The position numbers and the translations under genes were made by a program. From Saprospiraceae bacterium (GTDB taxonomy: Bacteria > Bacteroidota > Bacteroidia > Chitinophagales > Saprospiraceae): DNA of 64,000 bases. The notes under the pieces were generated by a model. The model was not told where the DNA came from. It saw only the letters and a list, made by a program, of their open reading frames with translations, and ran no database searches. Below, piece by piece: positions 1 to 64,000 of the stretch (the stretch's first letter is position 1; each line of letters starts with the position of its first letter). The stretch is taken from the NCBI GenBank assembly GCA_020631355.1, contig JAHDHL010000001.1:359616-423615 (forward strand). Reading direction: 5' to 3'.

Positions 1-375
1 ATCGAAGCGAAATCCTACAATTCGATTGTGTATGTAGGTATTTCCGGCTTGCATCCTGTCAGTATTAATCAGAGGTGTCTGACCAACAAAATAGTCGAAT
101 CGGTGGGCTAGGGTCACATTGTATTTGAGAACAACATTACTCTCTATTTCCATTTCCTGAAAAATAGAAACAAAATTCGAAAGACCAAATCCGTCAACTC
201 CAAAGTTAAGCCCATCAACAACTAACAGGACATTGATTTCACATTTTCTATCCCAGAGCCAGGGTCGCAAACGAGAGGGGTTAGACCTTAGAATATCTTT
301 CCTCAGTTGTAATTGCTCGTCCTTATCCAATAATGTTAGGTTCTTCAGACGATTCTCAATTGTTTGATTCATCAT
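1..375 (-). CDS. hypothetical protein, N-terminal part (runs off left edge)
   Basis: The minus strand is open from an ATG at 375 (a second ATG is at 372) to the first base of the window, giving 125 codons without a stop; the C-terminus lies outside. The product starts MMNQTIENRLKNL and has no signal peptide or membrane segment, so it looks cytoplasmic. A hydrophobic strand followed by DGLNFGVDGFG lies at about residues 50-65. I do not recognise the family. Reading-frame length and ordinary codon use support a real gene. Confidence 0.55.
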   Translation of the reverse strand, partial: MMNQTIENRLKNLTLLDKDEQLQLRKDILRSNPSRLRPWLWDRKCEINVLLVVDGLNFGVDGFGLSNFVSIFQEMEIESNVVLKYNVTLAHRFDYFVGQTPLINTDRMQAGNTYIHNRIVGFRFD

Positions 376-583
376 AATTTAATTTTTTACTTGATTTAAT
401 AATTTGATTATCAATGATAAACTAATCCAAAGCATATGGATTATACTTTACACCACATAGATTGTCCTTTCTCGGCGCATTTGTATTCATCGTATTGCAC
501 GAGCTTAAATAACTAAGCCGAGTAGGACCAAGAATATCTTCGAGGAAAAGTGCGGGCTGGTTCAGCCCACACCCTAAAAGAGA

Positions 584-1453
584 TTAGCGTCGTTTATGGA
601 ATTTCATTCCTATACTGAGCTTGAAATGATTACCCAGTCTTGGGGATATGTCTTGTCCTAATAAGAACAGTTCGCCTTTATATTGCTTCAAATCCCTCTC
701 ATAAGCCAGATCAAACGTCCATCTTTTCACGTCCACACCCATCCCAAGTTCGCCTCCTATAGTCAGCGGATTGAATGATTGCCTTGTAGTCGGTATAAGT
801 TCAGTGAGATTGGTTTTGCCACCAACGCCTTGGGTGACCGTGAGTCCTGAGTACAACCTAAATGGACAGACCCATACTCCAACCTTAGCCGGCACCTTGA
901 AGCTGTAATACCGCTCCTTGATGTTTTCATCAAACTCCATACTATTCAGGGAACCTCTTAGCTGGTATCTCCTTTCGTGTACCATGAAATCCAGGCCTGT
1001 TTGAAAATAAATCCTGCTCCTAGTATTGTGTCTGAAAAATAATCCCGCACCATATTCCATATTCAATCCATTATGATTCATATTTAATGCATCACTACTA
1101 GAATCATCAATGATTAATCTACTCTTGGACACTGCCATTTCCGAAGTCACTGTCCCAGAAACCCCTTGATCAATATTTATAATTATAGGCTTGATAGGCA
1201 TATCCCCTTCCTGACCTATTGAACGTGCTTGGCAATAAGTAAGGAAAGTATCTTTCTTAATATCTTTTTCATTCTTATTAAGTGTGAGGACAATCTGCGA
1301 GGCAGTAGTTTTATCATCCTTATCTATTAGGGAATAGATTTTTTTCAGAGGGATACTCAATGTATCATTTTGAGTATTGGCACAAATGGTTTCAGCCAAC
1401 ACCCCATTCAAGTGCATGAAGCTAACCACCATCAATAAAATCATCTTTTTCAT
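584..1453 (-). CDS. outer-membrane beta-barrel protein (PorT-like)
   Basis: This is a 289-residue exported protein. Residues 1-20 form a signal peptide (MKKMILLMVVSFMHLNGVLA) followed by a non-conserved linker. From about residue 125 onward there are alternating polar/aromatic strands ending in a final strand with basic residues (KLSIGMKFHKRR), the layout of the small outer-membrane beta-barrel families of Bacteroidota. It is divergent from the helical gene at 1656 with about 200 bp of AT-rich DNA between them. No substrate can be inferred. Barrel assignment is by pattern; the exact family is uncertain. Confidence 0.65.
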   Translation of the reverse strand: MKKMILLMVVSFMHLNGVLAETICANTQNDTLSIPLKKIYSLIDKDDKTTASQIVLTLNKNEKDIKKDTFLTYCQARSIGQEGDMPIKPIIINIDQGVSGTVTSEMAVSKSRLIIDDSSSDALNMNHNGLNMEYGAGLFFRHNTRSRIYFQTGLDFMVHERRYQLRGSLNSMEFDENIKERYYSFKVPAKVGVWVCPFRLYSGLTVTQGVGGKTNLTELIPTTRQSFNPLTIGGELGMGVDVKRWTFDLAYERDLKQYKGELFLLGQDISPRLGNHFKLSIGMKFHKRR

Positions 1454-1655
1454 TCTCTATGATTTTTTCTAATTTTTCAAATGAGTTAATTCGATTACGA
1501 ATATATGCGGACAAAACCTTTATCTTGAAACACATTTTCGATATATTATGAATAAAAAAACAGAAGTCAATTAATTAATAAAAAACTTAAAATCAAATAC
1601 TTAAATAGTATAAACAAACACTATAGTGAATAAAAAATATCTTATAAAAGCTTGA

Positions 1656-3092
1656 ATGAAAAAATCAAAAACAATTAGAATCCTAAGAAAACTTGACTCA
1701 AAGGAATTAAAGGGACTTCACGATTATATCAGCTCGCCTTTCTTTAATAAGAATAAGAAATGCATCGATTTATTAAATCTCATAATGCCTTATGCGCCTA
1801 CTTTTTCGTCAGACGACTTAGATGATCCTGCTTTCACTTCCAGCATCTATAAAAACAAAGGCTCCATGAAAACCCTAATGAAGATTTTTCTTCGATTAAT
1901 AGAGGGATTTCTGGTACAACAGAAACTAATGAGAAAGGAAGGCCTAAAACAACATTTACTGTTAGAAGAATTAAGGAGAATAGGAGAGGATAAATATTTC
2001 AAAGTTATCTACGATAAAAGCATAGATAATATAACACATGAAAGAGGCAGTAGAGACAAGTATTATGAAGCCTATCTTCTGGAAGTAAGTATGCTGAGGA
2101 TGAACTATGAAGCTAGAGAAACTCCAACTACGCTTTACCAACAGATAAACAAGGCTACTAATGCCTTGGATAAATTCACAATGTCAAGTCATCTTTGGCT
2201 AGACAATACTGCATTGATACTTATCAAAGAGGCGGAAATACCCAAAACATTAAAACCACTCACTGAAATGACAACTACCAATTCCTTATTATATAGTGAA
2301 CAAGCTCTCCGACCTCGTTTAAATGGGGAGCCCTTAATCCAAATACACTGCCAATTAAGAAGATTATACGAAAATGACACGGAAGAAAATTTCATACAGT
2401 TATTCCATTTACTAAAACAGTATCATGATAAAATTGGGAAAGAAGATTATAATTATTTCTATAAGTATCTAGTCAACTTTAGTATTCAAAAAATCTTAAA
2501 AGATGAGGAAAATTATCTCAATCTGGTTCTGGACATATATCTATTCGCAATGGATATTGGAGCTTTCATAGAAGAAGAATATTTAGAGCCAAGCAGGATG
2601 AGAAACATTATTGTCCTATGCTGTAGATTAGATAAAATGAACTTAGCCACAGCGATACTTGATAAATATGTTGACTCCGTAAATCCACTTTATAAGCATG
2701 CAACCCAATATTACTGTAAGGGCCATATCCTATACTACGAGAAAAACTATGAATCAGCTATTCATAGTTTCAACAAGTGTATAGATCTAAAAAGTGTCTT
2801 CATGCTTTATGCCCAATCAGAGATATATAAAATCTACTACACCATCCGTGAGCATTGGGCCTTTGAGGTACCCGTCCAATCATTTATTGTGAAGCTTACT
2901 CGTCACAAGCACAAATACTCCAAAAACATGATTAATGGTTACCTTAATTTTTTCAGAACCCTGAAGCAGATTTATAAAAAGCGTGAGTATAGCGATTATA
3001 ATAAAAGTATCGAGGAAATAATATTCAAACTTAATTCATTCGAGCATATCTCCAATAAAAAATGGCTATTAGAAAAAATTAATGAACTTTGA
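1656..3092 (+). CDS. helical TPR-like protein, paralogue of the gene at 20140
   Basis: A 478-residue protein without signal peptide, predicted almost entirely helical. It is clearly paralogous with the product of 20140-21573: both share the N-terminal pattern IRILR-L-S-E-K, SP-FNKNKKCI, SIY-K, LLLEELR, and a TPR-like C-terminal block (residues ~345-400: YCKGHILYYEKNYESAIHSF) followed by LKQIYKK and W-L-KI-EL at the end. Both genes have very AT-rich leaders and lie divergent from an exported-protein gene. I do not know a named function; a regulatory or scaffold role for neighbouring surface genes is only inference from position. Confidence 0.75.
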   Translation: MKKSKTIRILRKLDSKELKGLHDYISSPFFNKNKKCIDLLNLIMPYAPTFSSDDLDDPAFTSSIYKNKGSMKTLMKIFLRLIEGFLVQQKLMRKEGLKQHLLLEELRRIGEDKYFKVIYDKSIDNITHERGSRDKYYEAYLLEVSMLRMNYEARETPTTLYQQINKATNALDKFTMSSHLWLDNTALILIKEAEIPKTLKPLTEMTTTNSLLYSEQALRPRLNGEPLIQIHCQLRRLYENDTEENFIQLFHLLKQYHDKIGKEDYNYFYKYLVNFSIQKILKDEENYLNLVLDIYLFAMDIGAFIEEEYLEPSRMRNIIVLCCRLDKMNLATAILDKYVDSVNPLYKHATQYYCKGHILYYEKNYESAIHSFNKCIDLKSVFMLYAQSEIYKIYYTIREHWAFEVPVQSFIVKLTRHKHKYSKNMINGYLNFFRTLKQIYKKREYSDYNKSIEEIIFKLNSFEHISNKKWLLEKINEL

Positions 3093-3251
3093 TTCCCTTA
3101 CAACCTTCCCACGCATTCCAAGTACATACACGATATGGCAAAGTGAATGATTCCTGGTCGGTAGCCGTAAAAACCAGAATGAGGGTAGAAAAAGTATAGG
3201 TTGAAACAGACAAAATGCCCATTCCAACCCATACAACAACCATTTTATTAA

Positions 3252-3422
3252 CTAATCAGTCACATTGACATTAAATAAATAATTAATGCCTCCGGGTGTT
3301 TTACTAGAATCAGTAGGTGTCCTTTCCGCCCATTCGAATCCTTTGGATGGATTGGATGGAACCAACCGAATGGCATTACCTCCCGTGGTTTCAACGTTGA
3401 AATAATGTTGACCATTAAATTC
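3252..3422 (-). pseudogene. C-terminal gene remnant
   Basis: On the minus strand a 56-codon stretch with protein-like composition (NGQHYFNVETTGGNAIRL, later WAERTPTDSSKTPGG and YLFNVNVTD) ends at a TAG at 3252-3254, but is preceded in frame by another TAG (3423-3425) and contains no start codon. It looks like the tail of a secreted or surface protein whose 5' part has been lost. The rest of the 3093-3615 interval holds only this remnant and the terminator at 3540. Confidence 0.4.
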
Positions 3423-3539
3423 CTATAATTTAGGAGGATGAGATGATGAAGTCGGAATTTGTACCTATAAAATAATTTGCTTTTTCATTTGTAAAATTTT
3501 AAAAGGTGATAAATAAAACAGGTTTTTACTTTGGGGTCA

Positions 3540-3591
3540 AAAAAACCACCCACCCCCTTCACTCACTTAAAAAACGAAGGAGCAGGTGGTC
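3540..3591 (-). terminator. rho-independent terminator of the RCC1 gene
   Basis: Read on the minus strand just after the stop of the RCC1 gene, an ACCACC...CCTTC arm pairs with GAAGG...GGTGGT and is followed by a run of T (the A-run at 3540-3546 on the plus strand). Position, stem and T-run fit an intrinsic terminator. Confidence 0.7.
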
Positions 3592-3615
3592 ATTTTTCAG
3601 TGAAAAGCCATCGGC

Positions 3616-6249
3616 TTATTCTATGATTAATTTTTGGATGTGTTTCTCCAAACCATCAAACATTTGAACCATATAAATACCATGGGATAATTCCGGTAGT
3701 TTGACTACGAATCGATTCTCTTTGTTGTCTAATATCTGCTGGTAAACCAACTTTCCCTGAAGATTATGGATAGTCAATGATCCTTTTGTTTCTTCATTGA
3801 ATTGCAGGAAAAGCTCTCCCCCCTTGCTTGGGTTAGGATAAAGTGTCATGTTGTTTTGGTGCGAGATTTCCACTACTATGATTTTGGTATATTCATAAGT
3901 CCCATCAAAATCAGTCTGCTTCAGTCGATAAAAATTCAGACCATTCAGAGGTGTATGGTCATCAAAAGAATAACTGTGGGTTTCAACACTATTCCCATGG
4001 CCCTCCACATATCCGATACGTTCCCAGTTTAGTCCATCCTGACTTCTCTCCACATCAAATCCCTGATTGTTGATTTCAGTAGCTGTCTGCCAATCCAATT
4101 GGACATAATTATCATTGACCAATCTTCCAGTGAAATCCAATAATTCCACAGGCAGTACGGGTGTTCCTGCAAAAGCTGCTCCCACACCTACTCCGGCGCC
4201 ACCACCAGAAAAGGAAGTCAGGCCATCGAACTGTACATAGTTCCTTTCGCAACTCCCACCACCCATGGAAGAAGGTGTTAGGTAAACATCAGGGTTGAAT
4301 GTGGAGCTGTTATTGGAACTTGGATTGAATTCGGAGTTCAACTTGAACCATTGCAATTCTCTCTTAGAAGACGAATTGGCTGTGGAATAATTATCAGCAG
4401 CAGTTACTATATCCGTCAATTCAGCCGGATCATAATAAAAACGAATATTCACAGGCTCATCAAAACCATTTCCTTGTGTATCCACGTTCCAGAAACGACC
4501 CATAATGAATGATGCATCAGCTCCATTGGTGGAACTATGGTAATTGGACATTATATTCAGCGTGACAGAGGAATAATCCCTTGCTGTTTCATTCGCTGCG
4601 GATAAAGAACCATCAGGAGACCAGTTGATTGCAAAGAAATAAGATTCACCCTCCTCTCCGTAATAAACCCAGTCTCCATCATTTCCCAGAGATGTCGATG
4701 TCACCGTTTTGGACACTCCTTTTGCTGGGAGTTGGACCTTACCAGAAAGAACTGGTGTATATGTGTTCTCCTCGAATCCATTCCCTAATGTTCCATTCAA
4801 ATTCTTACCCCATGCCAATAATTCCCCAAGAGACTTCAAGGCTACTACATGACTGTTTAGAACTCCTCCGGATATATCAGTCCAATCCGTATCTGTTCCT
4901 ATCTGGGTAGGCACTAAAAGGTTGCCCGAGATATTATTCCCAAATCTTCCGTTTCCGTCTGAGCCACAAGCCCATCTTGTTCCATTTAGCTTGATAAAAT
5001 TAGTCACACCATTTCCGGTACGAGCAATTGACCAATCCGTATCCGTTCCTATCTGGATGGGTATTGCTTGATTGGAGGTATTCCCAGTACCTAGTCTACC
5101 GCTACTACCATACCCCCATGCCCATAAGGAACCATCGGTTTTCAAAGCATGGGAATGATTATTTCCAGAACTCACTGCTGCCCAATCCGTATCCGTTCCT
5201 ATTTGGACAGGTGTTGTTTGGCGTGTTTGGGTACTACCTGTAATATTGTTCCCATTCCCTAATCGTCCGTGGTTTTCCAAACCCCATCCCCAAAGTGTGC
5301 CATCTGTTTTTATCCCTTGGGAATGTTGATAGCCTGCCTCCACAATCGACCAATCCGTATCCGTTCCTATTTGGGTCGGTGCTGCGGCACCAGTACCAGA
5401 CCCATAGGTCCCATTCCCTAATTGCCCCTCTGAATTACCACCCCAAGTCCATAGGGTTCCATCTGTTTTGACAGCCAATGTAAATGAGTTACCCAAAGAA
5501 ACTGTCTTCCAATCCGTATCCGTTCCTATTTGGGTCGGTACAGAAACGCCAGCGTTATTATATCCAAGGCCTAATTCCCCAGAATAATTAGAGCCCCATG
5601 CCCATAAGGTTCCGTCTATCTTCATTGCGATTGAATGGCTACCTCCAACATAAATATTTGTCCAATCCGTATCTGTACCTATCTGAACAGGTAAAATCTC
5701 CTTGCCTGTAGTATTACCATTCCCTAATCGGCCACTACTAGCTGATCCCCAAGCCCACAGGGTTCCATCATCTTTTATAGCTATTGTATGACTGCTACCT
5801 GCAGTAGCAGATGCCCAGCAACCCGATGATATGCTTATGGGTGTAGGAGGGTTGGTCTGAGGACCACAGGAGGTCGTGGGTTCAGGATAATAACCATTCT
5901 CCGTACTCCAACCAGAAGCAGGAGGCGTATGAGAGTCACCTCCATAATTACTATTACTGTAATAGGTAGAGTAACCATACTGGTATGCATCATATTGGTC
6001 TTCATTGATAACCCATGCCCCTGAATAATTGGCGTGCATATACAAGGTAGGATAGCCGGATGATTTTTCATAAACCGGATTCCCCTCCCAATTTGTCGTA
6101 AAACCATCCCAGGTATAATCCCCATTGACGTCAGACGACCCTGCACCTGATACTGTGCAAGTTTCCTGTGCTATTGTCGTTCCTGTCCATAATAATAGGG
6201 TTAAAAAAGCAAGAAGAATACTTCTCGTCTTGTGTAAATAAGAATTCAT
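3616..6249 (-). CDS. secreted RCC1-repeat propeller protein with T9SS sorting domain
   Basis: An 877-residue exported protein. Residues 1-27 are a signal peptide. After an N-terminal Tyr/Ser/Gly-rich domain (~30-125) come seven RCC1-type repeats, seen as seven copies of a core like LWAWG-S-G-LGNG and six PxQIGTDTDW linkers, enough for one seven-bladed propeller. The C-terminal third has the common Bacteroidota LPVELLDF module and ends in a T9SS type A sorting domain (TLYPNPSKGGELFLQF ... IQKLIIE). It is therefore expected on the cell surface, probably as a binding protein. It lies 270 bp downstream of the hybrid sensor/regulator gene at 6520, also on the minus strand. Confidence 0.85.
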   Translation of the reverse strand: MNSYLHKTRSILLAFLTLLLWTGTTIAQETCTVSGAGSSDVNGDYTWDGFTTNWEGNPVYEKSSGYPTLYMHANYSGAWVINEDQYDAYQYGYSTYYSNSNYGGDSHTPPASGWSTENGYYPEPTTSCGPQTNPPTPISISSGCWASATAGSSHTIAIKDDGTLWAWGSASSGRLGNGNTTGKEILPVQIGTDTDWTNIYVGGSHSIAMKIDGTLWAWGSNYSGELGLGYNNAGVSVPTQIGTDTDWKTVSLGNSFTLAVKTDGTLWTWGGNSEGQLGNGTYGSGTGAAAPTQIGTDTDWSIVEAGYQHSQGIKTDGTLWGWGLENHGRLGNGNNITGSTQTRQTTPVQIGTDTDWAAVSSGNNHSHALKTDGSLWAWGYGSSGRLGTGNTSNQAIPIQIGTDTDWSIARTGNGVTNFIKLNGTRWACGSDGNGRFGNNISGNLLVPTQIGTDTDWTDISGGVLNSHVVALKSLGELLAWGKNLNGTLGNGFEENTYTPVLSGKVQLPAKGVSKTVTSTSLGNDGDWVYYGEEGESYFFAINWSPDGSLSAANETARDYSSVTLNIMSNYHSSTNGADASFIMGRFWNVDTQGNGFDEPVNIRFYYDPAELTDIVTAADNYSTANSSSKRELQWFKLNSEFNPSSNNSSTFNPDVYLTPSSMGGGSCERNYVQFDGLTSFSGGGAGVGVGAAFAGTPVLPVELLDFTGRLVNDNYVQLDWQTATEINNQGFDVERSQDGLNWERIGYVEGHGNSVETHSYSFDDHTPLNGLNFYRLKQTDFDGTYEYTKIIVVEISHQNNMTLYPNPSKGGELFLQFNEETKGSLTIHNLQGKLVYQQILDNKENRFVVKLPELSHGIYMVQMFDGLEKHIQKLIIE
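4863..5690 (-). repeat. in-frame tandem repeat encoding RCC1 blades
   Basis: Six near-identical ~20-bp blocks (plus-strand core CCAATCCGTATCCGTTCCTA) recur about every 150-170 bp and encode the QIGTDTDW linker of each RCC1 repeat. The conservation at DNA level, including third positions, points to recent duplication or gene-conversion between blades. Confidence 0.75.
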
Positions 6250-6519
6250 TGTTATTCATTTTTAAGTGATTCGATAAATAACCCAAGGGGGTGGGTTAAA
6301 TGACTGACTCAAAGGTAGATGGGGGTGTCAGACCCAAACGGACATGATAGGGACTGAAACGGACATCCCTTTATTTAAGGGGGCTGAAACGGCAATTAGA
6401 TGCTGAACCATCAGACATTAGACTACTAAAAATGAGATTTTTGATCGTCTATCATTCGAAAACTACTGGAGTGGAATAATTGTAGGATTTTAACATCAAT
6501 TCAAGGCTAGAGGCGCCCC

Positions 6520-9500
6520 CTAGCTATTGATATAAAAGGAGGGGGATTTTCCGAATTTTTGGTTAAAAGAGCGAGAAAATGCCCTTGGAGCTTGGAACCC
6601 TACTGCAAAAGCAGTTTGGGCAACGGTTTTGAATTTCTTTTCTTCGAGATACTCACGGGCTTTTCCTAGGCGGATTTCTAAAAAGTACTGAACGGGTGTC
6701 AGACCCGTAAGTTGTTTCAACCGACGACGGAGCTGTCGTTCACTGATTGCCATATCAAAGGATAACTGTGTGATGGAGTAGGAACTATTGGAGATATGTG
6801 CCTGAAGGAATTGCTCCAAGTTTCCCAGCCATTCCATATCTTCCTCAGAAATGGATGGTATACTGATTTTTCCATTCTCTGATTTTTCCTCTTTATGGAA
6901 ATTGACCCGTTCCTGATAATTATGGAGCAAATTTTCGATTCTAACCAATAGTTCTTCTTCCTCAAAAGGTTTTAGTAAATAATCATCCACACCTATCCGA
7001 AGTGCTTTGAGTTTATCCTTGATGTCTGCCCTTGCGGTGAGCATGACCACAGGGATATGACGATAATCACCCTTTGACTTTAGCATTTCCAATAATTGGA
7101 AGCCATCCATTTCAGGCATCATGATATCACTCATGATAAGCTGTATATCCTTATTCTGCTGGAGTTCCTCCAATGCCTTTAATCCATTCTCAGCAGTTCG
7201 GACGTTATAGAATGGACTTAGGATAGTAACAATATAATCCCTTAGGGAATAGTTATCTTCAGTTACTAGGATTGTAGGGCGGTCTTCAAATTGGGAGGGT
7301 TGGAGTTGGGTAGTATCTTTCTCAACTTCTTCGGGTAAGTTTGGTGTCTTGGTAAAGAAATAATCCTTTTCTTTCTCAGACATAATTAGGGTATCCGTTT
7401 CTTTTTTCGGAATTCCTACAGTAAAAGTGGTTCCGTTTCCAAATTCACTTTCCAAGGAGATATTCCCACCCATCATTTGTACGAATTCATAAGAAAGTGC
7501 CAATCCTATTCCTGTACCGCCTTCAGTGGGGGCATCTGCCAATTGGGACTGATAAAAACGATCAAAAACATGCGCCTGGTCCTTGGGGTGAATACCTCGT
7601 CCGGTATCCTTAACCCTAATCAGAAGAATATCCCTGTCCTCGCTAATCGTTGTGGTGATGGTTCCTTTGTCAGGTGTAAATTTACAGGCATTGGAAAGTA
7701 GATTATTGATGACTACCTCAATCTTATTCCTGTCCAACATGACTTGCAAATCCTTTCTTGCCGAATATTCAAAATTGAATGTAATGCCTTTGCTCTGTGC
7801 ATGGGATTCGAAAGAATTCACCATCCTATCCATAAGAGGGAACAAGAATTCTGCTTGTTCGTGTACTTCTATTTTTCCTGAATCCATTTTGGATAAGTCC
7901 AAGATGGAACCCACCAATTTCAACAACTCCCTACCACTTCTGGATGCCTTTTTCATCAGTCCCATATTCCTTGTGTCCAGTGTACCGCTTTTCATAGCAG
8001 AACCTATTGGTCCCAATATGAGTGTGAGTGGTGTCCTTAATTCGTGGGATACGTTGGCGAAGAAACGAGATTTGACCTTATCCAGTTGTTTAAGTTCTTC
8101 GGCTTGTTCCTCGATGAGTTGCTTATCTTTTTGGATTTGTGCAGTAGCCCTGAATACTTCCTTTTCCAGATTCTCCTTGGCTTTCCTCAATCTTCTCGTA
8201 CGACTTCTGAAGAACATGAATATGGCTCCTGCAATGGAAGCAACTGAAAGGAGTAAAAACCAACTTTGGAGATAGAATGGTTTGAGTACCCTAATTTGGA
8301 TTTGCAATTCATTGGGTGACCAGCCACCACTGGCACTTTGCCCTTTTATAATCAAGGTGTGATGGCCATAAGGCAATGCACCAAATTGTAAAGCATTTTC
8401 TTTTTCATAGTTCCATTCATCATACACACCGTCTATTTTCCATGCATATAATGATTCGTACCGGTCTTCAAAGTTCAATTGGGTGAATTTGAGTTTGAAA
8501 TAACGGTCACTGGGTCGGAAAGTAATAGTTTCGGTTTCTAATACTTCTTGTATGATATTGATTTCTTTCTCAGTTTGTCCATCAAATAAAAGACATTCTG
8601 ATATATGTAATTTGTATTGTTTCTTCTCCTGATTGGTAAATTGATCGGGATGAAATGCATTGACCCCATTAAGTCCTCCGAAATAAATCGTACCATCCTC
8701 TGCCTTAAAATGTGAAATCCTATTGAATTCTTGATGGCTGATACCTTCCTTGGTTGAATACGTCCTTACATCAAAGGTCTCCTTATTAAAAGACATGATA
8801 CCATAATCACTGCTTAGCCAGAGTCGATTGTCATTATCTTCATAAACAGCATAAATGACATTATTGATTAAGCCATCATTTCTATTGAACAACCTCTTTT
8901 CCCCTGTGGAAACATTCCAAAAAAGCAATCCGGTTCGGGTACCCATCCATCTATTCCCATCTGCATCTATATGCATATGAAAGATGTTGTTTTCAGGTAG
9001 GTAGTATTCCCCCTCTTTACGTTTGGAATACTCCTCTATTATTCTAACTCGATCCTTATCAAAGAGATAAAGTCCATTTTCAGAACAGATCCAGACCAGA
9101 CCATCCTCCCTTTGAATGAATTGATAGATGATGAATTCATTTACCTCTGTGCCGATACCCATATCTTTATACAGGTAGGATGTCTGGATACTATCCTCTT
9201 GGCATGTTTTGCGAAAACCCATGAGATATGCAGACCAAATACATGCATTTTCATCTTCCCATATGGCCCAAGAAGCATCATATTGGTTATCACTGGTTGT
9301 AGGTTTTTTTATTTTTTCCAATTTGGAAAAATTGGGGGACCATTTACTTTGGAGATGATTATCCATGTGGTTAAGCCAATAATTCCCTTTACTATCCCTT
9401 AGGACAGGCCTTGCAGAATACCCCGTTAATTTACCGTTGATTAATTTCTGGTCATCCATGATTTGATAGTCGTCGGGAGCATTCTTATCGAATAGGACCA

Positions 9501-10659
9501 AGCCTCCGAACTCGAAAGAAACTACGATGGTATCGCCTTGGACGTGGATACCCCGGGCAGCATTGTTGATAGGTAATTCAACATCCTTTTTTTTAGAAAA
9601 ATAATGGGTGAAAGGATTTTTTTTGAATTCGATGATATTGAACCCGTGGAGTGAATTGAGATAAGTCTTACCTAATTCATCCGTATGGATTTTTTTGTAA
9701 TCCATACGCCCGAATAATTCAGGGCCATAATCCGCTTTGTCCAGCTCTTGGATGAGCTTACCTGATAAATCTAATATTTTCCATCCAGATTCAGTCTTAC
9801 ACCATAATTTACCGTTGGTAAACTCATGACATATCCATCCTTTAGGGAATTCTAGTATTTCTTCCACCCGTCCTGAGGGGTGATATTTCTTAAGTTTTGG
9901 AATGCGGGTATCATTACTATTATTAACATCAATCAAATACACTTCATCATTCCATTCGAATATTCTCTTACCTATATTCTCATCCTCAACAAGCTCCAAT
10001 ACACCTGACTCGGGTGTGAACTTATAGAGTTCCAGTTCAGGAGATTTAGTAATCCAAAAATTCCCTTTACTATCAATAAGCCGGATAGCATGAACGTGAT
10101 TGTTAGTGAATTCTTCTTGATGTTCAGCAGGGTAACTGAATTTTTGGATGCCCTCAGCGAAGTCAACAACAACAACCTCCTTTGAACTAGAAAAATAAAC
10201 TCGGTTCTTTATTCTGTGTGATCCAGTGTAATAATATGCTACGTCATTGAGTAACACATCCAATTGTTCTGCTAGGTGCTTTCCTAATTTTTCTTCTATG
10301 GTAGCTGTTTCCCCAGTGATGGGGTGCAGGAAAATGAGTGTATAGTGTCTGGCTGTTGGGTTTAAGGCAATAAAATATAACCAACCATCATTTGTTTGTG
10401 AAATAATGTCTACATCTAAGCGATATTCCTGATGTTTAGGTAATGGGAAAGTCTTGAATTCATATCCATCGTATCGTTGGATGTCATTTAGAGTGGCAAT
10501 CCAAAGGAAGCCTTGGTCATCCTTGGATACATCTACTACATTCCTGTGTGCCAGCCCCTCCTCCAACCCGAATTGCTGGACATGAACGGTATAGGCATCC
10601 TGCGCCTTACTTGTAAAAAGAAAGCAAGATAAGAGTGGTATTAAAAGTATTTTCCTAAT
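6520..10659 (-). CDS. hybrid two-component sensor/regulator (HTCS), AraC output
   Basis: A one-protein signalling system of about 1379 residues. Order: signal peptide, periplasmic two-component-regulator propeller starting QQFGLEEGLAHRNV, Y_Y_Y domain, one membrane segment (WFLLLSVASIAGAIFMFF), histidine kinase with H-box FFANVSHELRTPLT, HATPase with GTGIGLAL, receiver with MSDIMMPEMDG, and C-terminal AraC-type HTH (ISERQLRRRLKQLTG). The reading frame upstream of the first TTG (10566) encodes an obvious signal peptide (RKILLIPLLSCFLF) but has no ATG, GTG or TTG; a TGA bounds it, so initiation at ATT (10659) or the adjacent ATC is proposed. The RCC1 surface gene is downstream on the same strand and may be a target. 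Confidence 0.85.
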   Translation of the reverse strand: MRKILLIPLLSCFLFTSKAQDAYTVHVQQFGLEEGLAHRNVVDVSKDDQGFLWIATLNDIQRYDGYEFKTFPLPKHQEYRLDVDIISQTNDGWLYFIALNPTARHYTLIFLHPITGETATIEEKLGKHLAEQLDVLLNDVAYYYTGSHRIKNRVYFSSSKEVVVVDFAEGIQKFSYPAEHQEEFTNNHVHAIRLIDSKGNFWITKSPELELYKFTPESGVLELVEDENIGKRIFEWNDEVYLIDVNNSNDTRIPKLKKYHPSGRVEEILEFPKGWICHEFTNGKLWCKTESGWKILDLSGKLIQELDKADYGPELFGRMDYKKIHTDELGKTYLNSLHGFNIIEFKKNPFTHYFSKKKDVELPINNAARGIHVQGDTIVVSFEFGGLVLFDKNAPDDYQIMDDQKLINGKLTGYSARPVLRDSKGNYWLNHMDNHLQSKWSPNFSKLEKIKKPTTSDNQYDASWAIWEDENACIWSAYLMGFRKTCQEDSIQTSYLYKDMGIGTEVNEFIIYQFIQREDGLVWICSENGLYLFDKDRVRIIEEYSKRKEGEYYLPENNIFHMHIDADGNRWMGTRTGLLFWNVSTGEKRLFNRNDGLINNVIYAVYEDNDNRLWLSSDYGIMSFNKETFDVRTYSTKEGISHQEFNRISHFKAEDGTIYFGGLNGVNAFHPDQFTNQEKKQYKLHISECLLFDGQTEKEINIIQEVLETETITFRPSDRYFKLKFTQLNFEDRYESLYAWKIDGVYDEWNYEKENALQFGALPYGHHTLIIKGQSASGGWSPNELQIQIRVLKPFYLQSWFLLLSVASIAGAIFMFFRSRTRRLRKAKENLEKEVFRATAQIQKDKQLIEEQAEELKQLDKVKSRFFANVSHELRTPLTLILGPIGSAMKSGTLDTRNMGLMKKASRSGRELLKLVGSILDLSKMDSGKIEVHEQAEFLFPLMDRMVNSFESHAQSKGITFNFEYSARKDLQVMLDRNKIEVVINNLLSNACKFTPDKGTITTTISEDRDILLIRVKDTGRGIHPKDQAHVFDRFYQSQLADAPTEGGTGIGLALSYEFVQMMGGNISLESEFGNGTTFTVGIPKKETDTLIMSEKEKDYFFTKTPNLPEEVEKDTTQLQPSQFEDRPTILVTEDNYSLRDYIVTILSPFYNVRTAENGLKALEELQQNKDIQLIMSDIMMPEMDGFQLLEMLKSKGDYRHIPVVMLTARADIKDKLKALRIGVDDYLLKPFEEEELLVRIENLLHNYQERVNFHKEEKSENGKISIPSISEEDMEWLGNLEQFLQAHISNSSYSITQLSFDMAISERQLRRRLKQLTGLTPVQYFLEIRLGKAREYLEEKKFKTVAQTAFAVGFQAPRAFSRSFNQKFGKSPSFYINS

Positions 10660-10790
10660 GATGGATGCTCACGCTTTTAGTGAAATACAATGCAGCTGAT
10701 TTCAGAAGTTGGATTTCGATCATTTAAAGTTAGTGTTCTGCTTGGAAAAATACTACGTCTAACAATATAATTTTATTCCATTAACCCACA

Positions 10791-10840
10791 CAGCCCTCAC
10801 GACCCAAACTCCTATACTGTATCGCCTCGGCCAAATGGGG
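10791..10840 (-). pseudogene. comM 3'-end fragment (50-bp direct repeat copy)
   Basis: These 50 bp match 21632-21681, the extreme 3' end of the intact comM gene, at 49 of 50 positions in the same orientation. Translated on the minus strand the piece reads [18 protein letters not shown] and stops, mirroring the ComM C-terminus [18 protein letters not shown]. No other part of comM is present. The remaining DNA between the HTCS gene and 10946 shows nothing else I can name. It may be an attachment-site-like duplicate or a recombination scar. Confidence 0.8.
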
Positions 10841-10946
10841 GATTCAGGATAATATTTGTATAAGGTAGAACCTGATGAAAATATTCAAGTACCCGACAAA
10901 GGATGTAAATCCTTACACCCTTTATCGGATATAATATCCAAAAAAC

Positions 10947-13900
10947 TTAGTGTTTCAGGATTTTCTCAATTCCTCTTTGACCATTATCTCGTTCAACCTG
11001 TAAAAAATATAGGCCGTTTTGAATATGGGAGGTAGCACCTATAATGATTCTATTCTCTCCAATCCCGATATTATTCGCTTGTGTATGTAATGTACGTCCC
11101 GCAACATCGAGTACACTTATCGTCACTTGGCCACTTTCGTTTGCATCCAATATTACAGAAAAAGAATCTGTAAACGGATTCGGACTTACCACCAAATGAG
11201 CCAGACTGGATGTTTCATTATATGTACTGGTCGTGTTTTCATCATTGAATCTACGATAATACGGAATGGCATTACCTTCCTGTGCGATTCCCTCTACGAT
11301 AGAAAAGCCGAAAGTACATCCGACATAACTCGTAAAGCCCTCTCCATCATTGCGAATCCCATTACCAAAATCCATCTCAGGTCCACCTTCATTCCTAGCC
11401 CATACAACATGCAATTCAGGAGTCAATTCAGCTAAGAATATATCTTGCTCACCCTTATTCATGATATGGTAATCCTTAAAATGAATATCCCCTGTAAATG
11501 AACCTACGATTTGGATATGACCACTATTACCTGACAATGTGATATCCTTTGGGTGGAAATAACTGTCATCGGATGGATTACTACTTGCCATTCTCAACTC
11601 ATTCAATAGCATTCCATCACTATCATATTTCAGCATCAATAACTGGTCATCTTCCCTGACTGCTATAAAAACATGACCATTCGCATCTACGGCCAGAGCC
11701 TCTCCCGAGCTATTATTACCCTCCTCATGCTTTACAGCCCAGACAACATTCCCCGTATTGGCATCCATTCTAAGCAGGAATAATCTTTGTCCCTCCTCGG
11801 ATGAAAGATTCACATTATCAAATGTGACCGTGTCCTCAAAATAACCCGTTACATAGATGATTCCATTCTGGGATATACCAACCGATAATGCCTCGTCAAT
11901 TCCCAAACCACCAAATCCTTTGACCCATTGTATGTTTCCATCAGGATCATATTTAGCTACGAAAGCATTCTTTTTATCGCCTTCATAGGGAAGTATGATG
12001 CCGTCAAAATTTGCTTCCTCCCTGTAGTAACCTACGATATAAATACTACCTGTCTCATCCAGAACAACATCCACACCAGCATCCCATTTATGGCTACCGG
12101 CCCTCCTTGCCCATAATTCGTTCCCATCTGCGTCATTCTTCACAATGAATATATCCTGAAACCCATAAGAATCAAAGGTAGTCGTTTCGAATTCAACCGT
12201 ATTAGATATCATACCCGTAACAATGCTATTACCATACTCATCCGTATCTATGGACATTCCTTTATTCTTCCCATTGTCACCATAGTGTTTCCTCCAGACA
12301 CTATTACCTGCCTCGACATAACGTGTGATGGCTATCCTTGAATCATCCTCGCTTAATTTGACGACACCAGCTGTGAATGAGTGTCCTAGTCGGTTGGAAC
12401 TGGATCTTTCTTCGCAGGGAGGGCCATCGTCGCCATCGTCGCCGTCATCACCCTCACCACCGTCACTACCGTTATCACCGTTATCACCATTGACACCCCC
12501 TCCATCCATACCGCCAATACCTGCTTCACCTTTTATGCCATCACCTGGATTCCCCCCTGTTCCTTTTGCTCCCAGTGACCCACCATCACCACCTGTTCCA
12601 CCATCTTCTCCACAATCAACTGCATCTTGTCCATCACCACCGTCACCGCCTGTTCCACCGTCACCGCCTTTACCGCCATGACCGCCGTAGCCACTACCTC
12701 CATCAACACCAGTCATGCCATCACCTCCCTTGCCCTTCCCACCTGTTCCTCCTTTACCTCCTGCGCCACCTTTGCCTCCCTCATCTCCGCTTTCCCCAGG
12801 AGCAACAGCATCATCACCTTTACAACCTGTTCCACCATTACCACCCTTACCGCCATCGCCGCCTAAAGCGAATCCTCCAGTGCCACTTTGACCAACTGCT
12901 CCCTCGGCATCACCTCCTTTCCCGCCTAATCCACCTTTTCCACCAGCTCCCTCTATTTCGTTTATACCTGGCCAATCCACACAATCAGCCCCATTACCTC
13001 CTTCTCCACCATTGCCACCTAAAGCAGATGCTCCAAAAACACCATCACCAAATTTAGCATCTCCACCTTCTCCACCTCCGCCGCCATCACCACCATTACC
13101 AACTCCATCCCCTCCTTTTCCACCTAACCCACCTAACACAGTATCACCACTTGAAGCCACTATATCCTCACCTCCACCACCTTCTCCACCAGGAGCTCCA
13201 GCTGCCCCTTCACTACCGATAATCAAATCCAATAATACACTCCCACCATTACCGCCGTCACCAGCTCTCAGATAGGTGCCACTATTGCCGCCTTTGCCGC
13301 CATTTCCTCCGATATAGGTATTTGTTTCTTGGTTGATATATTTTTCTGCAATGGTTACAATAGAGCCACCATGCCCCCCATCCATACCTTGTTCGCCATC
13401 CTTTCCATCTCCTACATGCAATTCTCCATCAAGTTGGACTACCTTACCCATCAAGATGATACTGCCTCCATTCTTACCAGAAAAATCCTTGGTGCCTCCT
13501 GCTGTCAAAGAACCTTTGATAATAATCTTCCCTGAAGATTTGATGATGATATTACCCATGTTTGAATTCGTTGTCTTTTTAGCGTTGGGATTTCCATCAT
13601 ATGATAATGAGCCATTGATGTAAACATCCTCTTTGCTGTATAGCATCAGATTATCTGAAAATTTCATTTGGGTTCCGGATTTGACGCTGAACCCTTTTCC
13701 TTTCTCCTGTTCGTATAGTTCTCCTTGATCGAGACCCATTATTTTTAATCCCTCATCATTTTCCAGTGCCTTTTTCTCCAACTCATGTACCTGATTCAAA
13801 ACATCGTGTAAGTGATTTGGAATTAGTTCATATATCTCAGATTTCGTAAGTGTTGTTTCCGATTCGAAATCAGTATCAGATGGTTGTAATGCTAGTTGTG

Positions 13901-13967
13901 CACTCAAAGAATCCGGTGTACATATCATAAGAAATATGACCGAGATGATAAAAAATATCTTTTTCAT
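10947..13967 (-). CDS. giant glycine-rich surface protein with SBBP-like repeats and T9SS domain
   Basis: A 1006-residue exported protein. Signal peptide at residues 1-23; a beta-helix-like segment (~70-190, repeated GNIIIKSSGKIIIKGSL type strands); a very glycine-rich low-complexity region (~190-525) made of GGxGGxGG/GGDGGxGG units resembling collagen-like or PE-PGRS sequences; then repeated SBBP/propeller-like units with GNS-VTG and DGN-W motifs (~545-900); and a T9SS C-terminal domain (VVSPNPFTDSFSV ... GLYFLQVERDNGQRGIEKIL). Likely an extracellular, possibly sheath- or adhesion-forming protein. Strong purine-rich coding bias makes several antisense frames open; those are shadows. Confidence 0.8.
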   Translation of the reverse strand: MKKIFFIISVIFLMICTPDSLSAQLALQPSDTDFESETTLTKSEIYELIPNHLHDVLNQVHELEKKALENDEGLKIMGLDQGELYEQEKGKGFSVKSGTQMKFSDNLMLYSKEDVYINGSLSYDGNPNAKKTTNSNMGNIIIKSSGKIIIKGSLTAGGTKDFSGKNGGSIILMGKVVQLDGELHVGDGKDGEQGMDGGHGGSIVTIAEKYINQETNTYIGGNGGKGGNSGTYLRAGDGGNGGSVLLDLIIGSEGAAGAPGGEGGGGEDIVASSGDTVLGGLGGKGGDGVGNGGDGGGGGEGGDAKFGDGVFGASALGGNGGEGGNGADCVDWPGINEIEGAGGKGGLGGKGGDAEGAVGQSGTGGFALGGDGGKGGNGGTGCKGDDAVAPGESGDEGGKGGAGGKGGTGGKGKGGDGMTGVDGGSGYGGHGGKGGDGGTGGDGGDGQDAVDCGEDGGTGGDGGSLGAKGTGGNPGDGIKGEAGIGGMDGGGVNGDNGDNGSDGGEGDDGDDGDDGPPCEERSSSNRLGHSFTAGVVKLSEDDSRIAITRYVEAGNSVWRKHYGDNGKNKGMSIDTDEYGNSIVTGMISNTVEFETTTFDSYGFQDIFIVKNDADGNELWARRAGSHKWDAGVDVVLDETGSIYIVGYYREEANFDGIILPYEGDKKNAFVAKYDPDGNIQWVKGFGGLGIDEALSVGISQNGIIYVTGYFEDTVTFDNVNLSSEEGQRLFLLRMDANTGNVVWAVKHEEGNNSSGEALAVDANGHVFIAVREDDQLLMLKYDSDGMLLNELRMASSNPSDDSYFHPKDITLSGNSGHIQIVGSFTGDIHFKDYHIMNKGEQDIFLAELTPELHVVWARNEGGPEMDFGNGIRNDGEGFTSYVGCTFGFSIVEGIAQEGNAIPYYRRFNDENTTSTYNETSSLAHLVVSPNPFTDSFSVILDANESGQVTISVLDVAGRTLHTQANNIGIGENRIIIGATSHIQNGLYFLQVERDNGQRGIEKILKH

Positions 13968-14369
13968 GATTTATAATTTTGATTCATATTATTTTTAGAA
14001 AAGAGGGTTGTTTCCGGGCTGTCCTAATTTCTATGGAGGGGATAATCCGAAGTAGTCCCCATATGTTTTAATCCAATGGTAATCCTTGTGAATACGATAC
14101 ATCATCATAGATTTTGTGTGTTTGGAAAAGACCCTATTGATGGATGGAGATATAGCACTCCCATCCCACGTCAATACATGAAGCAGTCTGTTGTCTCGAA
14201 GTCTTCTCGATTTAATTATTGAGATTCACTATGCACAGGACGCCCTTTGTTTGGGTTAGAGAGATGCAGAACGCCCTGTGTTAGAATAGTCATGATGAAG
14301 TATTACAGCATCTCTGGATTCAATACTTCCGGGTGTTCACTTCTTTTGAAACTGTATCTGAATATGCTA
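13968..14369. other. intergenic region without recognisable gene
   Basis: About 400 bp between the glycine-rich gene and a small ORF. A short imperfect direct repeat (ACGCCCT, near 14241 and 14270) is the only structure noticed. No ORF with coding character, tRNA or clear terminator was found. Confidence 0.4.
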
Positions 14370-14492
14370 TTATTCTTTCCCTTTATCGCAGTTACACTGA
14401 TTAATGGTTCTCTCTGAACCACCTGCCACTATACCTCCTGCAAATAACCCAAGAGCAGAACCCAGAAAGAATGAAATTATGATGAGTATCAT
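14370..14492 (-). CDS. small single-span membrane protein (40 aa)
   Basis: An ATG at 14492 opens 40 codons ending at TAA. The product has one hydrophobic segment (IIISFFLGSALGLFAGGIVA, residues ~4-23) and a short polar tail with two cysteines (INQCNCDKGKE). This is the composition of small phage/plasmid-type membrane peptides. It sits alone between two large surface genes. Real-gene status is uncertain because nothing but composition supports it. Confidence 0.4.
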   Translation of the reverse strand: MILIIISFFLGSALGLFAGGIVAGGSERTINQCNCDKGKE

Positions 14493-14589
14493 AGTGTCTG
14501 TTTTTAGTGTATAATCATTTATTTTCCCAAGGGATAGACCCTACATTGATATCCGAATTACAACGTAGAAATCTATCCAACATTGAAAA

Positions 14590-17500
14590 TCATGGTTTCA
14601 TCAGCATGAATCTGTGTGCTTTAAGACGATTCCTTTTTCTGAAGCTGATGAAATATATTCCCTCGGGCAAATCCCTTCTTATTCCAATTCCAAATTGATT
14701 CTTTCCTTTTATTGCATGTCTTTCTTCCGTCATTACAACCCGACCATTGATATCAAGAATCGAAATGCGTAAGGGACCTGTTGATTCTGTATGATAATCC
14801 ACATTCAGCGTGTTGTTGAAAGGAGTGATTGTCGATGGGTATATATTGCTAAAATCTCCCTCCTTTACATTTTCATTTGAATCAACAAATATCCTATTCT
14901 TCATTTCATATGTAGCCGTACAACCATCGCCCCTGAATGCAATGACACTATAGTATCCGCTCGTCTCTGGAATAATTAATGAATCTATTTCTCCAGTCGA
15001 CCATAGATAATTAAAGTTATCAAGCTCCACAGAATTGGAATTCGGATGAATGGAAGCTGTTAAAGCACCTCCTGCATCTTGAGTAATATGAACTTCAAAA
15101 TCCTTATCTATTGAATCCAGGGTAATCATGTCCTGCCAAATCGTATCAATGGTCCCCGTACCCGATTCTGCCTTAACAACGATTGAATAATCCCCTGCTT
15201 CATCCACTTCAATTGTTTGGGCATTCTCACTTATTATCTCATCAGTATCCGTTCCTAGTCTTTTCCATTCGTATTCATAAACTAAATTCGAATCCACCTC
15301 ACTCAAATGCTGCACAGTTATTTGTTGTTTATTGCAGGAAATTGACGAAGTGGTCACCGCAAATTGATATGTCGAATCAGGGAGATAGATATCCAAGGCT
15401 TCGCCCTTTATGCGAATCGTATCCCCATAATTATTTACCATGAGGATATCATGGGGGCTGATTGTTGCGTAGCGGCCTTTTTCACCACCCGGAAGCAGGG
15501 CTTCCTCACCTATCGCAAAAGAGAAACTCATATAATTATCCGTTCCTAGCGTCCGATTCAACTGATTGGTCCCCGTGTAGCTAATCGCTGAAGCCTGAAG
15601 ACGGGATAACATTCCCAAAGGAGGATTTTGAATATGCATATAACGTGAATCCGGGCTCGCTAACAATGCTTCAATATTGATCGGATTGGGATTCCCATCT
15701 ACTACAAGACTTGGAATATCATATTCTAGTATAAAAGCTAAGCCATAAAAAACGACATCCATGTTATCCTTGTCCTTAAGGGATACGGAAATCATCAATT
15801 CGTTGGTTACCGGATTAACACCCATTAATTCAGGTACTAGGATATAGGAGGCATTCACATCGGCTATGATGGGAGTATAAGAAAAGTCCGATTTGAACTT
15901 TCCTATATTCATTTCAATGATTTCCCTATCCTCGTCATCAATAATACCATCTCCGTTACAATCCGCATTTGCTAAATCTACCGTGTATAATGAATCATAA
16001 TCCGACCCGAACTTTTCGGAAAAATTAATGATGTGTGGTTGGAACAAGGACCCTTGATGATCCCTTTCCGGAGATATCTCTCCTTGGAGTAAACCCCAGA
16101 ATAAGAGATCGACATGATTAACGATTCCATCCTCATTGGTGTCTCCCGGCCAAACACAGTGGTCTCCCCGTTTTATTGTAATCGTATCTGTTATCGTAAC
16201 ATTACAATCCGTAACTATTTCCACAACCACAAAGGCATGATTCGTATCCACTTCACAGGAAGTTGAATTACCTATTGTATCGCCTAATGTGTCTTTCCAA
16301 GTGTATACAGAAAATACATCCTCATTTAATTCAATAATCGTACTTGAGGCTCCACAGATTCCTATGGTATCAGGTATTGATTCCTTAATTTCATCATGGG
16401 AGGGAGGAATATGAATCGTATTCCTTTTAATACCCATTTCGCAATTATCATTTTTACTAAGCAGGGTTATCACATATTCTCCGGATTCCCCAAAAGGATA
16501 GCTAATACTCAGATGATTCGTATCTGAATTTTCAAAAATAATTTCATTATTCTTTTCAATGTAGAATTTCGTATATGTTGGTGAATGCGAGCGATTCTCG
16601 AATGTGGAGGTATCTCTGGAACAATGAATTTCCTTATGAAAAAATGTGAGATTAGGCACATGATAAACTCCCAGCCATTCCGTAGTCCCTACCCATATAT
16701 TACCACTTGAATCTTGATTTATTGCCTTGACCTGATTTTCTGATGACCCATCCGGTAGTGATATGGCTCGGTGATTCCCTGTAATAGGGTCATACCTGGC
16801 CATTCCCATGGGAGCTCCTATCCAGATGAATCCATCTCTATCCGTAAAGATTTCATTGATTGTAGAGTAACCGACTGAAATGTCACTAGGAGAGTCCATT
16901 AAGTTAGATAAAGATAATTTAAACAGACCATTCCCATTACCAGTCCCTAAGTACAGACTATCTCCTGCAATAGCCAGAGCAGTGATCTTCAAATCACTAT
17001 TAATGGGTTCTGCTGTTATATTCTGAGCAGTCAAATCGATATGGTAAAGTCCTAATGGTGTTCCTATATAGGCAGTATCCTCATGGAGTACAATGGCATT
17101 AACCTTAGCGGGGACCATAATCTCAGTCGTATCCACTATTGTAAGAGGAGGATTACTCGTAGAGAGATTATACAATATTACCTTATTGTTATCCGTACCA
17201 ATTATCAAGGTATCATTCCCGTAGGATTCCAAAACTGAAATCGATAATGATTCTAGAGCTCTTATTGTTTCCTCCTCATTTATTATCGTGAGACTGTTAT
17301 GACTTCCCTCGTGTATGGTCCCATCCTCAACAATGATGGCATTAATATGTTTTGAAGAAGCCTCAACCGTTGTTATAACATAATCGTTTTCCGGCCCTTT
17401 CACTATTGTACTCAAACTATCGCCTTGCGACCCTCCGTGTTGTATATTCCCATGATAGTACAATACGCTATAGTTCGCATAATCCACAATCTTCCACTCC

Positions 17501-19959
17501 TCATTACAAGACTCTCTCTCATTCTCCAAAGTATCAGGAAATACTACGAATTGTTCCTGAGTGAAACTACCGCAACTGCTTACCATTGCTAACTGAACTG
17601 CATAAAGTGTAACTGCGTCATTCTCATCATACTGATGGAATATTTCGCTGGATTGAATATTTGTTAACGTATGGCCATCTCCAAATACTATGGAATATTC
17701 CACTAATGGATTAAAATCCTGAATATGGAAATTGGCAGACCTATAATCCGTTTCCTCTACGGTGAAATGTACAGATGTATCTGCTACGAATACTTGTTTT
17801 GATGAGGTATCATAACATCCATCAGATGTATAAACGGTAGATATCACTTCATATACTCCCACAGTATCATAGGTATATAATGGAACTATCCCACTATTGA
17901 TGTCATTTATTTCAATCGTATCAATCCTATCATTCGGGCCAATGATTGTCCATGTGAAGTTATTGGCATTATCATAAGCTAAAAGATAGTCGCTGACATC
18001 TACGGTTTCACCTATGCATATGGTAGAATCATCATCCAACTCTACTGTCGCCCCGCAATCTTGAGTAGTCCCGTAAAAAACAATATCAGAAACTGACGCA
18101 TTCGCTGAACTTACCACTTTAAGGTAGAGATTATCCCCGGCCCCAAAAATATCCGGAACAGTCCATGTTATAGGTTCTGATGAATAACGCGAATAAGGAA
18201 CCAGGGATTCAATCATTTCCCATGAAGAAGAATCCTTACTAAAAAAAATATCAACAGAATCAATATCCATACTTGCAATGGATATGCTTATATCATTATT
18301 AGCGTATATCGCCGTAGGTAAGTTTGCTGTATTTATGGTAATACTCTGATTCACGGGGCACGCTCCCACAACGCCTACGGAATCCCACATAGAACAGACT
18401 ATTTCATTTATCCCTGAGCTCGGATATAGATACTCAGCTGCATGGATAGAAGCAATCCTAGCATCCTTATAATCAGAGTACGGTGTAAGGTAATTCGTTA
18501 AGGAGTAGAAGCAGATTCTTGAAGCTTTCTCTATGGAGATTTCTTGGGAAAGCATATAGAACCAACGGTTTTGAACATCACAATTGTCATGCACTCCTCC
18601 ATGATCTTCCAAACCCAGATAATAACCAGTGGCCGGGTCATCGTAAATCATATTATTATCAAAGTTCCTTATACCTACTCCATTCGTAAAATCTTCTCCT
18701 ATTCTCCAGATATCATCACTTTCACCAAGTATATACCTTTCGACCATTACAGCCAAAATATCTGCAAATGATTCATTTAAGGCTCCTGACTCACCCTCGG
18801 GAATTAGATTGGCTGTGGACTGTATAATTGCATGGGCAATTTCATGGGCTACAATATCAAGACTCACCCAAGGAGAAACACCATCTGCACCATCACCATA
18901 AAGAAAGAAAGTACCATTATAGAAAGCATTATTCATGTTATTCCCATAATGAACCACGCTTAATATTTTATCCAATTCCCATGAGACATTCAATAGAAAA
19001 TCAGAGTTAATGCTCCTTATATATTCCAATGTCTTTTCTGTAGCCCAATGCACATTTATAGCAGCAGGATCTTCATACCCCCAATTCACATCGTGATACT
19101 GGAAAGGGATTCCTGTAGGACTCGGCAAATAATCCAGGGGATGGGATTGGGGTGAAAATGGAAAGGGAGGAAAAGGCAGTGGGTTTCCGTTTCTTGTTTC
19201 TATACCACATGGACTACCACTAGATATATCCACACTATCAACATTAAGGTAATAGGTATTATTTACTGCATCCAAGGTTATGGTTTGCATACCATTGTAT
19301 CTGGTCATTCCTGTACCCTCGACTTCAACATGTTCGATGAGTTCTATTTCCTTTATTACTTCACCTGTATGAGCATCAATGAAAATATTGACGCGTCCCA
19401 TAGGCTCTAGTGAGAAGACATCAAATACATAAACCAGTCGGGCCGTTCCAGCATTAAAATCTGGAGAATAAATATATAATTCACCCTCAGGGAAAAACGT
19501 ACTATTCTTATTTTTCTTGATATCTTTTAATATTTCCTCAAAATCATCGGAATGCCAAGCATAGCATGTTGCATTTATTTTATCCAAGGCTAAATTCCTT
19601 GCCCTATTCTTTGTTATGCTTGGACTTGTTCCAATGGATAGGTTTTGAATAATATTGCCATTTGCTGAATGAATAAAACCATTCTTCGAATGTGTTATGA
19701 ATTTCGAACCCCATACTTCCACACCTTCTTTTTTTTGGATATAGTCTATGTGGATTTGACTAGGAATTCCTTTTCTAGAAATTTCGATTAATTCATCACT
19801 TTCACACAATGCTAATTTTTCTTTAACCAATAGAGTTGAGTTTCTTATTCGATTATTATCGAAGAAATACCACTTATTTCGATTCTCCTTAACGGGAGAC
19901 TGAGCAAACAGCCCAACGAGTAAAAAGAACAGCAACTGAGTCAAAATTAATTTTTTCAT
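14590..19959 (-). CDS. secreted M4 (thermolysin-type) metallopeptidase, multidomain, T9SS
   Basis: About 1789 residues from the ATG at 19959 (a TTG at 19977 is less likely because the signal peptide MKKLILTQLLFFLLVGLFAQ begins at the ATG). A propeptide is followed by an M4 catalytic domain: zinc motif HEIAH at ~372-376 and the third ligand Glu in GALNESFAD near 396. Downstream are PKD/Ig-like modules, a two-component-regulator-type propeller segment (~830-1090), a dockerin-type-I-like segment (GDTNEDGIVNHVDL ... DCNGDGIIDDEDRE), further Ig-like modules and a T9SS sorting domain (PSTITPFNNTLNV ... RFMLMKP). Expected to be an extracellular or surface protease. Divergent from the helical gene at 20140. 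Confidence 0.88.
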   Translation of the reverse strand: MKKLILTQLLFFLLVGLFAQSPVKENRNKWYFFDNNRIRNSTLLVKEKLALCESDELIEISRKGIPSQIHIDYIQKKEGVEVWGSKFITHSKNGFIHSANGNIIQNLSIGTSPSITKNRARNLALDKINATCYAWHSDDFEEILKDIKKNKNSTFFPEGELYIYSPDFNAGTARLVYVFDVFSLEPMGRVNIFIDAHTGEVIKEIELIEHVEVEGTGMTRYNGMQTITLDAVNNTYYLNVDSVDISSGSPCGIETRNGNPLPFPPFPFSPQSHPLDYLPSPTGIPFQYHDVNWGYEDPAAINVHWATEKTLEYIRSINSDFLLNVSWELDKILSVVHYGNNMNNAFYNGTFFLYGDGADGVSPWVSLDIVAHEIAHAIIQSTANLIPEGESGALNESFADILAVMVERYILGESDDIWRIGEDFTNGVGIRNFDNNMIYDDPATGYYLGLEDHGGVHDNCDVQNRWFYMLSQEISIEKASRICFYSLTNYLTPYSDYKDARIASIHAAEYLYPSSGINEIVCSMWDSVGVVGACPVNQSITINTANLPTAIYANNDISISIASMDIDSVDIFFSKDSSSWEMIESLVPYSRYSSEPITWTVPDIFGAGDNLYLKVVSSANASVSDIVFYGTTQDCGATVELDDDSTICIGETVDVSDYLLAYDNANNFTWTIIGPNDRIDTIEINDINSGIVPLYTYDTVGVYEVISTVYTSDGCYDTSSKQVFVADTSVHFTVEETDYRSANFHIQDFNPLVEYSIVFGDGHTLTNIQSSEIFHQYDENDAVTLYAVQLAMVSSCGSFTQEQFVVFPDTLENERESCNEEWKIVDYANYSVLYYHGNIQHGGSQGDSLSTIVKGPENDYVITTVEASSKHINAIIVEDGTIHEGSHNSLTIINEEETIRALESLSISVLESYGNDTLIIGTDNNKVILYNLSTSNPPLTIVDTTEIMVPAKVNAIVLHEDTAYIGTPLGLYHIDLTAQNITAEPINSDLKITALAIAGDSLYLGTGNGNGLFKLSLSNLMDSPSDISVGYSTINEIFTDRDGFIWIGAPMGMARYDPITGNHRAISLPDGSSENQVKAINQDSSGNIWVGTTEWLGVYHVPNLTFFHKEIHCSRDTSTFENRSHSPTYTKFYIEKNNEIIFENSDTNHLSISYPFGESGEYVITLLSKNDNCEMGIKRNTIHIPPSHDEIKESIPDTIGICGASSTIIELNEDVFSVYTWKDTLGDTIGNSTSCEVDTNHAFVVVEIVTDCNVTITDTITIKRGDHCVWPGDTNEDGIVNHVDLLFWGLLQGEISPERDHQGSLFQPHIINFSEKFGSDYDSLYTVDLANADCNGDGIIDDEDREIIEMNIGKFKSDFSYTPIIADVNASYILVPELMGVNPVTNELMISVSLKDKDNMDVVFYGLAFILEYDIPSLVVDGNPNPINIEALLASPDSRYMHIQNPPLGMLSRLQASAISYTGTNQLNRTLGTDNYMSFSFAIGEEALLPGGEKGRYATISPHDILMVNNYGDTIRIKGEALDIYLPDSTYQFAVTTSSISCNKQQITVQHLSEVDSNLVYEYEWKRLGTDTDEIISENAQTIEVDEAGDYSIVVKAESGTGTIDTIWQDMITLDSIDKDFEVHITQDAGGALTASIHPNSNSVELDNFNYLWSTGEIDSLIIPETSGYYSVIAFRGDGCTATYEMKNRIFVDSNENVKEGDFSNIYPSTITPFNNTLNVDYHTESTGPLRISILDINGRVVMTEERHAIKGKNQFGIGIRRDLPEGIYFISFRKRNRLKAHRFMLMKP

Positions 19960-20139
19960 ATTTCGGATTTTTTTCAATGTTCACAGTTGCTAATATATGC
20001 CTGATTCCACATAATTTATTCTACAAAAAACCTATATTTACAATACAAAATATACATTAAATTACCATAAATACATTATAATCAATACTTTACAAAACCA
20101 ATACACAACATATAAATATTACTTATAAATAGAGAACAC

Positions 20140-21573
20140 ATGAAAACAAATAAATTGATTCGAATCCTTAGGCTACTAACTATTTCAGAAATAAAAGACT
20201 TTAGAGCGTTCGTTGCTTCCCCGTACTTTAATAAGAATAAAAAGTGTATCGAACTTCTGGACTTACTAATCCCCTACAGCCCCTCATTTTCTGACGAAGA
20301 ATTAGACCAGTCCAATTTTGCAGATAGCATCTATACTAAAAAGAGGTCATTAGAAACATTAAAGAGTGTATTATTACGACTATTAGAACAATTCCTAATT
20401 CATGAAAAATTCAAGCACAATTATGAAATACAGACTTATTTTTTATTGGAAGAATTAAGAGAAAGGCGAGAGGACCAACATTATGATTTAACTTATAAAA
20501 AATCAAAAAAAATCACAACTCAAAAGAACCGAAACAATTCGATTTATTATGGAGAATTCCTAATAGAACTCAGTCAATTAGAAATGTCTTATCAAAAAAT
20601 GACAAGTAGAAAAACGAATGCAGAACAATTGAATAAAGTAATCATTGCTTTCGATAAATACTGCCTTTCCAATCATCTTTGGCTGGACAATGTTGTATTA
20701 AACCTAAGAGATTTCGGAGGAGAAGAAATGAATAAAATAACCAATAAGCTAGTCGAACAATCACAAGTATTCATTGATTTCGCAAAACTATCCCCCTATA
20801 AAAATGAAGCACTCATTAAAATGCGACTATCCTTGAATCACTTACTAAAGAATGGAACAGAAGATAATTTCAACCTCTTACTTAATAACTTAAAAAATAA
20901 TCATACTTCTATCTCCTACGAGGACAAAGTGCATTTCAATAAATTCATTGCTAACTACTGTATCAGAAGAATAATAAAAGGTGATAATTCATATTATAAG
21001 AAACTACTTGAATTCTACATGCTCGCTATTGATATTGGAACATTAATAGAAGGAAAATACCTGCACCCTAAGCGGCTAAGCAATATCATTACGACATCCG
21101 TCAAAGCCAATGAAATTGAGTTAGCTCATGAACTACTAAAAAAATACAATAAATATATTGCCCCCGAACACCAAGATACAACCAGAACCTATTGTACAGG
21201 CTATCTTTACTACCAAGAAATGGACTACACCAATGCACTCGACCACCTAAATGAGTGTATAAAGCAAAAGAGCGCTTTTGGGATGGCAGCACAAGCCATT
21301 ACCTATAAGATATATTACGAAATCAATGAATCCTGGGCATTCAGAGCACCTATAAAATCTTTTATGACCAAACTATTAAGACATAGTAAAAAACAACCTG
21401 AGTATATCCTAGATGGTTATCGTAATTTCTTTAAAATCCTCAAGCAGATTTACAAGAAGAAACATGATCCTAATTATAGTAAAAGCAAGAAGGAACTCAT
21501 TCTGAGTATAGAAAAAAAAGAACATCTTTCTGATAAGGAATGGTTATTAAAGAAGATTCAGGAACTCGGATAA
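20140..21573 (+). CDS. helical TPR-like protein, paralogue of the gene at 1656
   Basis: A 477-residue soluble, helical protein sharing its whole length with the product of 1656-3092 (for example SPYFNKNKKCIELLDLL, SIYTKKRSLETLK, FLLEELRERRED and WLLKKIQELG). A TPR-like block lies near residues 345-400. Leader DNA is extremely AT-rich. It is divergent from the M4 protease gene and ends 48 bp before the 3' end of comM, convergent with it. Function unknown; two divergent copies within 20 kb suggest a lineage-specific expanded family. Confidence 0.75.
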   Translation: MKTNKLIRILRLLTISEIKDFRAFVASPYFNKNKKCIELLDLLIPYSPSFSDEELDQSNFADSIYTKKRSLETLKSVLLRLLEQFLIHEKFKHNYEIQTYFLLEELRERREDQHYDLTYKKSKKITTQKNRNNSIYYGEFLIELSQLEMSYQKMTSRKTNAEQLNKVIIAFDKYCLSNHLWLDNVVLNLRDFGGEEMNKITNKLVEQSQVFIDFAKLSPYKNEALIKMRLSLNHLLKNGTEDNFNLLLNNLKNNHTSISYEDKVHFNKFIANYCIRRIIKGDNSYYKKLLEFYMLAIDIGTLIEGKYLHPKRLSNIITTSVKANEIELAHELLKKYNKYIAPEHQDTTRTYCTGYLYYQEMDYTNALDHLNECIKQKSAFGMAAQAITYKIYYEINESWAFRAPIKSFMTKLLRHSKKQPEYILDGYRNFFKILKQIYKKKHDPNYSKSKKELILSIEKKEHLSDKEWLLKKIQELG

Positions 21574-21621
21574 ATAATACATTCATATAGGTCATAACCT
21601 AGAGGATGGTTGGATAAAATC

Positions 21622-23178
21622 TCACCCAGCCCAGCCCTCACGATCCAAACTCCTATACTGTATCGCCTCGGCCAAATGGGGTAACTCAATGCGCTTACTC
21701 CCATCCAAATCCGCAGCTGTTCTTGCCACCTTGAGTATTCTATCATATGCTCTCGCAGACAACTGTAACCTCTCCATGGCTTTCTTGAGTAATGTTCTTC
21801 CATCATCATCCAATTGACAGACCTCCCGAACCATATTACTCGGCATCTGCGCATTGCAAAAAACATCCTTTTTCTCCTTGAACCTTTCTTCTTGGATGGC
21901 CCGAGCTCGGATAACCCTCATTGTGATATCCGCACTGGTTTCGGATGTCCTTTTCGTTGAAGATAACTCATCATAGGAAACAGGAGTCACTTCCACATGC
22001 AAATCAATCCGATCCAATAAGGGCCCAGATATCTTACTCAAGTATCGACCAACGATTCCCGGGGCACAAACACAATCTTTTTCAGGATGATTGTAGTAAC
22101 CACAGGGACAAGGATTCATAGAAGCCACCAACATGAAACTGGCCGGATAGTCAACTGAAATCCTAGCCCTTGAAATCGTTACTTTCCGTTCTTCCATGGG
22201 TTGCCTCAACACCTCAAGTACCGTGCGTTTGAATTCCGGAAGTTCATCTAGGAATAATACACCATTATGAGCGAGGGAAATCTCTCCGGGTTGTGGATGT
22301 GAGCCTCCCCCGACCAAAGCTACATCACTCACTGTATGATGAGGCGACCTAAACGGTCTTGAGGATACCAAGGACGCCTCAGAGGGTAGAATACCCGCCA
22401 CGGAATGAATCTTGGTTGTATCCAACGCCTCATACAGGTTCAATGGAGGAAGAATAGTAGGTAAACGCCTTGCCAACATAGTCTTTCCGGCTCCGGGCGG
22501 ACCAATCAGGATTACATTATGTCCTCCTGCAGCAGACAGTTCCAAGGCTCTCTTGATATTTTCCTGTCCCTTTACATCAGCAAAATCCAATTCGTACTCT
22601 CCTTGGTCATGATGGAATATCGCTCTGGTATCTACTCGTGTTGGTTCCAAGTCCGTTTCCTCATTCAAAAAACTGACGACCTCTTTCAGGCTAGCTACAC
22701 CATACACATCAATATCGTTTACTATCGCTGCTTCCTTGGCATTCTCAACAGGTAGGATGATGCCCTTGAAGCCTTCTTTCCGAGCTTGTATCGCAATAGG
22801 TAAGGCTCCTTTGATTGGGCGAAGTTTCCCATCCAAGGATAATTCTCCCATAAATATGTAATCTTCGATAATTGCCGGAGGAATCTTGCCAAACCCGGAG
22901 AGGATACCAATGGCAATGGGTAAATCGTATGAGGATCCTTGTTTCGGCAAATTGGCTGGAGCCAGATTAATCACGATTCTTAATCGGGGTAAACGCCAAC
23001 CAGAGTTCTTCAGGGCAGCACTGATTCTTTGGAATCCCTCCCTTACTGCACTATCAGGCAACCCCACTAAATTGTATCCGGGCTTTCCCGCTGACACGGG
23101 GCCTCCAATGTGAACTTCAGTTGTTATGGTTGTTGCATCCACGCCGTGGACTGCACTTGCATATGTCTTTACATACAT
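21622..23178 (-). CDS. comM: Mg-chelatase-like AAA+ ATPase, ComM/YifB family
   Basis: The product is 518 residues from the ATG at 23178, giving the canonical start [15 protein letters not shown]; a longer frame to 23253 is unlikely. ComM is a hexameric helicase that aids branch migration during natural transformation. Visible elements: N-terminal Lon-like domain ([11 protein letters not shown]), Walker [12 protein letters not shown], Walker [11 protein letters not shown], a Cys cluster [15 protein letters not shown], and the C-terminal Mg_chelatase domain with [16 protein letters not shown]. The last 50 bp are duplicated at 10791-10840, so the 3' end has been involved in a rearrangement or insertion. 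Confidence 0.93.
21632..21681 (-). repeat. 50-bp direct repeat (comM 3' end, intact-gene copy)
   Basis: This segment is the 3' end of comM and is repeated at 10791-10840 with a single mismatch and the same orientation. The pair flanks 10.8 kb containing the glycine-rich protein, the M4 protease, the small ORF and one helical paralogue. Confidence 0.85.
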
Positions 23179-23223
23179 GGTCGTTATTTTTTGGTTGATA
23201 TCGATTTCCATATATATAGACAC

Positions 23224-23264
23224 AAAAAAGCGGTTGATTCCATAAGGAACCAACCGCTTTTTTA
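23224..23264 (-). terminator. terminator of the tonB gene
   Basis: A strong hairpin with arms AAAAAGCGGTTG and CAACCGCTTTTT lies 16 bp past the tonB stop on the minus strand and is bordered by T-runs in both directions, so it can act bidirectionally. Confidence 0.8.
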
Positions 23265-23279
23265 TTTTGAGTAGTCAAA

Positions 23280-24227
23280 TTAGTTTGCTAACTGGAATTT
23301 GATCGGAAGCGTAAATTGTACCCTTACCGGGTTATTTCTTTGCTTTCCTGGTGTCCATTTAGGCATCTTCTTCACTACTTTCAAGGCTTCGTCTCCACAT
23401 CCTCCTCCTGGATCCCTAAGTACTACTTTCTTTTGATCCGGATCGAACTTAATGGTTCCATCCTTCTCAACTACGAAACGTATTACTGCGGTACCTTCGA
23501 TTCCGTTCTCACGAGCGATTGCAGGATACTTGATATTCTTATTGATGAAAGAAATGATTTTTTCATCAGAACACTTCTTACGTTCATCCTTATCTGCAAT
23601 GCCCTCGCAACCTGGGAAGTGAGGCATATATTCAACGATCTTGAATATCTCATCATCCGGCGGCGGCGGTGGTGGCGGTGGTGGCGGTGGTGGCGGTGGA
23701 GGTGGCGGCTTAGGCTTCTCCTTTTTCTTAGGTTTAGGTGGTGGTGGAGGTTTAATCTCTTCCTTTTGATCTACCAAATCCTGACTCTCAAGCTCTGGTT
23801 CTTCAATCTCTACCTCATCCGGAACCTCCTCAATTACCGGAGGTGGTGGCGGTGGCGGAGGTGGTGGTGGTTCCGCAGTACGTGGAGTTTCCACTTCTAC
23901 GTCCTCATCTATCCATTCCTCGTCCAATGTAGCTCCTCCACCTTGTGAAAAGATGGTCCAGCTAAAGGCAAGAATTGCAATCAAAACGGCAGCGACAGCT
24001 CCGATACCCAAGTGGGTCGAGCTTCTCTTAAACACGTCCACCTCAGGGTACTTATTACGTCCAAGCAAGGACGATGCAGTACTCCCACTGTACTTTTCCG
24101 TTAGGCTGTTATCCCCACTCTTACTAGACATCATTGACCTTATCACGATGGGCACGATAAAACATGCGGCCAATATCAATCCAATCAAAGTCAGAACCAC
24201 AGGCAACGTCAACGCTAATTCATCCAT
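23280..24227 (-). CDS. tonB: TonB-family energy transducer
   Basis: A 315-residue inner-membrane protein. It has a first hydrophobic segment at ~8-30, a second at ~73-92, acidic/proline-rich spacer with long PPPPPP runs (~120-195), and a C-terminal TonB domain (KYPAIARENGIEGTAVIRFVV ... VRVQFTLPIKF). It couples the proton-motive force to TonB-dependent receptors such as that at 26283. The two-span N-terminus differs from the single anchor of classical TonB. Its start overlaps the end of the VanZ-like gene by 13 bp, suggesting coupled translation in a gcvH-vanZ-tonB operon. Confidence 0.85.
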   Translation of the reverse strand: MDELALTLPVVLTLIGLILAACFIVPIVIRSMMSSKSGDNSLTEKYSGSTASSLLGRNKYPEVDVFKRSSTHLGIGAVAAVLIAILAFSWTIFSQGGGATLDEEWIDEDVEVETPRTAEPPPPPPPPPPPVIEEVPDEVEIEEPELESQDLVDQKEEIKPPPPPKPKKKEKPKPPPPPPPPPPPPPPPPPDDEIFKIVEYMPHFPGCEGIADKDERKKCSDEKIISFINKNIKYPAIARENGIEGTAVIRFVVEKDGTIKFDPDQKKVVLRDPGGGCGDEALKVVKKMPKWTPGKQRNNPVRVQFTLPIKFQLAN

Positions 24228-24589
24228 ATACTGAGGCTTTTGATTGATTTATACAAAAAAACACCGAACAAACACCCGACAATGTTAGCCATAATATCGG
24301 GTATCTCAAAATTTCTTCCTGTTGTTATTGTAAATTGGAGTATCTCCATAATGAGACCATACACTGAGCTAGATGCAAGGATTACAAAAAGGGTTGTGTA
24401 CGGAATCGTTTTTTTTTCATTTTTCTTGTGCGAAGCCCAAATGAGCAATATGGTTAACACCATATATACAAAAACATGGACCACCTTATCTGCATAATCG
24501 ATTTCCACTTCGGGTATCCGGGGTGCGGGCATCAGGGAAACAATCGCTATTGCCAATGCCCAAAGCAGGGGAAGTGAAAAATACTTCAT
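24215..24589 (-). CDS. VanZ-like membrane protein
   Basis: A 124-residue protein with four hydrophobic spans. The VanZ-family hallmarks are the N-terminal SLMPAPRIPEVEIDYADKVVH segment and the GLIMEILQF-T-GR-FEI-DI-AN--GC pattern. The function of stand-alone VanZ-like proteins is not established; teicoplanin resistance is known only for some members. It lies 2 bp after gcvH and overlaps tonB. Confidence 0.8.
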   Translation of the reverse strand: MKYFSLPLLWALAIAIVSLMPAPRIPEVEIDYADKVVHVFVYMVLTILLIWASHKKNEKKTIPYTTLFVILASSSVYGLIMEILQFTITTGRNFEIPDIMANIVGCLFGVFLYKSIKSLSIWMN

Positions 24590-24591
24590 AC

Positions 24592-24984
24592 TTAGCTCAC
24601 CAACTCTCGGTAAGCTTCCTCATCCAACAAATCATCCAATTCGGCAGCGTCCGCCAATTGTATCTTCACAATCCAACCCTCACCATAGGGGTCCTCATTG
24701 ATTAATCCGGGATTATCACCTCCATCTGCGCTCAATTCCTCATTGAAATCAAGTATGGTACCACTGACAGGAATGAATAAATCGGATGTGGTCTTCACCG
24801 CTTCAACAACGCCGAATTCAGCATCCTTTTCCAATTCCTCACCTACGGTTTCCACCTCAACATATACTATCTCACCTAGTTCTCCCTGAGCAAAATCCGT
24901 AATACCTACATAAGCAGTACCATCTTCTTCTACCCTAATCCACTCGTGTTCTTTTGTATACTTCAATCCTTCTGGAAATTCCAT
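24592..24984 (-). CDS. gcvH: glycine cleavage system H protein
   Basis: A 130-residue lipoyl carrier protein of the glycine cleavage complex, normal length. The lipoylation site is Lys64 in [12 protein letters not shown]; the start [11 protein letters not shown] and the C-terminal [13 protein letters not shown] are typical. It shuttles the aminomethyl intermediate between the P, T and L proteins, none of which are encoded here. First gene of a gcvH-vanZ-tonB run. Confidence 0.96.
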
Positions 24985-25057
24985 TGTTGAATATGCTATT
25001 TATGAATAATATAAAAGTATAATTTTTGCCAAAAATAAACGAATTCTCCTAAAAGAA

Positions 25058-25088
25058 AACAGGTTATCCCATAAAAGAATAACCTGTT
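25058..25088 (-). terminator. terminator after the LEA-like gene
   Basis: Arms AACAGGTTAT and ATAACCTGTT separated by 11 nt, followed on the minus strand by TTTTCTTTT. It lies about 20 bp downstream of the small helical gene at 25109 and separates it from gcvH. Confidence 0.65.
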
Positions 25089-25108
25089 CATGACGTTTTG
25101 ATTATATA

Positions 25109-25414
25109 CTAGCTAATCGCATCATCAATCTTACCCTTCACGTCCGAAGCCAAATCAGAGGCATCCTCTTTCATATCCTTGGCTTTGTCTACTGCAGCAT
25201 CCTTTAATTCGCCTGCTTTCTCAGCCGCATCATCAACAACATCTCCTACAAATTGCTTGGCATCCCCTGCCTTCTCCACCACTGCATCTTTCATTTCAGT
25301 CAGATTCTCTACAGAATCCTCTACTGCGTCCTTTACCTCGTCCACTACATCCTCTGCCATTTCCTTTGCTTTTTTCAAGGCATCCTTAGCCTTATCTAAT
25401 GGATTGAATCCCAT
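25109..25414 (-). CDS. small LEA/apolipoprotein-like amphipathic helical protein
   Basis: About 101 residues from the ATG at 25414 (MGFNPLDKAKDALKKAKEMA); a longer frame to 25456 adds an unlikely hydrophobic leader. The protein is almost entirely made of 11-residue-type K/D/E/A repeats (AKDALKKAKE, DAAEKAGELKDAAVDKAKD), the pattern of group 3 LEA and CsbD-like stress proteins. Probably cytoplasmic and desiccation- or stress-related; this is inferred from composition only. Confidence 0.6.
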   Translation of the reverse strand: MGFNPLDKAKDALKKAKEMAEDVVDEVKDAVEDSVENLTEMKDAVVEKAGDAKQFVGDVVDDAAEKAGELKDAAVDKAKDMKEDASDLASDVKGKIDDAIS

Positions 25415-25593
25415 ATTTAGTACGTTTTTAATAATGAATAAAAGGTGATATAACAATCTTATGACGAAGCCTCATTCGCTTCGTTACAATCAAAAGAAAA
25501 ATAATTTTGTGGTGGATGTTATTCTGAAATGAAAGTCTAATATCGGAAACACAAAGTAAGCCTTAGAACTAACTTATTCAACTCCTTGTTGTT

Positions 25594-25601
25594 TATCTTT
25601 G
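25594..25601 (+). promoter_or_regulatory. Bacteroidota-type -7 box
   Basis: TATCTTTG fits TAnnTTTG and lies 38 bp before the start codon of the thioredoxin-like gene. No clear -33 TTG was found at the usual distance. Confidence 0.4.
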
Positions 25602-25638
25602 TTATTATCAATTTAGAACCTATCAATTTTATATCAAA

Positions 25639-26196
25639 ATGGCACTTACTGAATCCAATATGCTTGACTTGGGCACCAAGGCTCCTGATTTCAATCTCCC
25701 TGACACCATATCCAATAACACTGTTTCATATGATAAGATCAAGGGAGAAAAGGCAACCTTGGTCATGTTCATTTGTAACCACTGCCCTTATGTCATTCAT
25801 ATCAATGAGGAACTTGTACGATTGACCAATGATTACAAGAGTAAGGGAGTAGGTGTGGTCGCCATCAGTTCCAATGATGTGGACAACTATCCTCAGGATG
25901 CCCCTGACAAGATGACCATCCATGCCAAGGAAAATGATTATAATTTCCCATACCTATATGATGAAAGCCAGGAAGTAGCCAAGGCATACGATGCTGCATG
26001 TACTCCTGACTTTTACCTTTTTGACCAAGAAGATATATTGAGATACAGAGGGCAGCTTTGTCCTTCGCGCCCCAATTCAGGAGTACCCGTTACAGGAGAG
26101 GATTTAAGAAAGGCGATTGACCAGATTCTTGCAGGAGAAACCATTCCGGAATTACAAAGACCGAGTGCAGGATGTAATATCAAGTGGAAAAAATAA
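25639..26196 (+). CDS. thioredoxin-fold (AhpC/TSA-like) protein
   Basis: A 185-residue cytoplasmic protein. It starts with the peroxiredoxin-like LGTKAPDFNLPDT, and has CNHCPY with Cys46 and Cys49 at the thioredoxin active-site position and a second conserved part AAISSNDVDNYPQDAP-like. This group (thioredoxin family with a C-N-H-C centre) is widespread in Bacteroidota; its substrate is not known. Followed by a strong terminator. Confidence 0.8.
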   Translation: MALTESNMLDLGTKAPDFNLPDTISNNTVSYDKIKGEKATLVMFICNHCPYVIHINEELVRLTNDYKSKGVGVVAISSNDVDNYPQDAPDKMTIHAKENDYNFPYLYDESQEVAKAYDAACTPDFYLFDQEDILRYRGQLCPSRPNSGVPVTGEDLRKAIDQILAGETIPELQRPSAGCNIKWKK

Positions 26197-26224
26197 TCAA
26201 GCTGATATTAAACTTTTCCAATTT

Positions 26225-26263
26225 AAAAGAGTCATAATGCCGTTGAGGCATTATGACTCTTTT
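26225..26263 (+). terminator. rho-independent terminator
   Basis: Arms AAAAGAGTCATAATGCC and GGCATTATGACTCTTTT, loop GTTGA, followed by a T-rich tract. It closes the thioredoxin-like gene just before the TonB-dependent receptor. Confidence 0.85.
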
Positions 26264-26282
26264 ATTTCTACAAAATCACATC

Positions 26283-28919
26283 ATGAAAATCAGGATTTTA
26301 GCGACAATCATCCTATTATTTGGAATATTTGTTTTAGTCCAAGCGCAAGACGAACCCAAGAAGGAACAACCCAAAACAGAACAGCCCAGAAAATCAGACC
26401 AAGGTGAAAGGCCGCGAGGCGAAAGACCTCCCCGAGGAGAAAGACCTGATGGAGAACCCGGACAACGCCCTGGCGGTGGTGGACGGAACTTCACCCCTGA
26501 ACAATGGAAACAATTCTCAGAGAGAATGCCCAAAATAGGTAAGGTATCAGGCCAAATCAAAGATACCAATTCAGGTAAACCCATAGAATATGCCACTGTC
26601 GCATTGTTGTTGGCATTAGATTCTTCTGTGGTAAGTGGAGCGGTTACTGATATGGAGGGAAAATTCATCATAGAGGAAATCCCCATGGGGCCTTTTGTCC
26701 TGAGTGCTGAATTCATGGGATACGAAACCTACTATTCAGACCGCTTTAGGATTAGTCCTAGGAGACAGACCGAATATACCTTTGATGACATCACTCTTGA
26801 AATCAAATCAGAATCACTAAGTGAAGTTGTGGTACAGGAAAAGAAACCTTTCATGGAATTGGAACTGGACAAAAAGGTCTATAATGTTGGGGACAACATC
26901 ACTGTTGCCGGAGGAACAGCCACTGAAGTCCTTGAGCAAATTCCATCTGTTGAGATTGATATTGATGGAAATGTCAGTCTGAGGGGAAGTCAAAATCTTA
27001 GAATCCTGATTGATGGCAGACCCACTGCCCTAGCTGGAGGTGATCCTGCAGCCATATTGGAACAAATCCCTGCCGAAACCATCGAAAAGGTAGAGGTAAT
27101 CACAGCACCCTCCGCCAAATATGACCCAGAGGGGATGTCCGGTATACTAAATATCATCCTGAAAAAGAATAAGAAAATTGGTCTGACAGGATTGATTAAC
27201 CTGAATTGGGGTGTTATTGATTATGATGAATATGGTGCCAATGCGAGTATAGGTTACAAGAACAAAAAAGTGAACATTAACGCTAGTTATGGCTTCAGGG
27301 ATTCGGAGAGGGATATCATCAGAAAGAATACCAGAATCAATACTTTCCCTGATACCACATATTCATTCACACAGGAGGGCAATGGGACCCGACAAGGCAT
27401 CAGCCATAACATGAGTTTGGGATTCGATTTTTATCCTACATCAAATAGCACTATTTATTCATCAGCCAGATTCCGTTTTAGTGATGGAAATGACAATGCT
27501 GAAAACCTTTACCAGAATTTTGACCAAAATGAGGAATTCACCCATGTACAACGTATCGTAGAAGTCGAGGATGATAAAAGAAACAGTAGGGATTTCTCAT
27601 TAGGATACCAAAATAGAATCAAGGGGAATTGGAGCCACCTACTCAACATTGACCTCAATTATTCAGAGAATACCAATGAGGAGAATAGCTTATTCGACCA
27701 AGCGGAATATGATATCAATGATGTAGAGTACAATAACCCAGTAGATGGTATTTATACACAAAATGACATCACTTCTGATGATGTACAAATCTTTCAGGCA
27801 GGATTGGATTACGAAAAGCCGTTCGAGTCAGAAGCGAAATTGGAATTAGGATACAAATCCATCCTCCGATACAGACAATCAGATTTCAATTCTAGTCTGG
27901 ATGTATTGGATAATGAATTCCTTTTTGACGAAAGGATACATGCCATTTATAGTACCTATGCACACCCCATTACGAATTCATTCTCCGTAAAAGCTGGTAT
28001 CAGACTCGAACAAGCCGTAACAGATGGTGAACTGGTCAATTCCAATGAAACGTTCGATAAGGATTATTTTAGTTGGTTCCCTAGTTTATCACTGAACCAA
28101 AAACTGAAGGACGACAAAGGTGAAATCGCCTTGAATTATAGCCGTAGAATCAATCGTCCAAGGTCAAGGCAGGTCAATCCTTTTGTCAATTATTCCGACC
28201 CTTTCAGTCTTAGACGAGGGAACCCGGATCTTAATCCTGAGTATACCAATGCCATGGAAATCAATTATATGAAAAGATGGGATAAAATCACCATCACTCC
28301 ATCCATCTACTACAGGTATACGACAGGCATCATCAACCGTTACAGAACAATTGATAATAACACAGGAGTTTCTACTCTTACCTACATCAACCTTGCGGAT
28401 GCACATGCTTATGGAGTAGAACTCGTAGCCATGTACACACCATTCAAATGGTGGCGAATCATGCCCAGCATAGATATCAACCAAACCATTCTGGATGGTA
28501 GCAACGTAGATGCGGACCTGAATACCAATGCGCTCAGAATAGGGGGACGAGTGATGTCCAACATGAGTTTCAAGAACAATTTTGATGTCCAATTCATGTT
28601 ATTCTATCGTGCGCCAGCCAATATTGCACAGGGTAGGATGAAGCGCATCCTATTCACCAATATTGCCATCAAGAAAAAAATCCTGGATGATAAGGGAAGT
28701 ATCGGATTGAGTGTAAGAGACCCCTTTGCTAGTGGTAAATTCCAATTCATCACTGCAGCCGATACATTTTACCAAGAGGGCTTCAGACAAAGGGAGCCTT
28801 ATGTATTCAACTTATCTTTCTCCTACCGTTTCGGCAAGCAAGAAAGGAATAGGGGCCGAGGACAAAGAGGCAATAGAGGAGGAATGGATAATGGAGGTTT
28901 CGACGATATGATTGATTAG
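26283..28919 (+). CDS. TonB-dependent receptor-like outer-membrane protein with carboxypeptidase-regulatory-like domain
   Basis: 878 residues from the ATG at 26283, chosen because the signal peptide MKIRILATIILLFGIFVLVQAQ begins there. A charged Pro/Arg/Gly-rich linker (~25-75) precedes a CarboxypepD_reg-like domain (GQIKDTNSGKPIEYATVALL), a plug domain (ATEVLEQIPSVEIDIDGNVSLRG) and a C-terminal barrel of the OMP_b-brl_3 type (NRPRSRQVNPFVNYSDPF). It ends in a Gly/Arg-rich tail. Substrate unknown. Confidence 0.88.
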   Translation: MKIRILATIILLFGIFVLVQAQDEPKKEQPKTEQPRKSDQGERPRGERPPRGERPDGEPGQRPGGGGRNFTPEQWKQFSERMPKIGKVSGQIKDTNSGKPIEYATVALLLALDSSVVSGAVTDMEGKFIIEEIPMGPFVLSAEFMGYETYYSDRFRISPRRQTEYTFDDITLEIKSESLSEVVVQEKKPFMELELDKKVYNVGDNITVAGGTATEVLEQIPSVEIDIDGNVSLRGSQNLRILIDGRPTALAGGDPAAILEQIPAETIEKVEVITAPSAKYDPEGMSGILNIILKKNKKIGLTGLINLNWGVIDYDEYGANASIGYKNKKVNINASYGFRDSERDIIRKNTRINTFPDTTYSFTQEGNGTRQGISHNMSLGFDFYPTSNSTIYSSARFRFSDGNDNAENLYQNFDQNEEFTHVQRIVEVEDDKRNSRDFSLGYQNRIKGNWSHLLNIDLNYSENTNEENSLFDQAEYDINDVEYNNPVDGIYTQNDITSDDVQIFQAGLDYEKPFESEAKLELGYKSILRYRQSDFNSSLDVLDNEFLFDERIHAIYSTYAHPITNSFSVKAGIRLEQAVTDGELVNSNETFDKDYFSWFPSLSLNQKLKDDKGEIALNYSRRINRPRSRQVNPFVNYSDPFSLRRGNPDLNPEYTNAMEINYMKRWDKITITPSIYYRYTTGIINRYRTIDNNTGVSTLTYINLADAHAYGVELVAMYTPFKWWRIMPSIDINQTILDGSNVDADLNTNALRIGGRVMSNMSFKNNFDVQFMLFYRAPANIAQGRMKRILFTNIAIKKKILDDKGSIGLSVRDPFASGKFQFITAADTFYQEGFRQREPYVFNLSFSYRFGKQERNRGRGQRGNRGGMDNGGFDDMID

Positions 28920-29021
28920 TCCTACATCATATAATGTGGGATTCCATCGTCATATCTGTGACAATCCACTTAAGTTCCGTCAAAAATACATCCATCATTA
29001 ACGTATTATTTTGAGATATTA

Positions 29022-29029
29022 TATTTTTG
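29022..29029 (+). promoter_or_regulatory. candidate -7 box
   Basis: TATTTTTG fits TAnnTTTG and lies about 60 bp before the M48 lipoprotein start. No matching -33 element is evident, so support is weak. Confidence 0.3.
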
Positions 29030-29091
29030 GAATGCGTTATTGGATTGTGATTTAAGGAATCTAAATGATATTTGACCAAAATAGTTTTGTC

Positions 29092-29889
29092 ATGAAAAAG
29101 AAAGCACTATTCTCCTACACCATTGCCATTGCATTCTTTGTGATGTTTTCCGGTTGCAAGGGAGGAAAACCAGGAGGTGGATTCAACCTCTTTACCGTTC
29201 AGCAGGATGCCGAATTGGGATTACAAGTAAAGCAACAAATCGAAAGTGACCCGGGCCAATTCCCGATTCTGAATGAAGCTAACAACAGGGAGGCTTACCA
29301 AATCATCAGATCTATCACTAATGATATCCTGAATTCAGGAAAGGTATACCATAAGGATAATTTCGCTTGGGAAGTCAAAATCATTGATGATGACAAGACA
29401 CTGAATGCATTCTGTACTCCCGGAGGTTATATTTATGTATACACCGGACTGATTAAATTCTTGGATAAAGAAGATCAATTGGCAGGTGTGATGGGACATG
29501 AAATTGCTCATGCCGACCAAAGGCATTCCACGCGTCAGATGACTAAGATGTATGGAATTTCCGTATTGATTTCTGCTGTTGCAGGAGATAGGGAAACTCT
29601 GGCACAAATCACGGCAGGACTGATTAATTTGAAATTCAGTAGAGGTCACGAAACAGAGGCCGATAACTATTCAGTTGAATATCTTGGTGGTACAAAATAT
29701 AACTGCGCCGGTGCTGCTGGTTTCTTTGAAAAAATTGGTGGCGAGGGTGCTCCGCCTGAGTTCATGAGTACACACCCTAATCCAGGGAATCGTGTCGAAA
29801 ACATTAAGGCAAGGGCTTCATCCAAAGGCTGTAAAATCACGGATACAGCAGACCAATCGAGATACCAGAGACTAAAGAGTTTATTGTAA
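29092..29889 (+). CDS. M48-family metallopeptidase, lipoprotein
   Basis: 265 residues from the ATG at 29092, which gives a lipoprotein signal (FVMFSGC, Cys22). The zinc motif HEIAH is at 136-140 and the third ligand region HETEADNYSVEYL follows. M48 lipoproteins of the LoiP/BepA type act in the periplasm on misfolded outer-membrane proteins; the same role is inferred here. The C-terminal PPEFMSTHPNPGNRVENIK is also typical of the family. Confidence 0.9.
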   Translation: MKKKALFSYTIAIAFFVMFSGCKGGKPGGGFNLFTVQQDAELGLQVKQQIESDPGQFPILNEANNREAYQIIRSITNDILNSGKVYHKDNFAWEVKIIDDDKTLNAFCTPGGYIYVYTGLIKFLDKEDQLAGVMGHEIAHADQRHSTRQMTKMYGISVLISAVAGDRETLAQITAGLINLKFSRGHETEADNYSVEYLGGTKYNCAGAAGFFEKIGGEGAPPEFMSTHPNPGNRVENIKARASSKGCKITDTADQSRYQRLKSLL

Positions 29890-29908
29890 TCATACAATAC
29901 ATTGAAAA

Positions 29909-29940
29909 GGGCAAATACATGATTGTATTTGCCCTTTTTT
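29909..29940. terminator. bidirectional terminator between M48 gene and menC
   Basis: Arms AAAAGGGCAAATACA and TGTATTTGCCCTTTTTT form a long stem with T-runs on both strands, located between two convergent genes. Confidence 0.85.
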
Positions 29941-30983
29941 CATTCCAATAAGGAATAATCCCAAGCACCATCTTTCCTATAATAGATATGGCCATTCTCC
30001 ACTTCCAGTGGAGAGTTGATATTATTCGTATATAATTGTCCCGTACCTAATCCCTGATGCATCGGATTATTCAAGGTGGAAGTCCATTGCGAAATGGCAT
30101 TCAAGCCAATATTTGATTCCAAGGCAGAAGTTATCCAATAATCAATCCCCTGGTTCTTTGCAGCATCTATCCATTCCATACTGCCTTTGAACCCACCAAC
30201 CAAACTGGGTTTTAATATGATATATTGGGGATTAATGGTTTCGATAACCTTTTTCTTTTCGTCAGCATTCTTTATTCCAATCAATTCCTCGTCCAGGGCA
30301 ATATCCAAGGGCGTCTCCTGACAAAGTCTGGCCATCTCCTCCAATTGCCCTTGACGAATGGGTTGCTCTATCGAATGCAAGTCGAGCTCGGATAATTTTT
30401 GCAATTTATCCAATGCCTCATCAGGCTTGAATGCACCATTGGCATCCACCCTGATTTCTATATCTTCCTTACGGAACTGTTGACGGATGTACTTCAACAA
30501 ATCAAGTTCATCCTCGAATGAAATACCCCCTATCTTCAGTTTCACACAATCAAATCCAGTTTCCAGTTTGGTTTTGATTTGTTCCATCATGAATGATTTT
30601 TCACCCATCCATATCAAGCCATTGATAGGAATAGGGGATTCATCCAAACTAAATTCATTCGGAAACAAGATACGTCGACCTCCCTCATCCAAATCTTTCA
30701 GAGCCATTTCCAATCCGAAGATAATCGAGGGGTAATCACTGATATCCACTCTTTCCAATTCATTGATGTGCCCAACCAACTCATCCAATTTGGCTTCATA
30801 AGAATCATAATCATCCACACTCAATCCTTTCAGTAATCCACATTCCCCGATTCCTCTCACATCTGGATGATTGGTATCATGAACAATGATGAACCAGGAT
30901 TCTTTTTTTCTCAATACACCCCTTGAGGTCCCGCTTGGACGTTTGAATTCAAGGGTGTGCTTTTTCCAATGTGCTCTTAACAT
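29940..30983 (-). CDS. menC: o-succinylbenzoate synthase (enolase superfamily)
   Basis: 347 residues. MenC dehydrates SHCHC to o-succinylbenzoate in menaquinone synthesis. Enolase-superfamily features are visible: VKLKIGG with the catalytic Lys pair, metal-binding Asp in IRVDANGAF, Glu in SIEQPI, DEE in LDEELIG and the second Lys in YIILKPSLVGGF. Overlaps the end of menA by 7 bp, supporting function in the same pathway rather than as another muconate-lactonizing type enzyme. Confidence 0.88.
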   Translation of the reverse strand: MLRAHWKKHTLEFKRPSGTSRGVLRKKESWFIIVHDTNHPDVRGIGECGLLKGLSVDDYDSYEAKLDELVGHINELERVDISDYPSIIFGLEMALKDLDEGGRRILFPNEFSLDESPIPINGLIWMGEKSFMMEQIKTKLETGFDCVKLKIGGISFEDELDLLKYIRQQFRKEDIEIRVDANGAFKPDEALDKLQKLSELDLHSIEQPIRQGQLEEMARLCQETPLDIALDEELIGIKNADEKKKVIETINPQYIILKPSLVGGFKGSMEWIDAAKNQGIDYWITSALESNIGLNAISQWTSTLNNPMHQGLGTGQLYTNNINSPLEVENGHIYYRKDGAWDYSLLE

Positions 30984-31873
30984 GTAGCTATGTATTGTCC
31001 AATACCAAAAAATATGACAAACAAAAGGGTTGAAATCGCCATCTGCTTCAGGTATGGGTCAAGGGATGGGGCATCCAATTTTGTTTTGACGGCCCTCGCA
31101 TTGATAAGGAATAAGGGGAGTGACAGTAAAAAGAGCCATTGCCATAAAGAGGAATAACTCATAGCCGTGTAAGCAATCGCACACACCCACCCCAATACCA
31201 AAAGAAACCAATGGTACCATACTGCTTTCTCTCGCCCCAGCCTTACGGGAATGGAATACTTACCTGCCTTTTGGTCAGATTCTATATCCCTGATATTATT
31301 CACATTCAATACGCCTACTGCAAAAACCCCACAACTTATTGCCGGTAATAAAACAGCATTGGACCATTCATGTGTCTGTAAATAATAAGTCCCAATCACG
31401 GAAATCAGGCCAAAGAATACCAGCACGGAAATATCTCCCAAACCTGCATAACCATATGGATTTCTCCCTACCGTATAGGTAATGGCAGCTATTGTGGAAA
31501 TAATTCCCAGACCAAGGAATACCCAAAATTCTTCCATACTATTAATGGATTGATACAACAGGAATATGCCTGAGCCTAAGGATAATATAGCAAAGAGCAC
31601 CATCGCATTCCTCATGGATGAGGCAGAAATCTTACCTGCCTGTACTGCCCTTGCTGGGCCTACACGGTCTTCGCTATCCGCACCATTCATCGAATCACCA
31701 TAATCATTGGCCAGATTGGATAGTATCTGAAGTAGGAATGCCGTCAGTAGGGTCAATCCGAAAACCAAGCCATTGAACTGTTGTTCCACAAATGCCATTA
31801 TACCCCCCATACCAATACAAGCCAAAGCCAATGGTAAGGTTCTCAGTCTAAAAGCTTCTATCCAGTCTTTCAA
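30977..31873 (-). CDS. menA: 1,4-dihydroxy-2-naphthoate polyprenyltransferase
   Basis: 298 residues, eight or nine membrane spans. It attaches the polyprenyl chain to DHNA, a late step of menaquinone synthesis. The prenyl-diphosphate motif NDYGDSMNGAD and the second Asp region NNIRDIESDQKAGK are visible. The start is TTG: an in-frame TAA lies two codons upstream (TAA GGA TTG) and the residues after TTG (KDWIEAFRLRTLPLA) match the usual N-terminus; AAGGA may serve as ribosome-binding site. Upstream of and overlapping menC. Confidence 0.92.
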   Translation of the reverse strand: MKDWIEAFRLRTLPLALACIGMGGIMAFVEQQFNGLVFGLTLLTAFLLQILSNLANDYGDSMNGADSEDRVGPARAVQAGKISASSMRNAMVLFAILSLGSGIFLLYQSINSMEEFWVFLGLGIISTIAAITYTVGRNPYGYAGLGDISVLVFFGLISVIGTYYLQTHEWSNAVLLPAISCGVFAVGVLNVNNIRDIESDQKAGKYSIPVRLGREKAVWYHWFLLVLGWVCAIAYTAMSYSSLWQWLFLLSLPLFLINARAVKTKLDAPSLDPYLKQMAISTLLFVIFFGIGQYIATC

Positions 31874-32035
31874 TCCTTATGTTTTTTCAGTGATATGACA
31901 ATCACAATGATTTGATGAATCTGCCTCAATCCCTGGGTTCGTCTTCGTTCTTAATACTAACTCATCTACCCAAGAAAGGTTCTGCATAAATTTCTCAAGA
32001 ATTTATCATAGTACCAACCCATAAAGGAGAAATCA

Positions 32036-32043
32036 TATCTTTG
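32036..32043 (+). promoter_or_regulatory. candidate -7 box for the LytS-type kinase
   Basis: TATCTTTG fits TAnnTTTG and is 17 bp before the start codon of the kinase gene at 32061. Confidence 0.35.
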
Positions 32044-32060
32044 CGGATATTTATTGTTGC

Positions 32061-34916
32061 ATGAGAAACCTGACCCGATATACGACATTGGTATTGGCCG
32101 TACTTTCGTTTTGTACAATGGCCACATCCCAACAATTACGCTTCAGTCATTTTACCATTGACGATGGCCTACCAACCAACCAAATCCAGTCATTATCAAC
32201 TGACGGGGTAGGATTCCTATGGATGGAAAGCCCTGAGGGTATCACCCGATATGATGGTTCTAATTTCCATCATATCGACTGGATGGATATCACTACATCC
32301 GATCATGACAGCATCCAATCCATTATTGGCCAGAGGAACAACCAAATCATTGGCCTTTACCAACAAAGGGCATACGCATTCGGACTGGATTGTAATATTG
32401 ATGATTATTCTTTTCTGAATGTATCACAACAGCTTATAGGAATTTCCAATGCACTGAACCCCATTCTCATTGAAAATCTTACCTGCAAGAACCTCAATTC
32501 TGATAGCCTTGAAATTATAACATCAACCGATGGCCCTGATATACAATGGATAAATTACCATCCTGATACCGCCATCATCAATATCCCAAACAAAGGATTA
32601 TACACTGCTCATTTGGAGGGTCAGGAACTTTCCATCAATTCAATTAATGCACCCATTCCTACTTCCCCCTTACTCAATGCTTGGGGTACTCAGGAAGGGG
32701 TATGGTACATATCAGGAAATCAGATCATCAAATGGGGTAGGGATTTCAATGTATTGCAATATGAAATATCCATTCCTCTAGGATATGAACAAATCCAGCA
32801 CATCCATTCTGATGGGGATTATGTTTTCTTTGCTGCAGGAAGTCGGTTATATCGATTGGATTTGGAGACCCAGGAAACCTTGTTGCTTTCTGTCGGAATG
32901 AATATTCAATCCGAAATCAATGACCTATATCTTGACCATGAGGAAAACCTATGGGTAGCCACTGAAGGGGATGGCCTTTTCTGCATCTACCAATCTTATT
33001 TTTCGGGATATAGCCTTGGGATATTGGGACAAACATCGGTACATCATTTATACAACACCCAAAATATGGGACTCTTGGCAGCAACTGATGATGGCCTTTT
33101 CATCATTTCTTCCGGTTGGAGCAGGCTTCCACTTTCTGATGAGAACAATCCCACAGCCATTTATTACATACAGGAAAACGAATCCGGTAATATCTACCTA
33201 AGAACCGATAAGTATATCCAACAATTCAAGAATGGAACATTATCCGAATGTCTTGAATTGGATTCAAACCATAAACTCTTTTCCGTTTCACAGCATAATA
33301 TTGGAATAACTACTGACAATCATTCCAAATGGAATATTTCCAGCGGTTGCAACTTGGATGATATCGTAGCATCCTATGACATTACCGAACCAGTCAATTG
33401 TATCCAGAGAGGGATGGAAAACGACATCTGGTTAGGGACACACCAAGGACTTTTCCAGATTACAGGTGATGGCAATTTGCTATCCTTTACCCAAGAAAAT
33501 GGTTTGGCTCATAATCGAGTCAATGATTTGAGAATGGGCCCCAATCAAAAATTATATATCGGAACCGATGGAGGATTATCCATCATGAATATCCACAACA
33601 AGAGATTCAGGAACTACACCAATCTTCCCTCACCAAAATGTAGGAAATTGGCTGTCAATGGGGATGGGAAGGTTTGGATTTATACCCTTACGGGAATTTA
33701 CAGTTTCACTCCTGATGAGGAAGAAGATATCCAACAATTAGGTATTCCTGTAAATGGTGTGAATGCACTGGAAGTGGATAAAAATGGAAAACTCTGGATT
33801 GGAACCCCCAGAGGGTTATTGAGTTATTCCAATAACACTTTCAGGAACCGGCCAGCACCACATCTCTTTTGGAACGAGTTATATCTGGATAATTCATCCA
33901 TTGAATCACCTGACAACATCATACTTTCACCTAATGGCATTCTTGATGTTTCCTTTGGTTCTATTGCATATAAAGATGTGCAGAAAGTCACATTCCAATA
34001 TAAATTACAAGATGAGGCACCTTGGCAGAATACCAAGAATCGCAGCCTCACATTCAGCAATCTTAACCCAGGGAATTACAATTTACAAATTAGGGTTCAG
34101 CATCCTAATAGTACTTGGTCCAAACCCCTTTCTCTTTCCTTTGAGGTTATTCCTCCTTTCTGGAAAAGGTGGACATTCATTGTCCCCATACTCCTTTTAA
34201 TAACTGCTTTGATAGCCGGATTTCTAAGGAATGTAAGAAAAAGGGAAAAGAAAAAGATTGAAACAAGAAGACGATATGCCGAACTGGAACTCAAAGCGCT
34301 CCAGTCCCAGATGAGTCCGCATTTTATTTTCAATACACTGAATGCCATTCAGCATGCCATAATGAAAGGGAACAGCCAAGTAGCCAATACATCCCTGAAT
34401 CGTTTTGCCACTTTGATGCGATTATTCCTTGAGTCTTCCAAATCCAAGTATATCCCATTACAGGATGAGGTGCAAATGTTACAACTCTATTGTGAATTAA
34501 CCCGCCTCTGTTACGAGGGGAAATTTGACTACACCATCAAGGTGGACCCAAATCTCGACTTGGAGGATACCGAAATCCCATCCATGATGATTCAGCCACA
34601 TGTGGAGAATGCAATCAGGCACGGTCTCCTCCCTCTTAAGGAAAAAGGGAATTTGGATATTGATTTCAGTATGAATAAACAATATCTGGTTTGTACCATC
34701 AAGGATGACGGAATAGGAAGAACCAAGGCAAAAGAACTCAAGAAACAGTCCCAACAGGTTCGTACTTCGATTGGTAATACCCTAACTCAGGAAAGGGCCA
34801 ATATCCTGAATGAAATCCATCATTCTAATATTCGTATCAAAATCACGGATCTTAGGGGTAGAAAAGGAAATCCATTAGGAACAGATGTGAAAATCATTAT
34901 TCCCACGGATTTATGA
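32061..34916 (+). CDS. LytS-family sensor kinase with propeller sensor
   Basis: 951 residues: signal peptide (1-24), periplasmic two-component-regulator propeller beginning FSHFTIDDGLPTNQIQ, Y_Y_Y domain (~620-695), a membrane segment (FIVPILLLITALIAGFL), and a His_kinase/HATPase module with SPHFIFNTLNAIQHAIM and the N-box HVENAIRHGL. LytS-type kinases normally pair with LytTR regulators; none is adjacent, so this is an orphan. Convergent with murA, 7 bp between the stops. Confidence 0.87.
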   Translation: MRNLTRYTTLVLAVLSFCTMATSQQLRFSHFTIDDGLPTNQIQSLSTDGVGFLWMESPEGITRYDGSNFHHIDWMDITTSDHDSIQSIIGQRNNQIIGLYQQRAYAFGLDCNIDDYSFLNVSQQLIGISNALNPILIENLTCKNLNSDSLEIITSTDGPDIQWINYHPDTAIINIPNKGLYTAHLEGQELSINSINAPIPTSPLLNAWGTQEGVWYISGNQIIKWGRDFNVLQYEISIPLGYEQIQHIHSDGDYVFFAAGSRLYRLDLETQETLLLSVGMNIQSEINDLYLDHEENLWVATEGDGLFCIYQSYFSGYSLGILGQTSVHHLYNTQNMGLLAATDDGLFIISSGWSRLPLSDENNPTAIYYIQENESGNIYLRTDKYIQQFKNGTLSECLELDSNHKLFSVSQHNIGITTDNHSKWNISSGCNLDDIVASYDITEPVNCIQRGMENDIWLGTHQGLFQITGDGNLLSFTQENGLAHNRVNDLRMGPNQKLYIGTDGGLSIMNIHNKRFRNYTNLPSPKCRKLAVNGDGKVWIYTLTGIYSFTPDEEEDIQQLGIPVNGVNALEVDKNGKLWIGTPRGLLSYSNNTFRNRPAPHLFWNELYLDNSSIESPDNIILSPNGILDVSFGSIAYKDVQKVTFQYKLQDEAPWQNTKNRSLTFSNLNPGNYNLQIRVQHPNSTWSKPLSLSFEVIPPFWKRWTFIVPILLLITALIAGFLRNVRKREKKKIETRRRYAELELKALQSQMSPHFIFNTLNAIQHAIMKGNSQVANTSLNRFATLMRLFLESSKSKYIPLQDEVQMLQLYCELTRLCYEGKFDYTIKVDPNLDLEDTEIPSMMIQPHVENAIRHGLLPLKEKGNLDIDFSMNKQYLVCTIKDDGIGRTKAKELKKQSQQVRTSIGNTLTQERANILNEIHHSNIRIKITDLRGRKGNPLGTDVKIIIPTDL

Positions 34917-34923
34917 CATTCCT

Positions 34924-36240
34924 CTATCCATTCTTGATTCTTGTAATATCAGCACCAATGGCATTAAGTCTACCATCAATATTCTGATATCCACGATCAA
35001 TCTGATTCACATTATGAATGGTACTTTTTCCTTTTGCAGATAAGGCTGCTATCAATAGGGATACCCCAGCACGGATATCAGGCGAGGTCATGCTGATACC
35101 ACGCAACTGATGTTGTCTATTCAATCCGATGACAGTAGCACGGTGGGGATCACAAAGAATGATTTGAGCGCCCATGTCAATCAACTTATCCACAAAGAAC
35201 AAGCGGCTCTCAAACATTTTCTGATGAATCAGAACACTTCCCTTTGCCTGTATGGCCATGACAAGTACCACACTCATCAAGTCTGGTGAAAAGCCTGGCC
35301 AAGGGGCATCATAAATAGTCATAATCGAGCCATCAATGAAAGTTTGGATAGCATAATCCTGCGGAGGAACATGAATGTCATCCCCTTTGATATTGATATC
35401 CAATCCGAATCGTTCAAAAATAGGAATGATGTTACCCAATTCCTTTACTTGGCAGTTCTTGATGGTAATATCCGATTTCGTTATGGCAGAAAGCGCGATG
35501 AAACTACCGATTTCAATCATATCGGGCAGGATTCGGTGTTCTGCTCCGCCTAACTTATCCACACCATGAATGGTTAATAGGTTAGAGCCCACACCTTCGA
35601 TTCTTGCGCCCATTCGATTCAGCAGCTTACACAACTGTTGGACATAAGGTTCACACGCGGCATTATAGATATAAGTGGTTCCTTCGGCCATTACGGCACC
35701 CATTACCACATTGGCAGTACCTGTTACGGATATTTCATCCATTAGGAGATAGGTACCCTTTAATTTGGGAGATTCTACGGAGTAGATTTTCTTTTCCTCA
35801 TCGTAATTGAAAGCTGCACCCAATTTTATAAAACCATTAAAGTGGGTATCCAACCTTCTACGGCCAATCTTATCTCCTCCGGGTTTTGGAAGCAGGGCTT
35901 TTCCGAAACGGGCCAACAAAGGCCCTACCAACATCACCGATCCACGGATATGTTGTGCATCCTTTACGAAGTCGGGGGAATAAAGAAAATCCAAGTCCAA
36001 GTCATCCGACTGGAACGAATAGGTATCATCTGCCAGTCTATTGACCTTAACACCCAAACCCTTGAGCAAACCGATGGATTTCCGAACATCTACGATATCA
36101 GGAATATTAGAAATGGTTACGACTTCCTCTGTCAGTAGTGTAACGCATAAAACCTGAAGGGCTTCATTCTTAGCCCCTTGTGGATGGAGATTACCTTGGA
36201 GCGAATTACCTCCTATTACTTCGAATGAATCAGATGCCAT
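34924..36240 (-). CDS. murA: UDP-N-acetylglucosamine 1-carboxyvinyltransferase
   Basis: 438 residues from the ATG at 36240 (MASDSFEVIGGNSLQG); a frame to 36267 is longer but unlikely. MurA transfers enolpyruvate to UDP-GlcNAc, the first committed step of peptidoglycan synthesis. The family's catalytic Cys in PGGCxIG is replaced by Asp123 in KPGGDKIGRRRLD. The same Cys-to-Asp exchange is known from mycobacteria and chlamydiae and gives fosfomycin insensitivity; I infer the same here. It lies downstream of a DUF4290 gene and glmS, grouping cell-wall precursor genes. Confidence 0.94.
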   Translation of the reverse strand: MASDSFEVIGGNSLQGNLHPQGAKNEALQVLCVTLLTEEVVTISNIPDIVDVRKSIGLLKGLGVKVNRLADDTYSFQSDDLDLDFLYSPDFVKDAQHIRGSVMLVGPLLARFGKALLPKPGGDKIGRRRLDTHFNGFIKLGAAFNYDEEKKIYSVESPKLKGTYLLMDEISVTGTANVVMGAVMAEGTTYIYNAACEPYVQQLCKLLNRMGARIEGVGSNLLTIHGVDKLGGAEHRILPDMIEIGSFIALSAITKSDITIKNCQVKELGNIIPIFERFGLDINIKGDDIHVPPQDYAIQTFIDGSIMTIYDAPWPGFSPDLMSVVLVMAIQAKGSVLIHQKMFESRLFFVDKLIDMGAQIILCDPHRATVIGLNRQHQLRGISMTSPDIRAGVSLLIAALSAKGKSTIHNVNQIDRGYQNIDGRLNAIGADITRIKNG

Positions 36241-36294
36241 GAGTATGTCCTTTTGTTGAGGACACAAAGTAATAAATGACTCAGGGAAAACCCA

Positions 36295-36957
36295 CTAATT
36301 CCTTCTTCGATTTCGATTATTACCTCGGTAATTGTTAGAATGGTTATTCCTCTTTCTATTATCCTTTCTACCACCACCATGCGAACTCTTACGCTTATAT
36401 CCTGTATTCAGGCTATTGGAAGACACTTCGATGGCCACATCAGCATCCAGTTCGAGCTTACCTTTTGAAATTGACTTCAAATCTCCCTTGATGACATCGT
36501 CACTTACATTGAGTTCCTTATGCCAGTTACGATAGGCCATTTTCATGTATCCGGCGATGGTCTTGACGAATCCGTCCCTAACGGGTCCTTCCTCCATTTC
36601 CATGGCCTTACCAATCATCGTACGGACATTCTTACCGTAATGCCTGAACCTGTTGATTTCTTCCGGATAAGCTACTACATCGGGACGCTTGGAAACGATT
36701 TCGGGAGATAATCCCTCCGGGTAATCGATATCCAAATCCTTTTGTGCTATTCTGATAACATGTTGCCACAATTTGAGTTTAGAATCATCCACATTCCTAC
36801 TCTGGGGATGCATTTGTTGCATCAGGTTAATGATTCTTTCTATATACTGCTGGCGGTTGTTCTTATCCTCAAGAGTCAGTGCATGACGGATAAGCTCCTG
36901 CATGTTGCGCCCATATTCTGGGATAATCAATAAATTCTTCTGGGAGTTGTACTCCAT
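36295..36957 (-). CDS. DUF4290 protein with basic tail
   Basis: 220 residues, no signal peptide. The N-terminal ~180 residues match DUF4290 (LLIIPEYGRNMQELIRHAL and NRFRHYGKNVRTMI). The C-terminus is a low-complexity Lys/Arg/Asn-rich tail (RKDNRKRNNHSNNYRG), suggesting nucleic acid or acidic-surface binding. Between glmS and murA on the same strand. Function unknown. Confidence 0.85.
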   Translation of the reverse strand: MEYNSQKNLLIIPEYGRNMQELIRHALTLEDKNNRQQYIERIINLMQQMHPQSRNVDDSKLKLWQHVIRIAQKDLDIDYPEGLSPEIVSKRPDVVAYPEEINRFRHYGKNVRTMIGKAMEMEEGPVRDGFVKTIAGYMKMAYRNWHKELNVSDDVIKGDLKSISKGKLELDADVAIEVSSNSLNTGYKRKSSHGGGRKDNRKRNNHSNNYRGNNRNRRRN

Positions 36958-36982
36958 AATATGATATATAAATTTCTAATTA

Positions 36983-38824
36983 TTATTCTACAGTAACCGA
37001 TTTGGCCAGGTTACGTGGCTGATCCACATTACAGCCTCTCATCACAGCTATGTGGTATGATAGTAATTGTAATGGAATTACGGATAACAGTGGAGTGAAC
37101 GGCTCTGCTGTCGTAGGGATTTCAATGATGTAATCCGCAATACGGGCCATCACTTCATCACCTTCATTAACTACAGCAATAACCACACCTTTCCGGGCCT
37201 TGACCTCCTGTACGTTACTTATGATTTTTTCGTGGGCACTCTTATTCGTAGCAATTACGACAACAGGCATATTCTCATCAATCAATGCAATTGGTCCGTG
37301 CTTCATCTCTGCCGCAGGATATCCCTCTGCATGGATATAGGATATTTCCTTGAGTTTCAGAGCTCCTTCCAATGCTACCGGGAAGTTGTATCCCCTACCT
37401 AGATATAGGGCATTCTCTGCATCCTTGAATTTCTCTGAAATCAGCTTGATTTGCTCGTTACTCTCCAGTGCTTTCTGTACTTTCTTGGGAATATTACCTA
37501 TTTCGGCTACCAATTCATGATACTTGGACCTTGAAATAGTACCTTTCTCGTTAGCTATATGTAATGCCATGAGTGTGAGCAATGTTACTTGCCCAGTAAA
37601 TGCCTTGGTCGATGCCACGCCTATTTCAGGGCCTGCATGGATATATGAACCTGCATCCGTTATACGGGCGATGGAAGATCCTACCACGTTGACGATACCA
37701 TATGTCAATGCACCTTTTTTCTTGGCCAATTCGAGAGCAGCCAATGTATCTGCCGTCTCTCCGGATTGTGATATGGCTATAACGATATCCTTTTCGGATA
37801 TGATGGGGTTTCTGTATCTGAACTCAGAAGCGTATTCCACCTCAACAGGGATGCGGGCCAATTCCTCAATCAAATATTCTGCAATCAATCCCGAATGCCA
37901 TGATGTACCACAGGCTACGATGATGATTCTATCCGCATTACAAATCCTATTCTTATGTTGCAGGATACCACCCAGTCTAATCCAGCCTTCCTCCGTACTG
38001 AATCGTCCTCTCATACATTCTGCAATGGATTTGGGTTGTTCATAGATTTCCTTGAGCATGAAGTAATCATATCCTCCTTTTTCAAGCTCCTCTATCTTCA
38101 TATCAATCTCATGGATGAAAGGCATCTTATCTACCTTATCCTTATCCATGATTCTTAATCCCTTATCCCTTTCCAATACTGCTATCTCATCATCATCCAA
38201 GTAGACTACCTGATTCGTATACTCAACGATGGGTGTGGCATCAGAAGCTAGGAAATAATCATTATCCTTTCCTATTCCCACCACCAAGGGACTTGATTTC
38301 CTGGCAGCGACCAGTTTATTGGGATCCAATCTATCTATCACAACAATAGCATAGGCGCCCACGACCTCATTCAGGGCCAATCTAACAGCCTCCTCTATTG
38401 GTAGTTGTCCTTTTTCTTGAATTTCTTCTATAAGATGGATTAATACTTCCGTATCTGTCTCACTCGTAAATTCATGTCCTTGGGATTCCAACCATAATTT
38501 AATGGAAGCATAATTCTCAATGATTCCATTATGGATAATTACCAATCTATTATTACCTGAAAGATGGGGATGTGCATTGATATCATCAGGCACACCATGT
38601 GTGGCCCATCTGGTATGCCCCATACCAAGGGTTCCTGATATATTACTATCAGAGACGAATTCCACGAGGTCATTCACCTTACCTTTTTTCTTATAAACAT
38701 TCAGTTCACCATTCAATATAGCGACGCCTGAACTATCATATCCCCTATACTCAAGTCTTTTCAAGCCCTTGATGATAATTGGATATGCTTCTCGTTTCCC
38801 GATATAGCCGATGATTCCACACAT
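36983..38824 (-). CDS. glmS: glutamine-fructose-6-phosphate aminotransferase
   Basis: 613 residues, normal length. It makes glucosamine-6-phosphate for cell-wall synthesis. The N-terminal glutaminase begins with the nucleophile Cys2 (MCGIIGYIGKREA), with GHTRWATHG and the SDTEVLIHLIEE-type region; two SIS domains follow (SQSGETADTLAAL, HGPIALI) and the C-terminus is NLAKSVTVE. No glmS-ribozyme-like core was recognised upstream. Confidence 0.97.
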   Translation of the reverse strand: MCGIIGYIGKREAYPIIIKGLKRLEYRGYDSSGVAILNGELNVYKKKGKVNDLVEFVSDSNISGTLGMGHTRWATHGVPDDINAHPHLSGNNRLVIIHNGIIENYASIKLWLESQGHEFTSETDTEVLIHLIEEIQEKGQLPIEEAVRLALNEVVGAYAIVVIDRLDPNKLVAARKSSPLVVGIGKDNDYFLASDATPIVEYTNQVVYLDDDEIAVLERDKGLRIMDKDKVDKMPFIHEIDMKIEELEKGGYDYFMLKEIYEQPKSIAECMRGRFSTEEGWIRLGGILQHKNRICNADRIIIVACGTSWHSGLIAEYLIEELARIPVEVEYASEFRYRNPIISEKDIVIAISQSGETADTLAALELAKKKGALTYGIVNVVGSSIARITDAGSYIHAGPEIGVASTKAFTGQVTLLTLMALHIANEKGTISRSKYHELVAEIGNIPKKVQKALESNEQIKLISEKFKDAENALYLGRGYNFPVALEGALKLKEISYIHAEGYPAAEMKHGPIALIDENMPVVVIATNKSAHEKIISNVQEVKARKGVVIAVVNEGDEVMARIADYIIEIPTTAEPFTPLLSVIPLQLLSYHIAVMRGCNVDQPRNLAKSVTVE

Positions 38825-38866
38825 AATGATCCTAGCTTTTGAGTTTTAGTTTAGATGCTTGGTATA

Positions 38867-38907
38867 AAGCATTCGATGGGAGAACGTACGTTTCCCATCG
38901 AATGCTT
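38867..38907. terminator. long hairpin upstream of glmS
   Basis: Arms AAGCATTCGATGGGA and TCCCATCGAATGCTT pair perfectly (15 bp) with a further palindromic AACGTACGTT inside. It sits 43 bp before glmS and 145 bp after DUF4270, both on the minus strand. On that strand the stem is followed by only TTTATA, so it may be a terminator for the DUF4270 transcript or a leader structure of glmS. Confidence 0.55.
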
Positions 38908-39051
38908 ATTTGGTTCACAAAGTAGTAAAGTGGTTGTGCAAAACTATCAGTCCTGCACTAGGAATGAATTAAAGATAAAACAACAAAACATATTGTCATA
39001 TTTAATCTCGAATCAATTCCCTGAAAAGTAGCCTATTCCAACAGTAATAAC

Positions 39052-40437
39052 CTATTGGATGGTATATGTCAAATGTAATTTTGCAGGATACTGAGAATGT
39101 CCGGGTCCATACAATACACCTCTATTAGCCAATTGGTTCTTGAGATAGACCTGCATGTAAAGGGAATTACTCACTGCGGAATTACCCAAACAATTGGGTA
39201 TCGCACCGTTTGCATCCGTACAATCAAGGATATCCTGGAAGTAATTAGAAATATTCATCCTATATTTTTGGACATATACTCCATTAACATCCTCAGATTC
39301 TCTGATTCCACCAAAACTGGACAAACTACCGACGGCAATTGCCAGGTTGACATCATCTATGAAGAAGTAATTACCATCTTCATTCAAGTAAGTGAGTGTT
39401 ATTCTGTCTATGGGGTTGAAATTTATCGTATCGTCACCGGGTATATGCGCCATAGTGAATTCTAGCTCGGCCTTATTGACTACGATATCACCCAAATCAT
39501 CAACACTTGGGAAATCAATCTTAACATTAGCCCCTGACATCCCTTGGGTAAACACCAAGCTATCACTCATTGTGGCATCATTCAAGAATGGCTCAATATC
39601 CGCTCCTGAATAATCATGTTCGAATTCATTATACTTCACACTCAGATCCCCTATGATGTAAGTAAGGAATTTCTGTGTGGTATCTTCGGTATAATACAAT
39701 CTCAAATAGGAGAGATTAGATCTCAGATTGAAACCTAGTATACTCGCATTATCAACGGAAGAACTAATCTTAAGCCCTTTGAAGAGTTGTTGGAATTCCT
39801 CACTGCTATTGTAATAGGTCGTATCCATGAATTCCATTCCCAGACTTGCGTCTAATGGTATTCGGATATGGCCCGCTACGGGGATGGTATCAAATGGAGG
39901 CAAATAACTGGCTGATTTCGGCCTTGGAAGAAAATCTTCCTTTGAACCAACAGGAGTTGGGTCTGTGGCAAAACTCGTATTCGAGTAATAGTAATCCTCC
40001 GTATCATCCATTGATTCCTGAAGCCTATGCACTTCCAACGTTTGTGGAATCAGTGTATCCCCGTAAGTTCTAGTTGAATCATATGCCAATGATAACACCA
40101 AAGAATCGAATACTGCCCCCTCAAAATTAAGTGCTCCTCCCGCATTGGTGGTATTGAGCAAGAAATCCATGTAGAGAGAGGCCTTGGCAGATCCAAACAC
40201 TGGTTCGTTGGTGTTGCCCACCAAATACGAACTTGGCTGGGCGGAAGTCTGTCTTGTATATGTAAAGATAGAATCCTGAGGTACGGTAATAGCGGAAACC
40301 GTTAGGGTATCCGTAAACCTGATATCAGAAAAATCCCCTGCTACCAAGTCCGATCCGATATTAGATGGATCATTACAAGCCATAGCAGTAATGGCAATCA
40401 TTACTGCCCAGAAAAGACTACGTCTGAAGTTTGTCAT
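39052..40437 (-). CDS. DUF4270 lipoprotein
   Basis: 461 residues. Lipoprotein signal ending AMACNDPSNIGSDLV; the body matches the DUF4270 family of Bacteroidota surface/periplasmic proteins (paired strands, VYVQKYRMNISNYFQDIL near the C-terminus). It is 12 bp downstream of the glycogen synthase-like gene and in line with glmS, an order often seen in Bacteroidota. Function unknown. Confidence 0.85.
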   Translation of the reverse strand: MTNFRRSLFWAVMIAITAMACNDPSNIGSDLVAGDFSDIRFTDTLTVSAITVPQDSIFTYTRQTSAQPSSYLVGNTNEPVFGSAKASLYMDFLLNTTNAGGALNFEGAVFDSLVLSLAYDSTRTYGDTLIPQTLEVHRLQESMDDTEDYYYSNTSFATDPTPVGSKEDFLPRPKSASYLPPFDTIPVAGHIRIPLDASLGMEFMDTTYYNSSEEFQQLFKGLKISSSVDNASILGFNLRSNLSYLRLYYTEDTTQKFLTYIIGDLSVKYNEFEHDYSGADIEPFLNDATMSDSLVFTQGMSGANVKIDFPSVDDLGDIVVNKAELEFTMAHIPGDDTINFNPIDRITLTYLNEDGNYFFIDDVNLAIAVGSLSSFGGIRESEDVNGVYVQKYRMNISNYFQDILDCTDANGAIPNCLGNSAVSNSLYMQVYLKNQLANRGVLYGPGHSQYPAKLHLTYTIQ

Positions 40438-40449
40438 TCTAGTTCTAAA

Positions 40450-41268
40450 TTACTCTTCTACTTTCTCCTCCAATAGGGAGTTGTAGAATTCCATATATCC
40501 TTCGAGTAAATTTTCTTCCCCGTTATATTCCAAGAAAGGAGTCTCTTGTTCCTTGATATAATCCTCCAATCCCTCCTCAATGGTCTCACTTCCCTGCACC
40601 ACTGCATCAGAGTAAGAAATAGCTCCCTTGTGCAAGGTCACTCCATCTTGGTTATACACTTTCAATGTATCACTCAACATATCATTGATGGATGCCTTTG
40701 AAACGAACTCCTCACTGAATGTGTTGCCTAGGTCGTAATCATATGCAGAATAGACCACTTTGGAATCTTCGAACAATGGTTCATGTTGGTAGGCAGTCTT
40801 CAAATAGGCTGGTACCAAGCTCGTCATCCAACCATGACAGTGGATGATGTCCGGTGGCCATCCGAATTTCTTTACTGTTTCAAGTACGCCCTTACAGAAG
40901 AAGACCATTCTGTCCTCATTATCCTCAAAAGGCTTGCCCTCACTATCCTCGAATACCGACTTTCTCTTGAAGAAATCCTCATTATCCAAGAAATACACCT
41001 GCATTCTTGCCTGTGGCAAAGAAGCCACCTTAATGATCAACGGATAATCATCATCATTTACGATGATATTCATTCCTGACAATCTCACCACCTCATGTAA
41101 CCTGTGTCTACGCTCATTGATTACACCATATCTAGGCATCAGGATACGGATTTCCATCCCATTCTTCTGTATATGCTGTGGTAGTTTATTTGCGATTTCT
41201 GAAATTTCTGAAAGAGCCGTGTAAGGCTTCATCTCTTGTGTGACTATTAAGACACGTTTCTTACTCAT
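40450..41268 (-). CDS. glycogen/starch synthase N-terminal-domain protein
   Basis: 272 residues matching only the N-terminal (GT5 acceptor) half of glycogen synthase: VLIVTQEMKPYT, ILMPRYGVINERRHRLHEV, PDIIHCHGWMTSLVPAYLK. The ADP-glucose-binding C-terminal half is absent. Such half-length proteins are regular in Bacteroidota, so this is not a broken gene, but catalysis of glycogen synthesis is doubtful. Confidence 0.82.
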   Translation of the reverse strand: MSKKRVLIVTQEMKPYTALSEISEIANKLPQHIQKNGMEIRILMPRYGVINERRHRLHEVVRLSGMNIIVNDDDYPLIIKVASLPQARMQVYFLDNEDFFKRKSVFEDSEGKPFEDNEDRMVFFCKGVLETVKKFGWPPDIIHCHGWMTSLVPAYLKTAYQHEPLFEDSKVVYSAYDYDLGNTFSEEFVSKASINDMLSDTLKVYNQDGVTLHKGAISYSDAVVQGSETIEEGLEDYIKEQETPFLEYNGEENLLEGYMEFYNSLLEEKVEE

Positions 41269-41362
41269 ACAATCCAGTCTTTATTTCAATCTCTCTAAGA
41301 GTTTGTTAGGAGTTTGGTTTCAGGAATGAATTCCCAACAAACACTAAATCCGAAAAGGTTTG

Positions 41363-41370
41363 CAAATATA
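41363..41370 (-). promoter_or_regulatory. -7 box upstream of the glycogen synthase-like gene
   Basis: On the minus strand TATATTTG matches TAnnTTTG about 95 bp before the start at 41268. No -33 TTG is obvious at 20 bp. Confidence 0.4.
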
Positions 41371-41433
41371 AGGAAAAAAGGGCAGTTTCATCCTTGGTAG
41401 CCTATTCTTCACTTACTTATCCATTGAATTAAC

Positions 41434-42042
41434 GTGAATTTATCCAAAATCAAGACCCATTTATCACAAGACCCTGTGTTGGGTGGAATTATATCAAAGA
41501 TCAACTTGGACTTAGACACGCCCCTACAACCGGATGTTTATCATGCGCTCATTCGTTCCATCATAGGCCAGCAACTATCCGTGAAAGCCGCCCAGACCAT
41601 CTATGAAAGGTTCCTGAACCTATTCAATGACAAATATCCGGATAAGGATGTGCTCCTTTCCATGGATATAGTAAAGTTGAGGGAAAAAGGGTTGTCCCAA
41701 CAGAAGGCGAATTATGTCAAAAATATTGCATTTTATTTTTCTGACCCTAAAAACAAGGACATTCCCTGGGCTTCAATGGATAACGAAGCCATCATTAAAC
41801 AATTGACATCCATCAAAGGAGTAGGTAGATGGACCGTGGAAATGATACTCATGTTCGAACTCAACAGGCCCGACATCCTACCTCTTGGTGACCTGGGCAT
41901 TCAGAAAGGAATGATTAGCCTCTATGATATTGAGTATTCCGATAAGAAAGTGTTATTCGAAAAAATGGAAAAGATAGCAACAGCATGGTCACCTTACAGA
42001 ACCATTGCTTCCCGATACATCTGGGCGTCAGGTAACCTTTAG
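41434..42042 (+). CDS. DNA-3-methyladenine glycosylase II (HhH-GPD, AlkA-like)
   Basis: 202 residues, base excision repair of alkylated purines. The helix-hairpin-helix LTSIKGVGRWTVEMIL and the catalytic Asp in ILPLGDLGIQKG are visible. The start is GTG (41434): an in-frame TGA lies three codons upstream and no ATG is available. Its 3' end overlaps the rodA 3' end by 4 bp, convergent. Confidence 0.9.
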   Translation: MNLSKIKTHLSQDPVLGGIISKINLDLDTPLQPDVYHALIRSIIGQQLSVKAAQTIYERFLNLFNDKYPDKDVLLSMDIVKLREKGLSQQKANYVKNIAFYFSDPKNKDIPWASMDNEAIIKQLTSIKGVGRWTVEMILMFELNRPDILPLGDLGIQKGMISLYDIEYSDKKVLFEKMEKIATAWSPYRTIASRYIWASGNL

Positions 42043-43448
42043 CGGAATACCAATAATCGTTGGCTATCAAATCTAAGCAATACTGCAATCATAATCGTGA
42101 ATGATAGGAGGGAGGAGCCACCATAACTCATCAAGGGCAGTGGAATACCAATTACCGGCATGAGCCCCATCGTCATCCCCACATTAACCAGTAGGTGGAA
42201 CGAGATGATTCCTGCCACCCCGTATGCATATATCCGGGTAAACTTGGACCGTTGTCGCTCTGCTATGATTGTGAGTCTGAACAAGAGGACAGCATAAAGC
42301 AGAATAACGCCAAAAGCACCAAAAAAGCCTTGTTCCTCCCCAACAACGGTAAAGATGAAATCCGTGTCTTGCTCCGGAACGTGATTCCCTTGTGTCATCT
42401 CACCATTCGTAAAACCCTTACCCCATACACCTCCTGAGCCAATGGCTAACTTGGATTGTCTTAGGTTATAGTAGGAACCTCTCCGGTCTGCTTTTTCGGG
42501 CATCAACCAAACATTGATACGATCTTGTTGATGGGGTTCCAATACTTCATTGAATAAGTAACTGACAGAAAAGGAAAAGGCTGACATGGCCATCATTGCA
42601 ATGATGAGAAATGTAGTGATTTCACGTTTACCTGCCACGAAGTTGAACCCGAGGGAAACAAACAAGAATGCAGCCACACCGGATAGCACATACACCGGAT
42701 AGGAGGGGTAGAACCAAATGGCCAAACCTAAAAGAACAATATAAGCCGCAGCCCAATATCCTTGGTTTTTCAGATTCATTACTGAAAAAACAACAGCCAA
42801 TAACAGTAATATAACGATAACCGTCAAGGGGTCATACATGAGACTACTGATGAACAATGCAATGAAAACTATACCCAAAACATAGATAATGGGGTGTAAT
42901 CCCTCCCTGAATAATGGAATCATCAGGGCCAAGAATACCAATGCAGAACCGGGGTCCCCTTGTAATACAATGAGCATTGCCGGGAATAGGAATATGGCCA
43001 TTCCCATAATGGCATTTCCAAAATTCTTCATGGATACATTGGCACCACTAAGGTATGTGGATAAAGCCAGACATGCGGCAAACTTCGCTACTTCCGACGG
43101 CTGGAACTTGAAGCCTCCGGGCAGGATGAACCATGACATGGCACCTTTTGTTACTGCTCCATAGGTCATCACACCTATTAAAAGGAAGATGACCACACCA
43201 TATATGAGGTAGGATATCGTTTTAAAGAATTGGGGTTCCATGAGCAGGATGGCTACTCCAACCACAAACGAAACACCAATGAACAGTGCCTGTTTACCTC
43301 CACGGGTATCCAAATCAAACAATCCTGTAGGTGCACTCGGGTCATAACCCGCTGCGTAAATCATCAGCCAGCCGAGAATGGCCAATCCGAAGTAGAGCCC
43401 TACTGTCAGCCAATCAATATCCCAAACCGAAAATGTCCTCCTACTCAA
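42039..43448 (-). CDS. rodA: rod shape-determining peptidoglycan polymerase (SEDS)
   Basis: 469 residues with about ten membrane spans. RodA is the glycosyltransferase of the elongasome. SEDS signatures are GYLAVPSEVAKFA-like (PSEVAKFAACLALS), FIFTVVGEEQGFFGA and PLPLMSYGGSSLL. The start is TTG at 43448: an in-frame TAA stands two codons upstream and the next Met would remove the first span. It is 6 bp after the Ppx/GppA-type gene. Confidence 0.93.
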   Translation of the reverse strand: MSRRTFSVWDIDWLTVGLYFGLAILGWLMIYAAGYDPSAPTGLFDLDTRGGKQALFIGVSFVVGVAILLMEPQFFKTISYLIYGVVIFLLIGVMTYGAVTKGAMSWFILPGGFKFQPSEVAKFAACLALSTYLSGANVSMKNFGNAIMGMAIFLFPAMLIVLQGDPGSALVFLALMIPLFREGLHPIIYVLGIVFIALFISSLMYDPLTVIVILLLLAVVFSVMNLKNQGYWAAAYIVLLGLAIWFYPSYPVYVLSGVAAFLFVSLGFNFVAGKREITTFLIIAMMAMSAFSFSVSYLFNEVLEPHQQDRINVWLMPEKADRRGSYYNLRQSKLAIGSGGVWGKGFTNGEMTQGNHVPEQDTDFIFTVVGEEQGFFGAFGVILLYAVLLFRLTIIAERQRSKFTRIYAYGVAGIISFHLLVNVGMTMGLMPVIGIPLPLMSYGGSSLLSFTIMIAVLLRFDSQRLLVFR

Positions 43449-43454
43449 TGTTTA

Positions 43455-44366
43455 TTAAGTTTCTTCCATCATTTCCTTGAGTATGCCCTCTTTCATGGCA
43501 TAAGCGGAAACTACTATTCCTGAAATCTTAGTTCTTTCCAAAACAAAACGAATCAGAGCCAGGGCAACAATAATCATATCCGCCCTTGAATTGGGAATCC
43601 TTTCCATCTCAATCCGTTGTTGGTAAGTCGTCTTAATCAGTTGTTCGTACAAAGGTCGGAAAGTATCCATAACTAATTCAGAACTTGTCGGAATACTTTT
43701 CTTTTTATCCATCATTATATCCAAAACATCGAATGTTCCTGAAGCTCCAATCAGTATTTCTCCCTTGAATTGAGCCATTGCCTTGAAAAATGACTCCAAC
43801 TGCACTTCCAAAAAATCATCTATCCGGCTCAATTCCCCGGGTTGTATCGGATCATTGTGATGGAATTGTTTGTATAATACTGCTACTCCTATCGGGAAAC
43901 TCTCACTCCAATATACTTTCTGATGGTCAGCTATTACGAATTCAACGCTACCTCCACCTATATCCATGATGACAATCCGTTTATCCATAGGCCTGATGGC
44001 CTGCATGACTCCCTGATGTATCAACCTTGCTTCCTCCTTTCCCGAGATAATATCAATCACTACTCCAGTCTCCTTTTCTATCTCCCTAGCAAAATCACTT
44101 CCATTCGAAGCAGTTCTGAGTGCAGCGGTTCCGAAAGCCCTCACTTGGCTGACACCCAAATCATCCATTATGCCCTTGAACTTGGTAATGGCATCCTTTC
44201 CTCTCTTAAATGCGCCATCACCTATCCGGCCTATTCCTTCCTCCGCTAACTTGACATAGATTCGCTCTTTATATAACCGATTGATATGGCCATCCTCCAT
44301 CAACTCTACCGCGAGCAGATGAAAGGTATTCGTTCCCAAATCAATGACAGCAAATCTATTGTCCAT
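43455..44366 (-). CDS. Ppx/GppA-family exopolyphosphatase
   Basis: 303 residues, the short Ppx/GppA form. Actin-like ATPase-fold motifs: VIDLGTNTFHLLAVE at the N-terminus, AFGTAALRTASNG, SGKEEARLI and VIMDIGGGSVEFVIAD. It hydrolyses polyphosphate and/or pppGpp; which one cannot be told. Follows a small lipoprotein gene and precedes rodA on the same strand. Confidence 0.9.
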   Translation of the reverse strand: MDNRFAVIDLGTNTFHLLAVELMEDGHINRLYKERIYVKLAEEGIGRIGDGAFKRGKDAITKFKGIMDDLGVSQVRAFGTAALRTASNGSDFAREIEKETGVVIDIISGKEEARLIHQGVMQAIRPMDKRIVIMDIGGGSVEFVIADHQKVYWSESFPIGVAVLYKQFHHNDPIQPGELSRIDDFLEVQLESFFKAMAQFKGEILIGASGTFDVLDIMMDKKKSIPTSSELVMDTFRPLYEQLIKTTYQQRIEMERIPNSRADMIIVALALIRFVLERTKISGIVVSAYAMKEGILKEMMEET

Positions 44367-44373
44367 TCCATTC

Positions 44374-44847
44374 TTATTGAGGGCTGGTCTTCACCTGTGC
44401 CAAAACATTATTGAAAAAGTCGATACCGCCCTTTGTCATTCCATTCACATATACAGGCTTACTATTCTCATAAAAAACATAATAAGAACAGCCGTCTCCC
44501 AAATAAGCTCCAATATGAGCGATTTGCTCTCCCTGACTCTTGACGAAAAGATAACAAATCTCTGTGCACTGTGTCTTTGGTGCCGCAACCGGTGATATGT
44601 ATCCTATTTGGGATTTCGCCATATTTCCGGGGGCATTCATACTGAAACTCTTTTCTAAAAAGAGGATATCCATCTCGTCCGTCCGTTGGAACAAATCAAC
44701 AAGCTGTTCCTGACTCATCCCTGGAAACTCCTGAGATGTCACAACAGGTTGTTCTGTTGGAGTGGTGGATATTGATTGCTCTGTTGCTCGGTTCTGGCAA
44801 GTACCCAGTACCAATCCCATCACCAGTATTATAGCGTATTTTATCAT
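44374..44847 (-). CDS. hypothetical lipoprotein
   Basis: 157 residues from the ATG at 44847; a TTG 18 bp upstream is less likely. The signal peptide ends in a lipobox-like LVLGTCQN. The mature part has three more cysteines (APKTQCTEICYLFVK, GDGCSYYVF). It starts 1 bp after the stop of the barrel gene and ends 7 bp before the Ppx/GppA gene, so all are probably co-transcribed. No family recognised. Confidence 0.65.
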   Translation of the reverse strand: MIKYAIILVMGLVLGTCQNRATEQSISTTPTEQPVVTSQEFPGMSQEQLVDLFQRTDEMDILFLEKSFSMNAPGNMAKSQIGYISPVAAPKTQCTEICYLFVKSQGEQIAHIGAYLGDGCSYYVFYENSKPVYVNGMTKGGIDFFNNVLAQVKTSPQ

Positions 44848-44848
44848 C

Positions 44849-45445
44849 TTAAAATAAGTATTCAATTCTAAAAGTAATCAAATGGCCCAGCAAGGCATCC
44901 CTATTGACATCTTTCCTAACGGCATTCGTAAATGAACGAGTATATCGAAATGTGGCTCCTATATGGTCATTAATCAGGTAGGTAGCTCCCAATAGAACAT
45001 TGGCTTCATTCTTCCTGAAATCATCTTCCAAGTAGCCTGTCGTCAGAATACTAGTTGAAGCATTGATTAGTCTTCCATAGGAAAGACCTGCCTCAAAATC
45101 CAGTTTCCATTCGGTATAACTTACCAGAACAGGAATTTCGATATAATCCAATTTGATTTTTACCTGATTGTTATTATTGGATGAAAAATTCAAATCGGAG
45201 CTGCTTCCTTTCATACTGTACAACATCTCCACGGCCAATCCCAACTTAGGTTTGTTAGGGAAAGGGTACTTGACTTTCAGTCCTGCATTGATTCCCAACT
45301 TGCTGTATCCCCTGAATCTGTCGCCATCCAACTGTGAGGCATTGAAACCCAGTACAAGACCTGCCTTGAATGCCCTGTTGTTTTCTTCCTGTGCCATCAT
45401 TCCAAATGAAATAATGGATAATATGCATACTAATATTGTCTTCAT
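44849..45445 (-). CDS. outer-membrane beta-barrel protein (PorT family)
   Basis: 198 residues; signal peptide MKTILVCILSIISFGMMAQ, then barrel strands with GLVLGFNASQLDGD and GINAGLKVKYPF near the N-terminus and a final strand ending HLITFRIEYLF (terminal Phe recognised by the Bam machinery). Typical of the OMP_b-brl_2/PorT group. Immediately upstream of a lipoprotein gene. Confidence 0.8.
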   Translation of the reverse strand: MKTILVCILSIISFGMMAQEENNRAFKAGLVLGFNASQLDGDRFRGYSKLGINAGLKVKYPFPNKPKLGLAVEMLYSMKGSSSDLNFSSNNNNQVKIKLDYIEIPVLVSYTEWKLDFEAGLSYGRLINASTSILTTGYLEDDFRKNEANVLLGATYLINDHIGATFRYTRSFTNAVRKDVNRDALLGHLITFRIEYLF

Positions 45446-45544
45446 TTCTTGATTTGCTGTAAAAAGTAGAACTTTATATTAGGAAAGGAATGTTGAATAA
45501 TCATCCATGGATTATTCATTATCACGAATATAAGAACTAAGCGA

Positions 45545-45862
45545 GTGAAATATACCAAACACAACTTGAAAAAGATTCAGGGTTTATTGGAGGAGATGGG
45601 ATATGTGGTCCGGTACGAAAAAGGAAACTTCCAATCCGGTTATTGTATCGTAGAGAAGCGGAAGATTGCGATAGTCAATCGTTTTTATGATACGGAGGGT
45701 AGAATCAATGTGCTTTTGGATATTCTTTCCAAGGTGGGCAATGCCTACGAAAGCCTTTCGGAGGACTCCCAAAAGTTGTTTAGGAAACTTATCCTACAAG
45801 TAGAAAAAGAACAAGAAGACGAAAACATAACAGAACCTACCGAAGAAAAAGAACAATCGTGA
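45545..45862 (+). CDS. conserved small Bacteroidota protein
   Basis: 105 residues, cytoplasmic, starting at GTG (VKYTKHNLKKIQGLL...) by comparison with the usual N-terminus of this small family. Conserved core: MGYVVRYEKGNFQSGYCIVE and VNRFYDTEGRI; acidic Glu-rich tail. Its stop overlaps the GTG start of the MBL gene by 4 bp. Function unknown. Confidence 0.75.
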   Translation: MKYTKHNLKKIQGLLEEMGYVVRYEKGNFQSGYCIVEKRKIAIVNRFYDTEGRINVLLDILSKVGNAYESLSEDSQKLFRKLILQVEKEQEDENITEPTEEKEQS

Positions 45863-46626
45863 AAGTAAGACTGCTTGGAACCGGGACTTCACAAGGCGTA
45901 CCTGTTATTGGTTGTGAATGTGATGCCTGTTTGTCTTCCGACCCTAGGGATAAGAGACTCAGGACTTCCTGTCTCATCAGTATAGGTGATATCCGTATCA
46001 ACATTGATATTGGTCCGGATTTCAGGCAGCAGATGCTTGAATCAGGAGGTAAAGAAATCCATGCTGTCATTGTTACGCACGAACACAACGACCATATTGC
46101 GGGCTTGGACGATGTGAGGCCATTCAACTTCAAGTACCAGAAAGACATGCCCGTTTATTGTCTTCCGAGAGTTGCTGATTTCATCCGAAACCGTTTCAAT
46201 TACATTTTCGAAAAGAAACAATACCCGGGTGTCCCCCAAGTGGTATTGAGGGAAATGGATGGCAATACGCCCATTAAAATCGAGGGTATTGAAATCATCC
46301 CTATCCATATCATGCATGGGCTACTACCCATCCTTGGATTCAGGATAGGAAAATTCGCCTATCTGACGGATGTATTCAAAATTCCGGATAGTGAATTCAA
46401 AAAATTGGAAGATTTGGATGTGCTGGTTCTGAGTGCGTTGAGGCACCAACAACATTATTCTCATCTGACTGTGGCGGAAGCCATAGAATTATCCCAAAAA
46501 ATTGGAGCGAAGAAGACCTATTTCACCCATTTCAGTCATTTGTTAGGTCCACAAACAACATTCGAAGCAGATTTTCCAGAAAATATCTTTGCGGGGTATG
46601 ATGGACTGGAATTCGAGGTAGGATAG
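45859..46626 (+). CDS. MBL-fold metallohydrolase (PhnP-like)
   Basis: 255 residues with GTG start overlapping the previous stop (GTGA). Metallo-beta-lactamase fold motifs: LGTGTSQGVPVIGC at the start, the metal motif THEHNDHIAG, and HHSHLT-like HYSHLTVAEAIE plus THFSH near the C-terminus. Related proteins include cyclic phosphodiesterases such as PhnP; actual substrate unknown. Translationally coupled to the small gene upstream. Confidence 0.88.
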   Translation: MKVRLLGTGTSQGVPVIGCECDACLSSDPRDKRLRTSCLISIGDIRINIDIGPDFRQQMLESGGKEIHAVIVTHEHNDHIAGLDDVRPFNFKYQKDMPVYCLPRVADFIRNRFNYIFEKKQYPGVPQVVLREMDGNTPIKIEGIEIIPIHIMHGLLPILGFRIGKFAYLTDVFKIPDSEFKKLEDLDVLVLSALRHQQHYSHLTVAEAIELSQKIGAKKTYFTHFSHLLGPQTTFEADFPENIFAGYDGLEFEVG

Positions 46627-46661
46627 TGTGTTGCCGAAAGGAATTCCCTCCGACAACACAC
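46626..46661. terminator. hairpin between convergent genes
   Basis: GTGTGTTG and CAACACAC arms enclose a second small stem (AAGG/CCCT). It lies between the convergent MBL and T9SS genes; T-runs are weak, so termination is inferred from position. Confidence 0.5.
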
Positions 46662-46666
46662 AAATG

Positions 46667-47491
46667 TTACTTACTTATCAACATTTTCCTTGTTATCACG
46701 CCTGAATCATTGGCCAAGGAATACATATAGATACCATTAGGAAGATGGCTCCCATCATATTCAATGATATTCTCACCCGTTTCCAATGTATAATTCACCT
46801 CGGTTACCTTTTCTCCTAAGGTATTCATTACGCTGAATACATAATCCCCTCTTTTCTTTGCTTCAACAGCAATACGGGTAATATCGGAAAAAGGATTCGG
46901 GCTATTCTGAGCCACATTGAGTTCGCTTTCCAAAGGATTATAATTGCTATTCACACATTCTCCTGAGGATTTCAATTCTATGGCATATGGGTCCAATGGA
47001 AAATCAAATAGATTGAACGTAGGGTCAGGTGGGAAAGTCAAATCCACACTTTGGGGAAGTACCACTACCGTTCCGTTTACTGTTACCGTGATCTCAATTT
47101 CGTAACTCCCGGGCATATTCGATGCATCCGGCGTACCTATGATACTGAAACACCCTGTCGTACCACCGGGAATTACACAATTACCCGCAGGGGAACAATC
47201 ACCAAAACTAAGTCCGGATGGAAGACCATTCACACCCGTCACCTCAGCATTCGTAACACCAATGCTACCTACTCCGGGAATATCAAAACTACTCGGAATC
47301 ACCAAGGAGAATGTATAGCTGTAAGGTTCGCCGATACAGGCAGGCACCTCGGGCACGGCAGCCAATCCATCCAAACCTACGGAAGGCAAGGGGTGCAAGC
47401 CCCATGTGGACACCGATGGGTCAGGAGTACATTGTGCCATCATTAACTGGCCACTCAATAAAAATGAGAGTAATAGTAAAATTCTTTTCAT
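46667..47491 (-). CDS. secreted Ig-like protein with T9SS sorting domain
   Basis: 274 residues: signal peptide (1-19), one putative Ig-like region rich in Pro/Gly/Cys (CIGEPYSYTFSLVIPSS ... YEIEITVTVNG), and a C-terminal T9SS domain (NSPNPFSDITRIAVEA ... NGIYMYSLANDSG). Exported by the type IX system to the surface. Function unknown. Confidence 0.78.
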   Translation of the reverse strand: MKRILLLLSFLLSGQLMMAQCTPDPSVSTWGLHPLPSVGLDGLAAVPEVPACIGEPYSYTFSLVIPSSFDIPGVGSIGVTNAEVTGVNGLPSGLSFGDCSPAGNCVIPGGTTGCFSIIGTPDASNMPGSYEIEITVTVNGTVVVLPQSVDLTFPPDPTFNLFDFPLDPYAIELKSSGECVNSNYNPLESELNVAQNSPNPFSDITRIAVEAKKRGDYVFSVMNTLGEKVTEVNYTLETGENIIEYDGSHLPNGIYMYSLANDSGVITRKMLISK

Positions 47492-47511
47492 GTTTTCTGT
47501 TTTATTATCAA

Positions 47512-47548
47512 TAAAAAAAGAGTGCTGACCTATTGGCCAGCACTCTAA
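47512..47548 (-). terminator. terminator of the DUF6029 gene
   Basis: Arms AGAGTGCTG and CAGCACTCT followed on the minus strand by a T7 run, 26 bp after the DUF6029 stop. Confidence 0.8.
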
Positions 47549-47574
47549 ATATAATGAACTCTTTGATATTAGAC

Positions 47575-49221
47575 TTAGAATGTGGAAGTCATCGTAAACT
47601 TAACCCCACTAAAACCGGGTTCATTCCTACAAACACCTCCGGAACAAACAACTCCCTCTACCTGCTTGACATATCCCAGACTAAATCGATTGGATTTATT
47701 CACATAAACCACACCGCCGGTAGGATAATGGTATCCCTCCGTAGTAGCTACCGGATTGGTATTGTACATATCAGATACCGTAATGATCCAGTGTGGGGCA
47801 ATGGAGAATTCCATCAAAGCGAATACCCATGAACCGAAATCCTGCTCCGTATGCATGTATTGAACCTCCGTTCTCAATGAACGCTTCTTATCGAATTTCC
47901 AAAGGAATTCAGCATAAGGAACAAAGGCCTCTACCATCGGGGCGCTCAAGTCCTCTGCCTCATAGATGGCCTGGTTGTATTTCAGATACTGAAATCCACC
48001 TACCAAGGAATACTTCCTAGGTTTCCTGTAACGGACATTTCCATGAATTTCCCTGAAAAGGGGCGTATTATCAAGATCATTGATATAGGAACCGAAGATA
48101 TTGAAATTCAATGTTCGCTTTGGAGAGAATCGAATATCACCCAATAAGGCAATCTCACCCAACTCCTGTGTAGCAGGATTATATCTGGCGGTCAACCTGT
48201 AGGTATTCTGCCTTGCCATGGGAGGAATGAAGTTAATGAGTTGGCTATTGAACTCACTCAAGCTCCTGAAAGGAGATACCCTCATGCTGTAATTCTCTGT
48301 TCTCTTACCCTCAAGGGTAATACCGAATCCTTTCTGGGAATAGGCCAATGATGTATAGAATACCGTACCCGGCTTATCCACGAAAAGGTCTTTCTTCGGG
48401 TCATATATGGCTTCGCTGGTCTTGTACGACCCCTCCACGTACCATGTAAAATCCTTTACGGTCAAAGTATTGTATGCTGTGAATGCATAGGTGTTGAATT
48501 TGGGGATGAATGTATCCTCCGGCATGTATGTATTGATATTGGCCACTACCAGATTCATGGTATTATCATCCAATGTACGGTTTACGACACCTGCACCGGG
48601 CGCCAATGATACGGTACCGGACTCATCACTCCAATAACCATCCAATGAAATCCCTTTGATATTCGGCTTGAATACCCTTGAAACAATCTCCTCACTATCC
48701 TCATCAAAGGATCTTTTCTGACGTCCCATGAATGCTTTTACGAGTAGACTACTCCTTTCCTTTTCTATCAAATCGTAATTCAATCTGACTCCTACCAATG
48801 CATTATCAATGAATAATGGTCGGGACTCCCAAGACCTGAATACGATACCACTACCGATTTGGTCGTAAATATGTCCGGCTGTGATATCCAGCTTGTTCAC
48901 TTTCTTCCTGATGTGCCAGTATCCGATACCCTGTGCTGAGTAGGACAGTAGGGGATTCCTGATATTGGAATTCAGGTATGCATCGAATCGCAGACCGAAA
49001 TCAAAGCCCTTGTAATTGTAATTGAGGTTGAGCCATGTTTCGCCTCCGGATAATTGATTGTCATATTGGGGGGTATTGGATGCACCGATAGCTGAATCCC
49101 TCATGAAGAAGTTGGCATTCATTTCCAAACTTCCTGAGAAAGTCCCCTGATCCTGTGCAAATGATTGAGCCCCTAAGAGAAACACTAGGGCTATTGTGAT
49201 TAGTAAGTTCTGCCTTTTCAT
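47575..49221 (-). CDS. DUF6029 outer-membrane protein
   Basis: 548 residues from the ATG at 49221, which begins the signal peptide MKRQNLLITIALVFLLGAQSFAQ. The remainder is strand-rich with porin-like features (GGETWLNLNYNYKGFDFGLRFDAYLN, ITAGHIYDQIGSGIVFRSWE, SLVGGFQYLKY) and a terminal Phe (FTMTSTF). This matches the DUF6029 family, presumed outer-membrane barrels. No substrate known. Confidence 0.8.
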   Translation of the reverse strand: MKRQNLLITIALVFLLGAQSFAQDQGTFSGSLEMNANFFMRDSAIGASNTPQYDNQLSGGETWLNLNYNYKGFDFGLRFDAYLNSNIRNPLLSYSAQGIGYWHIRKKVNKLDITAGHIYDQIGSGIVFRSWESRPLFIDNALVGVRLNYDLIEKERSSLLVKAFMGRQKRSFDEDSEEIVSRVFKPNIKGISLDGYWSDESGTVSLAPGAGVVNRTLDDNTMNLVVANINTYMPEDTFIPKFNTYAFTAYNTLTVKDFTWYVEGSYKTSEAIYDPKKDLFVDKPGTVFYTSLAYSQKGFGITLEGKRTENYSMRVSPFRSLSEFNSQLINFIPPMARQNTYRLTARYNPATQELGEIALLGDIRFSPKRTLNFNIFGSYINDLDNTPLFREIHGNVRYRKPRKYSLVGGFQYLKYNQAIYEAEDLSAPMVEAFVPYAEFLWKFDKKRSLRTEVQYMHTEQDFGSWVFALMEFSIAPHWIITVSDMYNTNPVATTEGYHYPTGGVVYVNKSNRFSLGYVKQVEGVVCSGGVCRNEPGFSGVKFTMTSTF

Positions 49222-49463
49222 TCGCTTATAATTAGTAAAACATAAAAACAAAGGAACTGTCTGACAAGCGGTGCTACATGGGAATGAAACGAATGTAAAG
49301 TGTATTCAATGCAGTCATTTTACCCAGATGGAGCGTGGCTTGTCGGACAGTTCCTCCCTAAAGGCAATATTAGGCAAAAAAGCCAAGCTTATAAAAAAGA
49401 ACTTTATGCTAGAGTGGTTAAAATTACATTTTGTCAAAAAGTATAATTTTTTTTGCCTCAGCT

Positions 49464-49494
49464 ATTGAAATTTTAAAAAAGTGATTCTATATTT
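49464..49494 (+). promoter_or_regulatory. promoter of tRNA-Val (TTG-N20-TATATTTG)
   Basis: A TTG, a 20-bp spacer and TATATTTG form a near-ideal Bacteroidota sigma-ABfr promoter, about 40 bp before the tRNA. Confidence 0.6.
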
Positions 49495-49534
49495 GCAGTC
49501 CGCTACGAAAGAGGGTGGAACAATTCACACATAA

Positions 49535-49609
49535 GGGCGATTAGCTCAGTTGGTTCAGAGCACCTCGTTTACACCGAGGGGGTCGGGAGTTCGAGTCTCT
49601 CATCGCCCA
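49535..49609 (+). tRNA. tRNA-Val (UAC)
   Basis: A 75-nt cloverleaf: acceptor arms GGGCGAU/AUCGCCC, D-arm TTAGCTCAGTTGG, anticodon stem CCTCG/CGAGG around TTTACAC (anticodon UAC, Val), T-arm with GGTTCGAGTC-like TTCGAGTC, discriminator A. CCA is not encoded. A terminator follows at 49626. Confidence 0.95.
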
Positions 49610-49625
49610 CTACTAGAAATTAGAT

Positions 49626-49667
49626 AGCCGTCATAAGTCAAGTACTTATGACGGCTTTTCTTTTTTC
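49626..49667 (+). terminator. terminator after tRNA-Val
   Basis: A 12-bp stem AGCCGTCATAAG/CTTATGACGGCT with a 7-nt loop, followed by TTTTCTTTTTT. Confidence 0.88.
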
Positions 49668-50042
49668 AGGAGTCCAAATGGAAACCAACCTTATTATGGA
49701 TTATAATTTCTGCTTGAAAAGGATGTATTGCCAAGAGCAAGTAGCTCCCTCTCTCATCTTCTTCCTGTACTTTTCAGCGCTGGTTAGGAACTTGTGTCAA
49801 TTTTTGGAGTTTTCATTGGACTAGAACGTCTGGAGAAGATTAAAACAAGAAAGAAGTTAGCCGTGTAATCATGTACCATATTCAGTAATTAGAAACCTCT
49901 CGCCCTAATCTCGGGATAGGGAATTTTAATTTTTCCGCCAAAGGCGGAAAAAAACATTTTTCGTAGCACTCCCCATCCTTCAAGTCATTGCAGACACCGC
50001 TCCGCAGGTGCCATGCCAATGCCTTTTTGGATGACTCGGCAA
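49668..50042. other. intergenic region with a perfect A/T-flanked inverted repeat
   Basis: No gene seen. A perfect 9-bp inverted repeat with 3-nt loop (TTTTCCGCC AAA GGCGGAAAA, 49931-49951) lies 120 bp past the variable-protein-1 stop. On either strand its 3' arm is A-rich rather than followed by T, so it is not a classical terminator. A second short hairpin (CACC/GGTG) is near 49995-50010. Confidence 0.5.
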
Positions 50043-50058
50043 GCTCAGATTAAATGCC
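50043..50058 (+). repeat. VR1 3'-flank box (degenerate copy)
   Basis: GCTCAGATTAAATGCC matches the 16-nt box beside VR2 (55902-55917) at 14 of 16 positions. The homology between the two VR flanks continues through about 51 bp (50030-50080) with five mismatches, so both target genes share a 3' element beyond their stop codons. Confidence 0.7.
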
Positions 50059-50070
50059 TTTGGCTTAACC

Positions 50071-50787
50071 TCACTGGGACAGGACAAGGCGGAAGCCTAT
50101 AAAGTCGTACCTGCGAGACGGGTGATAGTAGTAGCGAACTGCTACACGGCAGTACTGCGAGTTGAGGATCCAGCTACCGCCACGTATCACGCGAGAAGCG
50201 CTATCTTCCATATCATCCCATGCACTTCCGTCTTGTGGTGCATTATTATAATCTCTATGCCAATAATCCTCACACCATTCATATAGATTACCACTCATAT
50301 CGTGAATACCCAATTGATTGGGTTCCAATAAACCTACAGGTTTCGTCTCTTCATGTGAAGTGTCATTATACCATGCCACTTCTCGCACATCATTACTTCC
50401 TGAATACTTGAAGTCATCCTTCCAATGAATGCCACCTCTGGCAGCAAATTCCCACTCCGATTCCGAGGGAAGACGGTATTCTTTTTTGGTGAGGTTGTTC
50501 AGCATTTTAATAAATGTTTGGGCATCATGCCAACTAACATTCTCTACAGGACGATCTGACCCCTTGAATCTCGCTGGATTCTCCCCTGTGACGAATTCAT
50601 ACAAGGATTGTGTTACGGGAAACTGCCCGATTAGGAATCCCTCCTTGGGTATGGTCACTTCATGAATGGGTTTTTCATCTGAATGTCCTTCATTGCTTCC
50701 CATTTGGAATAATCCTCCCTCAACATGAATCATCCTGAATGATATGCTTTCCTCATCCTTATGAATGGTTTCTTCAAAAGATTTCAT
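50071..50787 (-). CDS. DGR variable protein 1 (SUMF1/FGE-like C-type-lectin fold)
   Basis: 238 residues, no signal peptide. SUMF1/FGE-sulfatase-type domain: FQMGSNEGHSDEKPIHEV, PVENVSWHDAQTF, YRLPSESEWEFAARGG, GLYEWCEDYW-like core and GFRLVLSQ at the end. The C-terminal 42 residues (VR1) are diversified by the retroelement. The family's first active-site Cys is absent (GGSWILNSQYC), so formylglycine synthesis is unlikely and ligand binding is inferred. The start ATG overlaps the stop of the caspase gene by 4 bp (ATGA), coupling receptor and effector. Confidence 0.9.
   Translation of the reverse strand: MKSFEETIHKDEESISFRMIHVEGGLFQMGSNEGHSDEKPIHEVTIPKEGFLIGQFPVTQSLYEFVTGENPARFKGSDRPVENVSWHDAQTFIKMLNNLTKKEYRLPSESEWEFAARGGIHWKDDFKYSGSNDVREVAWYNDTSHEETKPVGLLEPNQLGIHDMSGNLYEWCEDYWHRDYNNAPQDGSAWDDMEDSASRVIRGGSWILNSQYCRVAVRYYYHPSRRYDFIGFRLVLSQ
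50074..50200 (-). other. DGR variable repeat 1 (VR1)
   Basis: A 127-bp segment aligning gap-free with TR at 54237-54363. It differs at 12 positions: 11 are adenines in TR (coding strand) and one is T to G (TR TAT, VR1 GTT). The encoded residue changes relative to TR are N to L, Y, Y, Y, Y, D and F, Y to V and H to R. The last ~25 bp (GGCTTCCGCCTTGTCCTGTC) are identical in all copies and can serve as the initiation-of-mutagenic-homology site. Confidence 0.92.
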
Positions 50788-53700
50788 GATTTGGAAATAT
50801 TCAGACTATTGATAAAAACCTTTAGCTGTTCCACTAAATCAGGGGTTTCACCCTGCATGGAGAAATTCTTTTCAAACCGCTTATACCTTGGTCGTTTATT
50901 ACCCAGATTCATGTTATCCATGAGTCTAAATACTTCACTAAATTCAAGATCATCCAACAGAGATAGCAGTTGTTTTTTCTGATACACTTCCACTTGCTCT
51001 ATTCTAGGTTGGAAATCGGGTTTATCTTGTAGAAGATTGGATTTTAATTCATCATAAATATCCTTGTAATCCTTTCTGGGAGTATGGCCCTCAATTCCTC
51101 TAGCCTGATGGATATCATAGGCACAAATAATGAAATCCTCGGATTGGAGGTTTTCTATACGACTGAACACAGGGTTCTGATTATGGCGTCTTTTCAAAGC
51201 TGTATCTCTTACATTCTTAGGAACATAACGCATCACATCCAATAGGGTAACCCATCCATCCTTTTCTATATTACCCGCTCCATTAAGGCATTCTAAGAGT
51301 ATTTTTGTGAATAATCCGTTCGTACCTAGGTCAATAGCCTTTTCGTTTTCTGTACAGGATGTAAGGATGACCCTACCCACTCCCTTTGATATCCTATCAT
51401 CCAAACTGCGGGTACCTTGTTGTTCTTGGTCCAAGATATCAGCAAACCCCCTGAGGAAATAACCTGAAGGTTCCAAATGTTCCGCTATCGGTATGTTTTC
51501 AGAATGGCAACAATCAAGGATAATGAAACTCTTCTTAGCTTTTATTGCAGCCAGTTTTATGGAAAAATCAGGGGCCATGACTACCTGTTTTTCATCATAG
51601 GTCTTAGCATAGTACCATCTCTTGAAATCAAAATCATAGGGAGCCAAAAAATAATGCTTGCCGTCTGTCATCCCGTGCCCTGCATAGAACACCATTATCG
51701 ATGCATTGGGATTGGCAGCTGACATTTCCGCCAATTTGTCCAATGCTTCGAATATACCCTTAGCGGTCGCTTCGGATTCCCTTAGGGTAATGACATTAGC
51801 TGGGTTGAAAGCGGCCTTATCCTTATCGAGGAAATGCTTTTCCATATCGTTGACATCGGGAAGTGTTCCATTAAGTGGGCGTAGAGCATCACTCTGGTTT
51901 TCATATTTGATGCCAATGAACAAGGCATATCCATCCTCATAATAAGGTGATGGAGCATCATCACCACGAGTGCTGACAGAGTCTTCCTGAAGCTCTTTGA
52001 TGTTAAAATCCCTAAAATCCCCCAGTAGGAATCGGTAATCTTCCCAAAGGCATTCGGTTCCTCTGTGATAGAAATCATTTCTTTGTTTCTCCTTGGAAGA
52101 TTGCATGTCTCGCAGGAGTTCGGCAATCACTTTATATTCCTTATTATTCTGGTGGAGTGAGATACCAATTTTATCAGAGTATTCCCGTTGTTCCCTGAAC
52201 CAAAGGAACAACTTGGATTTCACCTGTTCATCATTACCCTGAATAAAAATGGAAATCGTCCGTTGTCCATATTCACATTCGGCATAAACTGTGACATCGT
52301 CACCCATTTCGAATAGAAGACCGTTCTTCCAATAGATGAATTCTATCGTATCCGGACCATATTCGGCTATGAACTTAAGGAACAGGCTCTTGGGGAGGAA
52401 TGTGGGGAAATGCAATGTGAACGCATGGACAGGCTTGCTGAATTTTTTCCAATGGTACAGTGCTTTCTCATCACGTTCGCTGCACTCCTTGGGTAGGTAT
52501 TGGGGGGCAACAAAGGTTTGTTTCTTGACCTCATCCTTGGAATTCCCCTTATGAATCTCAAAAATCAATCTAAATTCTTTCATGAGATCCACCCATTCCT
52601 TTGGGTCGAGTTCAGAGGAATTTGTCGTTTGTCGAGCTACATGTTCAATATCAAATTCACCATAGGCCTCTTTCTGAATTTCCTTATTCAGGATATTATA
52701 GATTGTGTCCGTCACCCATTTAGGATTGAGAAACACCTTGTCTCTCAAACTCTCTGCCACCTTATCTTTGTAGCGATAACATATGATATTACCCGTTTCA
52801 TGCAGGAATTCTGTCAGGGTCCTGATATGTTGTTCATCTGACATTAATTGTTCCCCCTTTTTCGTGAGGTCATGTCTTTGGCAGAATTTCCTGAACTCAC
52901 CAAATTCCATTATGTAATCCGGATGGGCATTCACCTTATCCCTGATATTTGCATATACTTTAGGAAAGGGTTTGGACAGATAATCGAGTCTGCTGATATT
53001 ATTGAGTATACCCCGCTTGAGTTTTCCCATATAATGGTCATAGTCCGTGATACTCTCACTGTCCTCATCATTCCTATGATTGATAACGAATTGTACGTCG
53101 GCATCCTCCACACTGCGATTGTTCCCTGCTTTGTTCTCTATTTCCAGTACGACTTTTTCCTTATCAGCATAGTAGTCAATATTATTTCTCCAATAATCCC
53201 TTGGGTAGGTATCCAATTCCGTACCGTCAGGCATGATGACCGAACTAATTGCTTCAGTATCCCTGTCCCAAACCAATAGGTACATGACATTATTATTGAG
53301 GAATAACCGGTGTGTAGCGTGGTAGTACTCCTGACCTCCAAAATCCCACATTCGCAGGTGGATATATTCTGGAATTGTAACATCCTCCGTCTTTTGATCT
53401 TGTTGGGTTTGAGCAGCAGCATCCTCCATTTTCTTGCAAATCGCTTCAGGGAGTTCATGAAAATCAATGTACCATTCCTTGATTTCAATACCGTGTGTCC
53501 GTTGAGAAGCGGGGATTTCCTTGAATACATTTGTTCTCAACTGATGGGACAAAGTTGTCTTACCGACCATGCCATTACCCAACCAAATGACCTTGGCCTC
53601 GTTATTAATCACCCAGCCCGTGGAAGCGGCACCCGCCGCAAGGAATGAACTTACCTTCCCCCAACAGTTTCTCTCATCAGACCACATTTCATGAGGAATA

Positions 53701-54101
53701 TTACCAATCATATTTTTCTGAAGAAAAAGGGATTTCATGTTCAACATCCCACCTGTATTTATCATGTTGAATGACTGAAGTAGATTACTGTCCAACCTCA
53801 GATGCTCCAATCGCTTAAATCCTGAAGGCAAACTGAAAGACTCTAATTTATTACCACCCAAATGGAATATTTCCAAATGGGGTACGTCTCCTTCTATGGT
53901 AATTTTCTTAATGTTGGATTGGAAGAGGTAGAGATATTTGAGATGTTTCAATCCTTCCGGAATCACCATATGCTCAATAGAGCCTTTATTATAGCTGAGA
54001 TCCAGGTATTCTATTTTTTCATCCTTAGCTTGCTGCCATATTTTCCTTAAATCTGCATCCGTGATATTCTGGTTGGTTCGGCGGATGTTGGTAATGTTCA
54101 T
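50784..54101 (-). CDS. LRR-ROC-COR-caspase effector protein
   Basis: 1105 residues, cytoplasmic. Order: leucine-rich repeats (~25-140; EYLDLSYN, LEIFHLGGNKLESF, LEHLRLDSNLLQSF); ROC GTPase (~165-400) with P-loop GNGMVGKT at 175-182 and WDFGGQE near 252-258; COR-like dimerization region (~400-640); caspase/C14 peptidase (~724-1000) with His809 in FYAGHG and Cys865 in ILDCCHS; and a C-terminal helical block (~1012-1105) that may be an effector-associated adaptor domain. GTPase switching is expected to release proteolysis. Its stop overlaps the start of variable protein 1, and the DGR template lies 135 bp upstream of its start. Confidence 0.9.
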   Translation of the reverse strand: MNITNIRRTNQNITDADLRKIWQQAKDEKIEYLDLSYNKGSIEHMVIPEGLKHLKYLYLFQSNIKKITIEGDVPHLEIFHLGGNKLESFSLPSGFKRLEHLRLDSNLLQSFNMINTGGMLNMKSLFLQKNMIGNIPHEMWSDERNCWGKVSSFLAAGAASTGWVINNEAKVIWLGNGMVGKTTLSHQLRTNVFKEIPASQRTHGIEIKEWYIDFHELPEAICKKMEDAAAQTQQDQKTEDVTIPEYIHLRMWDFGGQEYYHATHRLFLNNNVMYLLVWDRDTEAISSVIMPDGTELDTYPRDYWRNNIDYYADKEKVVLEIENKAGNNRSVEDADVQFVINHRNDEDSESITDYDHYMGKLKRGILNNISRLDYLSKPFPKVYANIRDKVNAHPDYIMEFGEFRKFCQRHDLTKKGEQLMSDEQHIRTLTEFLHETGNIICYRYKDKVAESLRDKVFLNPKWVTDTIYNILNKEIQKEAYGEFDIEHVARQTTNSSELDPKEWVDLMKEFRLIFEIHKGNSKDEVKKQTFVAPQYLPKECSERDEKALYHWKKFSKPVHAFTLHFPTFLPKSLFLKFIAEYGPDTIEFIYWKNGLLFEMGDDVTVYAECEYGQRTISIFIQGNDEQVKSKLFLWFREQREYSDKIGISLHQNNKEYKVIAELLRDMQSSKEKQRNDFYHRGTECLWEDYRFLLGDFRDFNIKELQEDSVSTRGDDAPSPYYEDGYALFIGIKYENQSDALRPLNGTLPDVNDMEKHFLDKDKAAFNPANVITLRESEATAKGIFEALDKLAEMSAANPNASIMVFYAGHGMTDGKHYFLAPYDFDFKRWYYAKTYDEKQVVMAPDFSIKLAAIKAKKSFIILDCCHSENIPIAEHLEPSGYFLRGFADILDQEQQGTRSLDDRISKGVGRVILTSCTENEKAIDLGTNGLFTKILLECLNGAGNIEKDGWVTLLDVMRYVPKNVRDTALKRRHNQNPVFSRIENLQSEDFIICAYDIHQARGIEGHTPRKDYKDIYDELKSNLLQDKPDFQPRIEQVEVYQKKQLLSLLDDLEFSEVFRLMDNMNLGNKRPRYKRFEKNFSMQGETPDLVEQLKVFINSLNISKS

Positions 54102-54175
54102 TTTCTGTTAGTTTTTAAGAATTGTAGAATCTTCGAATCATAATGACCTACCAATACCACAGTTAATTTTCAATG

Positions 54176-54189
54176 GTCCATTTATGGAC
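54176..54189. repeat. short palindrome downstream of TR
   Basis: GTCCATTTATGGAC is a 14-bp palindrome (5-bp stem, 4-nt loop) about 48 bp past the TR 3' end and 75 bp before the caspase gene. Confidence 0.4.
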
Positions 54190-54221
54190 AGAGAATACAG
54201 ATTGGTCAGTTATAGCCATCC

Positions 54222-54237
54222 GGCATTCTATCTGAGC
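54222..54237 (-). repeat. 16-nt box in TR 3' flank, inverted relative to VR2 flank
   Basis: On the plus strand GGCATTCTATCTGAGC, exactly the reverse complement of GCTCAGATAGAATGCC at 55902-55917 next to VR2. It abuts the TR. Confidence 0.85.
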
Positions 54238-54363
54238 TGGGACAGGACAAGGCGGAAGCCTATATTGTTGTTCCTGTGAGACGGGTGATTGTAGTTGCGA
54301 TATGCTACACGGCAGTTCTGCGAGTTGTTGATCCAGCTACCGCCACGTATCACGCGAGAAGCG
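54237..54363 (-). other. DGR template repeat (TR)
   Basis: A 127-bp copy of the C-terminal coding part of the variable proteins, not attached to a full gene. In coding frame it reads [20 protein letters not shown] and on to GFRLVLSQ, with eight AAC/AAT codons at exactly the residues that vary in VR1 and VR2; AAY codons mutated at A reach many amino acids without making stops. It begins about 24 bp after the reverse-transcriptase stop. An 82-codon ORF across it is not a gene. Confidence 0.93.
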
Positions 54364-54387
54364 TCTCTACCTGAATTCCCTTTATTT

Positions 54388-55368
54388 TCAAATATAATTT
54401 TTTCTGAATGAAAAAGAATCCGCTTTTTCAACGAAAGCCATAAGGGGTAATACTTTTCTATGATATTCCATTTCATCCATTTCTCCTAGTTGGCGTTTCT
54501 TATTCAAATCAGATATTTTATTCCTGAATCTTTTCCTGCTCCTTTGACCCAGATATAACCTACTTGGATGAATTACATATCCAAGAAAAGGTAAGCCCTT
54601 GTCCAATCGATTGATAACAGGTGTTTTCAACTCACATTTGAGATTTTCTTCAATGAATTGCATAAAACATCGTACCTGACTCTTCAATTCATCCATATTC
54701 TGCCCCCAAAGAACCATATCATCCATGTATCTGATATAAAATTTCATATTCAATTCTTCCTTTGCAAAATGATCTGCTACCCCAAGAAAATGATTGGCAA
54801 AATACTGGCTTGTAAGGTTACCGATGGGTAATCCTTTGCCCTCTTCATTTTGAAAAGAATCTATAATCTTGAACAATACGTGGAGTAGATGCTTATCCTT
54901 AAACAATTTACCTAATTGGTTCTTCAGACAATCGTGATCCAGTGTCTCAAAATACTTTCTCACATCCAATTTAGCGAAGAACATATTCTTCTTAGAAAAC
55001 CCAGTAGCCCTTTCAATTGCAGCATAAGTTCCTTTTCCCTTTCTGCAAGCGTAACTATCATATATCTGATACTTCTCAAATCTATCGTGACATACATTCA
55101 TTAGGGCATGATGCAAAACTCTTTCACTAAATGTAGCTGCACAAATCAACCTTTTCTTCGGATCATGGATATAAAAAGATTTATACGTTCCTATTTTAAT
55201 CCCACCCGTTAATATTTGAGACTGCAACTCTAGAAGGTTCGTCCTAAGGTTCATTTGGAAAGTTAAGACATCCTTCCTGCTACTTTTACCTTTCCTTGCC
55301 TTATGATAAGCCAAATGAAGATTATCCCAATCTACAATTTCATGAATCAGATTCCCTTGTCTCTTCAT
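54388..55368 (-). CDS. DGR reverse transcriptase
   Basis: 326 residues. It copies TR RNA into A-mutagenized cDNA that replaces VR. RT motifs: [16 protein letters not shown] with catalytic Asp at ~135, DGR-type motif [13 protein letters not shown] (~180-192), and catalytic RYMDDMVLW with Asp216/217. Thumb and [13 protein letters not shown] follow. No maturase or HNH domain and no msr/msd-like element, so it is not a group II intron or retron RT. Its start overlaps the 3' end of the HRDC gene by 29 bp. Confidence 0.94.
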
Positions 55369-55798
55369 TCTTCTTGAGTTCTTCTAGATGATTTAAAAAT
55401 TTCCGACCATATCTTTCTACTTTCTTTTTACCAATACCATGAACCTCTTTCATACTTTGGATAGTGATTTCCGTTTGTTTTGCTAATTCACTCAGTTCCG
55501 CATCAGTAAAAATTGCAAAGGCAGGAACAGCTTCCTCTACTGAAATCTCTTTCCTGATTTGCCTTAATAATGAGAATTTCTTAAAATCCTTTTCGCTAAG
55601 TACTTGCTTGTAATCTATCTTCTTCGTTTGTCTTACACTAGGGGTTTGTTTACCTAGGTATCTGATACAAAAACTCCAGTAATTCCCTGACATACCACTT
55701 TCAATATCCAAAATTCTATTACCCGAGAGAAATCGATTCATTTCTTCTTCCTCAGATTCGCCACCAATAATAGGAACGGTAAAAATCTTTATTTTCAT
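55340..55798 (-). CDS. HRDC-domain DGR accessory protein
   Basis: 152 residues from the ATG at 55798. The N-terminal part (MKIKIFTVPIIGGESEEEEM...SYWSFC-type) is typical of DGR-linked proteins that replace the Avd accessory; an HRDC-like domain spans ~72-145 (RQIRKEISVEEAVPAFAIF, MKEVHGIGKKKVERYGRKF). HRDC domains bind nucleic acid, so a role in assembling RT with TR RNA or cDNA is inferred. It overlaps the RT gene and follows variable protein 2. Confidence 0.88.
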   Translation of the reverse strand: MKIKIFTVPIIGGESEEEEMNRFLSGNRILDIESGMSGNYWSFCIRYLGKQTPSVRQTKKIDYKQVLSEKDFKKFSLLRQIRKEISVEEAVPAFAIFTDAELSELAKQTEITIQSMKEVHGIGKKKVERYGRKFLNHLEELKKNEETRESDS

Positions 55799-55850
55799 TA
55801 TTCTATTTTTCAATCCATTTTTGGCCTCATCCCCTTTCGAAAGCCTGCTA

Positions 55851-55872
55851 CCGTCCGTCTCCGACAGGACGG
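55851..55872. repeat. GC-rich hairpin downstream of VR2
   Basis: CCGTCC/GGACGG (6 bp) with an inner GTC/GAC stem and TCC loop, roughly 60 bp past the VR2 3' end. A wider GCCTGC/GCAGGC pair (55843-55903) encloses it. DGR targets elsewhere carry hairpins just 3' of VR, but the distance here is greater; a terminator role is also possible. Confidence 0.45.
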
Positions 55873-55901
55873 CTGCCGCCTTTCTACAGCGGACTCGGCA
55901 G

Positions 55902-55917
55902 GCTCAGATAGAATGCC
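55902..55917 (+). repeat. 16-nt VR2 3'-flank box
   Basis: GCTCAGATAGAATGCC, 15 bp from the VR2 end. It is the exact inverted match of the TR flank (54222-54237) and matches the VR1 flank at 14/16. Confidence 0.85.
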
Positions 55918-55929
55918 CTTGGCCTAACC

Positions 55930-56664
55930 TCACTGGGACAGGACAAGGCGGAAGCCTATATCGTAGTGCCTGCGAGACGGGTGATTGAAGCCGCGAAATG
56001 CTACACGGCAGAACTGCGAGCCGTCGAACCAGCTACCGCCACGCATCACGCGAAAAGCGCTATCTTCCTTATCATCCCATGCACTTCCGTCTTGTGGAGC
56101 ATGATCATAATTACTATGCCAATAATCCCCACACCATTCATATACATTGCCAGACATATCGTGAATGCCCAATTGATTGGGCTTCAATAAACCTACAGGC
56201 TTTGTTTCTCTATGAGAGTTATCTTCGTACCAAGCCGCTTCTCCCACATCATTACTTCCTGAATACTTGAAGTTAGCTTCCCAATGGATACCTCCTCTAG
56301 CAGCATATTCCCATTCCGCTTCTGAGGGAAGACGAAATTCTTCTATTTCTGTCAGTTCCCTCAACTTGGGGAGAAATTCATCATTGATATCATTCCAAGA
56401 GACTTGTTCTACGGGTCTGCTATTCCCTAGAAACCAAGAGGGATTGTTATCTTCTCCCATCACCGCTTTCCACAAAGCTTGGGTGACGGGAAATTCTCCC
56501 ATGTAAAATGGTTTATCGAATGTTACGAGATGGGCTGGTTTTTCATCATCGTATCCACTACCATCATCTCCCATCATGAAAGAGCCGGGAGCCAATTCTA
56601 TCATATGGAAGGTGTGACCATTGACGGCAAAAGGAATCTTCTTTATTTCTGGAATGGTTTTCAT
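55930..56664 (-). CDS. DGR variable protein 2 (SUMF1/FGE-like C-type-lectin fold)
   Basis: 244 residues, cytoplasmic. SUMF1-type core: MIELAPGSFMMGDDGSGYDDEKPAHLV, PVEQVSWNDIND, FRLPSEAEWEYAARGG, GNVYEWCGDYW and GFRLVLSQ. It is a paralogue of variable protein 1 (about 60-70% similar by eye, with an identical invariant frame around the variable sites). The first FGE active-site Cys is lacking. First gene of the DGR cluster, not next to an effector gene; the HRDC and RT genes follow. No clear promoter recognised upstream. Confidence 0.9.
   Translation of the reverse strand: MKTIPEIKKIPFAVNGHTFHMIELAPGSFMMGDDGSGYDDEKPAHLVTFDKPFYMGEFPVTQALWKAVMGEDNNPSWFLGNSRPVEQVSWNDINDEFLPKLRELTEIEEFRLPSEAEWEYAARGGIHWEANFKYSGSNDVGEAAWYEDNSHRETKPVGLLKPNQLGIHDMSGNVYEWCGDYWHSNYDHAPQDGSAWDDKEDSAFRVMRGGSWFDGSQFCRVAFRGFNHPSRRHYDIGFRLVLSQ
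55933..56059 (-). other. DGR variable repeat 2 (VR2)
   Basis: 127 bp aligned gap-free with TR: 16 differences, 15 at TR adenines; the remaining C to T lies near the 5' edge. Residues changed: I to M, I to F, N to D, G, F, G, H, Y and D, Y to F twice, and H to R. Confidence 0.93.
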
Positions 56665-57032
56665 TTAATTTGGATATCGTGTATTCTTTTTTGCAATATA
56701 CGATTTTAGTAAATCTTGAGAACGGTATCCTGGCTATCTAATTTAACCAAGGAAATTTGAGTGTATTTCTTACCCGACATTCAAATACAACACTTTATAT
56801 ATTCGAGATAAGAATAAGGTTATATTCCAACCACCAACAATCCAGACAAAACTATAATTCTATCAAATTATTCATTATTTTTATTTCATTAAAATTAAAA
56901 AATATAAATTTCACTATCATTTTTCCATCTAAAACTAATTTATAATATCATAACCATTTAAAAAAAAGCTAAAAAACAACTTAGAGTTATTTAAAATAAA
57001 TAAGTTTTCTTTTCAAAAAAATAAATTTAAAA
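56665..57032. other. AT-rich intergenic region
   Basis: Between the divergent variable-protein-2 gene and the exported-protein gene at 57033. Base composition is strongly AT, especially 56800-57032. No gene, RNA or repeat recognised; promoters for both directions must lie here. A TATATTGC near 56690 on the minus strand is the nearest to a -7 box. Confidence 0.4.
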
Positions 57033-58316
57033 ATGAAACAAACATTCGTATTGTTACTGATCATCCTACCTCTATTTTTACAAGGACAAAATGACGAACC
57101 CAATGCAGTACCCACTGAAAGTACAGAGGAAACCAATGCGTCCGAAAATACAGAGGAATTAATTCGGAAAGTTGTAAAAGAAGTGCTCCAGGAGAATTCC
57201 GGCACTAAGAAATTAGGTGTTTGCAGCTCTTCTAAAATTGGAAAAAAAATCAAATGCGCAGACACAGGAAGAGAAGTCAAACTAGACTCTATATCCATTG
57301 CGATATTCGATGGTGTCATACAAGATATTGTAATTCATGTAACTGATGACACTACAGGCCAATCTGTTATATGGAACAGTACTATTATTTCTGTCCCTGA
57401 TTTTGAAAGTAGGGTTACTGACCGCATTGGGAAAGGTAAAGGAAACACATCCAAGTACTCTTTCATGCTAGAAGATGTCTTGACTATCGAATCGTTGATA
57501 GGTAAAAGAGGGTATGTCCCTGAGGATGTTGCTTTTACCTTAACCGAAGATAATCCTGTTAGAATACTGGAAATCAACACTGACATCAATTCATATCTTG
57601 AAGCCAGAATATATACAGATGCATTCGCCTTATTTGATGATGAAACCCCAAACGGTTTAGTTCAGACAGAAATATCCACAAGGTTTTTTACCCGCACCCA
57701 AAATAGCGCCAATAAGAATACAATCTGGTTCAATTATCTTGATATGCAATTAGGGTTTGCCAAGCATGACAATGACTTTTCCACACTTTCTCTCTCTGAA
57801 CCAGCAGATGATGGAAAATTCGATATAGATAGAAAAATCCTATTCCAACAAAGTTGGGCTTGGGTAGACATCAATTCTAACATATTGAATCGTTGGATTA
57901 ATAAAAGCCATCACAAAAAATTCCATTGGGATATAGGCATCAGTGGTTACTGGTCAAGGGTAGCTGAAGAAAACAATGATTCTACAATACAGAATATCTT
58001 CCTTCCGACTTATCATACATCAATTGGATTCAAACTGAAAAGGGGAGAGAATTTCGGAACGAATATGGAATTAAGGGCATTTGCACAACGTCTAACGAGC
58101 GACGAGGGTTTAATTGCCAATAATGATTGGATGTATTATCTAAATCCCGAGATAGAAATTTATTATCATCCATCAGGTAAAAAAAGAAATAAAATATTTC
58201 TTCGTTATCGAAATTTCATCAACCTTTCGGACAATGATGACAGTCTTATTGGTTTTGAATTCCAACAATTACAAATTGGTTACCAATATAAATTCACAAA
58301 CTTATTTTCCAAGTAG
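57033..58316 (+). CDS. exported protein, probable outer-membrane barrel
   Basis: 427 residues. Signal peptide MKQTFVLLLIILPLFLQGQ; a Thr/Glu-rich helical linker (~24-60) with KVVKEVLQEN; a compact domain (~60-180) with three cysteines; and a strand-rich C-terminal part (~190-427) ending in YQYKFTNLFSK with pairs of aromatic strands, porin-like. Codon use is more AT-rich than in the core genes. 40 bp upstream of the metzincin-like gene, probably one unit. Family not recognised. Confidence 0.65.
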   Translation: MKQTFVLLLIILPLFLQGQNDEPNAVPTESTEETNASENTEELIRKVVKEVLQENSGTKKLGVCSSSKIGKKIKCADTGREVKLDSISIAIFDGVIQDIVIHVTDDTTGQSVIWNSTIISVPDFESRVTDRIGKGKGNTSKYSFMLEDVLTIESLIGKRGYVPEDVAFTLTEDNPVRILEINTDINSYLEARIYTDAFALFDDETPNGLVQTEISTRFFTRTQNSANKNTIWFNYLDMQLGFAKHDNDFSTLSLSEPADDGKFDIDRKILFQQSWAWVDINSNILNRWINKSHHKKFHWDIGISGYWSRVAEENNDSTIQNIFLPTYHTSIGFKLKRGENFGTNMELRAFAQRLTSDEGLIANNDWMYYLNPEIEIYYHPSGKKRNKIFLRYRNFINLSDNDDSLIGFEFQQLQIGYQYKFTNLFSK

Positions 58317-58356
58317 AAATAAAAATTAAATAATCATAAAAAAATAAAAAAGAATC

Positions 58357-58989
58357 ATGAGTAATCCTTTATTTTTCATATGCTATTTATTTCCTTTTAT
58401 AATATTTAGCCATGCATCAAAAAACAATTCGGATGAATTCAATGAACTACCTGAATTCCATGTCAATCTAGAAATTCGAAATCTTCCAAATGGCAAATAC
58501 AGTATGTATTTTGACGATATGGAAAAAGCAGCCAAAACTTTCGAATCAGTCATGAATGACAAGGAATTCCAGAAAGAATTATTGGAATTAAATTTTCATT
58601 TCGATACGGAAAACGACCCCAACAAGGTGCTCTCCACAGCACAAATCGTTTCGAAGATTTATGATGCCAAAGAGGAAAATGGAGACTCTGGCACAATTTC
58701 AACCGCTGATATTTACTGGATTCTAAAAAAAGCGAAACCTAGAGCAAAATGGAAAGGCATCAATGGGTACAGAAATAAGGGGAGTAAGTTTATAAATACT
58801 TATTCTTACTATTTCAGAAATTCATTATCCTCCAACAATAAACATGATATTGTTGGGCATTTAGCCCACGAGTGGTCACATACCCTCGGGTTCTTACATA
58901 AGAATAAGCCACACGATAATAGAAGCAAGACCGTACCCTATGCTTTTGGCAATCTTGTGAAAAAGCATGCAAAAAAATATCAAAACTGA
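58357..58989 (+). CDS. metzincin-like zinc protease
   Basis: 210 residues with a signal-peptide-like N-terminus (LFFICYLFPFIIFSHA). The zinc motif HEWSHTLGFLH (~168-178) exactly fits the metzincin pattern HExxHxxGxxH. A few residues later PYAFGNLVKKH may supply the Met-turn equivalent, though no Met is visible, which weakens the assignment. AT-rich and paired with the gene at 57033. Likely extracytoplasmic; substrate unknown. Confidence 0.6.
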   Translation: MSNPLFFICYLFPFIIFSHASKNNSDEFNELPEFHVNLEIRNLPNGKYSMYFDDMEKAAKTFESVMNDKEFQKELLELNFHFDTENDPNKVLSTAQIVSKIYDAKEENGDSGTISTADIYWILKKAKPRAKWKGINGYRNKGSKFINTYSYYFRNSLSSNNKHDIVGHLAHEWSHTLGFLHKNKPHDNRSKTVPYAFGNLVKKHAKKYQN

Positions 58990-59086
58990 TAAATATTGGC
59001 AAGCTGATACCCAAGACCTCATCTGATTTTGAGAGCGCATTGGGATGTAGGATTCACTCCGTTAGCCCTGAGTATTTTATTCACAC

Positions 59087-59134
59087 CAAAAGGCCATTGG
59101 AAGCACCTGCTTTTGATGGCCTTTTATTTTGGAA
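59087..59134. terminator. hairpin between convergent genes
   Basis: AAAAGGCCAT pairs with ATGGCCTTTT across an 18-nt loop, with T-rich DNA after; between the metzincin-like gene and the convergent DUF1566 lipoprotein gene. Confidence 0.6.
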
Positions 59135-59152
59135 TCCACACCATTCTACTTC

Positions 59153-59899
59153 TTAAAAATTGCGAACCGGCCGAACAAAGTTATAATTTGATTTCCCATT
59201 ACCTTGCCGGCCTCCATTATCATAGAATTTTTGCACCCAGGCTGTTCCTCCATCAAATTCTGTAGAACTCCAATATCGTACATCCTTAAAATCCCCGTAC
59301 CCGTTCTGGTCCAGATGGACATACATCAGGTTCAATTCAGCCACGGAAGGCAAGTACCAATCAGCTCCCTGATCCCTACACAAATCAGCTGCGATATCCC
59401 CAATAAAACAATTCGCTAAAATGGAATCCGTATTGGATATACCATCTCCTATTCGGCCACCCACCTCACCATCTATATCGGCTGTGGGGAAATACACGTT
59501 GCTTAGTCCAGCGATATCAAGGCCATAGCATCCCCAATTTCCAACTACTTCCCTACTAGCAGGTGCAGCTACCATACCTGTACCATCTGTGATATCCAGA
59601 TAGAAAATCAGCCCCTCCGCATATGTCTTACCATACATATCTTCCGGGCTAACACCATTTTCATATAATACCTTGGGAGGTATTCCATTGTCCAAAAGTG
59701 CTTGGATTTCGGTAAAATCCATTTGGCTGCAATCATCCCCCATATATCCCAGAGGACAATCACAATTCCCAGAACCATCGCATATGCCGTCATTCAAGCA
59801 AATGATGGTTTCACAGGGGTCTGCTTCCTTACAAGCTGCAAGGGAAAATAAGATTGCGAATAGGAAATAAAGTTGTAGAAAATATGTAGTTCGGCTCAT
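59153..59899 (-). CDS. lipoprotein with EGF-like and DUF1566 (Lcl C-terminal) domains
   Basis: 248 residues. Lipobox LAACKEAD; an EGF-like module with six Cys (CETIICLNDGICDGSGNCDC); then a DUF1566-type domain with AADLCRDQGADWYLPSVAEL and YWSSTEFDGGTAWVQKF. DUF1566 modules are found in surface binding proteins such as Lcl of Legionella. EGF-like modules are less common in bacteria but occur in Bacteroidota lipoproteins. Confidence 0.8.
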   Translation of the reverse strand: MSRTTYFLQLYFLFAILFSLAACKEADPCETIICLNDGICDGSGNCDCPLGYMGDDCSQMDFTEIQALLDNGIPPKVLYENGVSPEDMYGKTYAEGLIFYLDITDGTGMVAAPASREVVGNWGCYGLDIAGLSNVYFPTADIDGEVGGRIGDGISNTDSILANCFIGDIAADLCRDQGADWYLPSVAELNLMYVHLDQNGYGDFKDVRYWSSTEFDGGTAWVQKFYDNGGRQGNGKSNYNFVRPVRNF

Positions 59900-60058
59900 T
59901 TTGAATCATTGTAATTGGAGAATAAATATTCAAGTGCAGCAACATTTCAATATGATATTTTAACCACACTCATTTTTTAAACCTGTCTTAAGATTGAATC
60001 GCTGCATTACATTCACCTTCATTTCGTATCATTGGGTATTCATCAAAATACTTATTCC

Positions 60059-60409
60059 ATGAACGCGAATGAATACCAACAATTGGCTGCCCGTACACTT
60101 ATCGAAAAGCCTGATTTTGAAATCAGTCCAGAGGAGGTGATGATATCATGGATGGCTATTGGCCTTGCCGGTGAGGCCGGGGAAGTGGCCGACCTCATCA
60201 AAAAGGGAATCTATCATCAACAAGGCATTGACAAGGATAAAATCAAGAAAGAGCTCGGTGATGTACTCTGGTACCTGTCTGGCTTGGCCAAACAGATGGG
60301 GTTTACCCTGGAAGAAGTCATGGAACAGAATATCAATAAATTAAAGGCTCGGTTCCCTGAGGGTTATAGCGCCGAAAGAACCACATTCCGAGAGGGTGAT
60401 GCGGAGTAA
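60059..60409 (+). CDS. MazG-like nucleotide pyrophosphohydrolase
   Basis: 116 residues from the ATG at 60059; the TTG upstream at 60032 is less likely. MazG-fold motifs: metal-binding GLAGEAGEVADLIKK and KKELGDVLWYLSG. Small single-domain MazG proteins hydrolyse (d)NTPs, acting as house-cleaning enzymes. Cytoplasmic. Convergent with the DUF1501 gene. Confidence 0.88.
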   Translation: MNANEYQQLAARTLIEKPDFEISPEEVMISWMAIGLAGEAGEVADLIKKGIYHQQGIDKDKIKKELGDVLWYLSGLAKQMGFTLEEVMEQNINKLKARFPEGYSAERTTFREGDAE

Positions 60410-60422
60410 TTTCAGCATCATC

Positions 60423-61619
60423 CTAAATCAGGTTTAAGGATTCGAACGAATGCCCTAATATTTGTTTGGAATCACCATCCAACCATTGGTCAATAACATC
60501 CGCATAAATTCGCCTGAAGTCCAATTGGTATTTGATGTCTCCCTGATCCAAATCGGATAGATTCGGAGCATCATTGTATATACCTGCTGTTTTCAGCTGC
60601 CCTCCCATCAGGAAAAGATTATTGGCGGTTCCGTGGTCGGTACCATTCCCTGCATTTTGTTGTACTCGCCTACCAAATTCGGAGAATGTCATAATAAGGG
60701 TATCATCAAAAAGGCCATTCTGCTTCAAATCCGCAATGAATGCCTTGACTGACTCCGCATAGTTCTTGAGTAACCGCTCCTGCTTCCCTCTCTGGCCAGC
60801 ATGTGTATCAAAACTTCCCAAAGATGCATAGTAAATCTTGATGTCCGCATCCGCAGTCATCAATTCTGCTATCTGCTTCAGATCCTTAGCGAACTTGTGA
60901 TTCGGATAAGTCACACGGGATGTATGCACCTTGGATTTTTCGTATAAATACTCTGCACTGGATTGTGTATCTATGAGTGTCTTGTATAGATATTCGACGT
61001 TTTCGTGGTCATGGTCATGATGATGGTGCTTAGATATCGCTTGTAGGTAGGGACTCCCCGCAGCTTTCTTAATCTTACTCAGATTTTTTACCGCAAAGCC
61101 ATTCTTTTGCATTCCCTTAAGGGCAATATGCAAGTCATCATCCACATTCAGCGCATGATAGGGCATACAATTCCTGCATTCACTATCCAGATATCTTCCC
61201 AGCCAGCCCGTAGTCCAATATTCATTACTGGCACTACCTGTTTGCCAAATGTCCATAGAACGGAAATGGGAACGATTCGGATTCGGATATCCCACGCTAT
61301 TGATAATAGACATTTCTCCCTCCTCGAATATGCCTTGCAAATCAGATAATACAGGATTGAAACCCAAGTTCGTATTCCCCAATCGGATGACCTCATTCTT
61401 GGGTATAGCCAATCTCGGTCGGGCATTATAATAGACATCATCCTCAAAAGGAACTATTGTATTCAGTCCATCATTCCCTCCGGATAATTGAATAATGACC
61501 AAGGTCTTTCCAATCCTACTCATATGCTGCGGACCGAAGAACGATGCCCTTAGAAAATTCGGAATCATCAATGCACTGGATGCCAAGGAGGCATTTCTCA
61601 AAAATTCTCTTCTTTTCAT
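60423..61619 (-). CDS. DUF1501 protein with Tat-like signal
   Basis: 398 residues, N-terminus MKRREFLRNASLASSALM has an RR-x-F Tat-like motif. DUF1501 features: LVIIQLSGGNDGLNTIVPF, SFDTHAGQRGKQERLL, MTFSEFGRRVQQNAGNGTDHG. The fold is of the alkaline-phosphatase superfamily; physiological function unknown. It follows the DUF1800 gene by 20 bp, a conserved pair. Confidence 0.9.
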   Translation of the reverse strand: MKRREFLRNASLASSALMIPNFLRASFFGPQHMSRIGKTLVIIQLSGGNDGLNTIVPFEDDVYYNARPRLAIPKNEVIRLGNTNLGFNPVLSDLQGIFEEGEMSIINSVGYPNPNRSHFRSMDIWQTGSASNEYWTTGWLGRYLDSECRNCMPYHALNVDDDLHIALKGMQKNGFAVKNLSKIKKAAGSPYLQAISKHHHHDHDHENVEYLYKTLIDTQSSAEYLYEKSKVHTSRVTYPNHKFAKDLKQIAELMTADADIKIYYASLGSFDTHAGQRGKQERLLKNYAESVKAFIADLKQNGLFDDTLIMTFSEFGRRVQQNAGNGTDHGTANNLFLMGGQLKTAGIYNDAPNLSDLDQGDIKYQLDFRRIYADVIDQWLDGDSKQILGHSFESLNLI

Positions 61620-61638
61620 TTTCTTTGGATTTTGATGG

Positions 61639-63018
61639 TTAGCACATTTGGTATTCAGGTAGACTCATGACCCTGTAAAGGATTTCCTTGTTCCTATCTG
61701 CTTGGGTCGTTCCTCTCAAACGGGCATAAAGTACTTCTTTCCTTACCGTCAAAGGCCCTTGAAGCAATTCATCAACCATACGGGAAGCAATTTCAGCATC
61801 TCCTAAACCTGCTGGGGCATTCTGGAAGTAACTGATATCCAAGGAAAGGTCAGAAATGGAATTCCTCAGTTTATTATTCTTTCCTTTGCCTCCTTTCCTA
61901 TGATTCATGACCAGTAACAAACCGGGCATGTTCAAGCGAGTCAGTAGGGTCGCATTGTCTATCCATGCCTTATCACCCGGCCAGCCTGCAACATTAGGTG
62001 GGTTAAAAAGAACCTGTCCCAGATTTTTTTGCAAGCCTAACAATGGTCGGTGTGCCTTGAATTCGAATTTGAGGGTCTTCATCATTCCTACCAATAATTC
62101 GATGGGGGATTTAATCTTAACTCCCATATTCACATCATCATAAAACCAATCACTTTTCAATACGAATTGCATGAGTTTTGAGATATCATAATTGGATTCG
62201 TAAAAGACATCCGTCATCTGGCTTACCTGCCCATCATTGATTCGTGCATTCACGAAGTATCTGTATATTTTTTCTGAAATGAAACGGGCCGTTTGTTTTT
62301 GTTCAAGGATGATATCAACAATATCCTCCCCGTTGAATTTGCCGGTCTTGCCCATAAAGGTCTTGTTTCCAAAATCGTGACGACGCTCAATGAATTCGGC
62401 CTTACCTTTTATGGGATTGGCCCTCCAGCCTGTAAATGCCCTACCTGCCTCCTTGATATCATTCTCCGTATAGTTGCCAATTCCAATCGTGAATAATTCC
62501 ATCAATTCACGGGCGAAATTCTCATTGGGTTTCTTTTTGCTATTCTGTTGGTTATTCAGATATAATATCATGGAAGGATCCTGTGATATGGCTACGACCA
62601 AATCCCTGAAATTTCCCAGAGCATGTTTGCGGAGAGTATTGATTTGAATACTTGCCATGTTGGGTAATTTGGACTGACAAGCAAAATGTCCGTGCCAGAA
62701 TAAGGTCATCTTTTCCAGTAACGGGTCCTGGGTTGTAGCCATTCTTCTGACCCAATCCGCATTAACCAGTGGTGTAAGCCGCTTGGCTTTTTGGACTTTC
62801 TCCTTATTATCATCCGACTCTCCCTTTTGCAGCTGGACCCCATCCACCATTGAACTAAATTCTTGGGGTGTGGATAACTCGAAGGATTGGTCCTTAATCC
62901 TGAGAATCTGATTGATTTCCTTAGACCATTTCGATTTTTTCTTTGAAACCAACTCATCCTGCGACAATCCAAAACCCGCTCTGAGATAAAGATGTTTGAT
63001 TTTTTTCCAATCGTTCAT
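61639..63018 (-). CDS. DUF1800 protein
   Basis: 459 residues from the ATG at 63018 (MNDWKKIKHLYLRAGFGLSQ); an upstream Met at 63078 is less probable. DUF1800 hallmarks: KMTLFWHGHFACQ, NFARELMELFTIGIGNYTENDIKEAGRAFTGW, FNPPNVAGWPGDKAW. Conserved partner of DUF1501; function of the pair unknown. Confidence 0.9.
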   Translation of the reverse strand: MNDWKKIKHLYLRAGFGLSQDELVSKKKSKWSKEINQILRIKDQSFELSTPQEFSSMVDGVQLQKGESDDNKEKVQKAKRLTPLVNADWVRRMATTQDPLLEKMTLFWHGHFACQSKLPNMASIQINTLRKHALGNFRDLVVAISQDPSMILYLNNQQNSKKKPNENFARELMELFTIGIGNYTENDIKEAGRAFTGWRANPIKGKAEFIERRHDFGNKTFMGKTGKFNGEDIVDIILEQKQTARFISEKIYRYFVNARINDGQVSQMTDVFYESNYDISKLMQFVLKSDWFYDDVNMGVKIKSPIELLVGMMKTLKFEFKAHRPLLGLQKNLGQVLFNPPNVAGWPGDKAWIDNATLLTRLNMPGLLLVMNHRKGGKGKNNKLRNSISDLSLDISYFQNAPAGLGDAEIASRMVDELLQGPLTVRKEVLYARLRGTTQADRNKEILYRVMSLPEYQMC

Positions 63019-63235
63019 TGTATCCAAATTTTGACATGAGGTGGCTTGGAAATGGTATCGGATAACAGTCTGGTTCATTCATGAACCCAGACTCATTATC
63101 ACATTTTCTCCATTCCTAACAAAATGAATTACACTAACTCTGACTCATACACTGGACAGAGGTTTAATTCCATAACAGGAATGGCTGTCAAATATTATAT
63201 AAGGGAATCTGAACGGTTTGTTAAGGCTAGGGTAG

Positions 63236-64000
63236 TTACCTAACCAAGCCCTCAACCATTTTTTTACGAAAATAGAGTGTGGAGAGAAATTCCTCGATTT
63301 CCTTTTCCCAACTGGACCAAATCCTGGATTCTTCCGGCCAGTCGGCAGTGAGTTGGTCGTGTAGGAACGGATTGCAAGTAAAAGCGGCTTTTTTCAGAAT
63401 GGTACGATAATGCCAACCATTCCAATAACGGGAAGTTTCCCCTGCGAGCCAGGTTTGGAGATTTTTCATGACCAAGAGTGTCAACTCATCTTCCCAAAGG
63501 GAAACGCTATTTTTCAGTAGTGTCGTAATGGGTGAATTTTCCTCCAAGAGCCCCTTGGCCTGTTTCATCCCCTTAATGGCAACCTGATTGAATACCTTAT
63601 CGGATACATCCTCCATCAAGCGGGAAACATTGAGGTTTTGCCATCTTTGCCTATCCTTGCTCTCTATCCTGAATGACAAAAGAGCTTCAATCCAATCCTC
63701 ATCCTTGTGAAGATTCGTAGCCTCTACCATGGCTTGTATCAACAATTCGCCCCAATCACTCCTGACAAACATTTCGAGTACTTCCGAAGCAGGAACTTCA
63801 AAATGACTGGTCCATTTACTTGGGGAAATCAGAGCAACCATTTGCCCTAGGCGACTGGCCTTAACTCCTCCCTTGAACCATTGCACCCGGGGATCTATTC
63901 CATCCCGAATCATACTATCATCTAATTTATCGGGAAGCTGGATTTCCAACTTGTCCTTTTTGAGCATTCTTTTCTTGATACTCATCAGACTTTTCAAACG
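63236..64000 (-). CDS. probable DUF5691 protein, C-terminal part (runs off right edge)
   Basis: The frame stays open to the window end; no ATG near the edge is convincing, so the 5' part lies outside. The visible ~254 residues show FKGGVKASRLGQMVALISPSKW, SDWGELLIQAMVEATN and ALLSFR, resembling DUF5691. That family often accompanies MoxR ATPase and VWA genes in NTP-dependent conflict-like clusters; whether this holds here cannot be seen. Confidence 0.55.
   Translation of the reverse strand, partial: RLKSLMSIKKRMLKKDKLEIQLPDKLDDSMIRDGIDPRVQWFKGGVKASRLGQMVALISPSKWTSHFEVPASEVLEMFVRSDWGELLIQAMVEATNLHKDEDWIEALLSFRIESKDRQRWQNLNVSRLMEDVSDKVFNQVAIKGMKQAKGLLEENSPITTLLKNSVSLWEDELTLLVMKNLQTWLAGETSRYWNGWHYRTILKKAAFTCNPFLHDQLTADWPEESRIWSSWEKEIEEFLSTLYFRKKMVEGLVR

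Follow-up and report, generated by a model that had tools for sequence, protein, structure and literature searches.

The locus described here raises the question of how the last codons of comM, a gene that is itself intact, came to lie a second time 10.8 kb away from it. The window, i.e. the whole stretch of 64,000 nucleotides that was analysed, comes from contig C134 of the genome of a Saprospiraceae bacterium (G000). Its comM gene, encoding a Mg-chelatase-like protein or competence helicase, occupies positions 21622–23178 on the minus strand, as judged from the open reading frame (ORF) and its translation, and full-length matches in 40 relatives are mostly 62–84% identical, with two lower. 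A direct repeat in the same orientation was found at 10791–10840 and 21632–21681 with a spacing of 10,841 and 49/50 identical bases, which reproduces the claim of an earlier note on this DNA that one copy of such a repeat is the true comM terminus (21632–21681, minus strand; pairwise and self-BLAST comparison). Self-BLAST widens the repeat to 10784–10840 and 21624–21681 (94.8% over 58, E 1.5e-17). The other copy is a displaced comM 3' end of 19 codons plus a TAA stop (10781–10840, minus strand), recognized by the 49/50 match of 10791–10840 to the true end. It is in frame with comM residues 501–519 (numbered as in P0001, which is one residue longer than the ATG protein), carries its own TAA at 10781–10783, and its peptide was compared with the comM end over 18 letters of each.

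No third copy of the repeat was found in the window's own genome, where a genome-wide search with a 120-base query (E 0.001) returned two places only. The 50 repeat bases match comM of the nearest genome at 45/50, with a median of 36/50 over 109 rows that include the window and duplicate loci; on contig C120 of assembly G005, the comM end matches the window comM at 45/50 and the window fragment at 44/50. Given these lower matches elsewhere, the window copies are mutual closest relatives in the set compared. The tails of the two copies differ, and the mismatches are uneven, with 1 in the 50-base core and 5 in the last 10 bases (P 0.0003, in a test chosen post hoc), as an att-like core would give.

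Between the copies lies a putatively inserted segment (10841–21621, outer limits deduced from the repeats) with three large ORFs. These encode a glycine-rich secreted protein with a T9SS C-terminal sorting domain (10947–13967, minus strand; ORF and Pfam), an M4 (thermolysin-like) metalloprotease with a T9SS sorting domain (14590–19977, minus strand; ORF and Pfam, with a counterpart on G005:C136) and, divergent to the protease, a 477-aa helical protein belonging to an extensive family of paralogues (20140–21573, plus strand; 19 matches in its own genome), the helices of which come from a low-confidence two-sequence model (mean pLDDT 60.6). Small ORFs between these genes reach at most 56 aa, and one of 40 aa has a hydrophobic stretch (14370–14492). 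The lineage-type gene content previously listed, from T9SS glycine-rich protein and M4 protease to small membrane ORF and helical paralogue, was therefore recovered, as was the lack of a visible integrase: the three large ORFs gave no recombinase match in Pfam, and the genome's three PF00589 (tyrosine recombinase) matches and one weak PF07508 (serine recombinase) match all lie outside the segment, the latter on another contig. Base composition at 1-kb steps showed no clear break at the segment borders. Upstream of comM lies a gene for a TonB-C protein (23280–24227, minus strand; Pfam), a neighbour common to G005, G003 and G001 and placed several kb further upstream in G008. Beyond the fragment, a hybrid sensor kinase with an AraC-type HTH (6520–10566, minus strand; Pfam and comparison with G005:C120) is the probable former downstream neighbour of comM.

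If the segment was inserted, a relative might retain the joined site. Ten genomes (G001–G008, G013 and G137) were searched at the DNA level with the 20 kb left of comM as query, and up to 30 of the 43–112 candidates per genome were scored. Among the candidates scored, one contig carries both a comM tail and the start of a sensor-kinase-like gene, namely G005:C120, from a same-genus assembly. Here the decayed start of a sensor-kinase gene comes immediately after comM codons 341–519 and the stop, and a DDE transposase ORF lies beyond the decayed gene. In a base-by-base alignment, the window and G005:C120 are collinear over ∼590 bp, from the comM tail into the sensor-kinase gene (62%, E 1e-37). 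This collinearity indicates that the window fragment occupies the place of a relative's comM end, with 10.8 kb separating it from the intact gene, and by this comparison the segment looks like an insertion between comM and its probable former neighbour. The uninterrupted site that had been proposed as a check on the earlier note was thus found in part: G005:C120 joins the comM end to the kinase gene, but the contig runs out at codon 341 of this comM, so that the joined site is seen on the 3' side only and a break further upstream is possible. In addition, the G005 assembly seems to combine two lineages. It holds a second, complete comM with other genes downstream (presumably DUF4835, coaBC, rpoZ and bamD), and two copies of an ABC transporter, where the six other genomes searched each gave a single close match. 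Of these copies, the one on C136 shares 87% with its G000 counterpart and 79% with the second G005 copy. The same contig, C120, also bears on whether the window arrangement is an assembly artefact. A repeat of 50–58 bases is able to mislead a short-read assembly; however, the flanks differ, the tails of the copies differ, and the order of fragment and sensor kinase is matched independently in G005:C120, which makes an artefact at the repeat scarcely credible.

Other relatives give a more varied picture. In Portibacter marinus (L106), the gene immediately following the intact comM, inside the span that the fragment delimits, encodes a hybrid sensor kinase with 26% identity to the one beside the window fragment. 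Relatives with the whole segment in conserved order, the case named beforehand as speaking against an insertion, did not appear: the three segment genes were found behind comM in none of the comM loci compared at E 1e-8, many of which extend only 1.5 kb downstream. Different cargo at the same point, a second check suggested earlier, received an ambiguous answer from G003, of the same genus, where a 1581-aa M4 protease with a T9SS tail, 29% identical to the window protease, lies directly behind comM. No comM fragment was found on the G003 contig. The protease may represent other cargo that entered at this point, or it may indicate that a gene of this type is older there.

The cargo itself has counterparts in a close relative. 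On G005:C136, a divergent M4 protease and helical protein (43% over 437 aa and 49%, respectively, the protease counterpart being cut off by the contig end) lie beside another gene, and at the corresponding location in the window's own genome neither of the two is present. A divergent neighbour carrying a T9SS sorting domain is common among the helical proteins (12 of the 18 members listed in the own genome, 3 of 4 tested in relatives). Together, the second locus and this common neighbourhood indicate that a locally common gene pair has been carried to a new place by the segment. The earlier view that a 3'-end duplication marks the gain of foreign DNA by integration or recombination is supported by the joined site and by the enrichment at comM described below, whereas the cargo is not clearly foreign, the pair being known at another locus of a close relative. 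Lineage-type cargo of this sort, and the near identity of the two window ends, would also suit a rearrangement within the genome, in which tandem duplication or translocation placed a duplicate of the comM end next to the surface genes with no outside DNA involved. Against such an event, the 16 other helical-family stretches (one overlapping the window) have no such flanking repeat, and paired ends in several other genomes show mainly silent differences, unlike a decaying local copy; a purely internal origin is accordingly very unlikely. A more general idea, that helical modules are inserted at gene ends, was discarded, as L150 and L154–L168 (the latter being 15 further own-genome stretches with family members, of which L154 overlaps the window) have no flanking end-repeat of such a kind. 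Direct repeats more than 800 bases apart occur among the helical-family stretches in L155 and L157 only, plus the window itself.

Next, comM was compared with other genes. The test covered 81 loci (the best 80 of 573, plus the window) and ORFs of 300–1200 aa with at least 1 kb downstream, and counted partial copies of a gene's own 3' end located up to 12 kb away on the same strand; among the control genes, two of L046 with tandem paralogues (copies >60% of the gene) were left uncounted. Such copies lie downstream of comM in 5/73 cases (L048, L061, L073, L106 and the window) and of other genes in 1/463 (L088), with a Fisher P of 0.0002, or 0.0014 without the window. In L079, comM copies are present that stop short of the end. 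Among 92 comM loci, which include some fetched for having fragments, downstream comM DNA copies were seen in 11, all on the same strand and none starting before codon 334, while upstream copies amount to codons 1–20 in G020 and short weak hits (E 3e-4) in two other loci. At the level of the family, with a repeat search of every genome that had given at least two matches, a further comM 3' fragment is present in at least 13/298 genomes (G000, G013, G020, G024, G043, G045, G102, G117, G129, G137, G190, G282 and G291). In G013, G117, G137 and G282 the fragment and the intact comM are on different contigs, only fragments were seen in G045, and G190 carries two long comM ORFs in addition to the fragment. 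Apparent comM pieces at contig ends (G042, G105, G151, G249 and G253), a weak match of 43% identity (G016) and two genomes with two long comM ORFs each (G184 and G217) were excluded from this count, and the remaining weak second matches were taken as noise. Class-wide, 15/395 genomes have two ComM-end matches at E 1e-4, the matches being uninspected. Judged by these sequence counts, comM appears to be a landing site for mobile DNA.

The fragments are of two kinds. The first starts at codon ∼354–359, at an NPCPCG motif, and is found in G013, G024, G026, G045 (two in a row), G129 and G137. A small HTH gene adjoins fragments of this kind in five of the six genomes, making six genes in total, five of which have an HTH_3 Pfam match and the sixth of which (at the second G045 copy) has none; further members of this HTH family were found neither in G137 nor, at E 0.001, in ORFs of at least 70 aa of the loci searched, window included. 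In G024, comM is broken at codon ∼356–360 with a large serine recombinase at the junction, and 3/14 viral-contig loci with comM pieces have a similar recombinase. The window could accordingly hold the remains of a large-serine-recombinase insertion at codon ∼355, from which deletions later took out the recombinase along with ∼145 codons at the start of the displaced part, and comM pieces with internal deletions or gaps do exist in G024, L061 and L079. However, the window core differs from the live end at one of its 50 bases and is therefore not old, the fragment begins at codon 501 rather than ∼355, and neither a serine-recombinase match nor any of the HTH genes that adjoin fragments of the first kind was found in the segment. 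Descent from such an element is therefore unlikely.

The second kind comprises shorter fragments, with starts near codons 434, 450, 467 and 491 and a group at 501–503 formed by four genomes (the window, L073, G020 and G282), a grouping that may in part reflect the start of a conserved stretch of ComM. The two fragments of G020 may be one, because they are identical and flank a scaffold gap. None of six cargo ORFs from L106, G291 and G043 has a recombinase match in Pfam, and a cargo ORF of L073 matches 23S_rRNA_IVP. Leftovers of the comM N-terminal part lie upstream of the intact gene in G001 and G020.

Comparison of each intact end with its fragment, codon by codon, gives an indication of where the paired ends come from. 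Synonymous and nonsynonymous differences number 17:0 in G291, 6:0 in G282, 10:1 in G020, 24:2 in G026, 25:2 in G129, 27:4 in P. marinus (L106) and 20:3 in G043, as well as 66:25 in G013 and 59:22 in G137. The mostly silent differences in several genomes indicate that the ends diverged as working genes in separate lineages and that one of them arrived by transfer. The ratios are 6:9 in G117 and 4:10 in G190, where the fragments look decayed; the fragments of G137 and G190 contain one stop each. In the window the ratio is 1:3, from a pair too similar for the silent-site test to discriminate. In six of seven pairs, none of ∼104 other comM genes comes as close to the intact end or the fragment as these two come to each other, so that the donors would be near relatives, and in these same six the nearest-relative test came to no decision as to which end is foreign. 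The exception is G043, where the intact end scores 0.810 to L096 and 0.797 to its own fragment, and where the nearest relative is L011 for the comM N-terminal part and L096 for the intact end, a hint that here the intact end may be the foreign one.

Donors of this type are also what homology-facilitated illegitimate recombination during transformation would use. In such an event, donor DNA pairs with the 3' part of comM by homology, its other end is joined illegitimately inside the recipient's comM end, and the downstream genes of the donor are carried along, a recombinase being unnecessary. This serious rival, which we consider possible though somewhat unlikely, accounts for the scattered fragment starts, for cargo in which no recombinase was recognized (the six ORFs of L106, G291 and G043 in Pfam) and for near-relative donors (G043 again excepted), and the N-terminal leftovers in G001 and G020 suggest that ends were captured on both sides; the accessible part of PMC5361080 proposes the same model for Vibrio cholerae T6SS arrays. 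By itself, however, it leaves unexplained the preference for comM, the 501–503 group and the uneven mismatches in the window.

These three observations favour recombination directed to a site at the comM end by a recombinase that has been lost or acts in trans, and the recombinase-bearing elements that also strike comM in this group (G024 and the 3/14 viral-contig loci) lend it support. We consider this the likeliest explanation, with about an even chance of being correct. The 10.8-kb segment would have been inserted at the comM 3' end by recombination addressed to that end, the agent probably being a site-specific recombinase with a crossover near codons 501–503. The incoming DNA would have brought its own comM 3' terminus, which we infer to be the source of the present end of the intact gene, and the resident terminus would have been displaced to the far side, where it would still lie beside its old neighbour, the sensor kinase. 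The resulting structure would resemble a cis-mobilizable island, with repeats of the target gene's 3' end around cargo free of a recombinase. Several observations count against site-directed recombination. No recombinase was recognized in the segment and none is tied to codons 501–503, while the starts near codons ∼434, 450, 467 and 491 are unexplained by one att site. The silent-site argument fails in the window, G117 and G190; G003 has a different M4 protease behind comM and no fragment was seen there; the comM of G005:C120 is cut at codon 341 in an apparently mixed assembly; and the G013, G117, G137 and G282 fragments are on contigs separate from the intact comM.

A broader and rather doubtful proposal can be built on this reading, namely that in Saprospirales the 3' end of comM serves as a docking address, to which a factor acting in trans would add, at codons 501–503, recombinase-free cargo equipped with a working comM 3' terminus of a near relative; comM would stay intact, old termini would accumulate, and T9SS surface genes would spread between strains. 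comM is a favoured target of mobile elements, and its product is reported to help recombine transformed DNA, as stated in the accessible part of PMC10293859. An insertion that spares comM would let cargo enter without loss of comM function, displaced comM termini could be counted as footprints of past gains, and the arrangement points to one way in which close relatives of the group could come to differ in their surface-protein genes.

How does this arrangement relate to known systems, as far as the accessible parts of the sources describe them? The ssrA genomic islands of Dehalococcoides, 15 of which are without integration modules and are termed 'cis-mobilizable elements' (PMC3146451), likewise hold cargo downstream of a single-copy gene, with direct repeats of that gene's 3' end at the borders. 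The window has the corresponding features, with repeats of the target 3' end at both borders and no recombinase recognized in the segment, but differs in that the target is the protein gene comM, that fragment length varies between genomes, and that no recombinase-bearing sister island was found for codons 501–503. Of predicted site-specific large serine recombinases, 12.4% target magnesium chelatase gene homologues (PMC10083194), and phage WO sr1WO uses the magnesium chelatase gene, with XRE-type HTH genes at the sr1WO 3' end (PMC9203015); in our own reading of these accessible parts, this gene is comM. The likeness extends to the comparable family element that breaks G024 comM at ∼356–360 and to the small HTH genes at the end of codon-∼355 fragments in Saprospiraceae. 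In the window, by contrast, comM is intact, its last 19 codons are duplicated, and no such recombinase or HTH gene was found. Tn6022 and Tsy transposons also address comM, via TnsF and at the Walker B region, and comM pieces of Tsy flank a recombinase, an HTH gene and cargo (PMC10293859, accessible part), whereas the window duplication is confined to the comM 3' end with the gene uncut at Walker B, and neither transposition genes nor a PF00589 match was recognized in the segment. Effector displacement in the V. cholerae T6SS similarly adds cargo at a conserved gene and leaves remnants of displaced genes, as far as the same part of PMC5361080 goes, but the displaced genes there belong to the effector cluster, whereas comM in the window is unrelated to the cargo. 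Acinetobacter comM islands are present in the literature, and our literature search found nothing on comM 3'-end islands in Bacteroidota, from which no wider claim of absence from print is made. comM as an integration target is thus already in print, and the window is a variant and not a new kind; what sets it apart is an intact comM, a fragment as short as 19 codons and cargo in which no recombinase was recognized.

Small genes lie directly downstream of comM or of comM fragments at several loci of the compared genomes. Those of L073 (11733-12116) and L116 (1313-1687) both belong to the 23S_rRNA_IVP family in Pfam and that of L113 (5744-6295) matches an IS200-like transposase, while the gene at L061 (1859-2416) is without a Pfam match. 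Separately, the comM fragments that start at around codon 355 are adjoined by small HTH genes in L113, L116, L117, L129 and L133. Such HTH genes were found nowhere else among the loci examined, and in genome G045 (L133) two units, each comprising an HTH gene and a comM fragment, stand in tandem.

N-terminal leftovers of comM are also present 5' of the intact gene in genomes G001 and G020 (L125, 17628-17738; L123, 3190-3255). The G001 leftover is 84% like the comM of the window, as against 71% for the intact comM of G001. In G005, a genome of the same genus, comM is present in two contexts, and there are two copies of an ABC transporter of which each of the other genomes searched has just one at that identity. 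The G005 assembly appears to mix two lineages (L121, L122, L149, L204).

The family of helical, ∼477-residue paralogues has 19 matches in the window's genome, two of its members being encoded in the window (20140-21573 and 1656-3092). NCBIfam yields no match for either of these, and Pfam, with which one of the two was compared, gives none over the cut-off. In 12 of the 18 members examined in this genome, the gene is divergent to that of a T9SS-secreted protein.

Elsewhere in the window, the layout of 50033-56664 suggests a putative diversity-generating retroelement. Its candidate parts are a reverse transcriptase (54388-55368), an HRDC protein (55340-55813) and two FGE-sulfatase-type proteins (55930-56664 and 50071-50787), both of which are matched at 86-91% by a template-like repeat (54237-54363). 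Amid these parts, 50784-54101 encodes a large protein that combines LRR, Roc-COR and caspase-like domains.
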